Shown: positions 1-64,000 of the stretch, in pieces | Layout of the letters: each line of letters begins with the position of its first letter | Numbering within the stretch: position 1 is the stretch's first letter | DNA from: Aureibaculum sp. 2308TA14-22 | GTDB lineage: Bacteria > Bacteroidota > Bacteroidia > Flavobacteriales > Flavobacteriaceae | Assembly (NCBI RefSeq): GCF_040538665.1 | Contig: NZ_JBEWXT010000001.1 | Location: 62,001-126,000 of the forward strand | Reading direction: 5' to 3' | DNA length: 64,000 nt | Program-made: the position numbers and the translations under genes | Notes under the pieces: generated by a model | Told to the model about the DNA's origin: nothing | The model's input: the letters and a program-made list of their open reading frames with translations, nothing else | The model's database searches: none

Positions 1-465
1 CCAACTTAAAATGGACCACATAATTATTTTGTAATTATTTTTAATGAGTAATTTGGTTTGTGATTTTTTAATTTTTCCATATGGAGGACGAAATAATGAT
101 TCTGAGTTGTCGGAAGTTGGGTATTTTTCAATTATTTTTTTGGTTTTTACAACTGACTTTAAGTAGTCCTCATTAACTGTTTTCCAGCCCTTTTCGTGAT
201 TAAAAGTGTGGTTGCCGATTGAATGCCCTTGATTAATTATTTTGTTAAAGGTTGAGGGTTCTTTTTCTATGTTTTCACCTATACAGAAAAAGGTAGCTTT
301 GGCATTATATTCATGCAAAGTGTTCAACACCCAATTCGTTATTTCTGGCGTTGGACCATCATCAAAGGTGAGATAAATTTCTTTTTTTTTAGCAGGTAAA
401 CTCCAAACCTGATTCGGGTAAAAAGCTCTAATCCATTTTGGTGTTTTTGTGAAGTAAGAATTCAT
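1..465 (-). CDS. Polysaccharide deacetylase family protein (NodB homology), 3' part cut by window
   Basis: The 155 N-terminal residues are visible and the gene runs off the left edge. Carbohydrate esterase family 4 motifs are in order: TFDDGPTPE at residues 33-41 (general base and metal Asp), HTFNH at 86-90 (metal-binding His pair) and RPPYG at 126-130 (active-site groove). These enzymes remove N- or O-acetyl groups from sugars of cell-wall or surface polysaccharides using a divalent metal. No signal peptide is evident; the N-terminus (MNSYFTKTPKWIR) is basic and aromatic. The ATG shares its A with the TAA of the upstream DUF2723 gene (TAATG), so the two are probably translationally coupled. 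Family assignment is firm; the substrate is unknown. Confidence 0.9.
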   Translation of the reverse strand, partial: MNSYFTKTPKWIRAFYPNQVWSLPAKKKEIYLTFDDGPTPEITNWVLNTLHEYNAKATFFCIGENIEKEPSTFNKIINQGHSIGNHTFNHEKGWKTVNEDYLKSVVKTKKIIEKYPTSDNSESLFRPPYGKIKKSQTKLLIKNNYKIIMWSILSW

Positions 466-3400
466 TACTCAATAACTCCTTCCAAAGACCTAATAGACTC
501 TATGTATCCTTTTTTAAGTTCATCTGCAAATTCCTTATCGTGTTCATCAGCCGTTGCAACCACGTTATTATACATCATTAATGTGCCTTCAATATCATCG
601 TAATGTTGTGAAACACCATAATTGTCCAATCCACTATAAAATTCTATTCTATCTTGAAAAATATCAACTAAAGTATTGGCAACATTTCTGGCTTTTTCTT
701 TTTTGCCAATTTGGTAATAAGCATCTGGAAAACCTAGTACGAGACCAAAATGCCCATAGCGTCTAACAGGCATTTTTTCAATAGATAAATCTAATATCTC
801 TTCAGCTTTATCATTTTTACCTTCTTTAATTAAAGCTTCTGCCAAACGGATTAAACTATTTCTAAAACTAATACCGTTTTTACGGGTTTCCACATCCACA
901 TAAATATCGCCATTGCTGTTTTTCCAATCCCACTTTTTTACGTTGTTGTACATGGTCTCTGTGTCTATCCTGCCGAGGTCCAATACACTTTTTGGTCTTC
1001 CATTTGGACTTTTGCTTGACGTATAGATGGGTACAAATTTATACGCCAAACCATCCAATTGCAAATAGTCTTTTAGCCAAATATATTCATCTTCAGCATA
1101 AGCACCTCCTGTAAAATAAATTGGTCGTGTCCAATCGTTATGTGCCAAAATATCCAACATTAAAATACGGTGTTTTTGTATGCCAACCCTATCTATTTCA
1201 ATATCTATATAAGGTACAATTTTAGCCGAATCTTTTAATGGTACTATATTGTTTTTTAGTACGGCTTCTTTATCAATAGGGATTCTTAGCCGGTTTGTTG
1301 GGTAATATTTTTCGGGGAAACCATCCTCATCAACATCGTAAAAAGTTCGTTTGTCATCGCTTGCTATCCAATTCATGAAGGCTTTTATGTCCATCACGGT
1401 ATCTTTAAACGCTGGGTTTTCAATATGGTAAGCAACATCTAAAGAGCCAGTTTTGTAATCATCGTGCACCAATTGCCCAGGTATAGGGTCAGCCAAATAG
1501 GTTTTTCTTTGTTGTTGATCTATATACCAATCGGTAGCAAACAAACTGGTATTTACCAACTTAAGGTCGGTTCTATAGTCTTCAACTTCTTGCATATACC
1601 ATAGGGGGAACGTGTCATTATCACCAATGGTAAACATAATGGCGTTTTCCTGTGCGGAGTCTAAATAAGCTTTGGCATTGTTTCGGGTAGCATATTTACC
1701 TGAACGATCATGGTCGTCCCAGTTTTCTGAAGCCATTAATGTAGGTACGGCCAATAAACAAACCGCTGTTGTGGCCAATGCCAATATTTTGGGATTGATT
1801 TTATCCTTAAATTGTTGGTAGAGGGCAAGTACGCCAAAACCTATCCACATAGCAAATACATAGAAAGAGCCTACAACGGCATAATCACGTTCACGCGGTT
1901 CAAAGGGTTTTGGGTTGGTGTAAAATATAATGGCCAAACCTGTAAAAGCGAAAAAGAGGAAAAGGACATAGAAATTCTTTTTATCGAATTTGATATGGAA
2001 CAGCAAACCAATCAAACCCAAGATCAAGGGTAAAAAATAGTAAGTGTTCCGGCCTTTGTTGTCAAGCACCTCTTGTGGTAAATTGTCTTGAGAGCCCAAT
2101 CGCATTTCATCGATAAATTTAATTCCGCTGAGCCAATTGCCATGATTATCTAAATTGCCCTGTATGTCGTCCTGCCTTCCCGCAAAATTCCACATAAAAT
2201 AGCGTCCGTACATATACCCAAACTGGAAATCGATCATAAACTTTAGGTTTTCGCCAAAAGTTGGCCGGCGATTGCTTTTTGGCGGAATGCCCGCAATGGC
2301 TTTGTAGTTGGCCACAACGCTTGGATTGGGATCAACCATTCTAGGGATAAAGCCTTTATGCTTGTCGGTATAATTTGGCCTTGCGTTTTTGTAACGGTTT
2401 ACGATAACATATTTGCCGGCCTCTTCGTCTTTTTCGTATTTGGGCTTATCGTCACGCCAAGGGTCGTTAGGATCTTGTTGTCGTGTTTCGGAATAATAAG
2501 AATCGTAAAAAACACTGGCATCACCGTACTGTTCACGATTGTAATATGCCAAAAGTTCACGTGCACTAGATGGGTTGTTTTCATTAATAGTAGTATTGGC
2601 ATTAGCACGAATAGGTAACATTATCCATGAAGAAAAACCAATCATAACAAATAACAAGCAAAGAATAACTAAGTTTGTATGGATTAAATTCTTTTTACGA
2701 GTTTGACGTATTGCAAAATAAAAGGTAGCTATTAAAACTAACCCAGCAATTATACTACCCGAATTAAAAGGCATTCCCATACTATTTACAAAAAACAGTT
2801 CTGAAGCACTAAAAAATGCTAGCGTGTATGGAAATAAAAACTTAAAAACAAAGGCCAATACCAATACTGCAACTATATTAGCGATGATAAATTTTATGGA
2901 CGTAATATCTTTAAACCGTTTATAAAAATAGATAAATACAATGGAAGGAATAATCAATAAAGACAATATGTGAACCCCAAAAGACAATCCTACTACAAAT
3001 GCTATTATCAACAGCCATTTATGCCCTCTGGGTTTGTCCATTTCGGTTTCCCAACGTAGGCCTAGCCAAAACAGCAGAGCCATTAAAAAAGAAGACATAG
3101 CATACACTTCTGCCTCAACCGCACTAAACCAAAAACTATCTGAAAATGTGTAGGTTAAAGCACCTACCAAACCACTACCTAAAATAGCTATAGCATTACT
3201 TTGATTAATATCTTCACTATTTTTTTTAATTATTTTTTTTGCCAAAATGGCAATGGACCAAAATAAAAAGAGAATGGTGAATGCACTAGATAATGCCGAC
3301 ATAAAATTCGTCATCATCGCAATATTTTCAGGGTCTGCGGTAAACATTGCAAAAAATGCACCCAGCATCTGAAAAAGTGGTGCCCCAGGCGGATGGCCTA

Positions 3401-3548
3401 CTTGTAATTTTACTGAGGTAGCAATGTATTCCCCAACATCCCAATAACTAACAGTGGGTTCTAATGTAAGGGTATAGGTTAAAAGGGCAATGGCAAATAC
3501 TGCCCATCCCAAAATGGTATTCCATTTTTTATAATTAAATTGATCCAT
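465..3548 (-). CDS. DUF2723 multi-spanning membrane glycosyltransferase-like protein
   Basis: This 1027-residue protein begins with about a dozen hydrophobic helices (residues 15-330 and 500-600). The first extracytoplasmic loop carries SYWDVGEYIA followed by GHPPGAPLFQ, the signature region of the Bacteroidota DUF2723 family and resembling the acidic first loop of GT-C glycosyltransferases. The last 450 residues are soluble, ending in a TPR-like stretch (residues 925-1010). DUF2723 proteins are thought to transfer sugars from a lipid carrier to exported proteins or envelope glycans; that role is family knowledge, not shown here. It is translationally coupled to the downstream deacetylase gene, which suggests a joint envelope-glycan role. 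The length is normal for the family. Confidence 0.85.
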   Translation of the reverse strand: MDQFNYKKWNTILGWAVFAIALLTYTLTLEPTVSYWDVGEYIATSVKLQVGHPPGAPLFQMLGAFFAMFTADPENIAMMTNFMSALSSAFTILFLFWSIAILAKKIIKKNSEDINQSNAIAILGSGLVGALTYTFSDSFWFSAVEAEVYAMSSFLMALLFWLGLRWETEMDKPRGHKWLLIIAFVVGLSFGVHILSLLIIPSIVFIYFYKRFKDITSIKFIIANIVAVLVLAFVFKFLFPYTLAFFSASELFFVNSMGMPFNSGSIIAGLVLIATFYFAIRQTRKKNLIHTNLVILCLLFVMIGFSSWIMLPIRANANTTINENNPSSARELLAYYNREQYGDASVFYDSYYSETRQQDPNDPWRDDKPKYEKDEEAGKYVIVNRYKNARPNYTDKHKGFIPRMVDPNPSVVANYKAIAGIPPKSNRRPTFGENLKFMIDFQFGYMYGRYFMWNFAGRQDDIQGNLDNHGNWLSGIKFIDEMRLGSQDNLPQEVLDNKGRNTYYFLPLILGLIGLLFHIKFDKKNFYVLFLFFAFTGLAIIFYTNPKPFEPRERDYAVVGSFYVFAMWIGFGVLALYQQFKDKINPKILALATTAVCLLAVPTLMASENWDDHDRSGKYATRNNAKAYLDSAQENAIMFTIGDNDTFPLWYMQEVEDYRTDLKLVNTSLFATDWYIDQQQRKTYLADPIPGQLVHDDYKTGSLDVAYHIENPAFKDTVMDIKAFMNWIASDDKRTFYDVDEDGFPEKYYPTNRLRIPIDKEAVLKNNIVPLKDSAKIVPYIDIEIDRVGIQKHRILMLDILAHNDWTRPIYFTGGAYAEDEYIWLKDYLQLDGLAYKFVPIYTSSKSPNGRPKSVLDLGRIDTETMYNNVKKWDWKNSNGDIYVDVETRKNGISFRNSLIRLAEALIKEGKNDKAEEILDLSIEKMPVRRYGHFGLVLGFPDAYYQIGKKEKARNVANTLVDIFQDRIEFYSGLDNYGVSQHYDDIEGTLMMYNNVVATADEHDKEFADELKKGYIESIRSLEGVIE

Positions 3549-3676
3549 TGCGTAGTTTAGTTACTTCGGGGCGAATTTACTAAATAAATATTGATTAACT
3601 TTTTAGATTAACGGTTGATGATTCAAAAATTTATTAAAAATCTGTTAAAGTTTGAATGAAATTTAATTCAAAAAAT

Positions 3677-3706
3677 TTGTCATATTAAAAGTTTGGTTTA
3701 AATTTG
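3677..3706 (+). promoter_or_regulatory. Bacteroidota-type promoter of tRNA-Gln
   Basis: TTG at 3677-3679, exactly 19 nt of spacer, then TAAATTTG at 3699-3706 matches the Bacteroidota vegetative consensus TTG-N19-TAnnTTTG perfectly. Transcription would start about 5-7 nt after the last G, some 25 nt ahead of the tRNA. Confidence 0.85.
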
Positions 3707-3736
3707 CACCTGCTTTTAAAGAAGCTAAAAAAGTAT

Positions 3737-3808
3737 TGGCCCATGGTGTAATTGGCAACACACCGGTTTTTGGTACCGACATTCAAGGTTCGAGTCCTTG
3801 TGGGCCAA
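3737..3808 (+). tRNA. tRNA-Gln (anticodon TTG)
   Basis: The cloverleaf is visible: acceptor TGGCCCA (3737-3743) pairs with TGGGCCA (3801-3807); the anticodon loop TTTTGGT has TTG at positions 34-36; the T arm is CAAGG-TTCGAGT-CCTTG. The weak U1-A72 pair is typical of tRNA-Gln. The discriminator A (3808) is followed by CAA, so the complete CCA is not encoded. Confidence 0.95.
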
Positions 3809-3822
3809 CAAAAGTTATAATT

Positions 3823-3850
3823 AAGCTGTCTTTTTCAGACAGCTTTTTTT
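3823..3850 (+). terminator. Rho-independent terminator of tRNA-Gln
   Basis: AAGCTGTC (3823-3830) pairs with GACAGCTT (3838-3845) across a 7-nt loop, followed by a T run. It lies 15 nt after the tRNA. Confidence 0.9.
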
Positions 3851-4162
3851 GTGAGGTAAAATTAGGACCAGTTCCTAAGCGTTAGTATAGTAATAGTTAG
3901 TGGAGCCCTTGCAGGTTCAACATCTTTTTATTATTACTTTTAAAGGATGTTTCTTTTACTTCCTTTAAGATAATTAATTATTAATTAACTAGATGCCCTT
4001 CTGAATTGAAATAGAAAAGCAACAATTTATTTAGCCAAATGCTAAAATAAAAATGAATTTTAGTTTAAACCTTTATTTAAAAAAGTTTTTAGTTAATAGT
4101 AACAAGTAATAATAATTATCGTCTATCTTAGTATCAATTAAATAGAAATATTTTAAACTTTA
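3851..4162. other. Intergenic stretch, 312 bp, no gene seen
   Basis: Very AT-rich. I see no open frame of note. The segment around 3902-3921 (gagcccttgcaggttcaac) faintly resembles the T-arm end of a tRNA but has no partner arms. The 3' part should hold the promoter of the AraC-type regulator at 4163, but I cannot point to a convincing TAnnTTTG. Confidence 0.5.
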
Positions 4163-5302
4163 ATGAAGTTGTTGTTTGATTTTATTTTGGTTGGAGGTAT
4201 ATTAATTACACTCTTCATACTTGTTCTTCTTATCAAAGTCAAGAAAAAAGTACTACCACAAAAACTATTGTTTTTGTTTTTTTCATTTCTTTTACTTGTT
4301 GCAATAAACGCTTATGCGGGCTTTCATAATATCCGAAGCCTATATTTAATAACAGTTTTGTTTGACGATATTGTTATTGTATTTGTAGGACCGTTACTAT
4401 ATGTCTATATTAAGTCTCTTTTAAATAACGATAAAAATTTTTTAAAAAACAGCCTAGCTCATTTTATTCCTGTCTTACTAAATTTTGTAATAATTACCTT
4501 TCCTTATTTCTTGAATAATTTTTATAAAGGAAACTCCAATTACGTAGATTTTTTAAATGAAAATATTAATCTTATAAGGATTTTTCATAACTCATATTTA
4601 ATTTTTTATCTTCTGTTGTCTTTAAAGACTTTTGTAAAATATCAGAAAGTCATGAAAATTAATTTTTCCAATTTTACTGAAAGCGAATTTTTATGGATTA
4701 AAAAAATGCTAATCGGGTCACTGCTGGTAATTGGATTTGATTTTTTATTGATTTTGTTTGAAGTTGTTTTTCCTGAATATAAATTGTTAAATAAAATAGA
4801 TTTAACGGTTGTTGCGATGATAATATTTATTATGTATCTGGGTTACTACGGAGTTAATCAATCCAAGGTTCTTTTACCGAGTTTTCTTTTGAAGGAAGAT
4901 GGCGAGCCCATAGATATTATTAAAGAACAAAAAACAGCATCATCAATTAATTTTACCGAAGAGGAAATAGATCTATTAGAAAAAAACCTTCGAAATGTAT
5001 TTAAGGATGAAAAACCTTATTTAGATGAAGACCTCACTTTAAATAAATTAGCAGGTCAAATTGGGACTACGGACAAAAAATTGTCCGCTTTTTTAAATCA
5101 ACATTTACAAACTACTTTTTACAATCTTATAAATAAGGAACGTGTTGAATCTGTAAAAGAAAAATTAAACTCAGATGAGTTTGATAATTTGACTTTATTG
5201 GGCATTGCTTACGAAAGTGGTTTTAAATCGAAAACCAGTTTTAATAGAATCTTCAAAAAGGAAACAGGTTTGTCCCCTTCAGAATACAAAAAAACACACT
5301 AA
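4163..5302 (+). CDS. Membrane-anchored AraC-family transcriptional regulator
   Basis: The protein has 379 residues. Residues 1-235 hold about seven hydrophobic helices; residues 275-379 form a two-helix-turn-helix AraC DNA-binding domain (LTLNKLAGQIGTTDKKL, then LGIAYESGFKSKTSFNRIFKKETGLSPSEY in consecutive pieces). Bacteroidota have many such regulators that sense an envelope signal through the membrane part. The gene is followed by small exported proteins with a repeated 21-bp upstream sequence (see 5320 and 5788), which makes those genes candidate targets; that link is inference. Confidence 0.88.
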   Translation: MKLLFDFILVGGILITLFILVLLIKVKKKVLPQKLLFLFFSFLLLVAINAYAGFHNIRSLYLITVLFDDIVIVFVGPLLYVYIKSLLNNDKNFLKNSLAHFIPVLLNFVIITFPYFLNNFYKGNSNYVDFLNENINLIRIFHNSYLIFYLLLSLKTFVKYQKVMKINFSNFTESEFLWIKKMLIGSLLVIGFDFLLILFEVVFPEYKLLNKIDLTVVAMIIFIMYLGYYGVNQSKVLLPSFLLKEDGEPIDIIKEQKTASSINFTEEEIDLLEKNLRNVFKDEKPYLDEDLTLNKLAGQIGTTDKKLSAFLNQHLQTTFYNLINKERVESVKEKLNSDEFDNLTLLGIAYESGFKSKTSFNRIFKKETGLSPSEYKKTH

Positions 5303-5319
5303 AATTTTATAAAAAAGAA

Positions 5320-5340
5320 CCACTGCTTCCATTGGGACGA
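5320..5340 (+). repeat. 21-bp direct repeat, copy 1 (47 nt before start codon)
   Basis: ccactgcttccattgggacg plus a; the copy at 5788-5808 differs at one base (a/g). Both end exactly 47 nt before an ATG (5388 and 5856). Possible operator or leader element. Confidence 0.7.
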
Positions 5341-5387
5341 CTGACTTAAGCATATTTAGTTGATTTGCCATAAAAAATAACTAAATA

Positions 5388-5777
5388 ATGAGAAAGCATA
5401 GTTTATTGGTTTTATTCTTTTTGGCAGTATTGATTAATGCATGTTCAGTAGATGTTAAAATTAATGAAGATACACAAGGGGTTATCAATATTACAACAAA
5501 GGGTGATAATTCAAATGGGACGGTTTCACGAAACGGATATTTAGAAATTGATGTTGAAGGTAAAGATGCTGATGGCATTAAATCTATATCCATCGAAATT
5601 CCATTACTAAATATCGATTTTATAATTGATAATCATTCAGGCAACGAAAGCTGGAAAATTAATCAGACATTTAATATAGTAGATTCAGTAGAAACAGGTG
5701 TATATTCTGTATATGTCATTTTAAAGGACAGGGATGGGAATGAGTATTCTAAAACAATAACATTTAAGATTGTATAA
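5388..5777 (+). CDS. Small lipoprotein with Ig-like/cadherin-like beta domain
   Basis: The 129-residue protein starts MRKHSLLVLFFLAVLINAC, a lipoprotein signal peptide with Cys19 as the lipidated residue. The mature part alternates hydrophobic and polar residues as beta strands and contains DGIKSISIEIP and GVYSVYVILKDRDGNEYSK, the pattern of Ig-like or cadherin-like beta-sandwich domains found in Bacteroidota surface lipoproteins. No catalytic motif is present. It sits between two near-identical 21-bp repeats and before a secreted beta-rich protein. Function unknown; surface binding or a structural role is a guess. Confidence 0.75.
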   Translation: MRKHSLLVLFFLAVLINACSVDVKINEDTQGVINITTKGDNSNGTVSRNGYLEIDVEGKDADGIKSISIEIPLLNIDFIIDNHSGNESWKINQTFNIVDSVETGVYSVYVILKDRDGNEYSKTITFKIV

Positions 5778-5787
5778 ATTTTACGTT

Positions 5788-5808
5788 CCACTGCTTCCAT
5801 TGGGGCGA
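5788..5808 (+). repeat. 21-bp direct repeat, copy 2 (47 nt before start codon)
   Basis: 20 of 21 bases match the copy at 5320-5340. It lies between the lipoprotein stop and the start of the next gene at 5856, at the same 47-nt distance to the ATG as copy 1. Confidence 0.7.
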
Positions 5809-5855
5809 TAAGTACCCAGATTTTGATTTGTTTTGCTTTCAAATTAATAATTCTT

Positions 5856-6464
5856 ATGAAGAAAAAAACATCAAAACTTATTACCAATTTAATTCTTTTA
5901 CTATGTATAACCGTAAAAGCACAAACTACTACAAATGATAAAATTTATTCTATTAGTGCTACTTTATTTGATGAACACATTGCAGCACCTTTTGAAATAA
6001 GAGAAGATAGTCCTAGGCATTTAGGTGCGGCAATATCTTACGAACTATCTAGAAAGCGAAGTGGAGTATATCAATTTGCACACATATTTCAAATAGGGTA
6101 TTACTATCACAAAAATTTTAATCAAGCCGGGTTTATTGCCTGGAAACCAAAATTTGAATTGCGTTTTGCAGATACTTTTAATATACATGTAATTTTAGGT
6201 GTTGGATATGCACATTCTTTTCCAACACAGCAAACTTATAAATTTGATAATGGTAAATACAAGAAAAAGACCAATTGGGGCAAACCTCACTTTATGCCAT
6301 CTGTGGGTTTTGGTGCAGGGCTACATTTAGACAAGTTAGGTATTCCAATAGAAATTTTTGGCAGGTATGAAACTTTCAGTCTAGCACCCTATGCTATTAA
6401 AGGGAGAATTCCAATGACCATAAACACTATGTTAGGCTTAGGCGTCAAGTACACATTTAATTAA
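5856..6464 (+). CDS. Secreted outer-membrane beta-barrel-like protein
   Basis: Using the ATG at 5856 (MKKKTSKLITNLILLLCITVKAQT) gives a clean Sec signal peptide; an upstream in-frame ATG at 5823 would bury it behind 11 extra residues and is rejected. The mature protein of about 180 residues has alternating amphipathic strands, Gly and aromatic residues (PSVGFGAGLHL, MLGLGVKYTFN) and ends on Phe-Asn, as small outer-membrane barrels do. No family recognised with certainty. It probably shares a transcript with the serine hydrolase 10 nt downstream. Confidence 0.7.
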   Translation: MKKKTSKLITNLILLLCITVKAQTTTNDKIYSISATLFDEHIAAPFEIREDSPRHLGAAISYELSRKRSGVYQFAHIFQIGYYYHKNFNQAGFIAWKPKFELRFADTFNIHVILGVGYAHSFPTQQTYKFDNGKYKKKTNWGKPHFMPSVGFGAGLHLDKLGIPIEIFGRYETFSLAPYAIKGRIPMTINTMLGLGVKYTFN

Positions 6465-6474
6465 AAATTAAAAA

Positions 6475-7674
6475 ATGAATAAAATAATATACATATCAAT
6501 TATAGCAACTATTTTTTTTAGTTGTACAAAAGAAGATCCTGTCTATAATGAGGATAAATATGCTTGTACATCAAATATTATAAATACGCATCCTGATGCA
6601 ACTCGATTTCAAAACTTTATAGAAGAAAAGGTAGCTCAGGGTTTGCCAGGCATCTCTATGCTTATTGAAACACCAAAAGGGATTTGGTCTGGTGCAGCAG
6701 GTGTTTCTGACATTCCTAATAACATTAAAATGAAACCCTGCAGTTTACACAAAATAGGTAGTATTACAAAAACATTTACTGCAGCACTCATTCTAAAACT
6801 GTATGAACAGGGAAAAATAAGTTTGGATGATCCCATTTCAAAATATTTAAATAATGGTATTGTTGCTAAAGTTGCTAATGCAGAAACAGCAACAATCAGA
6901 CAGTTATTAAATCACACCAGTGGTATTACGGATTATTTAAGTCAATTGGATTATACATTGTTGAATTATTATGATAATCCAACCAAAGTTTGGACGCCAA
7001 TGGAAGAGCTGGAATACATTTATAATGAACCTGCAGACTTTGAAGTAGGAACTAAAGTGGAATATTCCAATTCAAATTATTTGTTGTTGGGTATTATTGC
7101 AGAAAATGCTTTTGACTTATCTGGAGAGCAATTATATCAGAGCTTAATTTATACACCTTTAAACCTTAATAATACTCACTTGTATCAAAACGGGGATAAT
7201 CCTTCGAATTTAGTTCGAGGTTATTTTGACGAATCGGGTAAAGGCTCTTTTATTGATACGACCCCATTGAGGCGTTTTAGTAATTCTATGGTTGGGGGGA
7301 TGTCATCAACAGTTGAAGATTTGAATATCTTTTTAAAGGCAGCGATGACTCCAAACATCCTTTTTAATCAAGAGACTATTGATGACATGCTGGCTACTTC
7401 AAACGTGCCTTTTGCTAATGACGAATTTGTTTTTGGAGAAGAATATAAAGTGAATAAAGTAAGTGGTATTGGATTAGGCTGGTTTAAATTAGATACAGAT
7501 TATGGCATTGCTTATGGACATAACGGTGGTTATAATGGACGTCGTGCCCGCATGTGGTATTTCCCAGAATCTGGAAGTTCTATTGTATTTATGTTTAACG
7601 GAAGTGGAGAATCCATTAAATCAATTTCAAGGGAATTGTTTAGAAACGAAATGATTGAATTACTGTTTGAATAA
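6475..7674 (+). CDS. Serine hydrolase, class C beta-lactamase/D-Ala-D-Ala carboxypeptidase family, lipoprotein
   Basis: The protein has 399 residues. Signal MNKIIYISIIATIFFSC gives a lipoprotein with Cys17. The SxxK motif is SITK at residues 96-99 (nucleophile Ser96, Lys99); YSN (about residue 199) is the second motif and HNG within GHNGGYNG (about residue 349) the third. This penicillin-binding-like family hydrolyses D-amino-acid peptides, esters or amides at the cell surface. It is placed between a barrel-like protein and an S41 peptidase. The substrate cannot be told from sequence; a true beta-lactamase is unlikely given the family's mostly esterase/peptidase members. Confidence 0.9.
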   Translation: MNKIIYISIIATIFFSCTKEDPVYNEDKYACTSNIINTHPDATRFQNFIEEKVAQGLPGISMLIETPKGIWSGAAGVSDIPNNIKMKPCSLHKIGSITKTFTAALILKLYEQGKISLDDPISKYLNNGIVAKVANAETATIRQLLNHTSGITDYLSQLDYTLLNYYDNPTKVWTPMEELEYIYNEPADFEVGTKVEYSNSNYLLLGIIAENAFDLSGEQLYQSLIYTPLNLNNTHLYQNGDNPSNLVRGYFDESGKGSFIDTTPLRRFSNSMVGGMSSTVEDLNIFLKAAMTPNILFNQETIDDMLATSNVPFANDEFVFGEEYKVNKVSGIGLGWFKLDTDYGIAYGHNGGYNGRRARMWYFPESGSSIVFMFNGSGESIKSISRELFRNEMIELLFE

Positions 7675-7698
7675 TAAAAACAATAAAAACAAATAAAA

Positions 7699-9150
7699 AT
7701 GAAAAGAATAGTCACACTCTTAATGTTGGTAACCTGTATCACTTTAAATGCTCAAATAAAAAACACTAAGCATATTGAAGGTACTTGGAAAAATGATGGT
7801 TATGGCAGGGTCATAGAAATTAAAAAGAAAAAAACGAAAATATATGATATCTGTAAAATTAACTGTATCAAATCTCAAGTAATATCTAACGAAGCACTAT
7901 TAAATGAGTATAAAATTGTAAAAACCAGTGATTCAACTTTAGTGGCACAAAATGGTATTTCAAAATATCACTTTAGTAAAATTGAAAAGTTGCCTTATCT
8001 ATGTTCAGCAAAATCCAGTAACAGTAAAGATCCAATTTATAATTTTGAAGTTTTATGGCAAACCTTCAAAGAGAACTACTGTTATTTTGAGGAAAGGGAT
8101 ATAGATTGGGATGCCCTAAAAACAAGATACAAACCTCAAATTACAAGTCAGACAAAACCTTTTGAATTATTCTTATTAATGGATGAAATGATAATGGGTT
8201 TAAAAGATGGGCACTCCAATATGTTTGTTCCGAATAAATTGGCTAAAAAATACGAAAAGTATAGAGTTGCTAAACAAAAAATAAGGGCAAAACGGATAAA
8301 GGATTCCCTTGGCCAAGATTTTAAACTAATGCCTATTCATGTGGATAGTACTCGTCTAAAAGTCATTGGAAATTATGTGAAAGACATTAAAACCTATAAT
8401 TATGGAGTGCTTAATTATGGGTTAATAAATGATGATGTTGCAATAATCCAAATAAATGGGATGGACCAATTTGCCAACTATAACATTCCAAATAATATAT
8501 CTGAATCTAAAGCGGAAAAGTTATATGAAAATAATGCAGCTAAAAGTAAAAATTATACACAAGATAATGCGGATGGTGCAGCGTATATTATGGATCAAGT
8601 TATTTTGGAAATTAAAGACACCAAGGCCTGTATTCTAGACATACGCTTTAATGGTGGAGGTTATGACGAGGTACAATTAGAGATACTTGAACGATTTGCA
8701 ACCAAAGATACATTAGCTGCAACTAAAAAAGCGAGAAATAGTACTGGATTTACAAAAAAAACACCAATAACTATAAAACCAAGTAAAAATGCATATAAAG
8801 GCAAAGTATTTTTTCTGACTAGTTATCAAACTGCAAGTGCTGCTGAAGATTTTGTATTATGTGCAATGGCAGCAAGACCAGATGCCATAAGAATAGGCTC
8901 TAATACCGAAGGCATTTTTTCTGATTTATTAAACAAAAAATTACCTAACGGCTGGGAGTATAGTTTATCAAATGAAGTTTATGAAAGCCCAGATGGTATG
9001 AGCTATGAAGCGATTGGGATTTCACCTCATCATAAAATTGAATATGATAAAAGAGGATACTGGTTTTATAGACACTTTTATGAAAATAAAACGGGTAAAG
9101 ATGCTGCAATTGAAAAAGTATTCGAAATTTTAAAGCAAAGAAAAATTTAA
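7699..9150 (+). CDS. S41-family (tricorn/CtpA-like) secreted peptidase
   Basis: The protein has 483 residues with signal peptide MKRIVTLLMLVTCITLNAQ. Residues 25-110 are a beta-rich N-terminal domain. From about residue 118 comes the helical S41 lead-in (FEVLWQTFKENYCYFEERDIDW; MDEMIMGLKDGHSN). The core includes ILDIRFNGGGYDE (oxyanion region) and TSYQTASAAEDFVL with the catalytic Ser of the TxSAxE motif. I see no clear PDZ domain. It acts outside the cytoplasmic membrane. The gene ends 5 bp from a convergent gene, with no obvious terminator between them. Confidence 0.87.
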   Translation: MKRIVTLLMLVTCITLNAQIKNTKHIEGTWKNDGYGRVIEIKKKKTKIYDICKINCIKSQVISNEALLNEYKIVKTSDSTLVAQNGISKYHFSKIEKLPYLCSAKSSNSKDPIYNFEVLWQTFKENYCYFEERDIDWDALKTRYKPQITSQTKPFELFLLMDEMIMGLKDGHSNMFVPNKLAKKYEKYRVAKQKIRAKRIKDSLGQDFKLMPIHVDSTRLKVIGNYVKDIKTYNYGVLNYGLINDDVAIIQINGMDQFANYNIPNNISESKAEKLYENNAAKSKNYTQDNADGAAYIMDQVILEIKDTKACILDIRFNGGGYDEVQLEILERFATKDTLAATKKARNSTGFTKKTPITIKPSKNAYKGKVFFLTSYQTASAAEDFVLCAMAARPDAIRIGSNTEGIFSDLLNKKLPNGWEYSLSNEVYESPDGMSYEAIGISPHHKIEYDKRGYWFYRHFYENKTGKDAAIEKVFEILKQRKI

Positions 9151-9155
9151 GACAC

Positions 9156-9851
9156 TTAATTTTCTAATTTTAAAACCCCAAAGGAATTGGGCACATGAAA
9201 ATTTGGTTTCTCAGGATTAGATACTACCCAACTGATCCATTTTATAGCTATTTTACCCTCTTTATTAGTATAGTATTCTCCTCTGTATAAACCTACATTT
9301 AAGATTCCATCATCTTTATAAATACCTAACTTTCTGAGCGAGGCTAAACTTATAGATCCTTCTACACTATAACCTCCTTTATGTTGAGATGCCTTTAAAA
9401 CGAAATCATCTTTGGGCCAATCCCAATCGAAATCAATATTATTTTTATAAAAAATAGCATCGGAATCAAGACACCTACCTAAGGCATCCATTTCTAAAGA
9501 ATAGTATGGTTTCGTTTCATCGGCAGCTTTAAAAAATATCTCAACTCTATCGGACTCAACGGCGTCAAGCTCTCCTAGATTTCTTTGAGGAGTTATAATT
9601 TCATTGTCTTCAACATTATAAAGAAAATACAGATGAGTATCTGACCACAACCCTTTAAAAGTTGTAGAGGGCAGGTTTTTAGGTTGCCATGGGTGTAAAA
9701 ATTCGGTTAAAACATTCGCATTTTCCCATGCCTCATCAGAACCACTTCCTGTAATAATAATATCACTATTTGTCTTTTTTACAACATAAGTTTTGGTTTG
9801 TGAAGTACAAGATAAACAGAACAGCAACACTAGACTAAATAAATACTTCAT
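9156..9851 (-). CDS. CBM9-like (DOMON-fold) carbohydrate-binding lipoprotein
   Basis: The protein has 231 residues; MKYLFSLVLLFCLSC is a lipoprotein signal. The sequence follows the carbohydrate-binding module family 9-like pattern: SDEAWENANVLTEFLHPW, then FKGLWSDTHLYFLYNVED, a basic and acidic central region, and near the C-terminus WISWVVSNPEKPNFHVPNSF with a terminal strand. These modules bind xylan or cellulose ends or related sugars, or occur as surface lipoproteins beside polysaccharide-use genes. It lies 21 bp downstream of the 607-residue protein at 9873 and is probably cotranscribed. The fold call is good; the ligand is unknown. Confidence 0.8.
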   Translation of the reverse strand: MKYLFSLVLLFCLSCTSQTKTYVVKKTNSDIIITGSGSDEAWENANVLTEFLHPWQPKNLPSTTFKGLWSDTHLYFLYNVEDNEIITPQRNLGELDAVESDRVEIFFKAADETKPYYSLEMDALGRCLDSDAIFYKNNIDFDWDWPKDDFVLKASQHKGGYSVEGSISLASLRKLGIYKDDGILNVGLYRGEYYTNKEGKIAIKWISWVVSNPEKPNFHVPNSFGVLKLEN

Positions 9852-9872
9852 AAATATTAAGACTTTGTTTAA

Positions 9873-11696
9873 TTAATGTTTACCCGTTTTTCTATTCTCC
9901 CATCCGCTTTTGCCATCATCTATAAATATTTCGTTAACCGTTCTTGAAACCCGATCATCTACTTCTTCTACCAAACGAATCCTAAGTGGGTTTTTCAATC
10001 TTTTTTGCCAATATAGCACTGGACCATAAGGTTTATCTCCTTTTTCTATTTCATAGGTTAGATATGCCCATTTTTCCGCAAAAAAATTACCTTTTAATAC
10101 AGGAATTACTTGTTGCATATTTGATGATAAAAAACTTAAGGATAATGCACGAGCCCAATAAATCCAGGGGCCACCAGTTACATACATAAACGGATTTAGC
10201 AATCTAGGTCTTGATTCTAATCCTGCATTGGAATAATTCAACTGGATGCCACTAAAACCAATTCCGGTTTCTTCATTATAAAAGGTAATCCATGGCGTAT
10301 CAGCTTCCATATATATGTCGGTAAGGTCAGGCATGTCCTTAACGTTGTACACCATAATGCTGTCCCTAACTATGTCATACCATGCTGCGTGAGTCATCTG
10401 TTCTCGTTTAAATACAATTTCTCCGTTTCTTAGTGCGATGGCATCAATTCTTTTATTGATTCGCATTGTAGTAGAACTGATAAAATAAGGTAATTCAGGA
10501 TAAAATTGATAACGTACAGAGGCGTCAACTTCTGGAATATCTCTCAAATTATCCCACATTTCTGCAGTTGAGATAATTGGACCAGAAATTGATTTTACAT
10601 TCTTAGGTGGTTTCCAATCGGCGGTATGTGTCCATGGACGTGGCGGAGTCCATGTGCCAGGGTTCCAATGAATGGCACCATTAGTTTCCATTCTATGGAA
10701 TAAAGGAACATCGGGTTTGCTTTTCAATGTTATTTGATCTAAATGACCAGAGTCGGGGTGCAAACCAATAGTATAAATATCATTATCAATTCTGAGTCCA
10801 GGTGCTTCCCCTTGAACTTTAAGATCGGTTTGGTACATTTTTGTTAAAGCATTCTCATTGTTATAGTAAACTAAAAACACTTTACTTGTTTTTGCCGGTA
10901 CATTTGCTAAAAAAGCTACACGTGCTGTAGTGGTTCCGTACCAAATTGGAGCTTCTCTTGTTGGCTTTCCATTTTCGTCTGGAGCTAAATCATCTTCTTT
11001 TAAAAATTTTTTAATGTCATAAACTTGACTTGGCACTTCTTCAATAAGATGGGTTTCTGTATCAATAGAAACTACACGTATTTCACGTTTTAGATGTAAC
11101 GCCTCATCTGGATAAAAAGGTAGCAATACTTCTACAGGCTCATTTTTTCTATCTATTCCGGCGGTCTCTGATAAAACGATTGATTTATAATTTTTCCAAT
11201 TATTATCAAAAGTTTTGGCATCAGATGGTGCCGTAATCGTTTTGGTACTGGTAAGAATTACATCTTTTTTTGAAGCGTGAATATCTTTCTTAGTTCTTAC
11301 TTTTATAGTTATTTTATATTTTTTACCTGGCTCCCATTTTACCCAACCAACAATGTGTGGATTAGAATATAAAGTACCATCTTGTGATAAGCCATAACCA
11401 GATGGTGGACGATGTGTTAAGGCAGGTCTGTTTTTATTCATTAAATCATTAGCTCTGTGCAAATCGGTAAAACGCAGTACTTTTCCATTTACAATAACTT
11501 CTACCTCTATTATTGACGCTTTAGGTAATTTTACATCGGCCATTAAATGATAAAAAGGAATAGCTGGGCTAGGATATCCTAATTCAAGTTTTTCAACTTC
11601 TAATTCCGCAACTTTTTCGACATTTCCATAACTCGGAATTGCGTAAAAGCATAAAAAAGACAAAGCAATAAACAAATAAAATCGGTGTTTTCTCAT
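9873..11696 (-). CDS. Large secreted protein, unrecognised, probably carbohydrate-active
   Basis: The protein has 607 residues with a signal peptide (MRKHRFYLFIALSFLCFYAIPSYG). Residues 25-130 resemble a beta-sandwich (EVEVIVNGKVLRF; WVKWEPGKKYKITIKVRTK). The centre is rich in Trp and Pro (HWNPGTWTPPRPWTHTADW) followed by ISSTTMRINKRIDAIALRNGEIVF, like the supersandwich (galactose-mutarotase-like) folds of polysaccharide lyases and mannosidases. I cannot name a family or active site. It sits between a CBM9-like lipoprotein and an 897-residue exported protein with a similar C-terminal style, so an enzyme for a particular glycan is the likeliest role, by inference. Confidence 0.7.
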   Translation of the reverse strand: MRKHRFYLFIALSFLCFYAIPSYGNVEKVAELEVEKLELGYPSPAIPFYHLMADVKLPKASIIEVEVIVNGKVLRFTDLHRANDLMNKNRPALTHRPPSGYGLSQDGTLYSNPHIVGWVKWEPGKKYKITIKVRTKKDIHASKKDVILTSTKTITAPSDAKTFDNNWKNYKSIVLSETAGIDRKNEPVEVLLPFYPDEALHLKREIRVVSIDTETHLIEEVPSQVYDIKKFLKEDDLAPDENGKPTREAPIWYGTTTARVAFLANVPAKTSKVFLVYYNNENALTKMYQTDLKVQGEAPGLRIDNDIYTIGLHPDSGHLDQITLKSKPDVPLFHRMETNGAIHWNPGTWTPPRPWTHTADWKPPKNVKSISGPIISTAEMWDNLRDIPEVDASVRYQFYPELPYFISSTTMRINKRIDAIALRNGEIVFKREQMTHAAWYDIVRDSIMVYNVKDMPDLTDIYMEADTPWITFYNEETGIGFSGIQLNYSNAGLESRPRLLNPFMYVTGGPWIYWARALSLSFLSSNMQQVIPVLKGNFFAEKWAYLTYEIEKGDKPYGPVLYWQKRLKNPLRIRLVEEVDDRVSRTVNEIFIDDGKSGWENRKTGKH

Positions 11697-11724
11697 CAGA
11701 TTAAATTTTATTAGTTGAAGATTG

Positions 11725-14418
11725 TTAATTTTTTAAATTTGTATTTCTTGTGGTAATCAAATTCATGTTTCTTAAGGTCTTAACCCCATTTTGCCAAGGA
11801 CCTCCAGCTCCCCAAATATAATAAGAGAAGTACATAGTACTTTTTTGAAAAATGGGCAGCCAAGGTTGAAATTCGGCATAATAATGATGGGCATCTCTAT
11901 TTTTTGGATGGTTCATCCACATATGTAGAAATACAGGCTGATCTACCGGAAATGCACCAACAAAAGTAATATCTTCTTTGGTGTCATATCCCGCGTTCCA
12001 TCCTTCTTTTATATCAAATGCTTGGCCGTAATATTTCTCTGGTTTCATTCTAAACTCATTAACACCACTTAATTCGGGAACTATGAACACATCTTCCAAC
12101 CAATGTTTTTCTCCCAGTTCCAGTATGGGCTGTGGGCCTAGCATATTTGCTTCTGGGTTTATAAAGGTTAACGCAAACCTAACTTCTAATAATGGAGAAT
12201 TTCCATATAAGGTAAATGTTTTTTCTAAACGGTTCCCGAAGTAATCCGTCCACATTTTAACTTGAACAAAGTCTCCTTCCTTTTTAATTATTTTAGAATT
12301 ATATACCTGATGCGTTTCCATACTACCTTGACCGAGAAAATCTTCAAATCCACCATATGGATAATAGCCTCTTTTTCTAAAAGAACGTTTTTCGTCAATA
12401 GCCTTTTTAGGCCATAATTTAAAAAGGATATTGTCGTTTCTGCTCTTAACAATATATTCAATTACCCTTGCTCCAGTTGCAAGTAATGTGACCTGAACGC
12501 TATCGTTCTCCATACGATATTCATTGACACCATCATTGTTTAAATCAATTTCAGCTAAAGTTGGCTTACCCTTTCTTTTACCCACGCCCAATTGCGAAAC
12601 ATAATTAACACCCATGGCCGATACCTTAACTTTATAGTTGCCCGCCTTTAACTTCAAATCAAATAATAAATCTTCAAAAGAACCTGTGGCCGCATTACAT
12701 GTTTTCGAAGTTTTGAAAATTACTTTCTTTTCATTTTTGATATTTACAACCTCAATAGCTACGGGAAAAGAGGATTTTTCGGTAAAATTATGAATCGTTA
12801 CAGGAAAACTGATCTTCGGAGCATGACTATACAAAAGACGATGTACCGAAATTGCAGGAGGTAAATCCAACATAGTTAAGGTACTTTTCTTTATTCCATT
12901 GTAATTGTAGTGAATAGCAATGGGATTGGTATTGTTTGTTGCAGAAGTCTCAGGTTGTAAAACAAAACGCTGAATTTTTGTATTGTTTGAGCCTAGGGTT
13001 AATGAAATCGAAGGTTTTCCTTTAATTTTAACTTCAGGAGGGAGTGCTAATTCTAACATTCCAGAAATAGGAACCTTAGCGGTATTTGTAATTTTTACAT
13101 CTAAGTTATATCCATTGACTTTTGCTTCGATATTAATAGGGTCGCCAAAGTATTCTTCAAGATACAACCTATCAAGTACTAGCATTTGCAATGCATTTCT
13201 ATATTGTGCAGGACCCATCATTTTTCCTTGCTCTAAAACACCAACTTCACGCCGATCCATAATGGCGGTCCACATAGATTCTTTAGTTAATGGTTGGCCT
13301 TTTTCAATGAACAGTACCATACTTGACAAGGCTCCTCTGTCCAATTGACCCGTTTTTAATACAAAGGGTACATCTTCGTTATCTATCTGTTCTTTATTTC
13401 CCTCGTTGGCAAAATATCCGTTGTACTTGTAAGGATCGGCTAGGGTGTCCCAAACTTGACGAAATACATATCCTTCTTTTTCCCTAGCAAATTTTACCCA
13501 AGATTCTTTGTCGTACATCTGCTGAATTTGAAACCCATCATAATTTTTTGCTCCAAAAACATAAGAAGCACCAACATCCGTGACAACGGGCAAATCAACT
13601 TTTTTGACCCAATTGGCTATATCATCTTTTGATAGATAGTCCATATAACCGTCAAATACAAACCAGCTGTTGCCTTCGTTCATGCCTGTTCCAATTATTT
13701 CAAGCGGATGACCTTTGGTTATGGTTACGCTATTGAGCAATGAGTAAGCCCCAAACCACCCTTTGTGGAAATCATACTTTTCGGTAACCTTTTTGACGTT
13801 TTCAATTTGATTTTTCAGTTTGTCGCGAGTATTTTTATCTTTTGAACTAACTATAAATAACTTTGATTGATTCTGTTCAAGGTAGAAAGCATTGATTCTA
13901 ACAAAATCTTTGGCATTGAATTGATGACTGCTTAAATCAGAAGCCCAATTGGTTTTTTTCGGCAACTTTGCATCAACTTTTTTACCTAGATCTGAATCTG
14001 AGTCAACATAAATAAGAACATTGTTATTGCTCTTGAATAGGCTTTCTAAATCCGATAGCGAAGGGTCATTTAGTGTTGTGTAATCATTTGACAGCAGTTG
14101 TTTTATAAATCCTTCTTGCATTGTTAATCCCGGAATTCCAAAATCTTCTGCAATATCTATCTTGCTTTGTAAAATGGTTTTCTCCAGATCAGGAACTGCC
14201 ATTTTAAAAAGATTTCCATATCTGTATAAAGTATTATAACTGTTATGCCAATAGTTGGTGTAACCATTGAAATTATTTTCGTTTTTGACAATGTTTTCTA
14301 AAGTACTGCTCTGGTCGGGATATTTATAATTATCAATACGCTGAGCAATTACAGACGTCTGTTGTAACAAGATTAATACTATAGCTAGGGTTATAAGGTG
14401 GTTAAATTTACGCGTCAT
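11725..14418 (-). CDS. Large exported protein with C-terminal mutarotase-like domain, unrecognised
   Basis: The protein has 897 residues with a signal peptide ending near VIAQ (residue 25). The N-terminal 400 residues are helical and mixed and include WFVFDGYMDYLSKDDIANW, with no known motif. Residues 430-600 look like two beta-sandwich repeats (VKITNTAKVPISGMLELALP; FPVTIHNFTEKSSFPVAIEV). A calcium-loop-like DLNNDGVNEY follows near residue 635, then a beta-rich domain (YYPYGGFEDFLG; FGNRLEKTFTLYGNSPLLEVRF) resembling mutarotase-like domains of glycoside hydrolases. Probably cotranscribed with the two downstream genes. Function unknown; polysaccharide processing is inferred. Confidence 0.7.
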   Translation of the reverse strand: MTRKFNHLITLAIVLILLQQTSVIAQRIDNYKYPDQSSTLENIVKNENNFNGYTNYWHNSYNTLYRYGNLFKMAVPDLEKTILQSKIDIAEDFGIPGLTMQEGFIKQLLSNDYTTLNDPSLSDLESLFKSNNNVLIYVDSDSDLGKKVDAKLPKKTNWASDLSSHQFNAKDFVRINAFYLEQNQSKLFIVSSKDKNTRDKLKNQIENVKKVTEKYDFHKGWFGAYSLLNSVTITKGHPLEIIGTGMNEGNSWFVFDGYMDYLSKDDIANWVKKVDLPVVTDVGASYVFGAKNYDGFQIQQMYDKESWVKFAREKEGYVFRQVWDTLADPYKYNGYFANEGNKEQIDNEDVPFVLKTGQLDRGALSSMVLFIEKGQPLTKESMWTAIMDRREVGVLEQGKMMGPAQYRNALQMLVLDRLYLEEYFGDPINIEAKVNGYNLDVKITNTAKVPISGMLELALPPEVKIKGKPSISLTLGSNNTKIQRFVLQPETSATNNTNPIAIHYNYNGIKKSTLTMLDLPPAISVHRLLYSHAPKISFPVTIHNFTEKSSFPVAIEVVNIKNEKKVIFKTSKTCNAATGSFEDLLFDLKLKAGNYKVKVSAMGVNYVSQLGVGKRKGKPTLAEIDLNNDGVNEYRMENDSVQVTLLATGARVIEYIVKSRNDNILFKLWPKKAIDEKRSFRKRGYYPYGGFEDFLGQGSMETHQVYNSKIIKKEGDFVQVKMWTDYFGNRLEKTFTLYGNSPLLEVRFALTFINPEANMLGPQPILELGEKHWLEDVFIVPELSGVNEFRMKPEKYYGQAFDIKEGWNAGYDTKEDITFVGAFPVDQPVFLHMWMNHPKNRDAHHYYAEFQPWLPIFQKSTMYFSYYIWGAGGPWQNGVKTLRNMNLITTRNTNLKN

Positions 14419-14946
14419 ACTTTAAATGCTTTATTTTTGGAGGTACATAGTGCTATTTAATACTTTAGCTTTAAGTAATTGTGTAGGGAAATGCTATTGA
14501 GATTAGCAAGGTACGATAATTATTTTTATTTTTTTGCTAGTTAATAGGCTACAGTTGCAGTAAGGTATTTACAAATTAATATATTGAAATGGGTTTATTG
14601 ACTTAACGATAACTCTTTTTATTGAGTTTAAGAGTCTCTCTAACCAACAAGTTGGTTTTAATGACAGCGGTTTTAAATTCAACGAAAAATTTACTGTATT
14701 TGCCAAAGTAAATAATTTATTGAGTAGTGATTATCAAAAAATATACCAATTACTATGTGCAGAGACTACAGGTTTTTGGTGGATTGACCTATAAGTTCAA
14801 TTTTTAAGTCCTGAATTTGTTTCGGGATCTTATTAAAGTTTGTTCGAAAGTTTAAAAGTACAGATTTAAAAAGTATTACACATTATTAGTGGCGTTAAGT
14901 TTTCCCCAATTCCCTTTTTTACTTAATGCTACTTGTTTTGGGTTTT
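14419..14946. other. Intergenic stretch with LacI-gene remnant
   Basis: 528 bp without an intact gene. It contains a 48-bp fragment of a LacI-type gene (14633-14680) and otherwise AT-rich sequence in which no frame is worth calling. The part nearest 14418 should hold the promoter of the 897-residue gene; I could not identify it. Confidence 0.6.
14633..14680 (-). pseudogene. C-terminal fragment of a LacI-family regulator gene
   Basis: 47 of 48 bases match the 3' end of the intact LacI-type gene at 26870-26917. On the minus strand it reads EFKTAVIKTNLLVRET, against EFKTAIIKTNLLVRETA in the intact protein. The upstream frame decays within a few codons (YSKFFV precedes it) and the stop is displaced. 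It is a relic of a second copy of this regulator beside the polysaccharide-like gene set. Confidence 0.8.
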
Positions 14947-16374
14947 TTATTCTTCCAAATATTTATCCAACAATTCCCTTATTTCTTTACCTTCCGGGCC
15001 AGGTGCATTTTGATGGACTAGTTTTCCTTTTTTATCGTATAATAAATATCTAGGTATTGTACTTAGTTTTAAATCTTTGTAAAAATTTGCACTCGAATAG
15101 TTGAGAGCCAAAATATTGTTCTTATTAAACCACAAGCCCTCTTCTGTTGAAGCTTTTTTCCATTTATTAAAGTCATTATCAATTGATATGTATAAAAAAA
15201 CCACATCTTTGTTTTTATAATCCGCTTTTAATTTCTTTGAAGCTGGCATAGCTGCTCTGCACGGAGCACACCAACTTGCCCAAAAATCTATATAAATCAA
15301 CTTTCCTTTATACTTTTCTTGAATGTCATTTAATTCTATTATTTCTTTTTTCGCATCTGTAAAATATACATCTTTTGTTTCCATTTTTAATTCCGAAAAG
15401 TCTAACAAGTAAGTGTTTTTTAAATCATTGATTAATAACGTATCATTGGTTACGTCTTTAAATATACTTAAATATTTATTTGAGATGTTTTTACTATTTG
15501 AATCATAGATTTTTTTAAGAAAATGATACAATAGATACTTTCTTGTTCGATTGGAGAAGTTTGGATTATTCTTAATCGAATCAAAAACAACTTCATAATT
15601 TTTAGAGAAAAGGGATTTTTCCTTCCGGTTTTTTAATGCGTATTTATAAAGGACATAGTTTTCAAGAAAATATCGATATGTTTTTAGATATAGTAACTCA
15701 TCTTCTTTTAAACTCTTTTTATCAATACTGTCAAAATTAATTTTATCTTTCATTAAATTAATATTTAAATATTTATTTCGACCTTTGTTAAGGAAATAAA
15801 TATCATCAGATATTAGATTGTTAAATCTAAGTGAATCCAAAAATTCATTAAACTTATAGTTGTACTTTACTAAATCTCTTTCATATTGATCTTTTTCATT
15901 TTTAGTTCTTTTGATTTTAAATTTTCTATAAAATTCAAATGCGTCTAGTGGTTTTTCAAATTTCATTTTTTTTTCAAAATTGAAATCATGTTTTAAAATT
16001 TTTCTATTAGCTATTTTAACATGAGGTCTATTATCTCGATTATGATCAAAAATTACTGTATCACCTTTGTGAAATATATAATAATTTGATTGCGGGAACT
16101 GAATATAAGCTAGACAAATTTTTGAGGCCGTTAAAGGCAAAAATAAGGTGTCTTCTGCTTCATTATCAACGTTTAAGATTATAGACTTAAAATCATAAAA
16201 TTGAGAGTAATAAATGTTCTCTTTTACATTAGAAACATTATTATGAGGGTGTTTTTTAAATATTAGGGTAATTCCATTCACTTCATTCGTTTTCTCCATT
16301 CTTTTGTGTTCTTCATTCTTTTGGTTACAATGAATCAAAAAAACAAAGGATATAAGAGTAATTTTTTTTAGCAT
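14947..16374 (-). CDS. TlpA-like thioredoxin-domain lipoprotein, unit 1 (CAPC)
   Basis: The start is the ATG at 16374 (MLKKITLISFVFLIHC, lipoprotein signal). A longer frame reaching 16617 has no signal sequence and overlaps the precursor peptide gene, so it is rejected. The result is 475 residues. Residues 20-340 form a variable Lys-rich domain, as in other Bacteroidota TlpA/AhpC-type lipoproteins. The C-terminal thioredoxin domain carries YIDFWASWCAPCRAAMP and a cis-Pro motif in STIPRYLLYD. It should reduce or exchange disulfides in the periplasm. It follows precursor peptide 1 by 55 bp, with a hairpin between them. Confidence 0.9.
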   Translation of the reverse strand: MLKKITLISFVFLIHCNQKNEEHKRMEKTNEVNGITLIFKKHPHNNVSNVKENIYYSQFYDFKSIILNVDNEAEDTLFLPLTASKICLAYIQFPQSNYYIFHKGDTVIFDHNRDNRPHVKIANRKILKHDFNFEKKMKFEKPLDAFEFYRKFKIKRTKNEKDQYERDLVKYNYKFNEFLDSLRFNNLISDDIYFLNKGRNKYLNINLMKDKINFDSIDKKSLKEDELLYLKTYRYFLENYVLYKYALKNRKEKSLFSKNYEVVFDSIKNNPNFSNRTRKYLLYHFLKKIYDSNSKNISNKYLSIFKDVTNDTLLINDLKNTYLLDFSELKMETKDVYFTDAKKEIIELNDIQEKYKGKLIYIDFWASWCAPCRAAMPASKKLKADYKNKDVVFLYISIDNDFNKWKKASTEEGLWFNKNNILALNYSSANFYKDLKLSTIPRYLLYDKKGKLVHQNAPGPEGKEIRELLDKYLEE

Positions 16375-16389
16375 TATAATTTTTTTGAA

Positions 16390-16413
16390 GAAAGAGCCTT
16401 GAAAGGCTCTTTC
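16390..16413 (-). other. Intergenic hairpin between precursor 1 and its TlpA gene
   Basis: GAAAGAGCC pairs with GGCTCTTTC around a short TTGAAA-type loop, with 11 possible pairs. On the minus strand it is followed by TTC and then A-rich sequence rather than a clean T run, so it may be a partial terminator or mRNA-stabilising element. Confidence 0.7.
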
Positions 16414-16429
16414 CAGTTTAAAAATAAAG

Positions 16430-16672
16430 TTAACAAACATTACAAGAATCAATCCAGCTTGCAGTGTTACAACTCTCACAACACCAATTATTACCTGGCT
16501 CTTCTCCAAATGATTCGGCTGTGTCTTGGGATACATTTTTTTCAACATAAATTTCCCCATCTCCATTTCTAGTAACATACGCACAACTACCTTCATCCAC
16601 TCTACCTCCAAAAACACTTTTTAACTCACTTCTTTGAAGCAATTCATTTGCTTCCACTTTAAAATTTCTCAT
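16430..16672 (-). CDS. Double-glycine-leader Cys-rich precursor peptide 1
   Basis: The product has 80 residues. Residues 1-23 are the leader: FKVEANELLQR, then SELKSVFGG ending in Gly22-Gly23, the classic C39-peptidase cleavage signature. The same leader, with 2-3 changes, begins the peptides at 21887 and 23822. The predicted core is 57 residues with six Cys (SC, WCC, ESC, DSC, NVC at the very end), no Lys beyond one, and is acidic. It is encoded beside the C39 exporter, the HlyD adaptor and a TlpA-like lipoprotein. It is likely cleaved during export and oxidised into a disulfide-bonded peptide. Role unknown: bacteriocin, signal or matrix peptide. Confidence 0.88.
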   Translation of the reverse strand: MRNFKVEANELLQRSELKSVFGGRVDEGSCAYVTRNGDGEIYVEKNVSQDTAESFGEEPGNNWCCESCNTASWIDSCNVC

Positions 16673-16692
16673 AATTTATAGAATTTTAAATT

Positions 16693-16700
16693 TATATTTG
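16693..16700 (+). promoter_or_regulatory. Putative -7 box TATATTTG of structured RNA copy 1
   Basis: TATATTTG matches TAnnTTTG. No TTG is found at the expected 19-nt distance, so the -33 half is missing or weak. The sequence and position are preserved in copies 2 (22149) and 3 (24055). Confidence 0.55.
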
Positions 16701-16788
16701 CCCTGAACAATTAAAGACCATCAAGGTTTTGGTCTGCCTTTCGCGAAAAGGATATTGTTTATTGCCCCGAATGCTCGGGGCTTTTTAT
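16701..16788 (+). ncRNA. Structured RNA element, copy 1 (divergent from precursor 1)
   Basis: Read on the plus strand, three hairpins follow a TAnnTTTG box: AGACCA/TGGTCT (16715-16736), CCTTT-CGCGA-AAAGG region (16737-16751), and a terminator GCCCCGA/TCGGGGC with T run (16764-16787). The U tract is on the plus strand only. It is 94/96 identical to copy 2 and structurally alike to copy 3. It lies exactly between the HlyD stop and precursor 1. Orientation suggests a small RNA of about 85 nt transcribed away from the peptide gene; a DNA or 5'-UTR role on the minus strand is the alternative. Confidence 0.7.
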
Positions 16789-16789
16789 T

Positions 16790-18091
16790 TTAATTGTACG
16801 TAAACAACTCTCTAAATTTATAGAAAATTCTCGCTGCTACACTCAAATCTTCCGTTATAATTTCTGCATTGCCCAATAATTCCTGATTAAAAGTAAAGGT
16901 TTTGTTGTACGATGTTTTTGTGCCATTGGGTAAAGAAATATAAACCACATAATTACCTTCATCATCAGGAGAAATTGAAAAATTAGTAACTTTTCCAATC
17001 AACATTCCGAACTGTTGGTACGGATAATTATCCAATTTTATAAAAACCTTTTGACCCACTAAAACTTTACCCGCGTTTTGTGCTGGAATTACCAACTTGC
17101 CCACTAAACTAGATGTATTGGTAGGTAAAATAGAAAATGCAATATCACCCGAATTTACAAATTGGTTCTCGCCCCAAAAATTTTGAAAACTAATAACACC
17201 ATTTATGGATGATTTTAACACGTATTTGTACTCCCAATCTCGAATAGCTTCTTTGAGAGAGTTATAACTTTGCGTTAAATTTTTGAGAAAGTTGGTTTTA
17301 TCTTCTTGTTCGTTTATTCTTGTAGTTTTCAAGGTGCTGTTGGCAGAGGAAATAGCCTCTCTCATTTGAGAAATAGATATAGCCATAGCATTGATATTTT
17401 TTTGCATCTGTAGATACTCCAACTGCTTATTTTCGTACTCCAATCTTGAGATAACACCTTTTTCAAAGAGCTGTTTTTGTCGTTCAAAATCGGTCTTTTT
17501 TAATTCAACTTCTTGTTCCAATAACTCTTTTTGATTGATTTGATTTTGTAACCGTACTCTAATTTCAGATAGTGATACCCTATTGCCTTGGATTTGATTA
17601 TTGTATGGGTCAAGGTCATTTAGTAATGTAAAATTTGTGTAACTTTTTTCAAAGTTGATAAGATCAATACTTATTTCGCCCAATTGCAATTGTGATGTTT
17701 TGCCAAAAGGGAAATTGAATTTTTCGGTATCAAACTGTAAGGTATCAATAATATGTTTTAGTACATAAACATCTCTATAATTGGCGGTGTTTCTTATAAT
17801 TGCTAGTTTTTCATTTGGTCTTACCGTGTCTCTGTTTTTAATGAAAACCTTTTCCAATTGTCCAGAATATCTCGCAACCACCCTTTCGGTGGGTTGTTCT
17901 GTAGTAACTAATACTTTTGCAGTAACAAAATCAGGATACTTGATGATAAATGCCAATATCAAAATAATTAATGTAAACATAAAAATTAAAGAAATACCCC
18001 AACGGACAATCCAAGCTGGTGGATTCGTTAGAATTTCTTGAACTTCTTCAGAGCGTAATTCCAAATTGTCTATTTTCTTGTTTTCTGGCAT
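16790..18091 (-). CDS. HlyD-family membrane fusion protein (peptide export adaptor)
   Basis: The protein has 433 residues. One transmembrane helix lies at about residues 30-52 (WGISLIFMFTLIILILAFII), then a lipoyl/barrel-sandwich half motif (ARYSGQLEKVFIKNRDTVRPNEKLA), a long coiled coil (residues 155-275), the second half (VLKSSINGVISFQNFWGENQFVNSGDIAF) and a beta-barrel. This is the periplasmic adaptor layout of type I secretion systems. It sits 96 bp downstream of the C39 ABC exporter, which it should partner. No TolC-type outer-membrane gene is in the window, so that component would be encoded elsewhere. Confidence 0.92.
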   Translation of the reverse strand: MPENKKIDNLELRSEEVQEILTNPPAWIVRWGISLIFMFTLIILILAFIIKYPDFVTAKVLVTTEQPTERVVARYSGQLEKVFIKNRDTVRPNEKLAIIRNTANYRDVYVLKHIIDTLQFDTEKFNFPFGKTSQLQLGEISIDLINFEKSYTNFTLLNDLDPYNNQIQGNRVSLSEIRVRLQNQINQKELLEQEVELKKTDFERQKQLFEKGVISRLEYENKQLEYLQMQKNINAMAISISQMREAISSANSTLKTTRINEQEDKTNFLKNLTQSYNSLKEAIRDWEYKYVLKSSINGVISFQNFWGENQFVNSGDIAFSILPTNTSSLVGKLVIPAQNAGKVLVGQKVFIKLDNYPYQQFGMLIGKVTNFSISPDDEGNYVVYISLPNGTKTSYNKTFTFNQELLGNAEIITEDLSVAARIFYKFRELFTYN

Positions 18092-18113
18092 TGATTTATA
18101 AATTTTGTTTAAA

Positions 18114-18142
18114 ACACCCCTATGGTCCCCTCAAGGGGACAA
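18114..18142. repeat. Short palindrome GTCCCC-TCAA-GGGGAC, REP-like
   Basis: A 6-bp perfect stem at 18125-18140 preceded by ACACCCCTATG. From memory, similar short palindromes occur widely between genes in Bacteroidota. It lies between the exporter and adaptor genes. Confidence 0.5.
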
Positions 18143-18187
18143 TTACTCATTTATAACTAATTTACTTATTTACTTAACTTCGGAATT

Positions 18188-20440
18188 TTATTTCTTCCGA
18201 GAATCTGTTCCCTCTCCCTCGGGGAGGGCTAGGGAGGGGCTACTTAATTTTTCTAATTCCAATTGATTTTTTACCAAATTATAATAGGCTCCTTTTTTAT
18301 TGAGCAACTCCTGATGATTCCCTGATTCTTTTATCTTGCCCTCATCCATAACCACAATTTGGTCGGCATGTTTAACGGTACTTAATCTGTGGGCAATAAT
18401 AATTACGGTTTTATCTTCAAAGAAATTATTCAGATTTTCCATGATGATACGCTCATTTTTCGCATCCAATGCAGAGGTAGCTTCATCAAAGAATAGTAAA
18501 TCAGGATTTTTATATACCGCCCTTGCAATAAACAAACGTTGTTTTTGACCTGTGCTGATGCCTATGCCTTCATTGCCAATTTTAGTGTTAAAGCCTAAGG
18601 GTAACGATTGTATAAAATCGTAAATATTGGCTGTTTTAACAGCAGACAACAAACGCTCTTGGTCAATAATATCTTCTCCTACGGCAATGTTGTAGGCAAT
18701 GGTATCATTAAAAATATAGCCTTCTTGCATTACCACACCACAATTGCTACGCCATGCTTTATGCGATATGGCACTTAGAAAATGGTCGCCATAGGTAATA
18801 TTTCCTTTATTAGGTTCGTAAAACTTCAACAAAATCTTCATTAAGGTGGTTTTTCCGCTGCCACTTGCCCCAACAATAGCCGTAATTTTATTGGCAGGGA
18901 TTTCCATGCTCAACTCCTTTATCACATTTTCGTCACTACCTATATATCGAAAAGAAATTTCGTTTAGTTTTAAATCTTGATTTGGTTTAATAGTTGAAAT
19001 TAACTGTTTTTCCTTATTTTCCTCATCTTCTTTATCATGGATTTCACCTAATCGTTCCAAACTTATTTTAGCATCTTGTGTAGCTTGTATAAAACCGACC
19101 AATTGGGTAATAGGTCCATTTAATTGACCAATAATGTATTGAATGGAAAGCATCATCCCTAAGGTAATAGAACCTTCAATGACCAAAATGGCTGAAGTAA
19201 ACGTGATAAAAATGTTTTTAATCTCGTTGATAAAAGAAGAGCCCACACCTTGGGTCTGCTCTAAGGCTAAACTTTGCATGGAAACCTTAAACAAACGAGC
19301 CTGTACAAACTCCCAGCCCCAACGTTTTTGCTTTTCGGCATTGTTCATTTTAATTTCCTGCATTCCGTTTACCAATTCAATTACGGTACTTTGTTCTTGG
19401 CTCAGTTGAGAAAACCGTTTATGGTCCAGTTCTTTTCTCCTTTTTAAGAAAAACAGAATCCAAATGACATAAATAATACTACCAACCGCAAAAATCAAAA
19501 AGATATAGAGGTTGTAGTAAATCAAAACCGCACCGAAAACGACTAGGTTCATCATGGAAAATAATGTACTTAGTGTTGAGCCTGTTAACAGTTTTTCTAT
19601 TCGGTTATGGTCATTGATACGTTGCATAATGTCGCCCGTCATTCGGGTATCAAAATAAGCAATGGGCAGGTTCATTAATTTTATAAAAAAATCGGAGACC
19701 AATGAAATATTTATGCGTGTGCTTAAATGCAACAAGATCCAACTTCTAAAAATATCGACACTGGTCCTGCCAATAAAAAGCATCAGTTGGGCAATAAGTA
19801 TTACATAAATAAAATTAATGTCCTGGTTCTGGATACCCACATCAACTATACTTTGGGTCAAAAAAGGAAAAATAAGCTGTAACAAACTGCCTACTAATAA
19901 CCCAATAAGCAATTGTACCAATAAGTTTTTGTACTTAAACAAATATTGGAACAAAAACTTAAACGACCTTTTGTCCGTATTGTCCCATTCCAGTTCCCTA
20001 AACTTTGGGGTGACCTCCAACAACAGGGCAATGCCTTCTTTAGTGTCTGTTGTGGCATTGTTACCTATCCAACGTTGTATAAATTCATCTTTGGTATAGG
20101 TTATCAACCCATAAGCAGGGTCGGAAATAGATACCACATCGTTTTTGATCTTATAAACCACAACAAAATGGTTCTTGTTAAAATGCACAACTAAAGGTAA
20201 CGGTGCTTCTGTTAGTTTTTGATAATCTATTTTAACCCCAATCGTTTTAAAACCGATGGCTTCTGCGGCATCGCTCAGTTTCATTAAGTTGCTGCCCTCA
20301 CGGGTAGTCTCGGACATGTCCCTTATTTCTTGCAACGTTATCAGTTTACCATAATGCTTGGCGACTATGCGTAAACAAGTGGGGCCACAGTCTTTGGAAT
20401 CTGGCTGTTTGTAGAAAGGGAATTTTTTGTTTGACACCAA
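18188..20440 (-). CDS. C39-peptidase ABC exporter (PCAT) for double-glycine peptides
   Basis: The protein has 750 residues in three parts. The C39 peptidase domain (1-140) has catalytic Cys18 (KDCGPTCL), His91 (NHFVVVY) and Asp107 (SDPAYG). A six-helix membrane domain spans about 165-450. The ATPase domain has Walker A GASGSGKTT (about 530), signature GISTGQKQR, Walker B LLFFDEATSALD and the switch His in IIAHRLSTVKHAD. Such PCATs cut leaders after Gly-Gly and export the core. Three matching peptides lie in the same cluster. The gene starts 7 bp after the TlpA gene of unit 2. The tail (PSLALPEGEG) is encoded by a GC-rich palindrome (18209-18241). Confidence 0.95.
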   Translation of the reverse strand: MVSNKKFPFYKQPDSKDCGPTCLRIVAKHYGKLITLQEIRDMSETTREGSNLMKLSDAAEAIGFKTIGVKIDYQKLTEAPLPLVVHFNKNHFVVVYKIKNDVVSISDPAYGLITYTKDEFIQRWIGNNATTDTKEGIALLLEVTPKFRELEWDNTDKRSFKFLFQYLFKYKNLLVQLLIGLLVGSLLQLIFPFLTQSIVDVGIQNQDINFIYVILIAQLMLFIGRTSVDIFRSWILLHLSTRINISLVSDFFIKLMNLPIAYFDTRMTGDIMQRINDHNRIEKLLTGSTLSTLFSMMNLVVFGAVLIYYNLYIFLIFAVGSIIYVIWILFFLKRRKELDHKRFSQLSQEQSTVIELVNGMQEIKMNNAEKQKRWGWEFVQARLFKVSMQSLALEQTQGVGSSFINEIKNIFITFTSAILVIEGSITLGMMLSIQYIIGQLNGPITQLVGFIQATQDAKISLERLGEIHDKEDEENKEKQLISTIKPNQDLKLNEISFRYIGSDENVIKELSMEIPANKITAIVGASGSGKTTLMKILLKFYEPNKGNITYGDHFLSAISHKAWRSNCGVVMQEGYIFNDTIAYNIAVGEDIIDQERLLSAVKTANIYDFIQSLPLGFNTKIGNEGIGISTGQKQRLFIARAVYKNPDLLFFDEATSALDAKNERIIMENLNNFFEDKTVIIIAHRLSTVKHADQIVVMDEGKIKESGNHQELLNKKGAYYNLVKNQLELEKLSSPSLALPEGEGTDSRKK
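18209..18241. repeat. GC-rich REP-like palindrome encoding the exporter's C-terminal tail
   Basis: CTCCC-TCG-GGGAG and flanking CCCTC/GAGGG repeats stand out from AT-rich surroundings. They translate to SPSLALPEGEG. PLPEGEG-like tails from such palindromes recur in unrelated bacterial proteins, which points to a repeat that captured the stop codon. Confidence 0.6.
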
Positions 20441-20447
20441 AAATAAT

Positions 20448-21806
20448 CTATTTTTTGTCCTCTAAAATTTTATCTAAATTATATAAGGCATCTTCACCCA
20501 CCCCTCTATATATTATCATTTTTGTGCTATTGTCTACTAAGATAAACGTAGGGTATTTGCCAATATTTAACTTACTTATAATAGGCTTTTTCTTATTTTT
20601 AACATCTACAAATGTTTGCTTCCATGGTATGTTGTTATCATCAATATATTTTTTAACAGTATTAATATCCCTATCGTAAGCTATACCTAAAATATCAACT
20701 TCCTTTTTATAATTAGTATAAAGTTTCTTTAATCTAGGGGTGGTTTTTATACAAGGTTTGCACCAAGTACCCCAAAATTCCAACAAAGTATATTTTTTTG
20801 AAAAATATTCATTGTCATATAGATTATAAGTAAAGCTATTTGTTAGATCATTAAATTTTAGGTTATATATTTTATAACCTAATTTATGACTATAGAATGG
20901 TTTATCAAGATTAATTTTTTTTAAAAACAATTCAGTAACTGAATTATTAATACTGTCTAAAATATAAAATTGATTTTCTATTTTTACAGTATCCTTAATT
21001 TTATATTCAAAATTAAAATTATAATCACTACTTGAATTACTAAAAGGTAAAGAATCAGGTTTAACTAATATACTTAGGTAAGGATAAATTCCTTGTACTG
21101 CCACTACATATTTCCTTTTAGTAAACCTAATATTGCCTTCCCAGTAATCCTTGAATCTTATGTGAATTCTAGATCTGTTAATGTTTTCATTACTGCTTAA
21201 AGAGCCATTATAGCTAGAATAAGAATTAGGATAAAATAACACTTCTCTATCGGTAATAGAGGTTTTTTCTTTGATGTTATTATAGAATCCAACCTTGTAA
21301 GTTCGAAGGTCATCGATATCTAATTCAGAATTATTAATTCTAAAATTATTGTCAAACACAACTGATTCATCATCTTTAAAAAAATTGTTGTTATTTTTAT
21401 CTAAAGTAACATTCTCTTTTCCATTTCTGTATTCCACCAAAAAATTCATAGGTTTCATATATATTTTTCTTTTCTCTGAAGATGTATCAATTTTTAAATC
21501 GATAATCTTTTGTTTATTAATCATTCCCATTTGATAGAGCTCATATTTAAACCTTTTATTATCTAATATTAGCGAAGATATATAAGAAGAGTCTTGTTTA
21601 AAGTTTTTGACATTATTCTTAAGATACTCATAGTATAAAGGATAAGAATGTTTTATGGAAGATGCCATAAAAGTATTGGTCATGCTATTAAATGCAATAT
21701 TTCTTTTACTCGTTTTTCCAAGCTGAATACTATAGTGTTCAATTTGATTTTTTTCTGTACAAATTGTTAATAAAAATATTAAAATCAAGTATATTATTTT
21801 CTTCAT
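20448..21806 (-). CDS. TlpA-like thioredoxin-domain lipoprotein, unit 2 (CKPC)
   Basis: The protein has 452 residues. MKKIIYLILIFLLTIC is a lipoprotein signal. Residues 20-320 are a poorly conserved, Asn/Lys/Tyr-rich domain. The C-terminal thioredoxin domain holds LEFWGTWCKPCIKTTP and a cis-Pro in IGKYPTFILVD. The dipeptide KP between the cysteines differs from the CAPC and CGPC of the two sister proteins, which changes redox potential in thioredoxins. It lies between precursor 2 and the exporter gene. It probably handles disulfides of the exported peptide in the periplasm; this is inferred from context. Confidence 0.9.
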   Translation of the reverse strand: MKKIIYLILIFLLTICTEKNQIEHYSIQLGKTSKRNIAFNSMTNTFMASSIKHSYPLYYEYLKNNVKNFKQDSSYISSLILDNKRFKYELYQMGMINKQKIIDLKIDTSSEKRKIYMKPMNFLVEYRNGKENVTLDKNNNNFFKDDESVVFDNNFRINNSELDIDDLRTYKVGFYNNIKEKTSITDREVLFYPNSYSSYNGSLSSNENINRSRIHIRFKDYWEGNIRFTKRKYVVAVQGIYPYLSILVKPDSLPFSNSSSDYNFNFEYKIKDTVKIENQFYILDSINNSVTELFLKKINLDKPFYSHKLGYKIYNLKFNDLTNSFTYNLYDNEYFSKKYTLLEFWGTWCKPCIKTTPRLKKLYTNYKKEVDILGIAYDRDINTVKKYIDDNNIPWKQTFVDVKNKKKPIISKLNIGKYPTFILVDNSTKMIIYRGVGEDALYNLDKILEDKK

Positions 21807-21823
21807 TTAAATTTTAATTTAAA

Positions 21824-21850
21824 GGGTTGCTAATTTTGAATTAGCAACCC
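21824..21850 (-). other. Intergenic hairpin between precursor 2 and its TlpA gene
   Basis: GGGTTGCTAATT (21824-21835) pairs perfectly with AATTAGCAACCC (21839-21850). On the minus strand it is followed by TTTAAATT, a weak U tract, so partial termination or processing could set a high precursor-to-TlpA ratio. Confidence 0.75.
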
Positions 21851-21886
21851 AAAATCTCAATAATAAAAAGTTTATTTTGCTACAAA

Positions 21887-22099
21887 TCAACTAGGCTCTC
21901 TTAAATCACAACCTTTCCATTGTTCTCCCATACAAGGTATGTCTTTGCAATAACCTTCAAGACCTCTCATAGGGTCACCCGCACAATCTGAATCTAAGCT
22001 GCATTGGTTAGTACACCCCTCATCTGCATTACCTCCAAAAACACTTTTTAACTCATTTCTTTGAAGCAATTCATTTGCTTCAACTTTAAATTTTTTCAT
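21887..22099 (-). CDS. Double-glycine-leader Cys-rich precursor peptide 2
   Basis: The product has 70 residues: a 23-residue leader (FKVEANELLQR, NELKSVFGG) nearly identical to the two sister peptides, then a 47-residue core with six Cys spaced GC, QC, DC, YC, PC, GC. Six evenly spread cysteines and Asp/Gly-rich loops recall small disulfide-knotted peptides, but I recognise no named family. The product should be cut after Gly23 by the C39 exporter encoded 1.7 kb downstream. It is preceded by structured element copy 2 and followed by a hairpin and the CKPC lipoprotein gene. No bacteriocin core motif is recognisable. Confidence 0.88.
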   Translation of the reverse strand: MKKFKVEANELLQRNELKSVFGGNADEGCTNQCSLDSDCAGDPMRGLEGYCKDIPCMGEQWKGCDLREPS

Positions 22100-22148
22100 A
22101 AAAAAAAATATTTAATTTTCATACCAAAACCATTAAAATGATTTGGCA

Positions 22149-22156
22149 TATATTTG
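22149..22156 (+). promoter_or_regulatory. Putative -7 box TATATTTG of structured RNA copy 2
   Basis: Same TAnnTTTG box and spacing to the hairpins as copy 1; there is no TTG at the -33 distance. Confidence 0.55.
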
Positions 22157-22244
22157 CCCTGAACAATTAAAGACCATCAAGGTTTTGGTCTGCCTTTCGC
22201 GAAAAGGATATTGTTTATTGCCCCGAATATTCGGGGCTTTTTAT
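22157..22244 (+). ncRNA. Structured RNA element, copy 2 (divergent from precursor 2)
   Basis: Identical to copy 1 over 96 bp (from the -7 box) except two adjacent changes in the terminator loop (GC to AT). It ends with GCCCCGA/TCGGGGC and a T run, which again abuts the stop codon of the next gene upstream of the peptide (TlpA unit 3). The flanks diverge at once on both sides, so the element is a discrete unit and not part of a larger duplication. Confidence 0.72.
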
Positions 22245-23767
22245 TAATTGTTTTTTAAATTAATTTTATCAATTATTTTTTTAAAGGCTAGGCTATCGGA
22301 GGGTCTGGGAGAATCCTCTGCTACAAGTAAATTTTGCTTATCAAAAATAACATATCTCGGAATGAAAAGCACCTTTAAAAGCTTAATTATGTCAGAATTT
22401 TTATGATTTAGAACGAGATATTGATTTTTTAACAAACCATAGTCAGATAATTCTCTGGTTTTTTTTATCCAGGCCTCTTTATCTTCATCAATAGAAAGAT
22501 ATATCCAATCTACGTCATCAGAAATATGTAATTTATTTCTAATTAAATTACTTTTTTTTACTTCTGTAATGCATGGGCCACACCAACTTGCCCAAAAATC
22601 AATTACCTTAATTCGTTCTTCCGATTTTTGAAATATTTCGTTAATTGATAAGGTATCTCCTTTGAGGTTTATTATTTGACTATTTAAAACTTTTGACGAC
22701 AATTTTTTGTTTAAATTGTTTAGACTTTTTTTAATGCTTTCAATTTTTGTTAATTGACTTTTCTTTGAAAAGTTGTGTTCGTAAGAATCAATCAACTGCC
22801 AGACTTTTTCTTTATTCTCATCTGGATTTTCAGTGAAATAATCAGTTATCAACCTAAAAATTGCATAATCCCGTACTTTTCCATTTAAATTGTTTAAAAT
22901 AAAATTCTTTTCTTCTACAAATCTTTCACTGGAAAATGCTTTATGATTACTATTAATAAAATAATATCGCAGATAATTAAGTAAACTTAAATAAAAGAAA
23001 TCTACATCAATTAATTCAGGTCTATCAAATATCTCTATGGAAATGTGATCAAAATAACTATCAATATCAAAATTCTTTCCTCCTTGTTTTATCAATTCTG
23101 GTATACTATTTTTTGGGAAAATTAACTGACCATTTATTTTTTTTGGTGCTATCAAATTATATAAATATTCAAACTCTAACCTTCCTTTAACCAATCTAAT
23201 AAAATCGCTAGACATTTTATTACTCTCAATATAATTCTCGTAAAAACTAATTTTTCCTTTATTTAGATATTTACATTTATTTTTGTAATTGGTTAAATTA
23301 TCCTCATGAATTGGCCATTTCGAAAATATACTATCCATTTTAGGATAGAATAAATATCTTGCTAAATTTTTCCCTTTAAAACTAATTTTTTTATCCTTGA
23401 TCAGAAATGAGATACTATCTCCAGGCAAAATTAATAGCCTCACATTATAATTGGTTTTTCCAATGAAATCGAGAGTAGAAAATTTTGGATTAACAATATC
23501 TTTTATTTTTATAATTACCGAATCTTTGTTGATTCTTTTAATTGAATTAATAGTGTCTTTATTGTATCTAAAATTAAAACCAGAAAGATTAATAATTTGA
23601 AAACCATTGTCATCATATGTTTTCCCATAAAGAACAACGGCACTGCTTTTATAAGGTCTTATTAAATTTAATTCAGATGATGTTTTTTTTGATTCAAATT
23701 TTGTTTTAACACAACCGATACAACAAGAAACTATGATACATAAGATAATAATATAATATCCTTTCAT
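22244..23767 (-). CDS. TlpA-like thioredoxin-domain lipoprotein, unit 3 (CGPC)
   Basis: The protein has 507 residues. The signal MKGYYIIILCIIVSCCIGC has several cysteines; Cys19 best fits the lipobox. A long variable domain follows, then a C-terminal thioredoxin domain with VIDFWASWCGPCITEVKK and cis-Pro in LFIPRYVIFD. It is a sister of the proteins at 14947 and 20448: same layout and local similarity around WASWC and the IPRY motif, but the long N-terminal halves are strongly diverged. It follows precursor 3 after a perfect hairpin. The likely role is thiol exchange on the cognate Cys-rich peptide, by inference. Confidence 0.9.
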   Translation of the reverse strand: MKGYYIIILCIIVSCCIGCVKTKFESKKTSSELNLIRPYKSSAVVLYGKTYDDNGFQIINLSGFNFRYNKDTINSIKRINKDSVIIKIKDIVNPKFSTLDFIGKTNYNVRLLILPGDSISFLIKDKKISFKGKNLARYLFYPKMDSIFSKWPIHEDNLTNYKNKCKYLNKGKISFYENYIESNKMSSDFIRLVKGRLEFEYLYNLIAPKKINGQLIFPKNSIPELIKQGGKNFDIDSYFDHISIEIFDRPELIDVDFFYLSLLNYLRYYFINSNHKAFSSERFVEEKNFILNNLNGKVRDYAIFRLITDYFTENPDENKEKVWQLIDSYEHNFSKKSQLTKIESIKKSLNNLNKKLSSKVLNSQIINLKGDTLSINEIFQKSEERIKVIDFWASWCGPCITEVKKSNLIRNKLHISDDVDWIYLSIDEDKEAWIKKTRELSDYGLLKNQYLVLNHKNSDIIKLLKVLFIPRYVIFDKQNLLVAEDSPRPSDSLAFKKIIDKINLKNN

Positions 23768-23783
23768 TATTTTGATTTTTAAT

Positions 23784-23813
23784 AATAAGGGTATTTTTAA
23801 AAATACCCTTATT
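23784..23813 (-). other. Intergenic hairpin between precursor 3 and its TlpA gene
   Basis: AATAAGGGTATTT (23784-23796) pairs perfectly with AAATACCCTTATT (23801-23813). There is no U tract on the minus strand, so this looks like a stabilising or processing hairpin rather than a full terminator. Confidence 0.75.
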
Positions 23814-23821
23814 TAATTTAT

Positions 23822-24034
23822 TTAACATATACAAACACCGCCTGAACCACCGTGATTTTGGCATGCATAGTCCATAGAGCCAGCAATACAATCTAAACAG
23901 TTTGCAATGATATTATCTCCATTCTCATCTTTATCTTTACAGGAGACCGTGCAGTAGGGTTCTGACCCTCCAAAAACACTTTTTAACTCATTTCTTTGAA
24001 GCAATTCATTTGCTTCAACTTTAAAATTTTTCAT
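23822..24034 (-). CDS. Double-glycine-leader Cys-rich precursor peptide 3
   Basis: The product has 70 residues: the shared 23-residue leader (FKVEANELLQR, NELKSVFGG), then a 47-residue core with seven Cys (PYC, VSC, ANC, LDC, YAC, GVC, IC at the end). An odd cysteine number leaves one free thiol, a dimer link or a modified residue. The C-terminal part has a Gly-Gly-Ser-Gly-Gly run before CIC. It is the first peptide gene after the VKOR-thioredoxin gene and is preceded by structured element copy 3. Export and cleavage by the C39 transporter of the cluster is inferred from the leader. Confidence 0.88.
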   Translation of the reverse strand: MKNFKVEANELLQRNELKSVFGGSEPYCTVSCKDKDENGDNIIANCLDCIAGSMDYACQNHGGSGGVCIC

Positions 24035-24054
24035 CGTTATAGAATTTTAATTAA

Positions 24055-24062
24055 TACTTTTG
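24055..24062 (+). promoter_or_regulatory. Putative -7 box TACTTTTG of structured RNA copy 3
   Basis: Matches TAnnTTTG and is followed, as in copies 1 and 2, directly by CC and the first hairpin. No TTG at the -33 distance. Confidence 0.55.
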
Positions 24063-24150
24063 CCTTGAATGGATCAGGGCATTCAAGACTATGCCCATTA
24101 TTCGCGAAATAATTCCGTACATTGCCTCGAGTACTCGGGGCTTTTTTTTA
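24063..24150 (+). ncRNA. Structured RNA element, copy 3 (diverged sequence, same fold)
   Basis: The sequence differs widely from copies 1 and 2 but keeps the architecture. Hairpin 1 is CTTGAATG/CATTCAAG (24064-24087). Hairpin 2 is TTATT-CGCGA-AATAA (24098-24112), the same loop as CCTTT-CGCGA-AAAGG in the other copies with compensatory stem changes. The terminator GCCTCGA/TCGGGGC (24124-24141) with T8 contains a T-G pair that is a valid wobble only on the plus strand. GGGCAT (24077) can alternatively pair with ATGCCC (24091). Confidence 0.7.
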
Positions 24151-24207
24151 TTGAAACTCAATTTTAAGAAATCTTTATAGACACACTTAAAATTGTTAGT
24201 TGAACTA

Positions 24208-24227
24208 ATTCCGTTGTAAAACGGAAT
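24208..24227. other. Perfect 8-bp hairpin after the VKOR gene
   Basis: ATTCCGTT pairs with AACGGAAT around a GTAA loop, 22 bp past the VKOR stop. There is no T run on either strand, so it is not a classic terminator. Confidence 0.5.
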
Positions 24228-24248
24228 CTCATCAATATGTATTTATTA

Positions 24249-25838
24249 TTAAATTAATACCTCACTTAAATCTTCTATACTATATTCTTTGGGTAATTTA
24301 TACCCATTAATAAATAGGGTTGGGGTATGTGTAATATTTTCCGCTTTACACCACGCCTTCATATCTTCTATCTTATCATTTTGTTGTTCCAATTCTCCAT
24401 TCATCGGGTATTGTTTTGCAAAGACATCATAATCTTTTTTCTCTGCCATATACCATTGATCTAATGCTTTTTGAGTTTCCTCTTTCTTATTATGGGCATC
24501 AATAGCTAAAAAATGCCGTACGGGTTTTGCTTTACGGTCTTTTTCGTTAGTTGTTGCCGTAAACAAAACTTGTAAATTAATGCTCCCAACATTTACCAAA
24601 TGCTCTAAAACAGGGTGTGCTTTTGCACATGGCCCGCAATAGGGGTTACATACTTTTATAACATTATACTTTGCATTTTTATTGGTTATTGAAATGCCTA
24701 AACCATCCGTACTATGTGTAACTTTATCAGACTTTGACAATAAACTTTTCAGCACAAAAGGGTTAGCCTTTATTTTTTTAAGTCCGCGTTTATACACATT
24801 GGTTTCTTTTTGTTGTTCTATTAAGGGTTTTATTAGTTTCCAAGACACAATAGGTATTAAAAACAAAGCCGCATATAACGGCAATAATTCTATGGCAAAG
24901 GTATTTTTATAAAACCCACCTAAAAAAGCAATGCCTACTTCTGCAACCAAAACGACTTGTATAACAATACAGAATTTGCACCATTGTTTAATAACCGCTG
25001 CTTGGTAATAGATAGAAATGGCAATAGCAGGTAGCGTTATTATGCTTGTAATTGCCAATATGCCAATTGCTGCACTTGAAAAAGTAAATAATGCTAAGTA
25101 GGTAAAAGTAGCAAAGAAATAAGAAAACCCTAATAATCCTAAACTTAAGTTGCCATCAAATAATGAAGCGTATTTAGATTTTAATACCGCATTGCAATTT
25201 ATATTTTTGCCACCTGTACAAAAACTTTGTAAGGTTGGATTATATTGGTCCACATCAAACCATAACAGAAATACACCTGCGGTTAAACCAACTAATTTTA
25301 ACAGACCATATACAACGGTATAGGTTGTTAATGTACTATTGCCAAAAACATCTGACTTTGTAAAGCTAATTACCACCCAAAGGGTCAACAGTAGAGCCGA
25401 TGTGCCAATTAAAACGGTTGTAAGCCTTTTGTCTGCTAGTTTTTTCTCAATATCAATTTCTTTTGAGGTTGCATTGGTTTCTGCCATAAGGCAAACACCT
25501 GTCCATAGTTTTAAAAACTTGGCTTTAGTCAACTCTTGTTTTTTATTTTTATCATCAAAATAGGTAACCGTTGTATCAGTAATATTGGTTAGGGTATAAA
25601 AAAGTGTTCTGCTATGGACGGAAACTTGGACAATACATGGAGTTGATAGCTCATCAAATTTTTCTTCAGTAATTTTTACAGCTAAATTTTCAATGTTGTA
25701 CCTTGTCAACGTATCTGCAATGGACAACAAACTGGGGTGGTCAGGGTGCGATAAAATGTTATCTTTTAAATAGGCGTTGGTATGTTTAACCTTAAGTCGT
25801 TTTAAAAGTTGTTTTGTAGCGATGTAACAATTATCCAT
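24249..25838 (-). CDS. C39-like / VKOR / thioredoxin fusion protein (disulfide-forming)
   Basis: The protein has 529 residues. Residues 1-120 resemble a C39 peptidase domain (HPSLLSIADTL; PCIVQVSVHS; FLKLWTGVCLMAE) but lack a KDCGxxC nucleophile motif, so it is probably a catalytically dead leader- or substrate-binding module. Next come about five membrane helices with VKOR features: CTGGKNINC (loop Cys pair) and CKFC (quinone-side CxxC). The C-terminal DsbA/thioredoxin_4 domain has CNPYCGPCAKAH. VKOR fusions couple quinone reduction to disulfide formation in exported proteins. It is located at the head of three Cys-rich peptide units, which it could oxidise. Confidence 0.88.
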   Translation of the reverse strand: MDNCYIATKQLLKRLKVKHTNAYLKDNILSHPDHPSLLSIADTLTRYNIENLAVKITEEKFDELSTPCIVQVSVHSRTLFYTLTNITDTTVTYFDDKNKKQELTKAKFLKLWTGVCLMAETNATSKEIDIEKKLADKRLTTVLIGTSALLLTLWVVISFTKSDVFGNSTLTTYTVVYGLLKLVGLTAGVFLLWFDVDQYNPTLQSFCTGGKNINCNAVLKSKYASLFDGNLSLGLLGFSYFFATFTYLALFTFSSAAIGILAITSIITLPAIAISIYYQAAVIKQWCKFCIVIQVVLVAEVGIAFLGGFYKNTFAIELLPLYAALFLIPIVSWKLIKPLIEQQKETNVYKRGLKKIKANPFVLKSLLSKSDKVTHSTDGLGISITNKNAKYNVIKVCNPYCGPCAKAHPVLEHLVNVGSINLQVLFTATTNEKDRKAKPVRHFLAIDAHNKKEETQKALDQWYMAEKKDYDVFAKQYPMNGELEQQNDKIEDMKAWCKAENITHTPTLFINGYKLPKEYSIEDLSEVLI

Positions 25839-25929
25839 AATCTGACAGTTATTATTTGAAACAGTTCAATTTCAACATTGAATGTATCAATAAAATTAGA
25901 TATAACTTTTGTAAAACTTGAAGTTTTTT

Positions 25930-25960
25930 CCTTACTAAAAGTAAGGCTTTTCCTTACTTT
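25930..25960. other. Two mutually exclusive hairpins between response regulator and VKOR gene
   Basis: CCTTACT (25930-25936) pairs with AGTAAGG (25940-25946), or AAGTAAGG (25939-25946) pairs with CCTTACTT (25952-25959). The second is followed on the plus strand by T6. The minus-strand mRNA could form either, an arrangement seen in attenuators. It lies just beyond the regulator's stop. Confidence 0.6.
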
Positions 25961-25963
25961 TTT

Positions 25964-26686
25964 TTACAAAAAACCTATTGCTTTCGCTTGTAGTATTAAA
26001 CCTCTGTCACTATCTACTTCAAAAATTTCTTTTAAACGGCGACGTCTTTTTTCTATACCGCTGATTGTTAAAGGAATATAATCAGGCATGTCTTTCATTT
26101 TTGTAGCATTGGACAACTCATATAATATTTTTATATCAATGTCATCAAGTTTATGGGTATATTTGTTTTTTCTTCGCAATATATCATCAACGGTATCACA
26201 ATAATGGGTTTTTCCGCTAACAACTTTTAATACTGCTTTTTGGAGTACTTTCTGGTCACTTGCATTATTCTTTATCAAAAAACCTTCTGGATTAAGTTTT
26301 TTAATTACAGAATTTATTCTAAAGCCATCATTATACGAAGTAATTACAATAATTTTAGTTTTTGGAGTATGCTCTCTTATCAATTCTCCTAATTTTTCGC
26401 CTGACTGATTTTTATCATCTTTAGATTCTCCGAGACGAATGTCTAGAATTACAACATCAAAAAATTCTTTAGAACTGGTTTCCTGAATTTTGGTTACCCC
26501 ACTTTCATAATCAAAAGCCTGAACAATATTAAATTTTAGCCTTGGCTTATTTTTTGGAATTAGATTTAAAACCATTTTAACAGCATCGGAAAACAGCTTA
26601 CAATCTTCAACAATTAATACGCTATAACTGTTTTTAAGAGGTTTTCCTGTGGTAACAACTTTCATAGCATTAAAAATTAGCGACAA
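25964..26686 (-). CDS. Orphan NarL/LuxR-type response regulator of the peptide cluster
   Basis: The protein has 240 residues (or 233 if it starts at MKVVTTGK, 26665). The receiver domain has VLIVEDCKL (acidic pocket), VVILDIRLGE (phosphoacceptor Asp) and VITSYND. The C-terminal 65 residues fit a LuxR-type helix-turn-helix (IDIKILYELSNATKMKDM; YIPLTISGIEKRRRRLKEIF). The recognition-helix region is unusually basic (EKRRRR). No histidine kinase lies nearby. It is upstream of, and in line with, the VKOR and peptide genes, so it is the natural candidate regulator. A tandem palindrome pair lies about 95 bp upstream. Confidence 0.85.
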   Translation of the reverse strand: MSLIFNAMKVVTTGKPLKNSYSVLIVEDCKLFSDAVKMVLNLIPKNKPRLKFNIVQAFDYESGVTKIQETSSKEFFDVVILDIRLGESKDDKNQSGEKLGELIREHTPKTKIIVITSYNDGFRINSVIKKLNPEGFLIKNNASDQKVLQKAVLKVVSGKTHYCDTVDDILRRKNKYTHKLDDIDIKILYELSNATKMKDMPDYIPLTISGIEKRRRRLKEIFEVDSDRGLILQAKAIGFL

Positions 26687-26736
26687 TTTATTTTTTTAAC
26701 TTTATAATTACAAAATATAGCCGAATTATATTTAAT

Positions 26737-26752
26737 TTAACATTTATGTTAA
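26737..26752. promoter_or_regulatory. Palindrome TTAACAT-TT-ATGTTAA upstream of response regulator
   Basis: A 7-bp inverted repeat with a 2-bp centre, 50 bp before the response regulator start; possible operator. Confidence 0.4.
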
Positions 26753-26780
26753 AAATATAAAAAATAAGCCGAAGTTCTTA

Positions 26781-26817
26781 GGGGAAAAACCCCTTTTTTT
26801 AAGAGGGTGTTTTTCCC
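26781..26817. promoter_or_regulatory. Tandem palindromes GGGGAAAAACCCC and GGGTGTTTTTCCC
   Basis: Two GGG-W-CCC palindromes with centres 24 bp apart (26781-26793, 26805-26817), between the LacI gene and the response regulator. The same pair in the same order and nearly the same spacing occurs at 57238-57274. Likely binding sites for a dimeric regulator. Confidence 0.65.
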
Positions 26818-26863
26818 TGCTTATAAAATAAAATTTAAAAGGATGAATTACAGGAAGATGCAA

Positions 26864-27877
26864 TCAGGCAGTCTCTCTAACCAACAAGTTGGTTTTAATG
26901 ATAGCGGTTTTAAATTCCGTTTTTTCCTTTTTAGTTAATCTGGAAATAAGTGTATTAGCTGCTTTTTTGCCAATGTCAAAAGCGTTCTGATCGATAGTAC
27001 TTAACTTTGGATGTGACAATCTAGAAATTTTATCATCAGAAAAGCCAATGATAGAAATGTCCTTTGGTACCTGATGCCCTTTTTGTTGAGCAATTTTTAA
27101 TGCCGTTACCGCAGAAACATTATTAGTAGTTAAAACACCATCTATATTTTTGTGCTCGCTAAATAATTTGTTGATTATACTATCGTATTTTGTTTTGTCT
27201 GTAATAGGCACAATAATGGCATCATTTTGATAGTTAGAGTACTTTTTTAACGACTCTTTGTAACCATTAGCACGTAGTTTTCCAATTCCTAATTTGCTTA
27301 CGGTACTTATTAAAACAATTTTTTTTCGCCCTTGATTGAGTAAGTGGTTTGTCGCATTAAATGCGGCATCAAAATCATCAATAATTACCTTATCACAAGC
27401 TACATTTTCTGAAACACGATCAAACATTACTATTGGATAGCCATCATCAATAATTTTCTTAAAGTGATTGTGGTGTTTTTCACGCTGCGTTTCTCTGGCA
27501 ATAGAAAGTATAAACCCATCTACACTACCATCACTTAAGAGTTCCAAGCTTTCCAATTCTTTTTGATATTTGTTATTAGAAAGACAGATAATAATCTGAT
27601 ACCCATTTTTATTTGCTTCATCTTCAATACCCAACAGCACCTTAGAGAAAAAATAATTCAAAATATTTGGAATAATTACGCCAATAGTTTTGGTCTGGCT
27701 ATTTTTTAAGCTCAACGCCATTCTATTGGGTCTGTAGTTGTGTTTTTTTGCCAATGCTTTTACCCTAGCAATTGTGTTTTCATTAATTTCATAACTATTT
27801 TTTAATGCTTTGGAAACAGTAGAAATAGATAAATTAAGCTCTTTGGCCAGTTGTTTTAGGGTAACATGATTATTCAT
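26864..27877 (-). CDS. LacI-family transcriptional regulator
   Basis: The protein has 337 residues. The N-terminal helix-turn-helix is VTLKQLAKELNLSISTVSKALKNS, with the hinge helix around NRMALSLKN. The ligand-binding domain has TKTIGVIIPNILNYFFSKVL and the effector-site stretch DGVLTTNNVSAVTALKIAQ. Such repressors usually control sugar-use genes. The genes beside it are unrelated, but a 48-bp copy of its 3' end lies at 14633, next to a set of exported carbohydrate-type proteins, so those may be ancestral targets. It is convergent with no gene and ends 47 bp before the tandem palindromes. Confidence 0.93.
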   Translation of the reverse strand: MNNHVTLKQLAKELNLSISTVSKALKNSYEINENTIARVKALAKKHNYRPNRMALSLKNSQTKTIGVIIPNILNYFFSKVLLGIEDEANKNGYQIIICLSNNKYQKELESLELLSDGSVDGFILSIARETQREKHHNHFKKIIDDGYPIVMFDRVSENVACDKVIIDDFDAAFNATNHLLNQGRKKIVLISTVSKLGIGKLRANGYKESLKKYSNYQNDAIIVPITDKTKYDSIINKLFSEHKNIDGVLTTNNVSAVTALKIAQQKGHQVPKDISIIGFSDDKISRLSHPKLSTIDQNAFDIGKKAANTLISRLTKKEKTEFKTAIIKTNLLVRETA

Positions 27878-27989
27878 AAAAGGTGTACCGACTTAATAAT
27901 TTTCTCAAAAATAGTAAAATACGAGCATTTTATCGCCGCTTAACTAATTTTAAGATGGAGATTGTATAAGTATTCTGGATTGAAGAATT

Positions 27990-28820
27990 CTAAATTTTAA
28001 ATGTTACCACTGGGCGTAGAGCGTGATTAGCCAGTTCTTTACTAATACTTTCATTAAATAATTGAGATAAACCACTTCTGCCATGCGTATTTATGGCAAT
28101 TACGTCAGCGTTTATTTCTTTTCCGTAATTTAAAATGCCCTCTTCTATACTGGTATCGTTATAAATAGTTACAGAATAATCATCAAGATTAAAAGCTGAG
28201 ATGAAGTTGTTCAGTTTTTCTTTTGAATCTCTTGTAGGCTCAAAATTATGGATGGTATTTATATATAGAAAGTGAATTTTAGCATTGAAAAGTTTTGCAA
28301 AATCAATTACTTTATGGAAGTTGTTTTTGCTGTCCTCGCCGAAATCTGATGCAAAAATCATGTTTTTTATATCAAAATTATCAATATCTTGTTTAATAAC
28401 CAATACAGGTATGTCAGATTGCCTAACTACTTTTTCAGTATTAGAACCTACCAACATTTCTTTAATTCCGGTCGCTCCTTGCGAACCCATCACAATTAGT
28501 CCAACATTATTTTTACTACTTTCTTCAATAACACCCTGAAAAGCTTTTTTGAAAATTACAGAATCAATCACCTTTAGTCCATCAAAAAAGGGAAAAGCTT
28601 TAAACTCTCCAAATTTTTTGTGAATGGTTTTCATATAAAATATGGTTTGTGCTCCACCGCCTAAATTACCATCGACCATGGGGTCAACAGAGGTAGATGG
28701 TATATCTAACATATGCAATAAAATAATTTCGCTACCTGTTTGTTTAGCAATTGAGGCTGCTACTTTACAGGCATATTTTGCTTCGTCAGAAAAGTCGATA
28801 GGAACGAGTATTGTTTTCAT
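27990..28820 (-). CDS. Universal stress protein, two UspA domains (copy A)
   Basis: The protein has 276 residues with two tandem Usp domains. Domain 1 begins TILVPIDFSDEAKYACKVAASIAK and has the ATP-binding glycines in VMGSQGATGIKEMLVGSNTEKVV. Domain 2 begins MIFASDFGEDSKNNFHKVIDFA and ends AINTHGRSGLSQLFNESISKELA. Each piece is typical of ATP-binding Usp proteins of the Bacteroidota. It is a close paralogue of the gene 105 bp upstream, differing mainly in the middle. The cytoplasmic role is in stress survival; the partner is unknown. Confidence 0.92.
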   Translation of the reverse strand: MKTILVPIDFSDEAKYACKVAASIAKQTGSEIILLHMLDIPSTSVDPMVDGNLGGGAQTIFYMKTIHKKFGEFKAFPFFDGLKVIDSVIFKKAFQGVIEESSKNNVGLIVMGSQGATGIKEMLVGSNTEKVVRQSDIPVLVIKQDIDNFDIKNMIFASDFGEDSKNNFHKVIDFAKLFNAKIHFLYINTIHNFEPTRDSKEKLNNFISAFNLDDYSVTIYNDTSIEEGILNYGKEINADVIAINTHGRSGLSQLFNESISKELANHALRPVVTFKI

Positions 28821-28876
28821 AAGTGATGATTTACAGAGTTATATCATTCCCCTAAAATAATCAAATTTTTCTACAT

Positions 28877-28903
28877 AAAAAAGGCTCTTTTTAAAAGAGC
28901 CTT
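28877..28903 (-). terminator. Terminator after universal stress protein copy B
   Basis: AAGGCTCTTTT pairs with AAAAGAGCCTT (28881-28903). On the minus strand it is followed by a T6 run. It separates the two Usp genes. Confidence 0.85.
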
Positions 28904-28925
28904 AATAAAAGTTGTAAAATAATTT

Positions 28926-29756
28926 TTAGATTTTAAAAGTAACAACTGGCCGTAAAGCATGATTTGCCAATTCTTTACTTATACTTTCGTTAAATAATTG
29001 TGCCAAACCACTTCTGCCATGTGTGTTAATTGCAATGATATCAGCATTTATTTTTTTTCCGTAATTTAAAATACCCTCTTCAATACTAACATCATTGTAA
29101 GTGTTTAAGGTATAGTTCTTTATATCAAATTCGCCTACAAATTTGCTTAGCTTGGCGTTTGTAACTTCAGTAGGTTCAAAATTGCGTGCTGTGTTTATAA
29201 AAAGCAGGTGTAGTTTGGCATTAAACGTATTGGCAAATTTTATTACTTTTGGAAATGTTGTTTTGCTTGTTTCGCTAAATTCAGATGCAAAAATAATATC
29301 ATCTACTTTAAAATTTTCAATATCTTGCTTAATAACCAAAACGGGGATATGCGACTGTCTTACTACCTTTTCTGTGTTGGATCCTACTAGCATTTCTTTT
29401 AGTCCAGTTGCACCTTGAGAGCCCATTACAATTAAATCAACATCATTTTTTTTACTTTCTTCGATAACGCCCTCAAAAGCTTTATGGAACTTCACAGTTT
29501 CGTTTAATTTAACACCTTCAAAAAAAGGCTGTTTTTTTAATTTTTCAAAACGCTTGTGAATGCCTTTCATAAAAAGGATAGTTTGAGCACCACCTCTGGT
29601 AATGTCTGATTCAAGAGGGTCAATGGCATCTGTAGGTATGTCAAGCATATGTAGTAAAATAATTTCACTTCCTGTTTGTTTAGCTATTGAAGCTGCTACT
29701 TTGCAGGCATATTTTGCTTCATCCGAAAAGTCGATGGGAACGAGTATTTTTTTCAT
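28926..29756 (-). CDS. Universal stress protein, two UspA domains (copy B)
   Basis: The protein has 276 residues, identical in length to copy A and sharing most of domain 1 and the C-terminal 30 residues (GRSGLAQLFNESISKELA). ATP-loop motif GSQGATGLKEMLVGSNT is present, and GRSG in domain 2. Copy A and copy B arose by tandem duplication; their central parts (residues 75-110 and 175-230) have diverged. The gene is divergent from rimP across a 162-bp region. A strong terminator follows, so the two copies are probably transcribed separately. Confidence 0.92.
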   Translation of the reverse strand: MKKILVPIDFSDEAKYACKVAASIAKQTGSEIILLHMLDIPTDAIDPLESDITRGGAQTILFMKGIHKRFEKLKKQPFFEGVKLNETVKFHKAFEGVIEESKKNDVDLIVMGSQGATGLKEMLVGSNTEKVVRQSHIPVLVIKQDIENFKVDDIIFASEFSETSKTTFPKVIKFANTFNAKLHLLFINTARNFEPTEVTNAKLSKFVGEFDIKNYTLNTYNDVSIEEGILNYGKKINADIIAINTHGRSGLAQLFNESISKELANHALRPVVTFKI

Positions 29757-29822
29757 GATTTTGGGTTTTAAAATTTGTTTAGCTTAAAGATATAACTTTA
29801 TAACGATAAAAAACAATGATTC

Positions 29823-29853
29823 TTGTCATTCTAAAATAGAATTTATATATTTG
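29823..29853 (+). promoter_or_regulatory. Promoter of rimP-nusA-infB
   Basis: TTG at 29823-29825, 20 nt spacer, TATATTTG at 29846-29853 (consensus spacer 19). It is followed by a leader with a terminator-like hairpin. Confidence 0.75.
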
Positions 29854-29881
29854 CACACGAAAACAAAGGTATTTAGAAATG

Positions 29882-29907
29882 GAGGGGACGAAAAGTCCCC
29901 TCTTTTT
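29882..29907 (+). promoter_or_regulatory. Terminator-like leader hairpin before rimP
   Basis: GAGGGGAC (29882-29889) pairs with GTCCCCTC (29895-29902) around GAAAA, followed by T5, all between the promoter and the rimP start. As it lies inside the leader it would act as an attenuator or readthrough point. Confidence 0.75.
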
Positions 29908-29918
29908 ATATAAAAAAA

Positions 29919-30377
29919 GTGAGAGAGCAAGTTAAGAAGTTAGTTGAAGAAGCTATTCAAGAAAATCCTAAACTGTTTTTGATTGATTTAAAAATCTCAC
30001 CAGATAACAGAATAAATGTCATTGTTGATGGAGATGAAGGTGTTTCGATAAAAGAATGTATAAGAATTAGTCGAAATGTGGAACATAACTTAGATAGGGA
30101 AACTACTGATTTTTCTTTAGAAGTATCTTCACCAGGACTGTCAGAACCAATAGTTAACAATAGACAGTTCAATAAAAATTTAGGTAAAACTTTAAAGGTT
30201 AAAACAGAAACCGATACATTTGAAGGGAAACTTTTAGAGGTAAATGACAAAGGAATTGTTCTAGAATGGAAAGTTAGGGAGCCAAAACCAGTTGGTAAAG
30301 GAAAAATAACTGTTGTTAAAACAGCAGATTTACAATTTGATAGTATAAAACAAGCAAAAGTGAAATTAAAATTTTAA
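29919..30377 (+). CDS. rimP: Ribosome maturation factor RimP
   Basis: The protein has 152 residues, started by GTG at 29919 (MREQVKKLVEEAIQ). The conserved RimP stretches are present: LFLIDLKISPDNRINVIVDGDEGVSIKEC, DFSLEVSSPGLSEPI and the C-terminal SH3-like barrel after residue 85. RimP helps assemble the 30S ribosomal subunit. It is the first gene of the conserved rimP-nusA-infB operon; nusA begins 10 bp downstream. The GTG start sits very close (12 nt) after the leader hairpin's T run, which may link its translation to attenuation. Confidence 0.95.
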   Translation: MREQVKKLVEEAIQENPKLFLIDLKISPDNRINVIVDGDEGVSIKECIRISRNVEHNLDRETTDFSLEVSSPGLSEPIVNNRQFNKNLGKTLKVKTETDTFEGKLLEVNDKGIVLEWKVREPKPVGKGKITVVKTADLQFDSIKQAKVKLKF

Positions 30378-30387
30378 TTGAAAGAGA

Positions 30388-31635
30388 ATGGAAAACATCG
30401 CGTTAATAGAGTCTTTTTCTGAGTTTAAAGATGATAAAAGTATTGATAGAGTAACGCTTATGGCGATACTGGAGGATGTATTCAGAGCTGCCTTAAAAAG
30501 GAAGTACGGTTCTGATGATAATTTTGATATTATTATAAATCCCGATAAAGGAGATTTAGAGATATGGAGAAATAGAGTTGTGGTAAACGATGGCGAGGTG
30601 GAAGAACCTAATGAAGAAATATCATTATCCGATGCTCAAAAAATAGAGCCTGACTTTGAAGTTGGTGAAGATGTGTCAGAAGAAGTAAAGTTAGAGGATT
30701 TAGGAAGAAGAGCAATTTTGGCATTGCGTCAAAATCTAATTTCTAAAATTCATGAGCATGATAATACTAATATCTTTAAGCAATTTAAAGATTTAGAAGG
30801 CGAAATTTACAGTGCCGAAGTTCATCATATTAGGCACAATGCCGTAATTTTATTGGATGATGAAGGTAATGAGATTGTATTACCAAAAAGCGAACAGATT
30901 AGATCTGACTATTTTAGAAAAGGCGAATCTGTACGTGGTATTATAAAATCGGTTGAATTACGTGGTAATAAGCCAACTATTTTAATGTCAAGAACGGCAC
31001 CTGAATTTTTAGTAAAGTTATTTGAGCAAGAAATTCCCGAGGTTTTTGATGGTTTAATTACTATTGAGCGTGTTGCTAGAATACCAGGAGAGAAAGCAAA
31101 GGTGGCCGTTGATTCTTATGATGATAGAATAGACCCTGTTGGAGCATGTGTAGGTATGAAAGGATCTCGTATTCACGGTATTGTACGTGAACTGGGTAAT
31201 GAAAATATTGATGTTATTAATTATACAAAAAACGATCAAATATTTATAGCAAGAGCATTAAGTCCTGCCAAAGTAACCTCAATGGATATTAAAGAAGCTG
31301 CCGAAGGAGAAAAACCAAGAGTAGATGTGTTTTTAATGCCAGATCAGGTTTCTAAAGCAATTGGTAAAGGTGGAGTAAATATCCGTTTAGCAAGTCAATT
31401 GACTGGTTATGAGCTTGATGTACAGCGTGAAGGAATTGCAGATGAAGATGTAGAGTTGACAGAGTTTTCTGATGAAATAGAAGCATGGGTAATAGCTGAA
31501 TTTAAAAATATTGGTTTAGACACAGCTAGAAGTGTATTAGATTTAGAGGTTAACGATTTGGTAAAGAGAACTGATTTAGAGGAAGAAACTATAATTGATG
31601 TTCAAAAAATATTAAGAGAAGAGTTTGAAGATTAA
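30388..31635 (+). CDS. nusA: Transcription termination/antitermination factor NusA
   Basis: The protein has 415 residues, the short form without the duplicated acidic C-terminal repeats of Proteobacteria. The N-terminal RNA-polymerase-binding domain spans residues 1-130, S1 domain about 135-200 (GEIYSAEVHHIRHNAVILL), KH1 and KH2 about 210-350 (GACVGMKGSRIHGIVRELG; SKAIGKGGVNIRLASQLTGY). One helix-hairpin-helix-like tail ends EEFED. NusA binds RNA polymerase and nascent RNA and tunes pausing, termination and antitermination. Its own operon has a terminator-like hairpin in the leader, suggesting autoregulation by inference. Confidence 0.97.
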   Translation: MENIALIESFSEFKDDKSIDRVTLMAILEDVFRAALKRKYGSDDNFDIIINPDKGDLEIWRNRVVVNDGEVEEPNEEISLSDAQKIEPDFEVGEDVSEEVKLEDLGRRAILALRQNLISKIHEHDNTNIFKQFKDLEGEIYSAEVHHIRHNAVILLDDEGNEIVLPKSEQIRSDYFRKGESVRGIIKSVELRGNKPTILMSRTAPEFLVKLFEQEIPEVFDGLITIERVARIPGEKAKVAVDSYDDRIDPVGACVGMKGSRIHGIVRELGNENIDVINYTKNDQIFIARALSPAKVTSMDIKEAAEGEKPRVDVFLMPDQVSKAIGKGGVNIRLASQLTGYELDVQREGIADEDVELTEFSDEIEAWVIAEFKNIGLDTARSVLDLEVNDLVKRTDLEEETIIDVQKILREEFED

Positions 31636-31686
31636 TCTTGTAATTGGTTTAACAAATAAAAGTAAAGTAGTAATCTAAATAATTGT

Positions 31687-34428
31687 ATGGCTGAAAGTAA
31701 AACATTGAGGCTTAATAAAGTTTTAAGAGAATTGAACATCTCATTGGATAGAGCTGTAGAACATCTTGCAAGCAAAGGCTTTGAGGTAGAAGCAAGACCT
31801 ACAACTAAAATTTCTGGTGAGGTTTATGAAGTGCTCTTGGACGAATTTCAAACCGATAAAAGTAAAAAAGTAGCTTCCAAAGAAGTTGGCGAAGAAAAAC
31901 GTAAGGAGAAAGAAGCATTGCGTATTGCCCAAGAAGAAGAGCAAGAGAAAAAACGTTTGCGACAAGAGGCTAAAAAAGAGATTTTCAAAACTGAATCTGA
32001 AAAAATATCAGGGATTAAAACAGTTGGCAAAATAGATCTTGACGGTAAAAAAGCTACTAAAGAAAGTACAGAATCTGAAAAGCCCAATGCCGATAAAGAA
32101 ACAGCCAAAAAGGCTGAGCCCGATGTAATTAAAAGAGAAAAACTTTCAGGTCTCAAACAGGTCGGAAAAATAGACTTGGACAAGAAGGAAAAAACTTCAA
32201 AGAAAGAAGAAGAAACAAAACCAGAAAAAAAGACTAAAGAAGTTGAAGCAATAGAAGAAGAGCCAGAAAAAATAGAAACTAAATATCAAAAATTATCCGG
32301 ACCTAAGCAAGTTGGAGAAAAGATAGATTTAAAAAAGTTCGAAAAGCCCAAAAAGAAAACTGATAAAAAAGAAGCTCCTGATAAAAAACCTACTGGAGAT
32401 TCAAGCAAAAGAAAGCGTAAAAGAATAAACAAACCTGTTGGTAGCGGAGGTTATAAATCCGGTGGCGGATTTAAATCTGGAGGAAAAGGAAGAGGTAGGA
32501 AAAATGTAACCAAAGAAGAGCCTTCAGAAGAAGAAGTACAAAAGCAAATTAGAGAAACCTTAGAAAAGCTTCAAGGTAAATCTAAAAAAGGAAAAGGTGC
32601 TAAATACCGAAGAGAAAAGCGAGACCAACATCGTCAACAAACGGAAATAGATCAAGAAATTGCAGCTGCTGAAAGTAAAACAATTAAAGTTACTGAGTTT
32701 GTAACTGCTAGTGAATTGGCAACAATGATGAGCGTTTCGGTAACAGAAATTATCTCTGCATGTATGTCTTTGGGAATGATGGTAACTATGAACCAACGTC
32801 TAGACGCTGAAACCCTTACTATTGTAGCTGAAGAGTTTGGCTATCAAGTAGAATTTGTAAGTGCTGAGGTAGAAGAGGCAGTAGAAGAAGTAGAAGACAA
32901 ACCTGAAGATTTAGAGCCTAGAGCTCCGATAGTTACAGTGATGGGTCATGTAGATCATGGTAAAACTTCATTATTAGATTATATTAGAAATGCCAACGTT
33001 ATTGGAGGTGAATCTGGTGGTATAACCCAGCATATTGGTGCTTATGGTGTAACCTTGCCAAACAAACAAAAAATAACCTTTTTAGATACTCCAGGTCACG
33101 AAGCCTTTACGGCCATGCGTGCACGTGGTGCCCAAGTTACAGACATTGTAATTATTGTAATTGCAGCTGACGATTCCATTATGCCGCAAACAAAAGAGGC
33201 GATAAGTCATGCTCAAGCAGCTGGCGTTCCATTAGTGTTTGCAATTAATAAAATTGATAAACCAGATGCTAATCCTGATAAAGTAAAAGAGGAATTGGCA
33301 CAAATGAATATCTTGGTTGAAGATTGGGGCGGTAAAGTACAATCTCATGATATTTCTGCAAAAGTAGGTACAGGTGTAGATGATTTATTGGAAAAAGTAA
33401 TGCTCGAAGCGGAATTGTTAGAGCTTAAAGCTAATCCAAATAAAAATGCCATTGGTACCGTTGTTGAAGCTTTATTGGATAAAGGTAAAGGCTATGTTTC
33501 AACTATCTTAGTTGAAGCGGGTACTTTAAAAATTGGCGACTACATCTTAGCAGGAAAGCATAGCGGTAAGGTAAAAGCAATGCATGATGAACGTGGCAAA
33601 GATGTTAAAAAGGCGGGTCCATCAACTCCAGTTTCTATTTTAGGATTGGATGGTGCACCACAAGCAGGGGATAAGTTTAGGGTATTTGATGACGAACGTG
33701 AAGCTAAGCAAATTGCTGCTAAAAGAGACCAATTGCAACGTGAGCAATCTGTTAGAACACAACGTCATATTACATTAGATGAAATTGGACGTAGAATTGC
33801 CTTGGGTGACTTTAAAGAGCTAAACATTATTCTTAAGGGTGATGTGGATGGTTCGGTAGAAGCTTTAACGGATTCGTTACAGAAATTGTCAACTGAAGAA
33901 ATTCAAGTGAACATTATACACAAAGGTGTTGGTGCCATAACAGAATCTGACGTATTGTTAGCCTCGGCTTCTGATGCCATTGTTATCGGATTTAATGTTA
34001 GGCCTTCAGGAAACGCACGTCAGTTAGCTGATAAAGAAGAAATCGACATCAGAAACTATTCTATTATTTATAAAGTAATAGACGAGATTAAAGATGCCAT
34101 GGAAGGTATGCTTTCTCCTGATATGATTGAGGAAGTAACAGGTACTGCTGAGATAAGAGAAACGTATAAAATTTCTAAAGTGGGTACCATTGCTGGGTGT
34201 ATGGTTACCGATGGTAAAATATTCAGAAACTCTAAAATTAGGGTTATTAGAGATAGTGTTGTTATTTTTGATGGCGAACTCGCCTCCTTAAAACGATTTA
34301 AGGATGATGCCAAAGAAGTGGCCAAAGGTTACGATTGTGGTATGCAAATCAAAAACTTTAATGACATTAAAGAATTAGATGTTATTGAAGCTTATCAAGA
34401 AGTAGCTGTTAAGAAGAAGTTGAAGTAA
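31687..34428 (+). CDS. infB: Translation initiation factor IF-2
   Basis: The protein has 913 residues. The N-terminal [21 protein letters not shown] domain (residues 6-60) is followed by a long charged linker (65-330) holding three repeats of the type SGxKxVGKIDL and Gly-rich basic stretches. The GTPase domain has [15 protein letters not shown] (G1), DTPGHEAF (G3) and NKIDKP (G4). Domains II, III and IV follow, with the fMet-tRNA-binding C-terminal end ([25 protein letters not shown]). It delivers initiator tRNA to the ribosome. Last gene of the operon; a terminator lies 70 bp after it. Confidence 0.98.
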
Positions 34429-34431
34429 TAC

Positions 34432-34484
34432 CAAGACATCATGCTGTCCCGATAGTTATCGAGATCGTTTCAGCATCCTTTCAG
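34432..34484. repeat. REP-like inverted repeat after infB
   Basis: TGCTG...CAGCA with inner CGATAGTTATCG forms an imperfect stem. From memory, flavobacterial genomes carry many ATGCTGAA...TTTCAGCAT-type palindromes between genes. It precedes the operon terminator. Confidence 0.45.
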
Positions 34485-34499
34485 AATTATAAGAAACAA

Positions 34500-34533
34500 A
34501 AAATCCGTCCTGAGTATTCGGGACAGATTTTTT
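34500..34533 (+). terminator. Terminator of the rimP-nusA-infB operon
   Basis: AAATC-GTCCTGA pairs with TCGGGAC-GATTT around GTAT, then T6 on the plus strand; A-rich on the other side, so it may also work for the convergent gene at 34553. Confidence 0.85.
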
Positions 34534-34552
34534 ATGGTGAATGTTAATAGAA

Positions 34553-35203
34553 TCATTTAAAGTTAGCAGTATTTAAAACATCCATTAGTTTTTCAAGCTG
34601 GTCTTCAGTACCATAAGTAGCAACATAAAGCAAGGCAAAATCGTTAATTACCGTTGCCATATAGCGTTGGTTTATTGCTGCACCTTGCATGGTCATTACC
34701 GCATCAAAATAGTGAAAAGTTTTACCATCAATATCCATGGTTTTGGTATCGCCTTTAATTTTTATGGGCACGTTGTTTTTGGTAAATTGTTTTTTACTGG
34801 CTTCTAAATAGCCGTTTCCGTCGTTAACGGAAAAAGAGGCAATGCCCAAATTTTCCACAACCAAAGTAAAGTTAGCGTTTAAAACGTTCGGGTCGGTATG
34901 ATTAGCAATATCAAACTGCGAGACCATTAATAAATTGGCCGTAGTAATTTCAGCGGCTTTTATGGTTTTTGCCAATTCATCTCCACCAAGGGCTTTGGCA
35001 CCTTCTTTGGTCAGTTGTTTTTGGGTTTCGTCATCTTGAATAAACCAACCTTCCGGAATTTCCAAAGTAAGACCAAAAAATTCATTGGTATATTTATTCT
35101 TTTCAACTTTTCCGTAATCAAAATCTGAAGGTATTTCTCTCTTGCAACTCATTAAGGAAATAGTGCATACAGCGATAAATAAGATTTGTTTCATTGTTTT
35201 CAT
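34553..35203 (-). CDS. Lipoprotein of unknown function (PsbP-like N-terminal style)
   Basis: The start is taken at 35203 (MKTMKQILFIAVCTISLMSC), which gives a proper lipoprotein signal; the longer frame from 35287 adds 28 residues ahead of it. The mature protein of about 195 residues has NEFFGLTLEIPEGWFIQDDE, the look of DUF1795/PsbP-like domains that start with a folded beta strand and Gly-Trp, and then alternating strands (FHYFDAVMTMQGAAINQRYMATVI, in parts). Function unknown. Single gene, convergent with infB. Confidence 0.7.
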   Translation of the reverse strand: MKTMKQILFIAVCTISLMSCKREIPSDFDYGKVEKNKYTNEFFGLTLEIPEGWFIQDDETQKQLTKEGAKALGGDELAKTIKAAEITTANLLMVSQFDIANHTDPNVLNANFTLVVENLGIASFSVNDGNGYLEASKKQFTKNNVPIKIKGDTKTMDIDGKTFHYFDAVMTMQGAAINQRYMATVINDFALLYVATYGTEDQLEKLMDVLNTANFK

Positions 35204-35311
35204 AATTTTAGTTTTAATTTGATAACTGATTATTTTGATACAAAGATGCTTAACAAAGCTGTACTTTTTTAGACGGAAATAAGTCAAATTTAAACCCCTT
35301 AAAATTGGGGT

Positions 35312-35352
35312 GTAAAAACAAAACCTATCCCATTTTAAAATAGGATAGGTTT
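35312..35352 (-). terminator. Terminator of the M1 peptidase gene
   Basis: AAACCTATCC (35321-35330) pairs with GGATAGGTTT (35343-35352); on the minus strand it is followed by TTTTGTTTTT. Confidence 0.8.
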
Positions 35353-35375
35353 AATAAAAATATATGAGTAGAGTA

Positions 35376-37211
35376 TTATTCTTTTTTTACACCAAAACTA
35401 TTATTGGTATTGTCAATATCCGCCATAAGTTGTAATGGGTCTATCTCCACAGATTTAACATCTTTTTTAGCGGTAAAAGTATAAGTTGGAGCAACCCAAG
35501 ACCAAGCGTCCAAATGTGTTGCTGAAGTCGGTTTGCTACCGTACATCATACGCAAGGGGATGTACAGATTTTCTTGAGAGCCATCTTTATAGGTAATCTT
35601 TAAATCAATGGGCATAGGCATTTTGCCAATCCTTTTTAACGTGATTTGGTTTGTAGTTACATTATCAATGGCATAATCTATGGTTGCCGTGGTCTGAGCA
35701 AAATAGTTCAAATACCAATCTAGTTGCAAGCCCGATATTTTTTCAGCAGTTCGCTTAATGTCATTGGGAACAGGGTGTTTGAATTTGAAATCTTCATAGT
35801 ATTTTTTAATCGTTTTTTTGAGATTTTCTTCTCCAATAACATAACCTAGTTGTGCTAAAAATACAGCACCTTTGCTATATGCCGAGGCACTATAAGCAAA
35901 ATTAAAAGTATAATGATCTGCATAAGTGGTTAGTGGTTCTTCCGCACCAGATTTAGCCAATCTTAAGTACCCTCTGTAAGAACCTGCATTTGGATTTTCT
36001 TTATTCTGATTTAATACTTCATTCATCGCACGACTAGAAATATAAGAAGTGAATCCTTCATCCATCCATTCATGTTTAAACTCGTTGGTAGCTAGTAAGA
36101 ATTGAAACCAACTATGTGCAAACTCATGTGCTGTAACTCCTACTAAAGAACCAAAATTACGGCCACCAGTAATTAAGGTACACATTGCATATTCCATACC
36201 ACCATCTCCACCTTGTATAACAGAATATTGCTTATAAGGATATTGCCCAATATGTTTATTGAAATAAGATAATAACCCCGCTGTTTTGGGTTGTAGTTTT
36301 TTCCAATTCTCAATTATTTCTTTATCATTCTTATAGAAAAAATGTAAGGTTATGTCATTTTCACCTTTAATTTTATCATGAATATAATCTGGGTCTGCAG
36401 CCCAAGTAAAATCATGAACGTTTGGTGCTTTAAAATGCCATGTCAATTTTTTTACTTTCTTTTTATGTTTTACTGGAGTATCTGAATAACCATGACCAAT
36501 TTCATCTGGGTTTTGTAAATAACCAGTACCGCCAATGGTATAGTTTTTGTCAATAGTAATTTTCACATCAAAATTACCCCAAACACCATGAAATTCTCTT
36601 GCAATGTACTGATTTGCTTGCCATCCTTCAAAATCATATTCAGCTAATTTTGGATACCATTGCGTCATTGATAACGCTATTCCTTCTCTACTATTTCTAC
36701 CAGAACGTCTAATTTGTAAGGGTACTTGACCTTTAAATTTCATATCAAAGACAGTTTTTGCTCCGGGGACTATTGGAGTGTTCAAGGTTACTTTTAAAAT
36801 AGTACCGATTACTTCATGTTTTACGTCAACGTCATCTTGCTTTAAAGAATTGACCTTAATAAAACCAATTTCATTGGGTTTTAATTTTGCAATTCTACTT
36901 TCATAAATTGGAGCTTCTTTTGTTCCAATATTATTAATCATTCTGCGGTCTGGATCTTTAATATTTTGTAACCTCACATCCATGTCGCTGCCTGGTTGAA
37001 AGGCGTTAAATTGTAGGTGATAAAAAACCTCGTTTAAAGTATCGGGACTATTGTTGGTATATATTAGTTTTTGAGTTCCGTCATATTGATAATTTTCTAC
37101 GTTCATATCAATATCCATGGTGTAATCAACATGTTGTTGCCAGTAACTAGTGTTTTGAGCGGTAACGGAAAATGCTATAAGTAAAACTAAAAAAGAGGTA
37201 ATTTTTTTCAT
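35376..37211 (-). CDS. M1-family zinc metallopeptidase, secreted
   Basis: The start at 37211 (MKKITSFLVLLIAFSVTAQ) gives a signal peptide; an in-frame ATG 9 codons upstream is unneeded. The protein has 611 residues. The N-terminal beta-saddle domain spans 25-290. The catalytic domain has VTAHEFAHSWFQFLLATNE (HEFAH zinc site) and EWMDEGFTSYISS, with the third zinc Glu 19 residues later. The exopeptidase GxMEN motif appears as GGDGGMEYAM. These enzymes remove N-terminal residues from peptides in the periplasm or outside the cell. A beta-strand-rich tail follows. Single gene with its own terminator. Confidence 0.93.
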   Translation of the reverse strand: MKKITSFLVLLIAFSVTAQNTSYWQQHVDYTMDIDMNVENYQYDGTQKLIYTNNSPDTLNEVFYHLQFNAFQPGSDMDVRLQNIKDPDRRMINNIGTKEAPIYESRIAKLKPNEIGFIKVNSLKQDDVDVKHEVIGTILKVTLNTPIVPGAKTVFDMKFKGQVPLQIRRSGRNSREGIALSMTQWYPKLAEYDFEGWQANQYIAREFHGVWGNFDVKITIDKNYTIGGTGYLQNPDEIGHGYSDTPVKHKKKVKKLTWHFKAPNVHDFTWAADPDYIHDKIKGENDITLHFFYKNDKEIIENWKKLQPKTAGLLSYFNKHIGQYPYKQYSVIQGGDGGMEYAMCTLITGGRNFGSLVGVTAHEFAHSWFQFLLATNEFKHEWMDEGFTSYISSRAMNEVLNQNKENPNAGSYRGYLRLAKSGAEEPLTTYADHYTFNFAYSASAYSKGAVFLAQLGYVIGEENLKKTIKKYYEDFKFKHPVPNDIKRTAEKISGLQLDWYLNYFAQTTATIDYAIDNVTTNQITLKRIGKMPMPIDLKITYKDGSQENLYIPLRMMYGSKPTSATHLDAWSWVAPTYTFTAKKDVKSVEIDPLQLMADIDNTNNSFGVKKE

Positions 37212-37262
37212 TGTTAAGTATTTTTTTAAAAGATGCAATATACTAATAACAAGTTTGATACC

Positions 37263-37304
37263 AAAAAAAAGGAGAAGCTAATGAAAGATATCATTAGCTT
37301 CTCC
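37263..37304 (-). terminator. Terminator of the subtilase gene
   Basis: GGAGAAGCTAATGA (37271-37284) pairs perfectly with TCATTAGCTTCTCC (37291-37304), followed on the minus strand by T8. Confidence 0.9.
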
Positions 37305-37337
37305 CTTTAGAGTAATGTTAATATTTTGTTTTATAAT

Positions 37338-39029
37338 TTAATCAGACATTTTTTCAGCCATAACCAATGCATTGTACGCATTTACTATTTTGCCAGATAC
37401 CGATAGGTTCTCAAACATAACTTTATTAGATTCACTTCCAGGCCTAACAACTGGGTTTTTGAATTCAATTCCAGAATCCATTATTATTTTTTTAACTTGA
37501 CCAGCAGTTAAATTTGGGTAATACGAACGAACTAATGCCGCAATACCAGCAACTTCAGGAGCAGCCATTGAAGTACCTTGAATAGATTCGTATTTATCCT
37601 TAGGAACCGTAGAGTAAATCTCTAGTCCTGGTGCAAAAACATCAACATTCTTTTTGCCGTAATTTGAAAAAGAGGCTACTAACCTATCATCAAAATGACG
37701 TGTCATGGCACCTACTGTAATTACATTATCGGCAAACTCCATAACTTTGTCTTTTGAATCATTAGGAAAATTTTCGGCAGTATCAATATCGCTACCGTCG
37801 TTACCAGCTGCATGTACCAATAAAACATCTTTTTCTTCAGCATATTTAATAGCATCATAAACCCATTCTGCATTAGGCGAATAGCTTTTGCCAAAACTCA
37901 TATTTACTACTTTTGCTCCGTTATCAACTGCATAACGTATTGCTAATGCTACATCTTTATCATATTCATCTCCATCAGGTACGGCTCTTAGTGACATAAT
38001 TTTAACGTTATGGGCAACACCGTTCATGCCAACACCATTATTGCGTTCAGCGGCAATAATACCTGCAACATGTGTTCCGTGCATTTCGCCGTCTTTAGAT
38101 CCGATAACATATGGGTTTCCATAATTGGTATCAGTTATGTCATAAGGATCGTCTCCAGCAACTCTACCGTTAAAATCTATTTTATATTGAGAATTTAACT
38201 GGTTGCTGTAATGGTTTATAATCTCGTTCAATTGCTTAAAAGCACCATCAACTGAGTCGCCTGAACTAATAATTCTCATTATAGTCATTCTACCTTGATT
38301 AAGCATCTGATCATCAAAATTAATTGCATTTAGGTTGTCCAAATTCATCTCTTTGTCTTTAAGAGTGGTTTTGAGAGTATCATTGGCTTTGACAATTAAT
38401 TCTTTTATAGCTTTATATTGGTTTACCTGAGCTTCAGCACTTTTGTTTTTGTCGTCAATAATTTTCTTTAGTTTAGTAAACAATTTAAAATCGGCTTTAT
38501 CGGATTCAGTAATGTCTTCGGCCGACTTTCCATCAAATTTTGGCATCCATTTTTTTACCATTCTGGTCATTTCCAATTGTTCGGGGTTTGTTGTGCCTTT
38601 TTCTCCACCTAAGAAATTCCAACCATTAATATCATCAACATAGCCATTATTATCATCATCTTTTTCGTTGCCAGCAACTTCATCTTCATTTACCCAAGCA
38701 ACATCATCTAAATCTTCGTGCTCAATATCAATTCCAGAGTCAATTACACCGACAATTACAGTTTTACCTTGCTTATTTTTTAAAAAATCATAGGCTTTAT
38801 CCAAACTAAGTCCAGGAATAGAATCAGTAAAAATATCCATATGCGGCCAAGCTTGTATTTCAGCTTCCGTCATTTTACCAAGTTTTGGTATTACTGTGTC
38901 AGTTGTTGTGGAAACCGCTACTTCAATTACTTCTTCGTTTGAAGTTGTTGTTGTAGTTTGGGTAGAACCACAACTAGTTATTAATATTGCAGTAATGGCA
39001 ATAAAAGAAAATGTCTTTAAAATTCTCAT
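37338..39029 (-). CDS. S8 subtilisin-like serine protease, lipoprotein
   Basis: The start at 39029 (MRILKTFSFIAITAILITSC) gives a lipoprotein signal and a 10-bp gap to the upstream gene; the longer frame would overlap it. The protein has 563 residues. Catalytic triad: Asp in VIGVIDSGIDIEHEDLDD, His in HGTHVAGIIAAERNN and Ser in GTSMAAPEVAGIAAL. A helical insertion of about 160 residues (EMTRMVKKWMPKFD through EIINHYSNQLNSQ) splits the Asp and His regions, as in other Bacteroidota surface subtilases. Probably a surface protease for protein turnover or maturation. Confidence 0.93.
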   Translation of the reverse strand: MRILKTFSFIAITAILITSCGSTQTTTTTSNEEVIEVAVSTTTDTVIPKLGKMTEAEIQAWPHMDIFTDSIPGLSLDKAYDFLKNKQGKTVIVGVIDSGIDIEHEDLDDVAWVNEDEVAGNEKDDDNNGYVDDINGWNFLGGEKGTTNPEQLEMTRMVKKWMPKFDGKSAEDITESDKADFKLFTKLKKIIDDKNKSAEAQVNQYKAIKELIVKANDTLKTTLKDKEMNLDNLNAINFDDQMLNQGRMTIMRIISSGDSVDGAFKQLNEIINHYSNQLNSQYKIDFNGRVAGDDPYDITDTNYGNPYVIGSKDGEMHGTHVAGIIAAERNNGVGMNGVAHNVKIMSLRAVPDGDEYDKDVALAIRYAVDNGAKVVNMSFGKSYSPNAEWVYDAIKYAEEKDVLLVHAAGNDGSDIDTAENFPNDSKDKVMEFADNVITVGAMTRHFDDRLVASFSNYGKKNVDVFAPGLEIYSTVPKDKYESIQGTSMAAPEVAGIAALVRSYYPNLTAGQVKKIIMDSGIEFKNPVVRPGSESNKVMFENLSVSGKIVNAYNALVMAEKMSD

Positions 39030-39039
39030 AGTCAATAAA

Positions 39040-39900
39040 TTAATTAAAAATTTCATTAAAAGTATATGTTTTATTTAGTCTCACTCCTTTTTCTGTATGT
39101 TTTACCGTACAAATTTCGTTATGAGCGTCATGCTCCAAAAAAAGCATAAAATTGTTGTCAGCCGCAATTTTTAAAAATGCTTGCTTTTCATCTAATGTTA
39201 ATAAAGGTCTGGTGTCATAACCCATAACATAAGGCAGAGGAATATGCCCAACTGTAGGCAATAAATCTGCCATAAAAACCAAGGTTTGCCCTTTGTAATT
39301 GATGTGTGGAATCATTTGTTTTTCGGTATGACCATCTGCAAATAAAATGCCAAAATTTAATTCAGAGTTTTTGATATAAGGATTCTCTGATAGACTTATA
39401 AACTCCAATTGCCCACTTTCTTGTATGGGATTGATGTTTTCTTTTAAAAAGGAAGCTTTTTCCCTGGCATTAGGTTCTGTTGCCCATTGCCAATGGTTTT
39501 TATTGGACCAAAATTTAGCATTTTTAAAAGCGGGTTCATAGCCTGTCTTGTCTTTGTTAAATTGGATGCTTCCGCCACAATGATCAAAATGTAAATGTGT
39601 TAAAAACACATCCGTAATATCATTTTTGTGAAAGCCTAGTTTTGTTAAAGAAGTTTCTAATGTAGCATCTCCATATAAGTGATAGTAACCAAAGAACTTA
39701 TCGGATTGTTTGTTGCCCAAACCAGTATCAATTAATATCAATCTGTCTCCGTCTTCAATTAACAAACTTCGCATACACATTTCAATCAGATTGTTCGCAT
39801 CGGCAGGATTTGTTTTTTGCCATAACGTTTTTGGCACAACACCAAACATGGCTCCTCCATCTAGCTTAAAATTTCCAGTCTGAATAGGGTAAACCTTCAT
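39040..39900 (-). CDS. Metallo-beta-lactamase-fold hydrolase
   Basis: The protein has 286 residues. Metal motif THLHFDHCGG (HxHxDH) at about residues 104-113, with further ligands in FADGHTEKQ and LEHDAH. DTGLGNKQ and VMGYDTRPLLTLDEK match the lactonase/quorum-quenching-like subgroup of the superfamily, although substrates vary widely. No signal peptide, so cytoplasmic. It may be cotranscribed with the subtilase 10 bp downstream. Function beyond hydrolase is not predictable. Confidence 0.88.
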   Translation of the reverse strand: MKVYPIQTGNFKLDGGAMFGVVPKTLWQKTNPADANNLIEMCMRSLLIEDGDRLILIDTGLGNKQSDKFFGYYHLYGDATLETSLTKLGFHKNDITDVFLTHLHFDHCGGSIQFNKDKTGYEPAFKNAKFWSNKNHWQWATEPNAREKASFLKENINPIQESGQLEFISLSENPYIKNSELNFGILFADGHTEKQMIPHINYKGQTLVFMADLLPTVGHIPLPYVMGYDTRPLLTLDEKQAFLKIAADNNFMLFLEHDAHNEICTVKHTEKGVRLNKTYTFNEIFN

Positions 39901-40043
39901 TTTTTTGTTAAAAGGCTACAAATATCCTTAAAATATGCCAAATAAATGTTAAATAAAATAGAAAAGTTTGGGTTAGAATAAGCTATTAGTTGCTAAGCTT
40001 TTGCATTTAAATTTTAGAAAAGTATAATGTTTAAAGAGAAAAG

Positions 40044-40114
40044 AGGCGTTGAGCGGATTCGAACCGCTGTAGGAGCTTTTGCAGAGCCCAGCCTAGCCAC
40101 TCGGCCACAACGCC
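40044..40114 (-). tRNA. tRNA-Cys (anticodon GCA)
   Basis: On the minus strand the acceptor GGCGTTG (40114-40108) pairs with CAACGCC (40051-40045) and the discriminator is T (U73), the Cys identity base. The anticodon loop CTGCAAA contains GCA. The T arm GCGGT/TCGAA/TCCGC is intact. CCA is not encoded. Confidence 0.95.
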
Positions 40115-40174
40115 TTATTGTTTGTAAGAGTTTGCAAATTTAAACAAATTAATGGCTATACTACAAAATAATCG

Positions 40175-40531
40175 TTATTTTTTCCTTGACATTTTAATGG
40201 TTACAGAGGCTACGTTTCCACCTATTGGCGGATTGAGTTTTGAGACTTCTACAGTAGCTTTTTTAACAATAGGAATCTCCTTAATAATTTTCATTAAAAT
40301 TTTATCGGCAACTGTTTCTAACAATTTAGTTCTGACTACCATTTCTTGTTTAACAATTTTATTAAGATGAACATAATCAACGGTGTCAGCCAAATTATCG
40401 GTTTTAGCAGATTTTGTGAGGTCAGTTTTTACAGTCAGATCAACACGGTATTCAGAACCGATTTTCCCTTCTTCATCTAGGCATCCATGATAGGCATAAA
40501 GTCTAATATTTCTAATTTTTATAACTCCCAT
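40175..40531 (-). CDS. folB: Dihydroneopterin aldolase
   Basis: The protein has 118 residues, the normal FolB length. GVIKIRNIRLYAYHGCLDEE (residues 2-21) carries the conserved YHGC start, YRVDLTV follows, then the Glu region LLETVADKILMKII and the substrate-binding KLNPPIGGNVASVTI. FolB cleaves 7,8-dihydroneopterin to 6-hydroxymethyl-dihydropterin in folate synthesis. It stands alone between tRNA-Cys and the divergent FMN protein gene. Confidence 0.93.
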   Translation of the reverse strand: MGVIKIRNIRLYAYHGCLDEEGKIGSEYRVDLTVKTDLTKSAKTDNLADTVDYVHLNKIVKQEMVVRTKLLETVADKILMKIIKEIPIVKKATVEVSKLNPPIGGNVASVTIKMSRKK

Positions 40532-40597
40532 TGGTCAAATTTTTTGGTAAATATAAATTAATATTGTTTCTTGTTCTATTGTAAAATCAACATTTTT

Positions 40598-42184
40598 ATG
40601 AAAGCTCGTGAACTCTTTATATTAATAAGTATAGTAGTGGTAATTGCTATTGTAAGCCTCTCTTTTTTATGGCCTCCAATTTTATGGGGTTTTGTCCTTA
40701 TTGCCCCGTTAATTTTAATGGGTGTGTTTGATATGCTTCAAAAGCATCATACTATAAGAAGAAATTTCCCCTTAATTGGCAGATTCAGATATGTGTTAGA
40801 GTCTATTAGACCTGAAATAATGCAATATTTTGTGGAAACAGATACTGAGGGCAGACCTTTAAACAGAATCTTAAGATCTTTAATATACAGACGAGCTAAA
40901 AAAGTAAATGATACAGAACCCTTTGGTACACAAATGAATTTATATCACTCGGGTTACGAATGGATGGATCATTCTATGTATGCCAAACAGAACCCTAAAG
41001 AAATTGGCAAATTCCCTAGATTGCTAATTGGTGGTGCAGATTGTAAACAACCTTATTCTTCTAGTCTATTGAATATTTCGGCAATGAGTTTTGGTTCTTT
41101 AAGTAAGAATGCGGTTATGGCGTTGAACAAGGGAGCTAAAATGGGAAATTTTGCACATAATACTGGGGAAGGTGGCTTAAGCCCTTACCATTTAAAATAC
41201 GGAGGTGATTTAATTTGGCAAATTGGAACTGGATATTTTGGTTGTAGAAACGAAGATGGAACTTTTAATGAACAATCCTTTAGAGAAGGAGCATTAAAGC
41301 CTCAAGTAAAAATGATAGAAATAAAATTATCTCAAGGGGCAAAACCGGGACACGGAGGTATTTTACCAGCTTCAAAAAATACAGAAGAAATTGCTAAAAT
41401 AAGACATGTAAAACCCCATGTAGCAGTTCATTCTCCTCCTGCACATTCAGCGTTTTCTAACCCAATAGAGTTTATGCACTTTATTAAAAAAGTACGTGAA
41501 CTATCTGACGGCAAACCCATTGGATTTAAACTTTGCATTGGTAGAAAACAAGAATTTATGGATTTTTGCGAAGCCATGATCTGTACAGGAATTAAACCTG
41601 ATTTTATTACTGTTGATGGAGGTGAAGGAGGTACTGGTGCGGCACCTGTGGAGTTTGCAAACTCCATTGGAATGCCTTTACGCGAAGGGCTGGTTTTTGT
41701 TGATGATACCTTAAGAGGGTTTGGTCTGAGGAAGGACATCAAAGTAATTGTTGCAGGTAAGATTATTACTGGTTTTCATATTGCAAGAGCCATTGCATTA
41801 GGAGCTGATGGATGTAATAGTGCAAGGGCTATGATGCTCTCAATTGGCTGCATTCAAGCGTTACAATGTAATAATAATACATGTCCAGTAGGTGTTGCTA
41901 CGCAAAATAAATCATTAGTAAAAGGCTTGGTTGTAGATGATAAGGCCGTTAGGGCATTTAATTATCATGAAACCACAATTCATAGTTTTTTAGAATTAAT
42001 TGCTGCCGCTGGATTAGATGGTCCTTATGATTTACGAAGAAAACACATCAATAAACGTGTAGGAATGTACAATGTACTTACTTATGATGAGATTTACCCA
42101 CCTGTAAAAGAAGGGTCTTTACTTAGTTTAGAAACTATACCAGAAAGTTACCAAAAGTATTTTCAGCTTACAAGAATAATGTAA
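40598..42184 (+). CDS. FMN-binding glutamate-synthase-like protein
   Basis: The start at 40598 (MKARELFILISIVVVIAIVSL) leads into two hydrophobic helices; an ATG 9 codons upstream is less likely. The protein has 528 residues. The rest is the (beta/alpha)8 FMN domain of glutamate synthase: ISAMSFGSLSKNAV, HNTGEGGLSPYH, GQGAKPGHGG-type loop (LSQGAKPGHGGILP), TVDGGEGGTGAAP and a cysteine cluster CIQALQCNNNTCPVG. It lacks the amidotransferase and FAD parts, so it is not a full GltB. Membrane-anchored homologues are common in Bacteroidota; the reaction is not established. Confidence 0.88.
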   Translation: MKARELFILISIVVVIAIVSLSFLWPPILWGFVLIAPLILMGVFDMLQKHHTIRRNFPLIGRFRYVLESIRPEIMQYFVETDTEGRPLNRILRSLIYRRAKKVNDTEPFGTQMNLYHSGYEWMDHSMYAKQNPKEIGKFPRLLIGGADCKQPYSSSLLNISAMSFGSLSKNAVMALNKGAKMGNFAHNTGEGGLSPYHLKYGGDLIWQIGTGYFGCRNEDGTFNEQSFREGALKPQVKMIEIKLSQGAKPGHGGILPASKNTEEIAKIRHVKPHVAVHSPPAHSAFSNPIEFMHFIKKVRELSDGKPIGFKLCIGRKQEFMDFCEAMICTGIKPDFITVDGGEGGTGAAPVEFANSIGMPLREGLVFVDDTLRGFGLRKDIKVIVAGKIITGFHIARAIALGADGCNSARAMMLSIGCIQALQCNNNTCPVGVATQNKSLVKGLVVDDKAVRAFNYHETTIHSFLELIAAAGLDGPYDLRRKHINKRVGMYNVLTYDEIYPPVKEGSLLSLETIPESYQKYFQLTRIM

Positions 42185-42187
42185 TTA

Positions 42188-43207
42188 TCAATAATTGGCA
42201 TCACCGGGATAGTTTTTCATAAATTTTTCCGCCATATCAACCATGTTTTTACTACCACAGAAAAAAGGCACACGCTGGTGTAATTCTGTGGGTTTAATAT
42301 CCATAATTCGCATATATCCATCACTAGCATTGCCATCAGCTTGTTCAGCTAAAAAGGCCATTGGGTTACATTCGTATAACAAACGTAGCTTTCCTTTTGG
42401 CGATTTAGAGCTTGTCGGATAGATATAAATACCGCCTTTAATCATATTTCTGTGAAAATCAGACACTAAAGAACCTATATAACGCGAAGTATAGGGTCTA
42501 TCTCCTTCTTCCATTTGGCAATATTTCAAATAATCTTTTACACCTTGCGGAAAATGAACATAATTACCTTCATTAATTGAATAAATGTTTCCATCTTCGG
42601 GAAAAGTCATATCCGGATGAGATAAATAAAAAGTACCAATCGCAGGATTTAATGTAAATCCGTTAACACCATGTCCTGTAGTAAAAACCAACATGGTTGA
42701 GGTACCATAAACAATGTATCCAGCTGCTACTTGTTTATTGCCTTTTTGTAAAAAATCTTCTAATTGTACTGGTGTACCAGATTTGGTAACTCTTCGGTAA
42801 ATAGAAAAAATTGTACCTACTGAAACATTTACATCTACATTTGACGACCCATCAAGAGGGTCAATTAGCACAACGTATTTATTATCATTAGCTTTGTTAT
42901 TACCGGAAATAGTTACAAAATCATCTTCCTCTTCACTAGCTATGCCACAAACAATCTCTCTATTAGTGAGAGTTTCCATGAAAATAGTGTTGGCATACAC
43001 ATCTAATTTTTGTTGGTCTTCACCTTGAATATTGGTTTCTCCAGCAGCCCCTAAAATATCTACCAGACCCGCTTTGTTTACTTCGTGGTTTACCACCTTG
43101 GCTGCTAACCGGAGCGAATTTATCAATCGCGACAATTCGCCAGAAGAATATTTAAACTGTTTTTGGTTTTCAATGATAAACTCGCCGAGAGTGCTGTGTT
43201 TTTGCAT
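42188..43207 (-). CDS. fbp: Fructose-1,6-bisphosphatase class 1
   Basis: The protein has 339 residues. Metal and phosphate motifs: SEEEDD (residues 94-99), [26 protein letters not shown] (the WDPLDGSSN-type site), [13 protein letters not shown] and KGRLRLLYE-type [15 protein letters not shown]. It removes the 1-phosphate from fructose-1,6-bisphosphate in gluconeogenesis, in the cytoplasm. The gene is convergent with the FMN protein (3 bp apart) and divergent from the GNAT gene. Confidence 0.97.
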
Positions 43208-43245
43208 TTTAATTGATTTGGTCAGAACTTATATGCAAATAACGT

Positions 43246-43253
43246 TAAATTTG
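43246..43253 (+). promoter_or_regulatory. -7 box TAAATTTG of the GNAT/aspartate kinase genes
   Basis: Matches TAnnTTTG, 18 bp before the ATG at 43272; no TTG at the ideal -33 distance. Probable promoter. Confidence 0.5.
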
Positions 43254-43271
43254 TAGAAAGATTATCAAATT

Positions 43272-43748
43272 ATGAGTTTTAAAATTAGAGAAGCTGAACC
43301 TGAGGATATGGAATCGGTACTTAAGCTAATTACAGAACTGGCAGTTTTTGAAAAAGAACCCGACGCTGTTAAAATTTCTGTAGACGACCTGATTGAAAAT
43401 GGATTTAGAGAACATCCAGCTTTTTATATCTACCTAGCTGAAATGGATAATTCTATAGTTGGAATGGCACTTTTTTATCACAGGTTTTCAACCTGGGAAG
43501 GCTCCTCGTTACACCTCGAAGATTTAATAGTAACGCAACAACACAGACAAAAAGGAATTGGTAAGGCTTTATATGACAAAGTATTAAATTTTGCTTTGGA
43601 AAATAATATAAACAGGGTAGAATGGGTAGTGTTAGATTGGAACACACCTGCAGTTAATTTCTATAAAAGTACTGGGGCAGCCGTTTATGAAGAATGGAAT
43701 ATCTGCCAAATGCCTCGAAAAAAAATTGAGCAATATTTATCAAAATAG
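43272..43748 (+). CDS. GNAT-family N-acetyltransferase
   Basis: The protein has 158 residues. The acetyl-CoA-binding motif A is LEDLIVTQQHRQKGIGKALYDKVL (residues 77-100; QxxGxG/A as RQKGIGKA). Starts FKIREAEPEDMESVLKLI, and FYHRFSTWEGSSLHLED matches the diamine/spermidine-type (SAT1-like) acetyltransferase subfamily. Transfers an acetyl group to an amine; polyamines or similar diamines are the likely substrates. It lies 16 bp upstream of an aspartate kinase gene, possibly one transcript. Confidence 0.88.
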   Translation: MSFKIREAEPEDMESVLKLITELAVFEKEPDAVKISVDDLIENGFREHPAFYIYLAEMDNSIVGMALFYHRFSTWEGSSLHLEDLIVTQQHRQKGIGKALYDKVLNFALENNINRVEWVVLDWNTPAVNFYKSTGAAVYEEWNICQMPRKKIEQYLSK

Positions 43749-43764
43749 TATATACTTTTAATAC

Positions 43765-45015
43765 ATGAAGATATTTAAATTTGGAGGAGCTTCGGTTAAA
43801 GATGCCGAAGGTGTTAAAAATGTAGTACAAGTATTGCAAAAAGTTGGTTATAATAATGTGCTTATTGTAGTTTCTGCAATGGGTAAAATGACTAATGCTT
43901 TTGAAAAAATAGCTAGTGCCTATTTTTATAAAAAAGAAGAATTGCCTCTATTTATTAAAGAAGCAAGAGACTATCATTACACTATAATAAATAAATTATT
44001 CGAAAGTAAAAGTCATCCTATTTTCTCTGAAATAGAAAAATTATTTATAGGTCTATCAGGATTTATGATTCAAAATAAATCAACAGACTATAATTTTGTA
44101 TACGACCAAATTGTAAGTATTGCCGAACTAATTTCTACAAAAATTGTGAGTCATTATTTAAATGAATCTGACATTGAAAATACTTGGATTGATGTTAGGA
44201 ATTACATAAAAACGAATAATGATTACAGAGATGCTAAAGTGGATTGGAAGCTTACAGAACAAGCAATTACTCAAAACATTAATCCTAATGAATTATATAT
44301 TACCCAAGGATTTATTTCACAAGACAACCAGGGCAATACTACTACATTGGGTAGAGAAGGTTCAGATTATTCGGCCGGAATTTTTGCGTATTGTTTAAAT
44401 GCTGAAAGCTTAATTATTTGGAAAGATGTTGAAGGTGTTTTAAATGCTGACCCACGTTATTTTAAGAAAACACAATTACTTGAACAAATATCTTATGAAG
44501 AAGCAATAGAATTGGCTTTTTATGGAGCTTCGGTAATTCATCCTAAAACCTTACAGCCTTTACAAAAAAAAGAAATTCCTTTATTTGTAAAGTCATTTGT
44601 AAACCCCAAAAAGAATGGTACGATTGTAGGTAGGGCAAAGCAAATTGTGCCTGAGATACCATGTTTTATTGTTAAGAAAAATCAACTATTTTTATCAATT
44701 TCTTCATTGGATTTCTCATTTGTTGTTGAGCAGAATATTAGTGAAATATTCGGTTTCTTTCATCAATACAAAATGAAGGTAAACTTGATTCAAAATTCTG
44801 CCATTAGTTTTTCAATTTGTATGGAAGATAAATATAATTTGATTCAATATCTCTTAGAAGAACTTTGTCATAACTACAAAGTAGATTATTTTAAAAATGT
44901 TTCTTTATATACCATTAGACATTTTAATGATAATGCAATTGTTAAAATTGAGCAAAATAATAAAGTATTGTTAAAACAGTCAACTCAAGAAACTGTGCAA
45001 ATGGTAGTTCAATAA
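43765..45015 (+). CDS. Aspartate kinase, first copy (diverged regulatory end)
   Basis: The protein has 416 residues. The catalytic amino acid kinase domain has MKIFKFGGASVKDAEGV (ATP site), ITQGFISQDNQGNTTTLGREGSDYSAG (aspartate/ATP loop), VEGVLNADPRYF and YGASVIHPKTLQPLQ. The C-terminal part (300-416) fits ACT-like strands but is poorly conserved. It phosphorylates aspartate in Lys/Thr/Met synthesis. A second aspartate kinase lies at 48656, so the two may differ in feedback control. It has no fused homoserine dehydrogenase. Confidence 0.92.
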   Translation: MKIFKFGGASVKDAEGVKNVVQVLQKVGYNNVLIVVSAMGKMTNAFEKIASAYFYKKEELPLFIKEARDYHYTIINKLFESKSHPIFSEIEKLFIGLSGFMIQNKSTDYNFVYDQIVSIAELISTKIVSHYLNESDIENTWIDVRNYIKTNNDYRDAKVDWKLTEQAITQNINPNELYITQGFISQDNQGNTTTLGREGSDYSAGIFAYCLNAESLIIWKDVEGVLNADPRYFKKTQLLEQISYEEAIELAFYGASVIHPKTLQPLQKKEIPLFVKSFVNPKKNGTIVGRAKQIVPEIPCFIVKKNQLFLSISSLDFSFVVEQNISEIFGFFHQYKMKVNLIQNSAISFSICMEDKYNLIQYLLEELCHNYKVDYFKNVSLYTIRHFNDNAIVKIEQNNKVLLKQSTQETVQMVVQ

Positions 45016-45049
45016 ATTAACTATCTTTGAAAGCTGTCAAAAATCCATC

Positions 45050-46855
45050 ATGGAATTAGTATCCTCTAAAGAAATTGCTAAAGTAGTACACTTAGACAAA
45101 TATGGCTTTGTAGGTACTTTTATGGGTTGGATTTTGTTAAAAGTACTACGTATTTCTAAACTCAACAGAATTTATAAAAAGCACAAGAATAAACATGATG
45201 TTGATTTTTTAAATGCAATTTTAGATGAGGTACAGATTAAATTTGAAATACCAGAAGAAGATCTCAAACGCATACCTAAAGAAGGGGCTTTTATTAGTGT
45301 TTCCAATCACCCATTGGGTGGTATTGATGGTATTTTATTACTCAAGCTTTTAGTCGAAAAAAGACCAGATTATAAAATTATTGCCAATTTTTTACTGCAT
45401 AGAATAGAACCATTAAAGCCATATGTAATGCCGGTCAATCCGTTTGAGGATAGAAAGGATGCAAAATCTAGTGTTACAGGTATAAAAAATGCGTTACAGC
45501 ATTTGAGAGATGGTTACCCACTAGGTATTTTTCCAGCGGGTGAAGTCTCTACATATAAAGATGGTAAATTAATTGTAGATAAACCTTGGGAAGAAGGTGC
45601 TATAAAATTAATTCATAAGGCAAACGTACCAATCATCCCCATATACTTTCATGCCAAAAATAGCCGTTTGTTTTATTTTCTTTCTAAAATAAATGACACA
45701 CTTAGAACGGCAAAGTTACCATCGGAACTTTTAACTCAAAAAAGTAGAACCATTAAGGTTCGAATAGGTAAACCCATATCGATAAAAGACCAAAAAGAAC
45801 ATGAAAATATTGATGATTTTCATCAGTTTATACGAAAGAAAACGTATATGCTAGCCAATCCGTTTGAAGTAAATACACGTTTGATAAAAACTCCATCGCT
45901 GAAAATACCTAAACAGCCAAAAGAAGTAATTCCTGCGGTTTCTATAGAAAAAATCAATAAAGAAATAGAAGCGTTACGAAAAGGCGACGAACGTTTGCTG
46001 GAAAGCAAAAACTACGAGGTTTTTTTGGCCGAGAGTGACAAAATTCCCAATATTTTAAGAGAAATAGGCCGACTTCGAGAAATTACTTTCCGAGAAGTGG
46101 GAGAAGGCACGAACAATGCCATAGATCTGGATGTTTACGATAAATATTACCAACATATGTTTTTGTGGGATAATAAAGCACAAATTGTGGTCGGTGCTTA
46201 CCGTATGGGGTTTGGTAGAGAAATCTATAAAAAACACGGTATAAAAGGTTTTTATATCAGTACGTTATTCCGAATGGAAGCGGAGCTTTTCAATATGATG
46301 GAAAAATCCATTGAAATGGGCAGGGCGTTTATCATTAAAGCATATCAGCAAAAACCGATGCCGTTGTTCTTGTTGTGGAAAGGGATAGTGCACGTAACCC
46401 TACGCTATCCGGACCATAAATATTTAATTGGTGGTGTTAGTATTAGCAACCAGTTTTCAAATTTTTCCAAATCGTTGATGATCGAATTTATGAAATCCAA
46501 TTATTACGATCCATATTTGGCACAATATATCCATCCTAAAAAAGAATACAAGGTGAAGTTGAACGATGTGGACAAGGATTTTGTTTTTGACGAAAGTAAA
46601 TCGGATATGCAAAAATTCGATAAAATTATTGATGAGCTTGAGCCGGGTGCATTACGATTGCCCGTTCTGTTAAAAAAATACGTAAAACAAAATGCCAGAT
46701 TGGTTGCCTTTAATGTAGATCCGAAATTTAATAATGCCGTTGATGGCTTAATGTACATTAGAATTGCCGACCTGCCCGAAAGCACAGTTAAACCTGTTAT
46801 GGAAGAGTTTCAGGCTGAGTTGGAAAGAAAACTTTCCGAAAGTGAAAATAAATAA
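45050..46855 (+). CDS. Bifunctional lipid acyltransferase (PlsC domain + GNAT/hemolysin-type domain)
   Basis: The protein has 601 residues. Residues 75-280 form a PlsC-type O-acyltransferase: VSNHPLGGIDGILLLKLL (HPxxGxD), FPAGEVSTYKDGK and an acceptor site PIIPIYFHAKNSR. Residues 320-560 match the hemolysin-like N-acyltransferase (OlsB type): LREITFREVGEGTNNAIDLDVYD and IGGVSISNQFSNFSKSLM. Fused proteins of this kind (OlsF) make ornithine lipids, and Bacteroidota homologues make glycine lipids; which amino acid is used here is open. No signal peptide. A terminator follows. Confidence 0.85.
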   Translation: MELVSSKEIAKVVHLDKYGFVGTFMGWILLKVLRISKLNRIYKKHKNKHDVDFLNAILDEVQIKFEIPEEDLKRIPKEGAFISVSNHPLGGIDGILLLKLLVEKRPDYKIIANFLLHRIEPLKPYVMPVNPFEDRKDAKSSVTGIKNALQHLRDGYPLGIFPAGEVSTYKDGKLIVDKPWEEGAIKLIHKANVPIIPIYFHAKNSRLFYFLSKINDTLRTAKLPSELLTQKSRTIKVRIGKPISIKDQKEHENIDDFHQFIRKKTYMLANPFEVNTRLIKTPSLKIPKQPKEVIPAVSIEKINKEIEALRKGDERLLESKNYEVFLAESDKIPNILREIGRLREITFREVGEGTNNAIDLDVYDKYYQHMFLWDNKAQIVVGAYRMGFGREIYKKHGIKGFYISTLFRMEAELFNMMEKSIEMGRAFIIKAYQQKPMPLFLLWKGIVHVTLRYPDHKYLIGGVSISNQFSNFSKSLMIEFMKSNYYDPYLAQYIHPKKEYKVKLNDVDKDFVFDESKSDMQKFDKIIDELEPGALRLPVLLKKYVKQNARLVAFNVDPKFNNAVDGLMYIRIADLPESTVKPVMEEFQAELERKLSESENK

Positions 46856-46885
46856 AAAGGTTGGTGCCCCCCCAACCTTTTTTTA
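46855..46885. terminator. Bidirectional terminator
   Basis: AAAAGGTTGG (46855-46864) pairs with CCAACCTTTT (46872-46881) around TGCCCCC. T-rich on both strands; serves the acyltransferase gene and the convergent DUF4870 gene. Confidence 0.88.
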
Positions 46886-46900
46886 TTTTAGAGATAATTT

Positions 46901-47551
46901 TTATATAGATTTGAACCAATCCTGAAATTGATCTCCTAACGCAAAAACTGGTTTTGTTTTACCGCCTAGAGCTCCAACTAAGCTCATCACCCATAATACA
47001 AAGCAAAATAGAGCAACAATAAAACCTAAGAAAGGAATAAGGCTTAAAAACGATAAAAGAAAAATACCTAATGTTTGTCTAATATAAAACGAGCCAAATT
47101 CAGTCTTTTTATTACCGTTCATTACAAAAGCTATAATCCAACCAATTAATGTGAGGTGGGCAACAATAGCAATAGTTTTTGCATCTTGTAAAACTTCTTT
47201 AGCGTCATCGGCAAATTCTTTAGCCTCTTGTTTTGCATCTGCGTAAAATTCTTGTGCATCTTCTTTTAGCTCAGAAGCTTTTTCGCCGGCTTTATCTGCA
47301 ACATCTTTAACAGTTTCTTTGGCATCATCAAATGCTTCTTTAGCATCTTCTTTTAGTTCAGATGCCTTTTCGCCAGCTTTGTCGGCAACATCTTTAACGG
47401 TTTCTTTAGCGTCATCAAACACTTTTTTAGCATCATCTTTTAATTCTGACGCTTTTTCGCTTGCATTATCAGCAGCATCTTTTGTAGCATCTTTTGCATC
47501 GTCAAATGCATCTTTAGCTTTGTCTTCTAAATTTTTGTTTTCCTCTGACAT
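46901..47551 (-). CDS. DUF4870 membrane protein with LEA-like helical repeats
   Basis: The protein has 216 residues. Residues 5-125 are almost wholly Lys/Asp/Glu/Ala, built on repeats of DAKETVKDVADKAGEKASELKE with a 33-residue period (multiples of 11, as in LEA-type amphipathic helices). Residues 128-210 hold about three membrane segments with GSFYIRQTLGIFLLSFLSLIP, characteristic of DUF4870/TM2-like proteins. The repeat region would form a long amphipathic helix lying on or beside the membrane. Role unknown; envelope or desiccation stress is a guess from the repeats. Confidence 0.85.
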   Translation of the reverse strand: MSEENKNLEDKAKDAFDDAKDATKDAADNASEKASELKDDAKKVFDDAKETVKDVADKAGEKASELKEDAKEAFDDAKETVKDVADKAGEKASELKEDAQEFYADAKQEAKEFADDAKEVLQDAKTIAIVAHLTLIGWIIAFVMNGNKKTEFGSFYIRQTLGIFLLSFLSLIPFLGFIVALFCFVLWVMSLVGALGGKTKPVFALGDQFQDWFKSI

Positions 47552-47649
47552 GATTAGGTATTTATAAGGTTAATTTTTACCAAATCTACAAAAAAATAGA
47601 GACTAATGATATTAGTACGTTTCTATTAAAATTGCTACTTTTGATTTCT

Positions 47650-48645
47650 ATGGAAAACAATCCCAAAATAGCTGTGTTTGGTGGTGGTAGTTGGGCAACG
47701 GCCATTGTAAAAATATTAAGCGAAAATGTAGATGAAATAGGCTGGTATATGCGTAGTACAGCTATTTTAGAACATATTAAGCTAAATCAGCACAATCCCA
47801 AGTATATAAGTTCGGTTGAGTTTAATACAGAGCAGTTGATTTTAAGTAATGATATTAACGAAATGGTCAATTATGCTGACTATTTGATTTTTGCAATTCC
47901 TTCTGCATTCTTAAATGAAGAATTAGAAAAACTAACAACATCGCTTAACAGAAAAGTTATCTTTTCAGCAATAAAAGGTATTGTTCCTGAATCTGGATTA
48001 ATAGTAGGAGAGCATTTTCATGAAAAATATCAAATTCCATTTGAAGATATTGGTGTAATCACTGGACCTTGTCATGCTGAGGAAGTGGCTCTAGAACGTT
48101 TGTCATATTTAACTATAGCCTGTAGTGATGAAAGTAAAGCTGAAGTAATGAGCAGCTTGGTGGCGAGTAGGTATATTAATACAAAAACTTCAGATGATAT
48201 TGTTGGGACGGAGTATGCCGCTGTTTTAAAAAACATTTATGCTCTAGCGGCAGGTATTGCTCATGGTGTAGGATATGGAGATAATTTTCAGGCCGTATTA
48301 ATGTCAAATGCTATTAGAGAAATGAAACGTTTCATTAAAAAAGTGCATAAAATGAAACGTAATATTAACAATTCAGCCTATTTGGGTGATTTATTAGTTA
48401 CAGGATACTCGGTATTTAGCAGAAATAGGATGTTTGGTAATATGATAGGTAAAGGGTATACTGTAAAATCTGCAATGTTAGAAATGAATATGGTTGCAGA
48501 AGGTTATTATGCTACTAAAAGTGCTTACAAAATAAAAGAAGATAATGGTGCTAATACACCCATAATTGATACAGTTTATAGAATACTCTATGAAAATGAA
48601 AATCCAAAAAAGGAATTTATAAAGTTAGCCGATGTTTTGGACTGA
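47650..48645 (+). CDS. gpsA: Glycerol-3-phosphate dehydrogenase [NAD(P)+]
   Basis: The start at 47650 (MENNPKIAVFGGGSWATAIVKIL) places the Rossmann GGGSWATA at residues 12-19; an earlier ATG at 47632 adds six hydrophobic residues. The protein has 331 residues. IFAIPSAFL, VITGPCHAEEVALERLSYLTIA (the GPSxAxEV region), and VLKNIYALAAGIAHGVGYGDN (catalytic Lys) are present. It makes sn-glycerol-3-phosphate for phospholipids. A TAnnTTTG box (TACTTTTG, 47636-47643) lies just 6 nt ahead of the ATG, so the mRNA could be nearly leaderless. Confidence 0.95.
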   Translation: MENNPKIAVFGGGSWATAIVKILSENVDEIGWYMRSTAILEHIKLNQHNPKYISSVEFNTEQLILSNDINEMVNYADYLIFAIPSAFLNEELEKLTTSLNRKVIFSAIKGIVPESGLIVGEHFHEKYQIPFEDIGVITGPCHAEEVALERLSYLTIACSDESKAEVMSSLVASRYINTKTSDDIVGTEYAAVLKNIYALAAGIAHGVGYGDNFQAVLMSNAIREMKRFIKKVHKMKRNINNSAYLGDLLVTGYSVFSRNRMFGNMIGKGYTVKSAMLEMNMVAEGYYATKSAYKIKEDNGANTPIIDTVYRILYENENPKKEFIKLADVLD

Positions 48646-48655
48646 CCTAAAAAGT

Positions 48656-49975
48656 TTAGTGATGAGTTAGGGCAAACAAACCTTCATTTAATAAATTCAA
48701 CGCTTTTACTTTATCACTTTTTTCAACCAATAACGAAATGTTATATTGACTTCCTCCATAAGAAATCATACGAATGGGTACATCGGTTAAACAGTTTAAA
48801 ACTGCTCCGCTAATACCTTTTCCACTATGCGAAAAATTACCAGCCAAGCAGATAATACTCATATCTGTATCATATTCCACTTTTCCAAAAACATCCAATT
48901 CTTCAACAATTTCATTTAGATATTTGGAATTGTCTATTGTCAATGATACAGCAATTTCTGATGTGGTAATCATATCAATTGGAGTATGATACTTTTCAAA
49001 TACCTCAAAAACATTTTTTAAAAAACCATAGGCCATTAACATTCTGTACGATTTTATTTTTATGGCAATAATGCCATCTTTTGCAGCAATGGCTCTAACA
49101 CCAACACTATTGTTACAATTTTTTATCAACGTACCTTTTGCCTCAGGATTAAACGTATTTTTCAACAGAACGGGAATATTGTTTTTTTGTGCCGGGATAA
49201 TACTTTGCGGATGTAAAATTTTTGCCCCAAAATATGCTAATTCCGCAGCCTCGTCAAAAGTGACTTCGCCAACAGGAAAAGTATTTTCTACAAACCGAGG
49301 ATCATTATTGTGCATACCATCAATATCGGTCCAAATTTGGATTTCCTTGGCATCCACGGCCGCCCCGATTAATGAGGCACTGTAATCACTTCCGCCTCTT
49401 TTTAAATTGTCGATTTCATTATTTGGATTCAAACAAATAAAACCTTGGGTGATGTAGGTCTTACTTTTATGTTCCGCTAAAATTGCATTTAATTTTGTAC
49501 TGATTTGTTCAGTTTCTGGCTCTTCATTACTGTCAATGGACATAAAATCAAGAGCGGAAATTAAGATTGAGTCGTTGCCTAACTCATTTTGATAAAGTTG
49601 AAATAAATGAGTAGAAATAAGCTCGCCCTGAGCCAAAATAATTTTGTCGTTTTTTTCAGATGCAGCAGCTAAAGAACGGATTTCATTAAATTTAGTTTTT
49701 ATAAAGCTTTGGGCTTTTAAGTAATGTGTTTCTGAACCAAACAAGTCTTTAATTAACTGATGATAACTAAACTCAAGCTCATTGATTAAGGCTATTGCTT
49801 TTTCTTTCTTGTCCAGAGCCAAGCATTCATTAATATCTACCAGACAATTTGTGGTTCCAGAAACAGCGGACAAAACAACTATCTTTTCATCGCTACAATC
49901 ATTGATAATAGCGGCTACTTTTTTTATGTTTTCAGCATTGCCAACTGATGTTCCTCCAAACTTAAAAACGATCAT
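48656..49975 (-). CDS. Aspartate kinase, second copy
   Basis: The start at 49975 (MIVFKFGGTSVGNAENIKKV) begins directly at the kinase motif; the open frame to 50071 has no conserved residues. The protein has 439 residues. VVLSAVSGTTN, YITQGFICLNPNNEIDNLKRGGSDYSAS, WTDIDGMHNNDPRFV and YFGAKILHPQSIIPAQ fit aspartate kinase. C-terminal ACT domains (310-439) include GKGISGAVLNCL and RMISYGGSQYNISLLV. It is divergent from an ACT-domain protein across 98 bp and convergent with gpsA (10 bp). Confidence 0.93.
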   Translation of the reverse strand: MIVFKFGGTSVGNAENIKKVAAIINDCSDEKIVVLSAVSGTTNCLVDINECLALDKKEKAIALINELEFSYHQLIKDLFGSETHYLKAQSFIKTKFNEIRSLAAASEKNDKIILAQGELISTHLFQLYQNELGNDSILISALDFMSIDSNEEPETEQISTKLNAILAEHKSKTYITQGFICLNPNNEIDNLKRGGSDYSASLIGAAVDAKEIQIWTDIDGMHNNDPRFVENTFPVGEVTFDEAAELAYFGAKILHPQSIIPAQKNNIPVLLKNTFNPEAKGTLIKNCNNSVGVRAIAAKDGIIAIKIKSYRMLMAYGFLKNVFEVFEKYHTPIDMITTSEIAVSLTIDNSKYLNEIVEELDVFGKVEYDTDMSIICLAGNFSHSGKGISGAVLNCLTDVPIRMISYGGSQYNISLLVEKSDKVKALNLLNEGLFALTHH

Positions 49976-50073
49976 ACTATAAATTTTACACAAAAATTGG
50001 ATTGTTCGTTTTGTTGTGCAATTTTTTAATTTATTTTTACAAAATATAACAAATAGTTTAATTTTAAACAATT

Positions 50074-50733
50074 ATGAAAACGATACAACAGGCGGTAACA
50101 GCTATAATAAATAAAACACCTTTTATTGAGGAGGCTTTGTATGATAAATTGATAAATGTTTCCTCATTGGCAAGAGTTATAAAACCAGAGGTAGAAAAAC
50201 TACTGCGAAAAGACATTAAAGAAGGGGCTATTATGATGGCCATTAACAGATTATCGCCTTCAAGTGTGTTGAAAATTAGAAAGAATATCAGGAAGATTGC
50301 TTTTTCTTCGGGCGATTTTATAATGCGTTCGGACCTCTGTGATTATACTTATAAAAATACACCAACGTTGGTACCTAAAATCACAAAACTGTTGAACGAT
50401 ATTGGCAATGACAGCGATAATTTCTTTACCATTTCGCAAGGTGTTTTTGAAACGAGTATAGTGGTCAGTAAAAAAATAGAATCCAAAATAGAAAATATCT
50501 TTAAAGACGAAGAAATACTTTGGTCTGCAACAAACCTAGCCTCGTTGACTATCAAATTACCCAAAACCAATGTTGAGCAATCTGGTATTTATTACTTTAT
50601 TTTAAAGCAATTGGCTTGGGCAAATATTTCAGTACAAGAGGTTATTTCAACTACAAATGAAATTACTATTGTAGTAAAAGAAACCGACATTAAACAAACT
50701 TTTTCAATATTGATGGATATGAAGTTGGGTTAG
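50074..50733 (+). CDS. ACT-domain protein beside aspartate kinase
   Basis: The protein has 219 residues. The N-terminal 90 residues are helical (IEEALYDKLINVSSLARVIKPEVEKLL) with no named domain. The C-terminal 60 residues (SGIYYFILKQLAWANISVQEVISTTNEITIVV, in parts) match the second ACT repeat of aspartate kinases (GIxxxIxxxLxxxxIxVxEVIS). It has no kinase domain. It is divergent from the second aspartate kinase, which suggests an accessory amino-acid-sensing regulator; that is inference. Similar free ACT proteins occur in Bacteroidota. Confidence 0.75.
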   Translation: MKTIQQAVTAIINKTPFIEEALYDKLINVSSLARVIKPEVEKLLRKDIKEGAIMMAINRLSPSSVLKIRKNIRKIAFSSGDFIMRSDLCDYTYKNTPTLVPKITKLLNDIGNDSDNFFTISQGVFETSIVVSKKIESKIENIFKDEEILWSATNLASLTIKLPKTNVEQSGIYYFILKQLAWANISVQEVISTTNEITIVVKETDIKQTFSILMDMKLG

Positions 50734-50790
50734 GGATTGTTCTTAAATGGTTTTATTATAATTTTAATGTAAGTTTTGTTGTTTCTGATA

Positions 50791-51636
50791 TTAATTGAAA
50801 AATCGAGTTATTTCAGCTATAAGAACATCTAATTCTCTGCTAAAGTCTACTTGATTCTCATTAGGCAAGGATTCCGATTCTCTAATTTTTTCATGTAAAT
50901 ACATTTCCGCAATACTTTTCATAGATTTATTTAGATGCGTCATATTTTTTTTGAAGCTAACTCCTCCATATTGAGCACATACCTGATCAAAAGCTGTATG
51001 TCCAAATATAGGTGGAATATGGTTAATAATAGAACGACTAATCATCGCAACACTCAAAAAATTACCCATTGCATAATTGTCATTGAGTTCATCTAGCATT
51101 CTAATTAACCTTGTTAAGTCAAATTTATCAGAATTAATTTTCCGTAATGCAACTATTCGACTATTATGTATAAATGATCGATTACTTTTTATAGCATTAA
51201 ATTTTCTATTAGGATTCTGCTCATTTAATTTCAATTCACACCATTCTAATAACATTAATTTTTGCTGACTTGGAGGGATTTCTTTTCCACCTTGAGTAGT
51301 TTTTGAACCTTTGAATTCCCTATAAACAAAATTCAAAAAGTCAGTTTTTTTTCCTGAAAATTTTTTGAAATGAAACTCAAGAAAATCAGTGACTTTAGCA
51401 AATGGTAGATGATGCAAAATCCTAACAAATGTTCCATAATTTTTACGAAAATCTATTTCATTTATTTGATTAGTAGGTTTAGTCTTTTCCTGATAGATTG
51501 TGAAATCTCTACTTATGAAATATGTTTCGCCATCAACTTGAAGTATTTCTTTTTTTGATTCAGAAAATTCAGCATCATTTATAAATTCGTGATGAAAATA
51601 TAATTCATATTCATCCCAATATTGAGTTAAACTCAT
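50791..51636 (-). CDS. Protein of unknown function, HEPN-like helical C-terminus
   Basis: The protein has 281 residues, no signal peptide and no membrane segment. Residues 1-110 are mixed; the C-terminal half is helical with LIRMLDELNDNYAMGNFLSVAMISRSIINHIPPIFG and then NKSMKSIAEMYLHEKIRESESLP. The style recalls HEPN or abortive-infection-associated helical proteins. I cannot name a family. It is an isolated gene among housekeeping genes. Confidence 0.65.
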   Translation of the reverse strand: MSLTQYWDEYELYFHHEFINDAEFSESKKEILQVDGETYFISRDFTIYQEKTKPTNQINEIDFRKNYGTFVRILHHLPFAKVTDFLEFHFKKFSGKKTDFLNFVYREFKGSKTTQGGKEIPPSQQKLMLLEWCELKLNEQNPNRKFNAIKSNRSFIHNSRIVALRKINSDKFDLTRLIRMLDELNDNYAMGNFLSVAMISRSIINHIPPIFGHTAFDQVCAQYGGVSFKKNMTHLNKSMKSIAEMYLHEKIRESESLPNENQVDFSRELDVLIAEITRFFN

Positions 51637-51673
51637 ACAGTTTTAATGTTAAGAACAATAATTTTTTATAGGC

Positions 51674-51844
51674 TTAAAACTCCTTCTTTTTCTTCGCCCT
51701 ATAATACATATAATACGCAATTGCCACTAATACGACAAAAGGTAAAAACGTACCGATTAAAACACCAATTTCATATTGGCTATCGGGTGCGTCTTTAATT
51801 TTTTGTTCAATGTCAACTTCTTGTAAAAAAATCAGAAATCTCAT
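51674..51844 (-). CDS. Small single-pass membrane protein, 56 residues
   Basis: The ATG overlaps the upstream TGA (ATGA, 51841-51844), so translation is coupled. MRFLIFLQEVDIEQKIKDAP is followed by a single helix GVLIGTFLPFVVLVAIAYYMYY and a Lys-rich tail RAKKKKEF. No family recognised. The position after an enoyl-CoA hydratase gene suggests coexpression; function unknown. Confidence 0.7.
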   Translation of the reverse strand: MRFLIFLQEVDIEQKIKDAPDSQYEIGVLIGTFLPFVVLVAIAYYMYYRAKKKKEF

Positions 51845-52593
51845 TTCTTGAATTTTTTAAGTGCTTTTTTAGTAAAATCAGATAACACTAATTTTCCACT
51901 AATTTCTGCTCTTTCAATTAATAAAGTGTTCCAATTTTCTGTACCTTCCCAAAGTACTTTTTTCATTCCTTTTAACGCATCTGGATTATAATCAGCTAGT
52001 TTTTTGGAGAGACTTTCTACATATTCGTCCATATCTCCAGTAGATGCAAAAACTCTAGCATATAAATTATTCTCTTTAGCCCAATAGGCAGAATGCCATT
52101 CGGTAGCATCTAATGATAGTTTACTAAATGCTGCAATTCCCGACTTACGCGTAATGGCAGGTTCAATTACAAAAGGACCAATACCAATAGTGAGTTCTGA
52201 TAATTTAATATCGGCTTTTTCTGTGGCAAAGCAATAATCGGTTGCCGCAATAATGCCAACACCACCGCCAACGGCTTTTCCTTGAACCCTGCCTATAATA
52301 AGTTTGGAACACTTCCGCATGGCGTTTATCAAATTGGCAAACCCAGAAAAGAACTCTTTCCCCTCTTCTAAATTGGTTATGGCTACCAATTCATCAAAAG
52401 AAGCTCCTGCACAAAAGGCTTTTTCGCCTTCACTTTGCAAAACAATAACTTGAATGGTGTCATCATCGCTCAAGCGATTAATATTTTCTATTAATCTATT
52501 TAATAATGCAGTAGGAAACGAATTACTTGCCGGATGCCCAAAAGTAAGGGTTGCAGTATTTTTCCTAATGCTTGTAAGTACAGTACCTTCCAT
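51841..52593 (-). CDS. Enoyl-CoA hydratase/isomerase family protein
   Basis: The protein has 250 residues of the crotonase fold. Oxyanion loops: SEGEKAFCAGASFDELVAIT (first) and GRVQGKAVGGGVGIIAATDYC (second), then LSELTIGIGPFVIEPAI. A canonical Glu at the second catalytic position is GIGPF rather than clear, so the reaction (hydratase, isomerase or another crotonase) is open. The ATG shares one base with the stop of fabD (TAATG at 52593). Confidence 0.88.
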   Translation of the reverse strand: MEGTVLTSIRKNTATLTFGHPASNSFPTALLNRLIENINRLSDDDTIQVIVLQSEGEKAFCAGASFDELVAITNLEEGKEFFSGFANLINAMRKCSKLIIGRVQGKAVGGGVGIIAATDYCFATEKADIKLSELTIGIGPFVIEPAITRKSGIAAFSKLSLDATEWHSAYWAKENNLYARVFASTGDMDEYVESLSKKLADYNPDALKGMKKVLWEGTENWNTLLIERAEISGKLVLSDFTKKALKKFKK

Positions 52594-53486
52594 TAGTTTT
52601 CTTCTTCAAGTGTTGCACCATTGGCGGTAACCGATCTATCAATTTTACGCATTAACCCTTGCAAAACTTTTCCAGGTCCGACTTCGGTAAATTCAGTCGC
52701 ACCATCTGCAATCATTTTCTGAATGGATTGTGTCCATCGTACTGGAGCGGTCAACTGAGCGATTAAATTTTTCTTAATATCGTCAGCGTTGTTTACTGCC
52801 GAAGCGGTTACGTTTTGATAAATAGGACAGTTAGGTTCGCTAAATGTTGTATTCTCTATTGCGGCGGCCAATTCCTCACGGGCTGGTTCCATTAATGGCG
52901 AATGAAAAGCTCCGCCTACGGGCAGTACCAAAGCTCTTCTTGCTCCAGCCTCGGTCAAGGCCTCACAAGCTAAATTTATGGCATCTATTTCTCCAGAGAT
53001 AACCAACTGTCCAGGGCAATTATAATTGGCAGCAACTACAACACCGTCAGTTTTGGCACAAATATTTTCAACAATTTCATCGTCTAAACCTAATACGGCA
53101 GCCATAGTTGAAGGTTGTAATTCGCATGCTTTTTGCATTGCCAATGCACGTTGCGATACGAGTTTTAAACCGTCTTCAAAAGATAAGGCTCCGTTGGCCA
53201 CTAAGGCAGAAAATTCACCTAGTGAATGCCCAGCTACCATCTGAGGGTTGAATTTATCTCCCAAGGTTTTTGCTAACGCAGCCGAGTGCAAAAAAATTGC
53301 AGGTTGGGTTACCTTCGTTTCTTTGAGTTGTTCGGCAGTTCCCTCAAACATTATATCGGTTATGGAAAAGCCTAAAATGTCATTGGCTTGTTCAAAGAGT
53401 TCTTGGGCAATGTTCGATTTTTCATAAATGTCTAAACCCATTCCTGAAAATTGAGCTCCCTGACCAGGAAAAATATATGCGTGCAT
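52593..53486 (-). CDS. fabD: Malonyl-CoA:ACP transacylase
   Basis: The protein has 297 residues. YIFPGQGAQFSGMG begins it; the nucleophile Ser is in VAGHSLGEFSALVANGALSFED (GHSLGE); His in VGGAFHSPLMEPA; C-terminal TEVGPGKVLQGLMRKI. It loads malonate on acyl carrier protein for fatty-acid synthesis. It is coupled to a crotonase-family gene downstream. Confidence 0.96.
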   Translation of the reverse strand: MHAYIFPGQGAQFSGMGLDIYEKSNIAQELFEQANDILGFSITDIMFEGTAEQLKETKVTQPAIFLHSAALAKTLGDKFNPQMVAGHSLGEFSALVANGALSFEDGLKLVSQRALAMQKACELQPSTMAAVLGLDDEIVENICAKTDGVVVAANYNCPGQLVISGEIDAINLACEALTEAGARRALVLPVGGAFHSPLMEPAREELAAAIENTTFSEPNCPIYQNVTASAVNNADDIKKNLIAQLTAPVRWTQSIQKMIADGATEFTEVGPGKVLQGLMRKIDRSVTANGATLEEEN

Positions 53487-53568
53487 AAGTTGGTTTTAAA
53501 AGTTGTTCTACAAAAATAGAAAATTTGAATCTAATGAGGTTCATAAATATTTTATACTTTTGGTTGTA

Positions 53569-54261
53569 ATGAAACCCTCAAAGAAACTATTGGCATATAA
53601 AATCTATATGGTGTTGGCCGCCCTATTCATTACCTCTCTAGTCGTTTCAAACTTAATTTTTCAAAAGTTTTTTTCGTGGGACTTTTTTGGAGTTTATACT
53701 TTTGAAATTTCCGTTGGCATATTACCTTATCCGATAACCTTTTTAGTAACCGATTTGATTTCTGAAATTTATGGAAAGAAAAAGGCAAATCAGGTAGTTA
53801 TTGCGGGTATTTTTGCCTCATTTTTTTCTTTATTGATTATTTACGTAGCCGATGTTGTACCAGCTACTGCTTGGTCTCCCGTAGATGATACTGTTTTCAG
53901 CAACGTTTTTGGACTGTCAATATTGGCTGTGTTTTCTTCAATGATTGCATATTTACTGGCTCAATTTGTGGATATTCGAATTTACCATTATTGGAAAAAA
54001 CTAACCAAAGGAAGGCACTTATGGTTACGGAATAATTTCTCAACAGTAACCTCACAATTTTTGGACACTTTTTCTGTATTGTTTTTATTGTGCTCTTTTG
54101 GTGTTATTGAATGGGATTTGTTTGGAAAATTATTGTTAAACGGCTTTCTGTTTAAAGTAATGGTGGCATTTTTGGACACCCCAATTTTATATATAGCCGT
54201 ACATTATTTTAGACAATTATTCAACTTAGAGGTTGGCGAAGAAATTGATTTAGATGCTTAA
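53569..54261 (+). CDS. Queuosine precursor transporter family (YhhQ/COG1738) membrane protein
   Basis: The start at 53569 (MKPSKKLLAYKIYMVLAALF) is chosen because the upstream frame to 53503 lacks conservation. The protein has 230 residues with about six helices. TYTFEISVGILPYPITFLVTDLISEIYGKKKA, in parts, is the family signature (P-x-T-FxxTDxxxEIYG), and FVDIRIYHYWKK follows. It probably imports a queuine precursor. The 3' end overlaps the convergent response regulator by 4 bp. Confidence 0.9.
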   Translation: MKPSKKLLAYKIYMVLAALFITSLVVSNLIFQKFFSWDFFGVYTFEISVGILPYPITFLVTDLISEIYGKKKANQVVIAGIFASFFSLLIIYVADVVPATAWSPVDDTVFSNVFGLSILAVFSSMIAYLLAQFVDIRIYHYWKKLTKGRHLWLRNNFSTVTSQFLDTFSVLFLLCSFGVIEWDLFGKLLLNGFLFKVMVAFLDTPILYIAVHYFRQLFNLEVGEEIDLDA

Positions 54262-54893
54262 GCCAAACCATTTTTAAGAGCATAAATAACCAAACCAATT
54301 CTGTTTTTTACTTCCAGCTTTTTAAAAAGTTGCTCTCGGTAGCCATCAATGGTTTTTGGGCTTAAATGCATAACATCGGCAATTTCCTTATAGGTCATTT
54401 CTGTACTGGCCAATTTTAAAAATTCCAGTTCCCTATCCAAAAGCTTTACTTCTTTTTTGTTACTTGGATGAAGAGAATGTACTAAAGTATCGGATACTTT
54501 TTTTGAGTGGTAATAACCTTCTTTAATTAAACTGTATAATGCTTCTTTTAAAATATCAGGATGAATATCTTTGAGCAAATACCCTTTAGCTCCGTTTTTA
54601 ATCATTTTTAAAATGGAGTTTTCATCATCATCCATAGATAAAGCCAATACTTTAATGCTTGGATAGTTTTCATTTAAAAACTTAGTAGTCTCTAAACCAT
54701 CCATAATGGGCATGTTTAAATCCATTAAAGCGATTTTGGGTAACTTAGCGTTGTCTTTAAGATTATCAATAAAAATCTTTCCATTTAAAGCATGCTGTGT
54801 TACTTCAAAATCTTCAAAGTTGTTAATTAGTCCTTTTAAAGATTGAGCAAAAAGGAGGTGGTCGTCTATTATGGCAACAGTATGTTTAGACAT
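54258..54893 (-). CDS. NarL-family response regulator (LuxR HTH)
   Basis: The protein has 211 residues. The receiver has VAIIDDHLLFAQSLKGLI, the phosphoacceptor Asp in IALMDLNMPIMDGLE and Lys in YLLKDIHPD. The LuxR HTH is DRELEFLKLASTEMTYKEIADVMHLSPKTIDGYREQLFKKL, in two halves. It pairs with the kinase whose stop overlaps its start by 8 bp. Upstream genes of the same cluster include two membrane-type proteins and a lipoprotein. A tandem palindrome motif at 57238 lies at the head of the cluster and may be its binding site. Confidence 0.92.
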   Translation of the reverse strand: MSKHTVAIIDDHLLFAQSLKGLINNFEDFEVTQHALNGKIFIDNLKDNAKLPKIALMDLNMPIMDGLETTKFLNENYPSIKVLALSMDDDENSILKMIKNGAKGYLLKDIHPDILKEALYSLIKEGYYHSKKVSDTLVHSLHPSNKKEVKLLDRELEFLKLASTEMTYKEIADVMHLSPKTIDGYREQLFKKLEVKNRIGLVIYALKNGLA

Positions 54894-55668
54894 CTTTTTT
54901 TAGTATTGGATAAGTTAATAATAGTGAAACTCCTTTATCTTTTTCAGATTTTAAATCAAATTTGGTATTAATCAGTTTAGCACGGCTTTTCATGTTTAAT
55001 AGTCCTGACCCTTTTTTAATAGAAGCCTCATCAAAACCGACTCCATAGTCTTGTACTTTTATTGTCAAATAATTACTGCTGTAAGTTGCAACAACTTCCA
55101 TTTTTTTGGTTTTAGAATGCTTTACTGAATTTGACAAAAATTCTTGGATAATCCTAAATAAAATAATTTCATCTTTTTGATCAATCGGAATAACATTTCC
55201 ATTTACCTTAAACGAAGCTTCTATAAAATTTAACCTATTAAAGCGATCAATTTCCAATTGTATGGCTTCATGTAAGCCTAAGTTTTTAACAGCTTCTGGA
55301 TTCAATAATTTCGACAACGACCGTATTTCTTGTAAACTTTTTGAAATTATTTCTCCGGTTTCTTGCACTATTGTCTTTTGTTCTTCAGTTAAATTGGGCT
55401 GCACAATATTCAGTTGCATCCTAGCTACAGAAAGCAATTGACCAACATTATCATGCAATTCCCAACTAATATTTTGCAACGTTTGTTCTTGTGTTTCTAA
55501 TTTTGATTTTATTATTTCTTCATCAAACTGCTGTTTGGCTACTTTTTGGTCATATAAAAACTTAATTTTTCTATTCTGAAAAACACTAAAAATAATAATG
55601 ATAACAACTACTAGCAGAACCACTGTTAGGCTTGCTATCAATATTAGTGTTGTTAAATTACCATCCAT
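54886..55668 (-). CDS. NarX/DesK-type sensor histidine kinase
   Basis: The protein has 260 residues. One transmembrane helix spans about 7-31 (TTLILIASLTVVLLVVVIII). The HisKA_3 dimerisation helix has ISWELHDNVGQLLSVARMQLNI with the phosphoacceptor His. The ATPase domain has FLSNSVKHSKT (N box), DYGVGFDEAS (G1) and GSGLLNMKSRAKLI (G2). There is no periplasmic domain, so it senses through its membrane helix or a partner; the small 58-residue membrane protein upstream resembles its N-terminus. Confidence 0.92.
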   Translation of the reverse strand: MDGNLTTLILIASLTVVLLVVVIIIIFSVFQNRKIKFLYDQKVAKQQFDEEIIKSKLETQEQTLQNISWELHDNVGQLLSVARMQLNIVQPNLTEEQKTIVQETGEIISKSLQEIRSLSKLLNPEAVKNLGLHEAIQLEIDRFNRLNFIEASFKVNGNVIPIDQKDEIILFRIIQEFLSNSVKHSKTKKMEVVATYSSNYLTIKVQDYGVGFDEASIKKGSGLLNMKSRAKLINTKFDLKSEKDKGVSLLLTYPILKKDV

Positions 55669-55693
55669 AAATTCATTCTCTTATCCTATAAAG

Positions 55694-55870
55694 TTAGGGT
55701 TCTTCTTTGTAAATGGACAATTTATTTTTAATTACATTTCTTAATGAGTCATTATCTTCTAATAATTTATTTTTTTTGTGCTGAAAAATGCTGAATAACA
55801 ATACCATAGCTATTACAGCTATTAACACCACAAGTGTACTTATCAATATGACTATTCTTTCTTGCTCCAT
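55694..55870 (-). CDS. 58-residue membrane protein resembling the kinase N-terminus
   Basis: ATG at 55870 overlaps the upstream gene by 19 bp. It has one helix (IVILISTLVVLIAVIAMVLL) followed by FSIFQHKKNKLLEDNDSL. The kinase downstream (54886) has FSVFQNRKIKFLYDQKVA after its own helix. The likeness suggests a duplicated, truncated kinase N-terminus or a small partner for it. No family name. Confidence 0.6.
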   Translation of the reverse strand: MEQERIVILISTLVVLIAVIAMVLLFSIFQHKKNKLLEDNDSLRNVIKNKLSIYKEEP

Positions 55871-56517
55871 ATAAATCCAAAAGTAAAAACTGAGTACATG
55901 GCAATTGCCAATATATGATTTATTAAAAACATTTTTTGAAGTGCTTTATCGGCCAATGCGTAATTATTTACAACCACCGTAAACGGTATAATAGATGTGT
56001 AATAAACTAATAACCCTACACTTAACCAAAAAGATACAGATCGGTGAAATCTAATTACTTTTTCAGACTGCAACAGCTCAATAAAATAGAAAATAACACA
56101 GATGGTTAAAAATAGAGAACCTATAATGTCAGGATATTTTGAATATTCCGTAAGAAAATCCTGAATAAATATCCAATTGATTATTGAAATTACAATAAAG
56201 CTTAAAAAAAAGATTTTGATAGCGTTTCTATACTTTTTGGTTTCTAATGCTTTATAATAAATGTAGTAAAATATAGGGTAAACGATAATATATAATAAAT
56301 TGTATAAACCTAAATTATATTTTACGCCATTTTCATCCATATAATATATATTCCACTCAATATAAAACGCCCCTATTATCTCAGTAATTACAATAAGCCA
56401 AAGTACAATTAAGAAGTACTTAAAGGGCGTATTTTTATATTTGAAATAATAGATAGTCCCAAAAATGGCAGCTATTATTTCAGAAATTAATACGGCATGC
56501 ATATAAAATTTAAGCAT
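55852..56517 (-). CDS. Multi-spanning membrane protein of unknown function
   Basis: The protein has 221 residues with about seven predicted helices and few charges in the membrane part. The first helix is LISEIIAAIFGTIYYFKYK and the last ends WSKKE. There is no recognised motif, but it resembles the 7-helix sensory modules seen beside two-component genes. It is 29 bp downstream of the lipoprotein gene and upstream of the small membrane protein, kinase and regulator, so it may feed a signal to the kinase (inference). Confidence 0.7.
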   Translation of the reverse strand: MLKFYMHAVLISEIIAAIFGTIYYFKYKNTPFKYFLIVLWLIVITEIIGAFYIEWNIYYMDENGVKYNLGLYNLLYIIVYPIFYYIYYKALETKKYRNAIKIFFLSFIVISIINWIFIQDFLTEYSKYPDIIGSLFLTICVIFYFIELLQSEKVIRFHRSVSFWLSVGLLVYYTSIIPFTVVVNNYALADKALQKMFLINHILAIAMYSVFTFGFIWSKKE

Positions 56518-56546
56518 ATAATTAGAATACTAACCAGTTATTTTTA

Positions 56547-57179
56547 TCAATTAGGTGGACTTCCTTGACTTTTGTTATACAATAAACCCTCATCACCATC
56601 TAAAGTAGTTAAAGAAAAGAATCCTGCTTTATCCATTTGTTGGTTTTGAGAAGGCGTATAACGGCCACTGCTTAAAATTGTTTTTAAAAACAGAGGTTGT
56701 GTTTTATCATCAATCGTTTCTAAAGTATAACCAGATTGCTTTCCTTTATTTTCAGTGGTTGGTGCTATAAAAAAGGTTTGATGATTTTTTTGTTTACCCT
56801 CATCATCACCATAGACACTAAAATAAAATTGAAGCCCTTCAGGGGTGATATCATTTTCAGCAGATCTTTTTTCAACATAAGCGATATAATTTTTTAAGGT
56901 TTTAAGATCAAACCAAACCCTACGCGTGTCATTAAAATTTTCATCTTTATATATTGCTTGGAGAGTGTCTTTAAGAATATTAAGACGCTGTTCTTCATAA
57001 TTTTTATAGATTTCAACAGCTTTTTCAGTTTTAATAATGTGAGCTAACATTTCTTTGGTAGGTTTTTGATTTTCATGACGAGGTTTTTGATCCTGACATG
57101 AAATTAATAAAGAAGTTGCTGCCAAATAGAGTAAAAAAGAATACTTGATTTTGGAGTTTAAAAATTTGAGATTGTTCAT
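56547..57179 (-). CDS. Lipoprotein of unknown function heading the two-component cluster
   Basis: The start at 57179 (MNNLKFLNSKIKYSFLLYLAATSLLISC) gives a lipoprotein signal, Cys28; the longer frame adds ten residues. The protein has 210 residues, with RVWFDLKTLKNYIAYVEKRSAENDITPEGLQFYFSVYGDDE, in parts, and a Gly/Pro tail. There is no known domain. It is the first gene of the cluster, 59 bp after a pair of palindromes, so it is a candidate sensor lipoprotein. Confidence 0.7.
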   Translation of the reverse strand: MNNLKFLNSKIKYSFLLYLAATSLLISCQDQKPRHENQKPTKEMLAHIIKTEKAVEIYKNYEEQRLNILKDTLQAIYKDENFNDTRRVWFDLKTLKNYIAYVEKRSAENDITPEGLQFYFSVYGDDEGKQKNHQTFFIAPTTENKGKQSGYTLETIDDKTQPLFLKTILSSGRYTPSQNQQMDKAGFFSLTTLDGDEGLLYNKSQGSPPN

Positions 57180-57237
57180 AATTAGTGTTTTAAGATTATG
57201 TTTCTGCAAATTACAAATAAATATGATTGCTTTAAAA

Positions 57238-57274
57238 GGGGATTTTTCCCCTTTTTTATTCGGGTGAAAATCCC
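57238..57274. promoter_or_regulatory. Tandem palindromes GGGGATTTTTCCCC and GGGTGAAAATCCC
   Basis: Two GGG-W-CCC palindromes (57238-57251, 57262-57274), centres 23.5 bp apart, upstream of the lipoprotein/two-component cluster. The match to 26781-26817 in motif order, spacing and gene orientation points to a shared regulator. Confidence 0.65.
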
Positions 57275-57315
57275 CCGATAAATTAAGGGTTTTACCTCTT
57301 GTTTCACTTTAGTTA

Positions 57316-57474
57316 ATGCCCCACATTTGTACCAGAAAAATAGTTGAAAGAAAAATTCTTAGACGTGTAATATATCTTTCTAATTGCTATGGAAATGGTT
57401 GCTGTGAAGATAGTAGCTATGGAAATTTAGAATGGGAAAATTGCTATGAAAACCCATTGTTTGACATTATTTGA
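57316..57474 (+). CDS. Possible small Cys-rich peptide, 52 residues
   Basis: The frame runs from ATG 57316 to TGA 57474. It reads MPHICTRKIVERKILRRV, then YLSNCYGNGCCEDSSYGNLE and WENCYENPLFDII. It has four Cys in its C-terminal half (five in all) and no double-glycine leader or signal peptide. A promoter-like TTG-N20-CACATTTG would start transcription after the ATG, which argues against this start. Reported as a doubtful frame. Confidence 0.25.
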   Translation: MPHICTRKIVERKILRRVIYLSNCYGNGCCEDSSYGNLEWENCYENPLFDII

Positions 57475-57591
57475 GTTAACAATCAGCAAAATTAGGCTAA
57501 GTTTAGTAGGTTTAGCATTATTTTGCACCAAGAGGGGTAATTTACAGTCTAAGGATTTTTTATTTTTTAAACAAAGCATCAAATTACTAAA

Positions 57592-57639
57592 TATAAAAAA
57601 CTTGCATTATCCTTTAAATTAAAAGGGAATGCAAGTTTT
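57592..57639 (-). terminator. Terminator of the DoxX gene
   Basis: ACTTGCATT pairs with AATGCAAGT and an inner CCTTT/AAAGG continues the stem. On the minus strand it is followed by TTTTTTATATTT. Confidence 0.85.
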
Positions 57640-57662
57640 ACATTTATGATAGAATACTATTT

Positions 57663-58046
57663 TTAAACAGTTTTTCTCTCATTTATAGCTAAACCAGCCA
57701 ATGTGGTTAATAGCATAATGTGAATCATTATATTCATCCAATTACCTGAAGGAATGTGTACTAAAACCAAAGCCATTAGCATTATAAATGCTAAAAAAGC
57801 ATAAGCATATAATAGTTGTTTATTTAGTAAAACCAAAATTCCAGCTAATAACTCTAAAGCCGCCAATACGGCTCCCAAAGCATAAGTTCCAGTATCTCCT
57901 AAAAATGCGAGTCCGCTAACTTTTAGAAAATCAGCCATATTTTGTAGACCAACGCCTCCAAGGAAACCTTCGATGAATTTTTCTAATCCACCCCAAATAA
58001 ATAAAAGAGCAATTCCTATTCTAATTACTATATTTCCTATATCCAT
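57663..58046 (-). CDS. DoxX-family membrane protein
   Basis: The protein has 127 residues with four helices, the normal DoxX length. GNIVIRIGIALLFIWGGLEKFIEGFLG, in parts, and LGAVLAALELLAGILVLL are the DoxX pattern. DoxX-like proteins are thiosulfate:quinone oxidoreductase-related or stress-linked membrane subunits; this member's activity is unknown. It lies 22 bp downstream of an AhpD-like gene and near an AraC regulator. Confidence 0.88.
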   Translation of the reverse strand: MDIGNIVIRIGIALLFIWGGLEKFIEGFLGGVGLQNMADFLKVSGLAFLGDTGTYALGAVLAALELLAGILVLLNKQLLYAYAFLAFIMLMALVLVHIPSGNWMNIMIHIMLLTTLAGLAINERKTV

Positions 58047-58068
58047 AATAGTTGTATTTAAAATTTAA

Positions 58069-58611
58069 TTATAGTTCTTCTGCAAGTGGAAAGTCAATTT
58101 CAAATCCTGCTAAATTGTGTATGTAGTTACTTATTATTTTATCTCCGATGATAATAACAACATCTATCATGTTAGCTTCTGTATAACCTGCATTAAAGAA
58201 ATTGCTTTTTATTTCCTCCGAGACATTCCCTTTATTTGATACTGCAGCCAAAGTAAACTCAGCCAACGCATTCAATTTTTCATCAAAAGAAGCTGTCCCT
58301 TTTCTTAATTCGATAATCTGCTCATCATTAAATCCATTCATTTTGCCTAAAGCGGTGTGTGCAGATTGACAATAACGACAACCGTTATATTGACTTACCA
58401 CTAAATTGATAACTTCACGCTCTTTTGCTTTTAATGTAGATTTTCTATTTTGAAGAGCAAGATAATCAGGTAATGCTGTTTCGTTTTTTGCATAATAAGC
58501 ATATAGATTAGGTACAAAACCTAAATTGCTTTTAAGCGAATCAAAAATTGCTTGATTATTAGTAGATACTTCTTCTCTTGTTGGTACTGTAAAATTTGTT
58601 GTTGTTTCCAT
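58069..58611 (-). CDS. Carboxymuconolactone decarboxylase/AhpD-like peroxidase family
   Basis: The protein has 180 residues. The redox motif GCRYCQSAHTALG (CxxC-x2-H) at about residues 78-90 matches AhpD-type alkyl hydroperoxide reductases. It contains the EVINLVVSQYNGC lead-in and VSEEIKSNFFNAGYTEANMIDVV, in parts. Likely acts on thiol or peroxide stress with DoxX downstream. A -7 box TACATTTG lies on the minus strand (58657-58650). Confidence 0.9.
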   Translation of the reverse strand: METTTNFTVPTREEVSTNNQAIFDSLKSNLGFVPNLYAYYAKNETALPDYLALQNRKSTLKAKEREVINLVVSQYNGCRYCQSAHTALGKMNGFNDEQIIELRKGTASFDEKLNALAEFTLAAVSNKGNVSEEIKSNFFNAGYTEANMIDVVIIIGDKIISNYIHNLAGFEIDFPLAEEL

Positions 58612-58649
58612 TTTATACTGTTTTAAAGATTTATATTATTTTAACAGTA

Positions 58650-58657
58650 CAAATGTA
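58650..58657 (-). promoter_or_regulatory. -7 box TACATTTG of the AhpD-DoxX pair
   Basis: TAnnTTTG on the minus strand, 39 bp before the AhpD-like start. No TTG at -33, as expected if an activator is needed; imperfect palindromes at 58675-58697 lie just upstream. Confidence 0.5.
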
Positions 58658-58717
58658 TGGCGAGGTTAACACCAGATAGTTATCTAGAATTCCTAGTGTG
58701 TTGGCAATAATTCCTTT

Positions 58718-59542
58718 TTATGGCAAATTTCTAAATTCTGAAGGTGAAATATGCTCAATATTTTTAAAAAAGCGGCTAAATACCTGCACATCAGTAAACC
58801 CTAACTCATAACCAATTTCAGAAATGGTTTTATCAGTATAGGTTAGCAATCGTCTTGCTTCTAACATAATTCTATGCTTTATATAATATAAAGGAGTTTT
58901 GTTTCCTGCTTTTTTAAAAAGATTAGTTAACGTTTTAGGAGATTTATTAAGCATGTCTGCGTAATCCGAAACGGAATGATTTTCTTTAAAATGTGTCTCA
59001 ACTAAATAGTTATATTCTCTAATGATATCTATATTACTTTCTTCTTTTTGAAAATAATTGCTTTGTAACTTGTATATTCTTGTGCATAGAATAAGTATTC
59101 GTTTGACCATCATTTGTAGCATTTCTAACTGTAAATTATCCTTAGAATTAAATTCTATTTGCAACATTTTTAAAACGGTTTGCAGTATTTCAATATTTTC
59201 ACCATCTGGTTTTATTACTGGAAGGTTTGAAGCTCCATAATATAATATTCCTTTGCAACCAACTTCACTATCATGATCTAAAATGCAGTAAAAAGATCTA
59301 TTCCATCTTATAAGATGCAGTGTTTTTAAGTTGATAACTTCAATTTTATGAAACTCGGTAAGGCTAATAATGTCATTTTTGTTAAATGTGTAATGTATAG
59401 CATCTATAATAAGCTGATTATTGTCCGAGGTAAACCATAACAGAGAGAGTTCGCTAGTTTTCGAAGTCTTTAATATATGACAGTTGTTAGAAGTTATTTC
59501 ATGAAGCTCAATAAAAGCTCCATTTTGGTTAGAAAATTTCAT
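58718..59542 (-). CDS. AraC-family transcriptional regulator
   Basis: The protein has 274 residues, no membrane segments. The N-terminal cupin-like sensing part spans 1-150. The C-terminal AraC domain: SVSDYADMLNKSPKTLTNLFKKA (first HTH) and ISEIGYELGFTDVQVFSRFFKNIEHISPSEFR, in parts (second HTH). It is transcribed toward the AhpD-DoxX genes, which lie 106 bp downstream and lack a good -33 box. It is therefore a likely activator of that pair. Confidence 0.9.
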   Translation of the reverse strand: MKFSNQNGAFIELHEITSNNCHILKTSKTSELSLLWFTSDNNQLIIDAIHYTFNKNDIISLTEFHKIEVINLKTLHLIRWNRSFYCILDHDSEVGCKGILYYGASNLPVIKPDGENIEILQTVLKMLQIEFNSKDNLQLEMLQMMVKRILILCTRIYKLQSNYFQKEESNIDIIREYNYLVETHFKENHSVSDYADMLNKSPKTLTNLFKKAGNKTPLYYIKHRIMLEARRLLTYTDKTISEIGYELGFTDVQVFSRFFKNIEHISPSEFRNLP

Positions 59543-59561
59543 TCCTGCTACTAATTAAACC

Positions 59562-60359
59562 CTAGCTTAAATTAAGCTGTATGTAGTGTCCTTCACTACC
59601 TCTTATATTAAAGACGGTATTATCTTCAAAAATTACATATTGCCCCTTGATGCCTTTTAAAACGCCTGAATAGTTTGGAGTTTTTCTTAGACTAAGGCTT
59701 TTTACTTTTGTTGGATATTGCAGTACAGGAAATTCAATATTAGTTTCCTTAATATGATTTTCTAAATAATAAGGTTTTGCTTCATCAGGAATAAATTTGG
59801 CTAGTTTTTCTTTTTCAGCAAGTAAATCAACATCAATAATATCGTTTGTTAGCATTTTACGCCAATTTGTTTTGTCGGAGATATGTTCTTTAAGTGCTAT
59901 TTCAGTAATTCCAGCCAAATACCTATTGGGAACTTCAACTATTTCTATAGCTTCATGTGCTCCTTGGTCAATCCATCGGGTTGGGACTTGAGCCTTACGT
60001 GTAACACCAACTTTTACATTGCTAGAATTTGCTAAATACACTATATGTGGTTGTAATTGCACTTTTTTTTCATATTCTAAATCACGATCTTCTTTACCTA
60101 GGTGTGCTGTACTTAATTCTGGTCTCATTATCCAATCTGCCGCTTGTGGGATGTCATAAAAGCAATTTTTACAAAAACCTTGACGATAAATAGGTTTGTC
60201 TAAATGACAGTTTAAACATTCATATTTTACAAAAGTAATTTCTAAGGTTTTGCCTAAAAGCTGATTTACATTTATAAAATCATTTTCTAATTGCAGGTAA
60301 TACTGAACTGGCGAGGCCAATTCGGTCATCATTTTTTGCAAAACGCCGCTATATTTCAT
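59562..60359 (-). CDS. DUF2797 protein (zinc-ribbon plus GIY-YIG-like fold)
   Basis: The protein has 265 residues. Residues 48-70 hold a CLNCH-x-CKNC zinc ribbon (YECLNCHLDKPIYRQGFCKNCF, in parts). Residues 106-150 contain HIVYLANSSNVKVGVTRKAQVPTRWIDQGA, resembling the GIY-YIG start (VYLA-x-VKVGVT). The family is found across Bacteroidota and Actinomycetes; function unknown. 13 bp separate it from purK. Confidence 0.85.
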   Translation of the reverse strand: MKYSGVLQKMMTELASPVQYYLQLENDFINVNQLLGKTLEITFVKYECLNCHLDKPIYRQGFCKNCFYDIPQAADWIMRPELSTAHLGKEDRDLEYEKKVQLQPHIVYLANSSNVKVGVTRKAQVPTRWIDQGAHEAIEIVEVPNRYLAGITEIALKEHISDKTNWRKMLTNDIIDVDLLAEKEKLAKFIPDEAKPYYLENHIKETNIEFPVLQYPTKVKSLSLRKTPNYSGVLKGIKGQYVIFEDNTVFNIRGSEGHYIQLNLS

Positions 60360-60372
60360 AAAATTTAACCTT

Positions 60373-61539
60373 TTAGGATTTCTGAGTACTTATAACTTTT
60401 ATTGTTTTCTTTACTTTTTCCGCAACCTTTCTCGCTTCGTCTAAATCTTGATGGACAATAGTTACATGACCCATTTTTCTGAACGGTTTTGTTATTTTTT
60501 TACCATAAATATGAGGTGTAACACCATCCATTTTTAAAATCGTTTCCATGTTTTCATAAACCACATTTCCCATGTAATCTTCATCACCTACCAAATTTAC
60601 CATAACACCACCAACTTTACTAGAAGTATCACCCAAAGGTAAATTTAAAATGGCTCTGATGTGTTGTTCAAATTGATTAGTAAAAGAAGCTTCAATACTG
60701 TAATGCCCACTATTATGAGGTCTTGGAGCTACTTCGTTGACCAGTATTTCGTCATCTTCAGTCAAAAACAGTTCTACCGCAAGCAATCCAACGTGCTTGA
60801 ATGCTTGTGCTACTTTCAAAGCAATAAATTCTGCATTTTTTGCTATTTGCTTAGGGATTCTTGCTGGACAAATTACATATTCAACTTGATTGGCTTCAGG
60901 GTGGAATTCCATTTCAACAACGGGATATGTTTTTAAGTCACCATTAGGATTTCGAGCAACAATTACCGCCAATTCATTTTTGAAAGGAATTAATTTTTCC
61001 GTGATACATTCCACATTAGGTAAGGTGTCCAAATCGGTATAGGTTCTAACAATTTTAACTCCTGTACCATCATAACCAAATTGAGCACTTTTCCAAACAA
61101 ACGGAAAATCAATGGTTTCATGTTTTAGAGCTGTTTTAATTTCGTCAGCGTAAGCATAACGGGAAAATTCAGCGGTTGGAATGTTATGGTCAACGTAAAA
61201 CAATTTCTGTTTTGATTTGTTCTGTATCGTTCTAATTGTTTTAGAACTAGGATAGACATTTATACCTTCATCCTCTAATTTTTCTAAGGCATCAACATTA
61301 ACATTTTCAATTTCAATAGTTAATGTATTTACTTGTTTGCCAAAATTATAAACAGTATCAAAATCGAGTAGGCTACCGACATGAAATTCATCACAAATAT
61401 TTGCACAAGGTGCATCTTTAGCAGCATCTAAAACACAGGTGTAAATATCAAATTTTTGAGTTTCTGTCAAAAGCATTTTACCTAATTGACCACCACCAAG
61501 AATACCTAACTTAAAATCTGAAGAAAAATAATTATTCAT
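60373..61539 (-). CDS. purK: 5-(carboxyamino)imidazole ribonucleotide synthase
   Basis: The protein has 388 residues. Rossmann-like start LGILGGGQLGKMLLTE; ATP-grasp domain with FPFVWKSAQFGYDGTGVKIV and EVAPRPHNSGHYSIEAS (catalytic/phosphate loop). PurK converts AIR, ATP and bicarbonate to N5-CAIR in purine synthesis. It begins one base after the stop of the lipoprotein gene at 61540 and is followed by the DUF2797 gene, so the three may form an operon. Confidence 0.96.
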   Translation of the reverse strand: MNNYFSSDFKLGILGGGQLGKMLLTETQKFDIYTCVLDAAKDAPCANICDEFHVGSLLDFDTVYNFGKQVNTLTIEIENVNVDALEKLEDEGINVYPSSKTIRTIQNKSKQKLFYVDHNIPTAEFSRYAYADEIKTALKHETIDFPFVWKSAQFGYDGTGVKIVRTYTDLDTLPNVECITEKLIPFKNELAVIVARNPNGDLKTYPVVEMEFHPEANQVEYVICPARIPKQIAKNAEFIALKVAQAFKHVGLLAVELFLTEDDEILVNEVAPRPHNSGHYSIEASFTNQFEQHIRAILNLPLGDTSSKVGGVMVNLVGDEDYMGNVVYENMETILKMDGVTPHIYGKKITKPFRKMGHVTIVHQDLDEARKVAEKVKKTIKVISTQKS

Positions 61540-61959
61540 TTAGAAATTTGTAATTAATAAAGTTTGACCATTATTTACAACCTTATACTCTTTAGCTCCA
61601 TATTTTGTTCCACTCTGTGGAGCACCTCCCAACGCCAATGCATATTTAGAATCGTCACAAGGGCATGTCATATTAAGTCCGTCAACGGTCATCTTACCAC
61701 ATTCACTTGGTGGCAAATTAGGGCAAGCCAAATCAAAAGCATAAAAAATATCGCTAGCACCGTGATACACGACTATACCTTTAATGCCTCCAGGAATTTC
61801 TACATAACCATTTACAAACAAAAGATTATTATTGGACGGGTTGTTTAAATACACAGTCTGATTCACTGCTACATTTGGCAAGATAGGATTGTCGTTATCT
61901 GAATCGGAACAATTTATAAATGTAAACAATAGTAAAAAAGCTACAACTATATTTTTCAT
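61540..61959 (-). CDS. Rieske-fold-like lipoprotein lacking the cluster ligands
   Basis: The protein has 139 residues with lipoprotein signal MKNIVVAFLLLFTFINC. DLACPNLPPSEC, MTCPCDDSKYALALGGAPQSG resembles a Rieske domain tail (C-x-H then C-x-x-H), but the His positions are Asn and Asp, so the usual 2Fe-2S cluster is unlikely. Remaining cysteines (ACP, SEC, CPC) could form disulfides. It directly precedes purK, with no gap; role unknown. Confidence 0.7.
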   Translation of the reverse strand: MKNIVVAFLLLFTFINCSDSDNDNPILPNVAVNQTVYLNNPSNNNLLFVNGYVEIPGGIKGIVVYHGASDIFYAFDLACPNLPPSECGKMTVDGLNMTCPCDDSKYALALGGAPQSGTKYGAKEYKVVNNGQTLLITNF

Positions 61960-62001
61960 TTAATATATTTTTTAAGGATTACAAATATAAGGCATACAAT
62001 G

Positions 62002-62029
62002 TTGAAATAATAAATATTTCGTATCTTTG
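62002..62029 (+). promoter_or_regulatory. Promoter of greA-HIT
   Basis: TTG at 62002-62004, 17-nt spacer, TATCTTTG at 62022-62029. The spacer is 2 nt shorter than the consensus. Confidence 0.65.
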
Positions 62030-62035
62030 TAGGCG

Positions 62036-62069
62036 AATCTCAACTCCGTTATATAGAGCTGGGATTTTT
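62036..62069 (+). promoter_or_regulatory. Terminator-like leader hairpin before greA
   Basis: AATCTCAACTC pairs with GAGCTGGGATT (10 of 11 pairs, one T-G) around CGTTATATA, ending in T5, between the promoter and the greA ATG. It may be an attenuator. Confidence 0.7.
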
Positions 62070-62094
62070 GTATTTTATTAAAAATGATTAAGTT

Positions 62095-62571
62095 ATGAGT
62101 AAAGTTTCTTATTACACAGCAGAAGGATTAAAAAAATTAAAGGAAGAACTAGAACAATTAGAGCATGTTGAAAGGCCTAGGGTTACTAATGCTATTTCAG
62201 AAGCTAGAGATAAAGGTGATTTGAGCGAAAATGCGGAATACCATGCTGCAAAAGAAGAGCAATCTTTGTTAGAATATAAAATTGCTCAATTAAAAAATGT
62301 GGTTGCATCTGCACGATTAATTGATGAGTCGCAATTAGATACGTCTAAAGTTTTGGCATTATCAACTGTTAAAATAAAAAACGTTGCTAATAATATGGTA
62401 GTCAGTTATACATTGGTTGCCAATTCAGAGGCTGATTTTAAAGCGGCTAAAATTTCCGTTGATTCTCCGATAGGAAAAGGATTATTAGGTAAAAAAGTAG
62501 GAGAAATTGCTGAAGTAAATGCTCCAAATGGTGTCATGAAATTTGAAATTTTAGAGATAACTAGATCTTAG
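62095..62571 (+). CDS. greA: Transcription elongation factor GreA
   Basis: The protein has 158 residues. The N-terminal coiled coil includes LKKLKEELEQLEHVERPRVTNAI and DKGDLSENAEYHAAKEEQSLLE with the tip acidic residues; the C-terminal FKBP-like domain has SPIGKGLLGKKVGEIAEVNAPNG. GreA rescues backtracked RNA polymerase. The HIT gene starts 1 bp after its stop. Its leader has a terminator-like hairpin. Confidence 0.97.
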   Translation: MSKVSYYTAEGLKKLKEELEQLEHVERPRVTNAISEARDKGDLSENAEYHAAKEEQSLLEYKIAQLKNVVASARLIDESQLDTSKVLALSTVKIKNVANNMVVSYTLVANSEADFKAAKISVDSPIGKGLLGKKVGEIAEVNAPNGVMKFEILEITRS

Positions 62572-62572
62572 T

Positions 62573-62962
62573 ATGTCAATATTTACGAAAATAATTAACG
62601 GAGAAATACCGTGCTATAAAGTAGCGGAAAACGATGATTTTTTTGCATTTTTAGACATCAATCCGAATGCTAAAGGGCATACGTTGGTTATACCAAAAAA
62701 AGAGGTAAATAAAATTTTTGACTTAGACGAAGACACTTACAGTGGGCTTATGCAATTTTCAAGAAAAATTGCCATTGCTATGGAAAAAGCAATTCCATGT
62801 GAACGTATCGGTATGTCTGTTATTGGTTTGGAAGTGCCTCATGTGCACGTGCATTTAATTCCGTTAAATGATATGAAAGATGCTACTTTTAGGCAAAAAG
62901 TAAACTTAAGTAAAGAAGAGTTTGAAGAAGTGGCAGCTAAAATAGCTGAGAATTTAGACTAG
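62573..62962 (+). CDS. HIT-family nucleotide-binding protein
   Basis: The protein has 129 residues. HIT motif HVHVHLIPL (HxHxHxx) with the lead EVP at about residues 97-110 and DINPNAKGHTLVIPKKEV early. HIT proteins hydrolyse nucleotide derivatives such as adenosine phosphoramidates. Cotranscribed with greA by its 1-bp spacing. Confidence 0.95.
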   Translation: MSIFTKIINGEIPCYKVAENDDFFAFLDINPNAKGHTLVIPKKEVNKIFDLDEDTYSGLMQFSRKIAIAMEKAIPCERIGMSVIGLEVPHVHVHLIPLNDMKDATFRQKVNLSKEEFEEVAAKIAENLD

Positions 62963-62966
62963 GGTT

Positions 62967-64000
62967 TTACAGTTCTTTTAATAACACACTCATTGTAGTA
63001 CCCACACCAATCTCAGATTTTTCAACAAGAATTTTACCATCGTGGTAATCTTCCATAATTCTTTTGGTTAGTGATAAACCTAACCCCCAACCCCGTCTTT
63101 TGGTAGTGAAGCCAGGTTCAAATATTTTGCGGTATAAATTTTTAGGAATACCTTTACCGGTATCCGTCACTTGCACTTGAACAAATTTGCCATCCTTAGA
63201 AAACACCTTAATTCGTAACGTTCCTTTTCCTTCCATGGCATCAATGGCATTTTTCACTAAATTCTCAATTACCCATGAGAATAATTGCTGATTGATCATA
63301 GCGTAAATTTTCTCATCTTCATCTGTATCAAAATGATAATCAATAAGCTTAGAACTTCTGGAAGAGTAATAATCAAAAGATTTTTTGGTTTCTAACACAA
63401 TATTGTGTCTAGTCAATTTAGGAATAGAACCTATTTTAGAGAATCGGTTGGCAATGGTATTGAGGCGTTCAATATCCTTTTCAATTTCCATTACCGTATT
63501 TTCATCGGTATTGTCCATTCTAAGTATTTCTACCCATCCCAGTAATGAAGACAATGGTGTGCCAATCTGATGAGCAGTTTCTTTAGCCATCCCTGCCCAA
63601 AGCTTGTTTTGTTCAGCTACTTTTGTTGATCTAAATACCAGATAAATTACAATGGTAAAAAGGCATAAAATAAATAATAGTGCCAACGGGTAGTATCTTA
63701 ACTTGTATAAAAGGTCTGAATTTCTATAATAGATAAAATCGGTAACAGGTCCTTCAAGAGATTCGTAAGTAACTGTCAATTGATTGTTTTCTTTTCGCAT
63801 TTCTGCCAATTGGTTGGCAAGGTACATCCTGTCCTTATCAGGCAGATCGTTATATGAAGTGGTTTTATCTTCAACATCCAAATTAGCCCATCTTTTTATA
63901 ACATTATCCTCAGTTGTGTAAATCATAGGGATATTATTATTACTTAGGATAATTTTTTCTTCTAAAGAAAAATCGGCATTTAAATTGGATATGCCCGAAG
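62967..64000 (-). CDS. Sensor histidine kinase, 5' end beyond window
   Basis: The frame stays open to the right edge; an internal ATG at 63926 is not the likely start because the upstream residues (DFSLEEKIILSNNNIP) continue a periplasmic domain. At least 343 residues are seen. A helix near LALLFILCLFTIVIYLVF precedes HisKA with AKETAHQIGTPLSSLLGWVEILR (phosphoacceptor His). The ATPase has ENLVKNAIDAM (N box), DTGKGIP (G1) and GWGLGLSLTKRIM (G2). No partner regulator is visible in the window. Confidence 0.92.
   Translation of the reverse strand, partial: SGISNLNADFSLEEKIILSNNNIPMIYTTEDNVIKRWANLDVEDKTTSYNDLPDKDRMYLANQLAEMRKENNQLTVTYESLEGPVTDFIYYRNSDLLYKLRYYPLALLFILCLFTIVIYLVFRSTKVAEQNKLWAGMAKETAHQIGTPLSSLLGWVEILRMDNTDENTVMEIEKDIERLNTIANRFSKIGSIPKLTRHNIVLETKKSFDYYSSRSSKLIDYHFDTDEDEKIYAMINQQLFSWVIENLVKNAIDAMEGKGTLRIKVFSKDGKFVQVQVTDTGKGIPKNLYRKIFEPGFTTKRRGWGLGLSLTKRIMEDYHDGKILVEKSEIGVGTTMSVLLKEL

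Follow-up and report, generated by a model that had tools for sequence, protein, structure and literature searches.

A recurrent Flavobacteriaceae gene set predicted to make disulfide-rich Gly-Gly peptides with a C39-like/VKOR/DsbA-like fusion

What might be made by a locus in which three short genes share one leader, carry unrelated cysteine-rich cores and lie among an exporter and several redox proteins, and how could such peptides acquire disulfides? We addressed this question for a cluster of Aureibaculum sp. 2308TA14-22 located within a 64,000-nucleotide stretch of DNA (the window). All protein genes of the cluster are on the (-) strand at 14947-26686, at the positions given in an initial annotation. 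On balance, we think it probable that the cluster as a whole is devoted to producing disulfide-rich Gly-Gly peptides, comprising a leader-docked oxidase, an exporter, cognate TlpA proteins and a control element.

Gly-Gly peptides and their exporter

The peptides are encoded at 16430..16672 (peptide 1, 80 aa, six core cysteines), 21887..22099 (peptide 2, 70 aa, six core cysteines) and 23822..24034 (peptide 3, 70 aa, seven core cysteines). Each begins with a 23-residue leader ending in Gly-Gly, of which 20-22 residues are alike and 65-67 of the 69 DNA bases are identical among the three, and the cores are unrelated, in agreement with the initial annotation. All three leaders have V-4, L-7 and L-12, positions at which the LahT peptidase contacts its leader according to excerpted text of PMC6363468. 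Across 103 peptides of the related loci, a hydrophobic residue is found at -4 in 95, at -12 in 82 and at -7 in 47, with Gln at -7 in 46. A degenerate DNA pattern for the leader end matches the 3.57 Mb genome without mismatch only at these three sites; up to two mismatches give 21 sites, versus 6 for the reversed control.

The fusion described below was matched in 39 of 299 family genomes (own included), and fusion and Gly-Gly peptides recur together across Flavobacteriaceae. Cultured relatives sharing this arrangement include Arenibacter latericius, Croceivirga radicis and Salegentibacter agarivorans. Among 71 non-duplicate fusion loci, leader peptides are present in 60, a C39 exporter downstream in 46 and HlyD downstream in 43; the ORF calls used, scripted from ATG starts, failed to pick up the exporter in 25 loci and HlyD in 28, and shortened or missed some fusions, TlpAs and exporters. 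Leader-type ORFs within 5 kb downstream of the fusion number 113 on the same strand (60/71 loci) versus 22 on the opposite strand (13/71), and those with at least four cysteines 99 versus 4. Among 103 ORFs with at least three cysteines the count is even in 87 and odd in 16, with a mode of six; the seven cysteines of the peptide 3 core are an odd number and count against a disulfide-peptide explanation. Arrays reach about nine peptides (L066).

The C39-peptidase ABC exporter (18188..20440, TTG start) retains the Cys18, His91 and Asp107 noted initially, and its Peptidase_C39 (113 bits), ABC_membrane and ABC_tran domains score above the Pfam cut-offs. By these features it has the PCAT/C39 architecture of catalytic Cys/His/Asp with ABC membrane and ATPase domains, and it is the only C39 exporter found in the genome. 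The DCG and His motifs are kept in all 22 exporters examined and DPxxG in 20 of them. The HlyD-family adaptor (16790..18091), likewise as first annotated, scores 49.9 bits with HlyD_3 and 96.1 bits with TIGR01843, below the latter's cut-off of 208.65.

The peptides score 12.2-15.9 bits with the NCBIfam model leader_Chryseo ('bacteriocin-like', NF047798), below its curated cut-off of 23.5, and TIGR04149 (rSAM-modified RiPP) gives 14.6 bits for peptide 3 only, where 25 is required. The YGNGVxC motif of class IIa bacteriocins is absent from the three cores on inspection, and lantibiotics and rSAM RiPPs were rejected because the ten cluster proteins scanned include no modifying enzyme. No description of the leader family with the same partner set was found in the open-licence PMC literature. 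The peptides would most likely be bacteriocins.

The C39-like/VKOR/DsbA-like fusion

The initial annotation had called a VKOR-thioredoxin fusion, and both domains stand; it had overlooked a C39-like domain at the N-terminus. The 529-aa protein (24249..25838) scores 44.8 bits with Peptidase_C39, 56.3 with VKOR and 33.3 with Thioredoxin_4 (Pfam), and consists of a degenerate C39 domain (~1-122), six hydrophobic segments, the VKOR domain and a thioredoxin domain that is DsbA-like. Two loop cysteines (C207 and C215) and a CxxC (C287 and C290) are present in the four-helix core, as in the VKOR family, and the thioredoxin domain carries C401-C404; all six are invariant in 45 of 45 fusion homologs. 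The N-terminal domain aligns with the exporters' C39 domains by hhalign (probability 98, E 2.9e-13), and an AF2 model of the fusion (pLDDT 92.8) retrieved the ComA peptidase (TMt 0.76) and the C39-like domain of HlyB (3zua, TMt 0.70) with Foldseek. In the alignment with the exporters' C39, neither the catalytic Cys nor the His has a counterpart, and we therefore rejected the fusion as an active second C39 peptidase. The fusion therefore has the appearance of a complete VKOR-DsbA oxidase to which a leader-binding module has been attached. The genome search found this fusion as the only VKOR, and found no DsbB. A C39-VKOR fusion was not found in the open-licence PMC literature, and the available portion of PMC4555120 mentions neither C39 nor Bacteroidetes.

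On which side of the membrane would such an oxidase work? Since the protein has six hydrophobic segments and a signal peptide is not apparent, the N-terminal and thioredoxin domains would lie on one side, and the charge bias points to the cytoplasm. The density of K+R is 0.185 on the active-site side versus 0.033 on the other, and is higher on the active-site side in 44 of the 45 fusions. On two matched segments, a comparison that 16 of the 45 fusions entered, the bias is toward the active-site side in 16/16 fusions versus 4/20 ordinary VKORs, in an alignment that misplaces the first loop Cys of many ordinary VKORs. The ordinary set came from 29 new VKOR loci, of which 28 entered (L221 has values identical to L220 and was left out): 20 were ordinary, four were taken as C39-type fusions (L218 and L235-L237, only L218 being known as such), and four with longer N-termini (L223, L227, L232 and L234), which lean the ordinary way, were left out. 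These data suggest that oxidation takes place on the cytoplasmic face, before export, and make the initial placement of the VKOR outside the cytoplasm doubtful here. Hatahet and Ruddock reportedly described, in 2013, an inverted, cytoplasm-facing VKOR in Aeropyrum. A cytoplasmic oxidase would have to compete with cytoplasmic reductants, which counts against a cytoplasmic step.

TlpA-like proteins and a structured element

Each peptide gene is accompanied by a gene for a TlpA-like envelope thioredoxin that starts 54-80 nt past it: TlpA1 (14947..16374, Redoxin 58.6 bits) beside peptide 1, TlpA2 (20448..21806, 452 aa, Thioredoxin_8 63.6 bits, CKPC motif) beside peptide 2, and TlpA3 (22244..23767, 507 aa, Thioredoxin_8 32.2 bits) as partner of peptide 3. 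The open frame of TlpA1 extends to 16617, overlapping peptide 1; 16374 is the first ATG after peptide 1 and gives 475 aa. All three had been annotated as lipoproteins, which fits TlpA3, whereas TlpA1 and TlpA2 have an atypical residue before the Cys (His and Ile, respectively). A Cys lies within residues 13-35 in 27 of 35 collected TlpAs, and follows Gly, Ala or Ser in 17 of those. In an AF2 model of TlpA3 (pLDDT 84.8), the thioredoxin domain resembles thiol-disulfide oxidoreductases of Bacteroides.

When genomes are compared, the core of a peptide can be predicted from the clade of its TlpA, and the leader cannot. In 35 peptide-TlpA pairs (23 hand-curated, 10 rule-picked, including L162 and L165 with misplaced leader/core splits, and 2 added), the within-clade core z is 3.99 versus 0.62 +/- 0.32 when permuted (0/5000 permutations), while for the leader 750/5000 permutations did as well. 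The relationship is uneven: the pairing correlation is 0.65 by Pearson and 0.09 by rank, clade-A cores are heterogeneous (mean z 2.2), and one clade pair has no similarity (z 0.07). The peptide 3 core is similar to those of L093 (z 6.8-7.9) and L125 (z 3.6-3.7), each of which has a TlpA3-type gene next to it; an alignment (A4) of 21 members was assembled for this type. TlpA1 clusters with the TlpAs of L088, L133a and L144, and the peptide 1 core resembles that of L144 by eye and those of L088 (z 2.3) and L133a (z 1.3) weakly; it also matches L165 (z 7.6), but there the TlpA similarity is 0.14, just under the clade threshold. TlpA2 has no close relative among the pairs, and peptide 2/TlpA2 no clade partner. 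A search anchored on TlpA genes (L111-L141) gave few new pairs. The initially annotated idea of exported, disulfide-rich peptides that have redox partners of their own thus has good computational support in the recurring set, the mostly even cysteine counts and the TlpA/core covariation, but folding is only one option for the TlpAs. A cognate, immunity-like role would fit at least as well as that of a folding partner; in many loci with several peptides a TlpA is not seen (e.g., L066, L074 and L092), and TlpA therefore cannot be a general immunity protein.

Each peptide gene is also headed by a covarying, pseudoknot-capable element of about 86 nt in divergent orientation, on the (+) strand: e1 (16700..16785), e2 (22156..22241) and e3 (24062..24145). 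They score 109.6, 110.3 and 89.9 bits with model R1, which was built from these three, so that these are members' scores. Elements e1 and e2 are 98% identical over 97 bases, and e3 differs from them by compensatory changes in 6 of 26 pairs. In the wider alignment, 90.2% of cells are paired versus 35-51% when slid (0/500 shuffles), and 239 cells are double changes (0/500 shuffles); other shuffle tests were weaker, at 15/500 for pairs with a double change, 5/500 for the same with the pseudoknot and 237/500 for further pair types in the pseudoknot. The element recurs at such peptides in other genomes, but not in all loci: it was found at E <= 0.01 in 38 of 83 sources, which were chosen because the system or related TlpAs occur in them, making adjacency not independent, and the Gly-Gly ORF criterion in the adjacency counts was loose.

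At gathering thresholds, Rfam recognised two tRNAs only in the whole window. A permissive scan of 16600-16900, covering e1 only, gave at best 19.9 bits where 88 are needed, and by E-value ncS54 (E 0.043, 19.3 bits versus 43). A known RNA was rejected on this absence of an Rfam match, and a dispersed repeat because the genome holds only three copies by the model; apart from two strong matches, a DNA search of the genome returned nothing but short, weak ones. Such an element was not found in the open-licence PMC literature.

Proposed mechanism and relation to known systems

We propose that the common leader would be the recognition signal of the precursors, and that the dead C39-like domain of the fusion would dock it and so offer the core to the oxidase, probably at the cytoplasmic side of the membrane. 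Cleavage after Gly23 would fall to the C39 exporter, which would then send the oxidised core out via HlyD, through an outer-membrane channel that would be encoded elsewhere. Each core would have its own envelope TlpA-like partner, which, because one-step export would bypass the periplasm, would most likely meet the peptide from outside; it would most likely be a cognate redox immunity protein, with a cognate isomerase as second choice. The element would control the peptide gene that it precedes, most likely through a short divergent RNA. We hold it unlikely that the strictest version applies in full, namely that a leader-docked, cytoplasm-facing VKOR-DsbA oxidase acts before one-step export, that thioredoxin-fold immunity proteins reduce the matching peptide, that the elements are a new divergent pseudoknotted RNA family with one member per peptide gene, and that core/TlpA cassettes are swapped under a fixed element/leader launch module. 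If true, the proposal would explain how disulfide-rich peptides are made in bacteria without general disulfide machinery, tie disulfide formation at the cytoplasmic face to a leader-recognition module, introduce redox-based cognate immunity, and provide many uncharacterised candidate bacteriocins, as one large family, from a group that is abundant in sea and soil; searches for such peptides could use the element as a structural marker, and it would be a candidate for a new regulatory RNA.

Other readings share much of this evidence. The VKOR and thioredoxin domains might face the periplasm and oxidise peptides released there, with the TlpAs as dedicated periplasmic isomerases or oxidases folding each core. 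To our knowledge characterised bacterial VKORs work in the periplasm, the DsbA-like C-domain would be in place there, and cognate core-TlpA pairing also suits a folding partner. In addition, excerpts of PMC6671954 state that the bacteroidetocin toxin was fully active only with its thiol oxidoreductase and that this protein gave no protection, which counts against TlpA immunity. We nevertheless consider this orientation somewhat unlikely, as the hydrophobic segments, the lack of a visible signal peptide and the charge bias would put the N-terminal and thioredoxin domains in the cytoplasm. The peptidase of PCAT exporters is cytoplasmic, so a leader-binding domain outside would find no leader. 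Very improbable, and already disfavoured, is that the TlpA genes are chance neighbours, such proteins being many in Bacteroidota: TlpA1 was matched in 354 of 397 family genomes, in a broad search swamped by general TlpA proteins, and several TlpA3-type genes (e.g., L111, L112 and L114) lack a recognised upstream peptide, but in most pairs the TlpA starts only about 9-225 nt after the peptide (341 and 395 in L064), and its clade predicts the core type.

For the element, we regard it as quite possible, if short of probable, that it is a 5' leader of the peptide mRNA, its pseudoknot lying close to the start codon, or that it acts as DNA, as an operator or a site of recombination. It lies at an almost constant distance from the peptide ATG (24-30 nt in 50/57), and wobbles in the pseudoknot and hairpin 2 favour the peptide strand (41 versus 9). 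The element also carries a -7 promoter motif and a terminator: TATATTTG, which for e1 lies at 16693-16700, ends on the first base of e1 and of e2, TACTTTTG does so at e3, and TAnnTTTG, with variable NN, ends on the first base in 37/62 elements and just before it in 2/62, where 1.3 are expected. Excerpted text of PMC9723704 places TAnnTTTG at -12 to -5 in promoters, a placement with which divergent transcription would miss most of the pseudoknot's 5' arm. Against a 5' leader or DNA site stand this excess of the motif, the 10 nt past the last hairpin, with 6.6 T on the divergent strand versus 2.2 on the other, and wobbles in helices 1 and 4, which favour the divergent strand (32 versus 14). A simple claim of a divergent-strand RNA was not upheld, since GU exceeds AC by 91 to 49 in the nested structure but stands at 64 to 73 with the pseudoknot. 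The peptides could, finally, be cell-cell signals sensed by the orphan response regulator (25964..26686, TTG start, 240 aa, Response_reg 35.9 bits), which is present as first annotated, and perhaps by proteins of the envelope. The 3 kb upstream of the fusion hold a relative here and in L055, L093, L097 and L158, that is, in only 5 of 71 loci, and the regulator is therefore not a core part; the scan of ten cluster proteins turned up no histidine kinase. Very diverse cores behind one unchanging leader, together with arrays of peptides, are what antagonistic peptides typically show, and we judge signalling quite unlikely.

The closest known system is that of the bacteroidetocins, class IIf peptides described by Coyne et al. 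2019 (PMC6671954). As excerpted there, they share with our cluster an origin in Bacteroidota, a Gly-Gly leader, a Cys-bearing peptide, a C39 ABC transporter and an adjoining thiol oxidoreductase gene. Their leader is 15-16 aa and they have one peptide of about 42 aa (four Cys in A and B) beside a five-TM protein of unknown kind, whereas here we find a 23-aa leader, outside that length, several unrelated cores with mostly six Cys, the C39-like/VKOR/Trx fusion, HlyD, one TlpA per peptide and the structured element. The cis-encoded sRNAs of Bacteroides (Cao et al. 2016, by title in PMC9723704) are alike, judged by that title alone, in being short RNAs that adjoin regulated genes in Bacteroidota. 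With PCAT/C39 exporters of class II bacteriocins and microcins the cluster shares the intact C39 exporter, the V-4, L-7 and L-12 of the leader and, as in type I secretion, an HlyD adaptor; the described sets available to us do not include a disulfide oxidase fused to an additional, dead C39 domain. The HlyB C39-like domain (3zua) likewise has the C39 fold without peptidase activity and is said to recruit substrate (PMC6363468, in excerpt), but it lies within an ABC transporter, whereas ours is fused to VKOR-Trx. Finally, 4nv6, a VKORC1/thioredoxin domain protein, shares the VKOR core and C-terminal thioredoxin domain (E 9.9e-5); compared with such VKOR-Trx proteins, the fusion has an extra N-terminal segment, a C39-like domain and a reversed charge bias.

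Organization and recurrence of the cluster

The cluster that the initial annotation noted at 14947-26686 is real, and all of its parts are present in a single minus-strand array. In the order of transcription, these encode a response regulator, the VKOR fusion (24249-25838; a 529-residue C39-like/VKOR/DsbA-like protein), peptide 3, TlpA3, peptide 2, TlpA2, the C39-peptidase ABC exporter, its HlyD adaptor, peptide 1 and TlpA1, each Gly-Gly peptide being neighbored by its own TlpA-like gene. The genome (3.57 Mb, 99.7% complete) contains two C39 matches, the exporter and the fusion, and a single VKOR match, again the fusion; no match to DsbB was found in it. By eye, G+C-rich palindromic stretches of the gaggg/ccctc type are seen at 18200-18235 and 18116-18142 and are perhaps a small mobile palindrome; the former makes up the last part of the exporter gene, whose product thereby has an odd C-terminal tail. 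Adjoining 276-residue proteins at 27990-28820 and 28926-29756 also look, by eye, like universal stress proteins; they are very similar to one another and are apparently a duplication.

Of 299 genomes from the family, 39 contain a match to the fusion (E <= 1e-20), its own among them; by identity the matches fall into two groups, one closer (42-58%) and one distant (24-31%). A genome of the same genus (G119) lacks it, and the distribution is therefore patchy. Named genomes, when scanned, yielded 28 loci, including Niabella, Arachidicoccus and Chryseosolibacter, which we take to lie outside Flavobacteriaceae. The original reading, a family of disulfide-rich exported peptides with dedicated redox partners, had the gist of the meaning: the fusion and Cys-rich leader peptides recur together, peptide cysteine counts are mostly even (87 of 103, with a peak at 6), and TlpAs match cores, the portions of the peptides after Gly-Gly. 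Among 71 non-duplicate fusion loci (duplicates and extra flanks were dropped by script), at least one leader peptide lies within 5 kb downstream of the fusion in 60, a C39 exporter is found in 46 and HlyD in 43, some of the misses being due to the end of a contig, or to frames that are broken or do not start with ATG.

Several of these loci differ in composition. In L066 (10758-17188; the largest array, with up to about nine), L074, L092 and L094, a single exporter is surrounded by between six and about nine distinct Gly-Gly peptides, all rich in Cys; no TlpA gene that might confer immunity was recognized in these four. At L060 (8852-18333; Algibacter pacificus, L163), the exporter, HlyD and VKOR genes are split into several frames, by decay or sequencing error, and the genes for the peptide and TlpA keep open frames. 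ORFs of about 1100 residues lie upstream of the fusion in L056, L057, L061, L063 and L158, accompanied in four of the five by one of about 550-625 residues; these are of SusC/SusD-like size.

The VKOR fusion

Residues 6-122 of the fusion match Pfam Peptidase_C39 (44.8 bits), and profile-profile comparison of this domain with the exporters' C39 gave a probability of 98 (E 2.9e-13). In that alignment the fusion begins past the catalytic Cys position and the catalytic His is without a counterpart; by inspection, the Asp position is present in the window fusion and is not general among fusions. The 22 exporters examined all keep the DCG and His motifs, and 20 keep DPxxG. Structures that resemble the AF2 model of the fusion (pLDDT 92.8) are the ComA peptidase (TMt 0.76), the C39-like domain of HlyB (TMt 0.70) and proteins of the DsbA/BdbD type. 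All 45 homologs (and 47 of 47 in another set) keep the four VKOR cysteines as well as the Trx CxxC. LahT, as described in PMC6363468, holds its leader via V-4, L-7 and L-12, and the window leaders carry exactly these residues. We infer that the dead C39 domain may act as a leader dock.

Six hydrophobic segments are found in the fusion, one more than the five helices of the VKOR-Trx layout, and no N-terminal signal peptide was seen, which together place the N-domain, active-site loops and Trx on one side of the membrane. The density of K+R is 0.185 per residue on the active-site side versus 0.033 on the opposite side, and is greater on the active-site side in 44 of 45 fusion homologs. In a joint alignment, over two matched segments, the charge has this direction in 16 of 16 fusions versus 4 of 20 ordinary VKORs. 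The positive-inside rule thus predicts that the active site faces the cytoplasm, an orientation that would suit type I export, in which the substrate makes no stop in the periplasm.

TlpA partners and peptide cores

TlpA-like genes are found in 12 loci (the window, L054, L058, L060, L061, L064, L085, L088, L091, L093, L097 and L102) and in others besides. For 35 TlpA-peptide pairs (30 once near-identical TlpAs were collapsed), core similarity, taken as alignment z against shuffles, was 3.99 inside TlpA clusters versus 0.62 +/- 0.32 when permuted (0 of 5000). Leader similarity inside the same clusters was 0.464 versus 0.422 +/- 0.041, reached by 750 of 5000 permutations (25 with leaders). That TlpA clusters match cores, not leaders, suggests that a core tends to move together with its TlpA as one unit, placed behind a leader specific to the genome. 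Window peptide 3 and that of L093, for instance, have a core z of 7.9 (6.8 in a second run), and their TlpAs are 34% identical. Counting against such matching are the low rank correlation over the first 23 pairs (Spearman 0.09; Pearson 0.65), the heterogeneity of clade A, a two-member clade with no core similarity, the absence of a clade partner for peptide 2/TlpA2, and L165, which has the peptide 1 core (z 7.6) and a TlpA just under the clade threshold.

These TlpAs may serve either protection or folding. The bacteroidetocin thiol oxidoreductase, as reported in PMC6671954, is required for full activity and gives no protection. In L058, L119, L133 and L093, the TlpA gene is open and the neighboring core is in frame, with the leader out of frame or absent; this hints at a decayed peptide with its TlpA retained, as expected of an immunity gene, or at sequencing error.

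The structured element and related systems

A structured element of about 86 nt lies on the strand opposite to the peptide, between the preceding gene and each peptide ATG. A covariance model built on the three window copies was matched 63 times at E <= 0.01; the matches came from 38 of 83 sources, and L061, L064, L085, L097 and L142, among others, had none at this threshold. When 61 distinct sequences were compared, pairing held in 90.2% of cells (35-51% in slid controls), and 239 cells were changed on both sides (0 of 500 shuffles), such changes occurring in 21 of 26 pairs (15 of 500). Pairing of the 5' end with the loop of the first hairpin would form a pseudoknot (for instance CCTTGA/TCAAGG or CTGTGA/TCACAG; 91.6% of cells pair, 38 double changes, 0 of 500). 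Two further tests are less subject to bias. Scanning 60 whole genomes gave 16 matches, and 9 of the 10 fetched adjoin Gly-Gly peptides (6 of 7 once the three copies used for the model or its alignment are set aside). A scan of 296 genomes from the order found 28 matches, all in 6 of them, with a divergent ORF in 23 of 26 fetched; for genomes outside the model this was 19 of 21, 20 of those 21 coming from two genomes of one genus. A strong copy (68.9 bits) at L177 (G018:C1:1446896-1446983), the one exception among the 10, has no recognizable Gly-Gly peptide beside it and is possibly an orphan or a decayed unit. No published description of the element was found in the open-licence literature, and no Rfam match.

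As to the active strand, we lean towards a divergent small RNA, given a terminator T-run and a promoter motif at the element start: the -7 motif TAnnTTTG, as given in PMC9723704, ends at the first base of the element in 37 of 62 copies and just before it in 2 (1.3 expected). Action on the peptide strand is the alternative, favored by the near-fixed spacing to the peptide ATG: by a loose criterion, 57 of 62 copies have a divergent GG- or AG-leader ORF no more than 200 nt away, and for 50 of the 57 the distance is 24-30 nt. The pseudoknot arm, partly untranscribed in the divergent direction, and the wobbles in the pseudoknot and hairpin 2 (41 versus 9) also point to the peptide strand.

Judged from sequence, the cluster represents a variation on the PCAT-bacteriocin plan. 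Its nearest known system is the bacteroidetocins, from which it is set apart here by features of predicted function, namely a disulfide oxidase of leader-docking type, cognate TlpA partners and the structured element.
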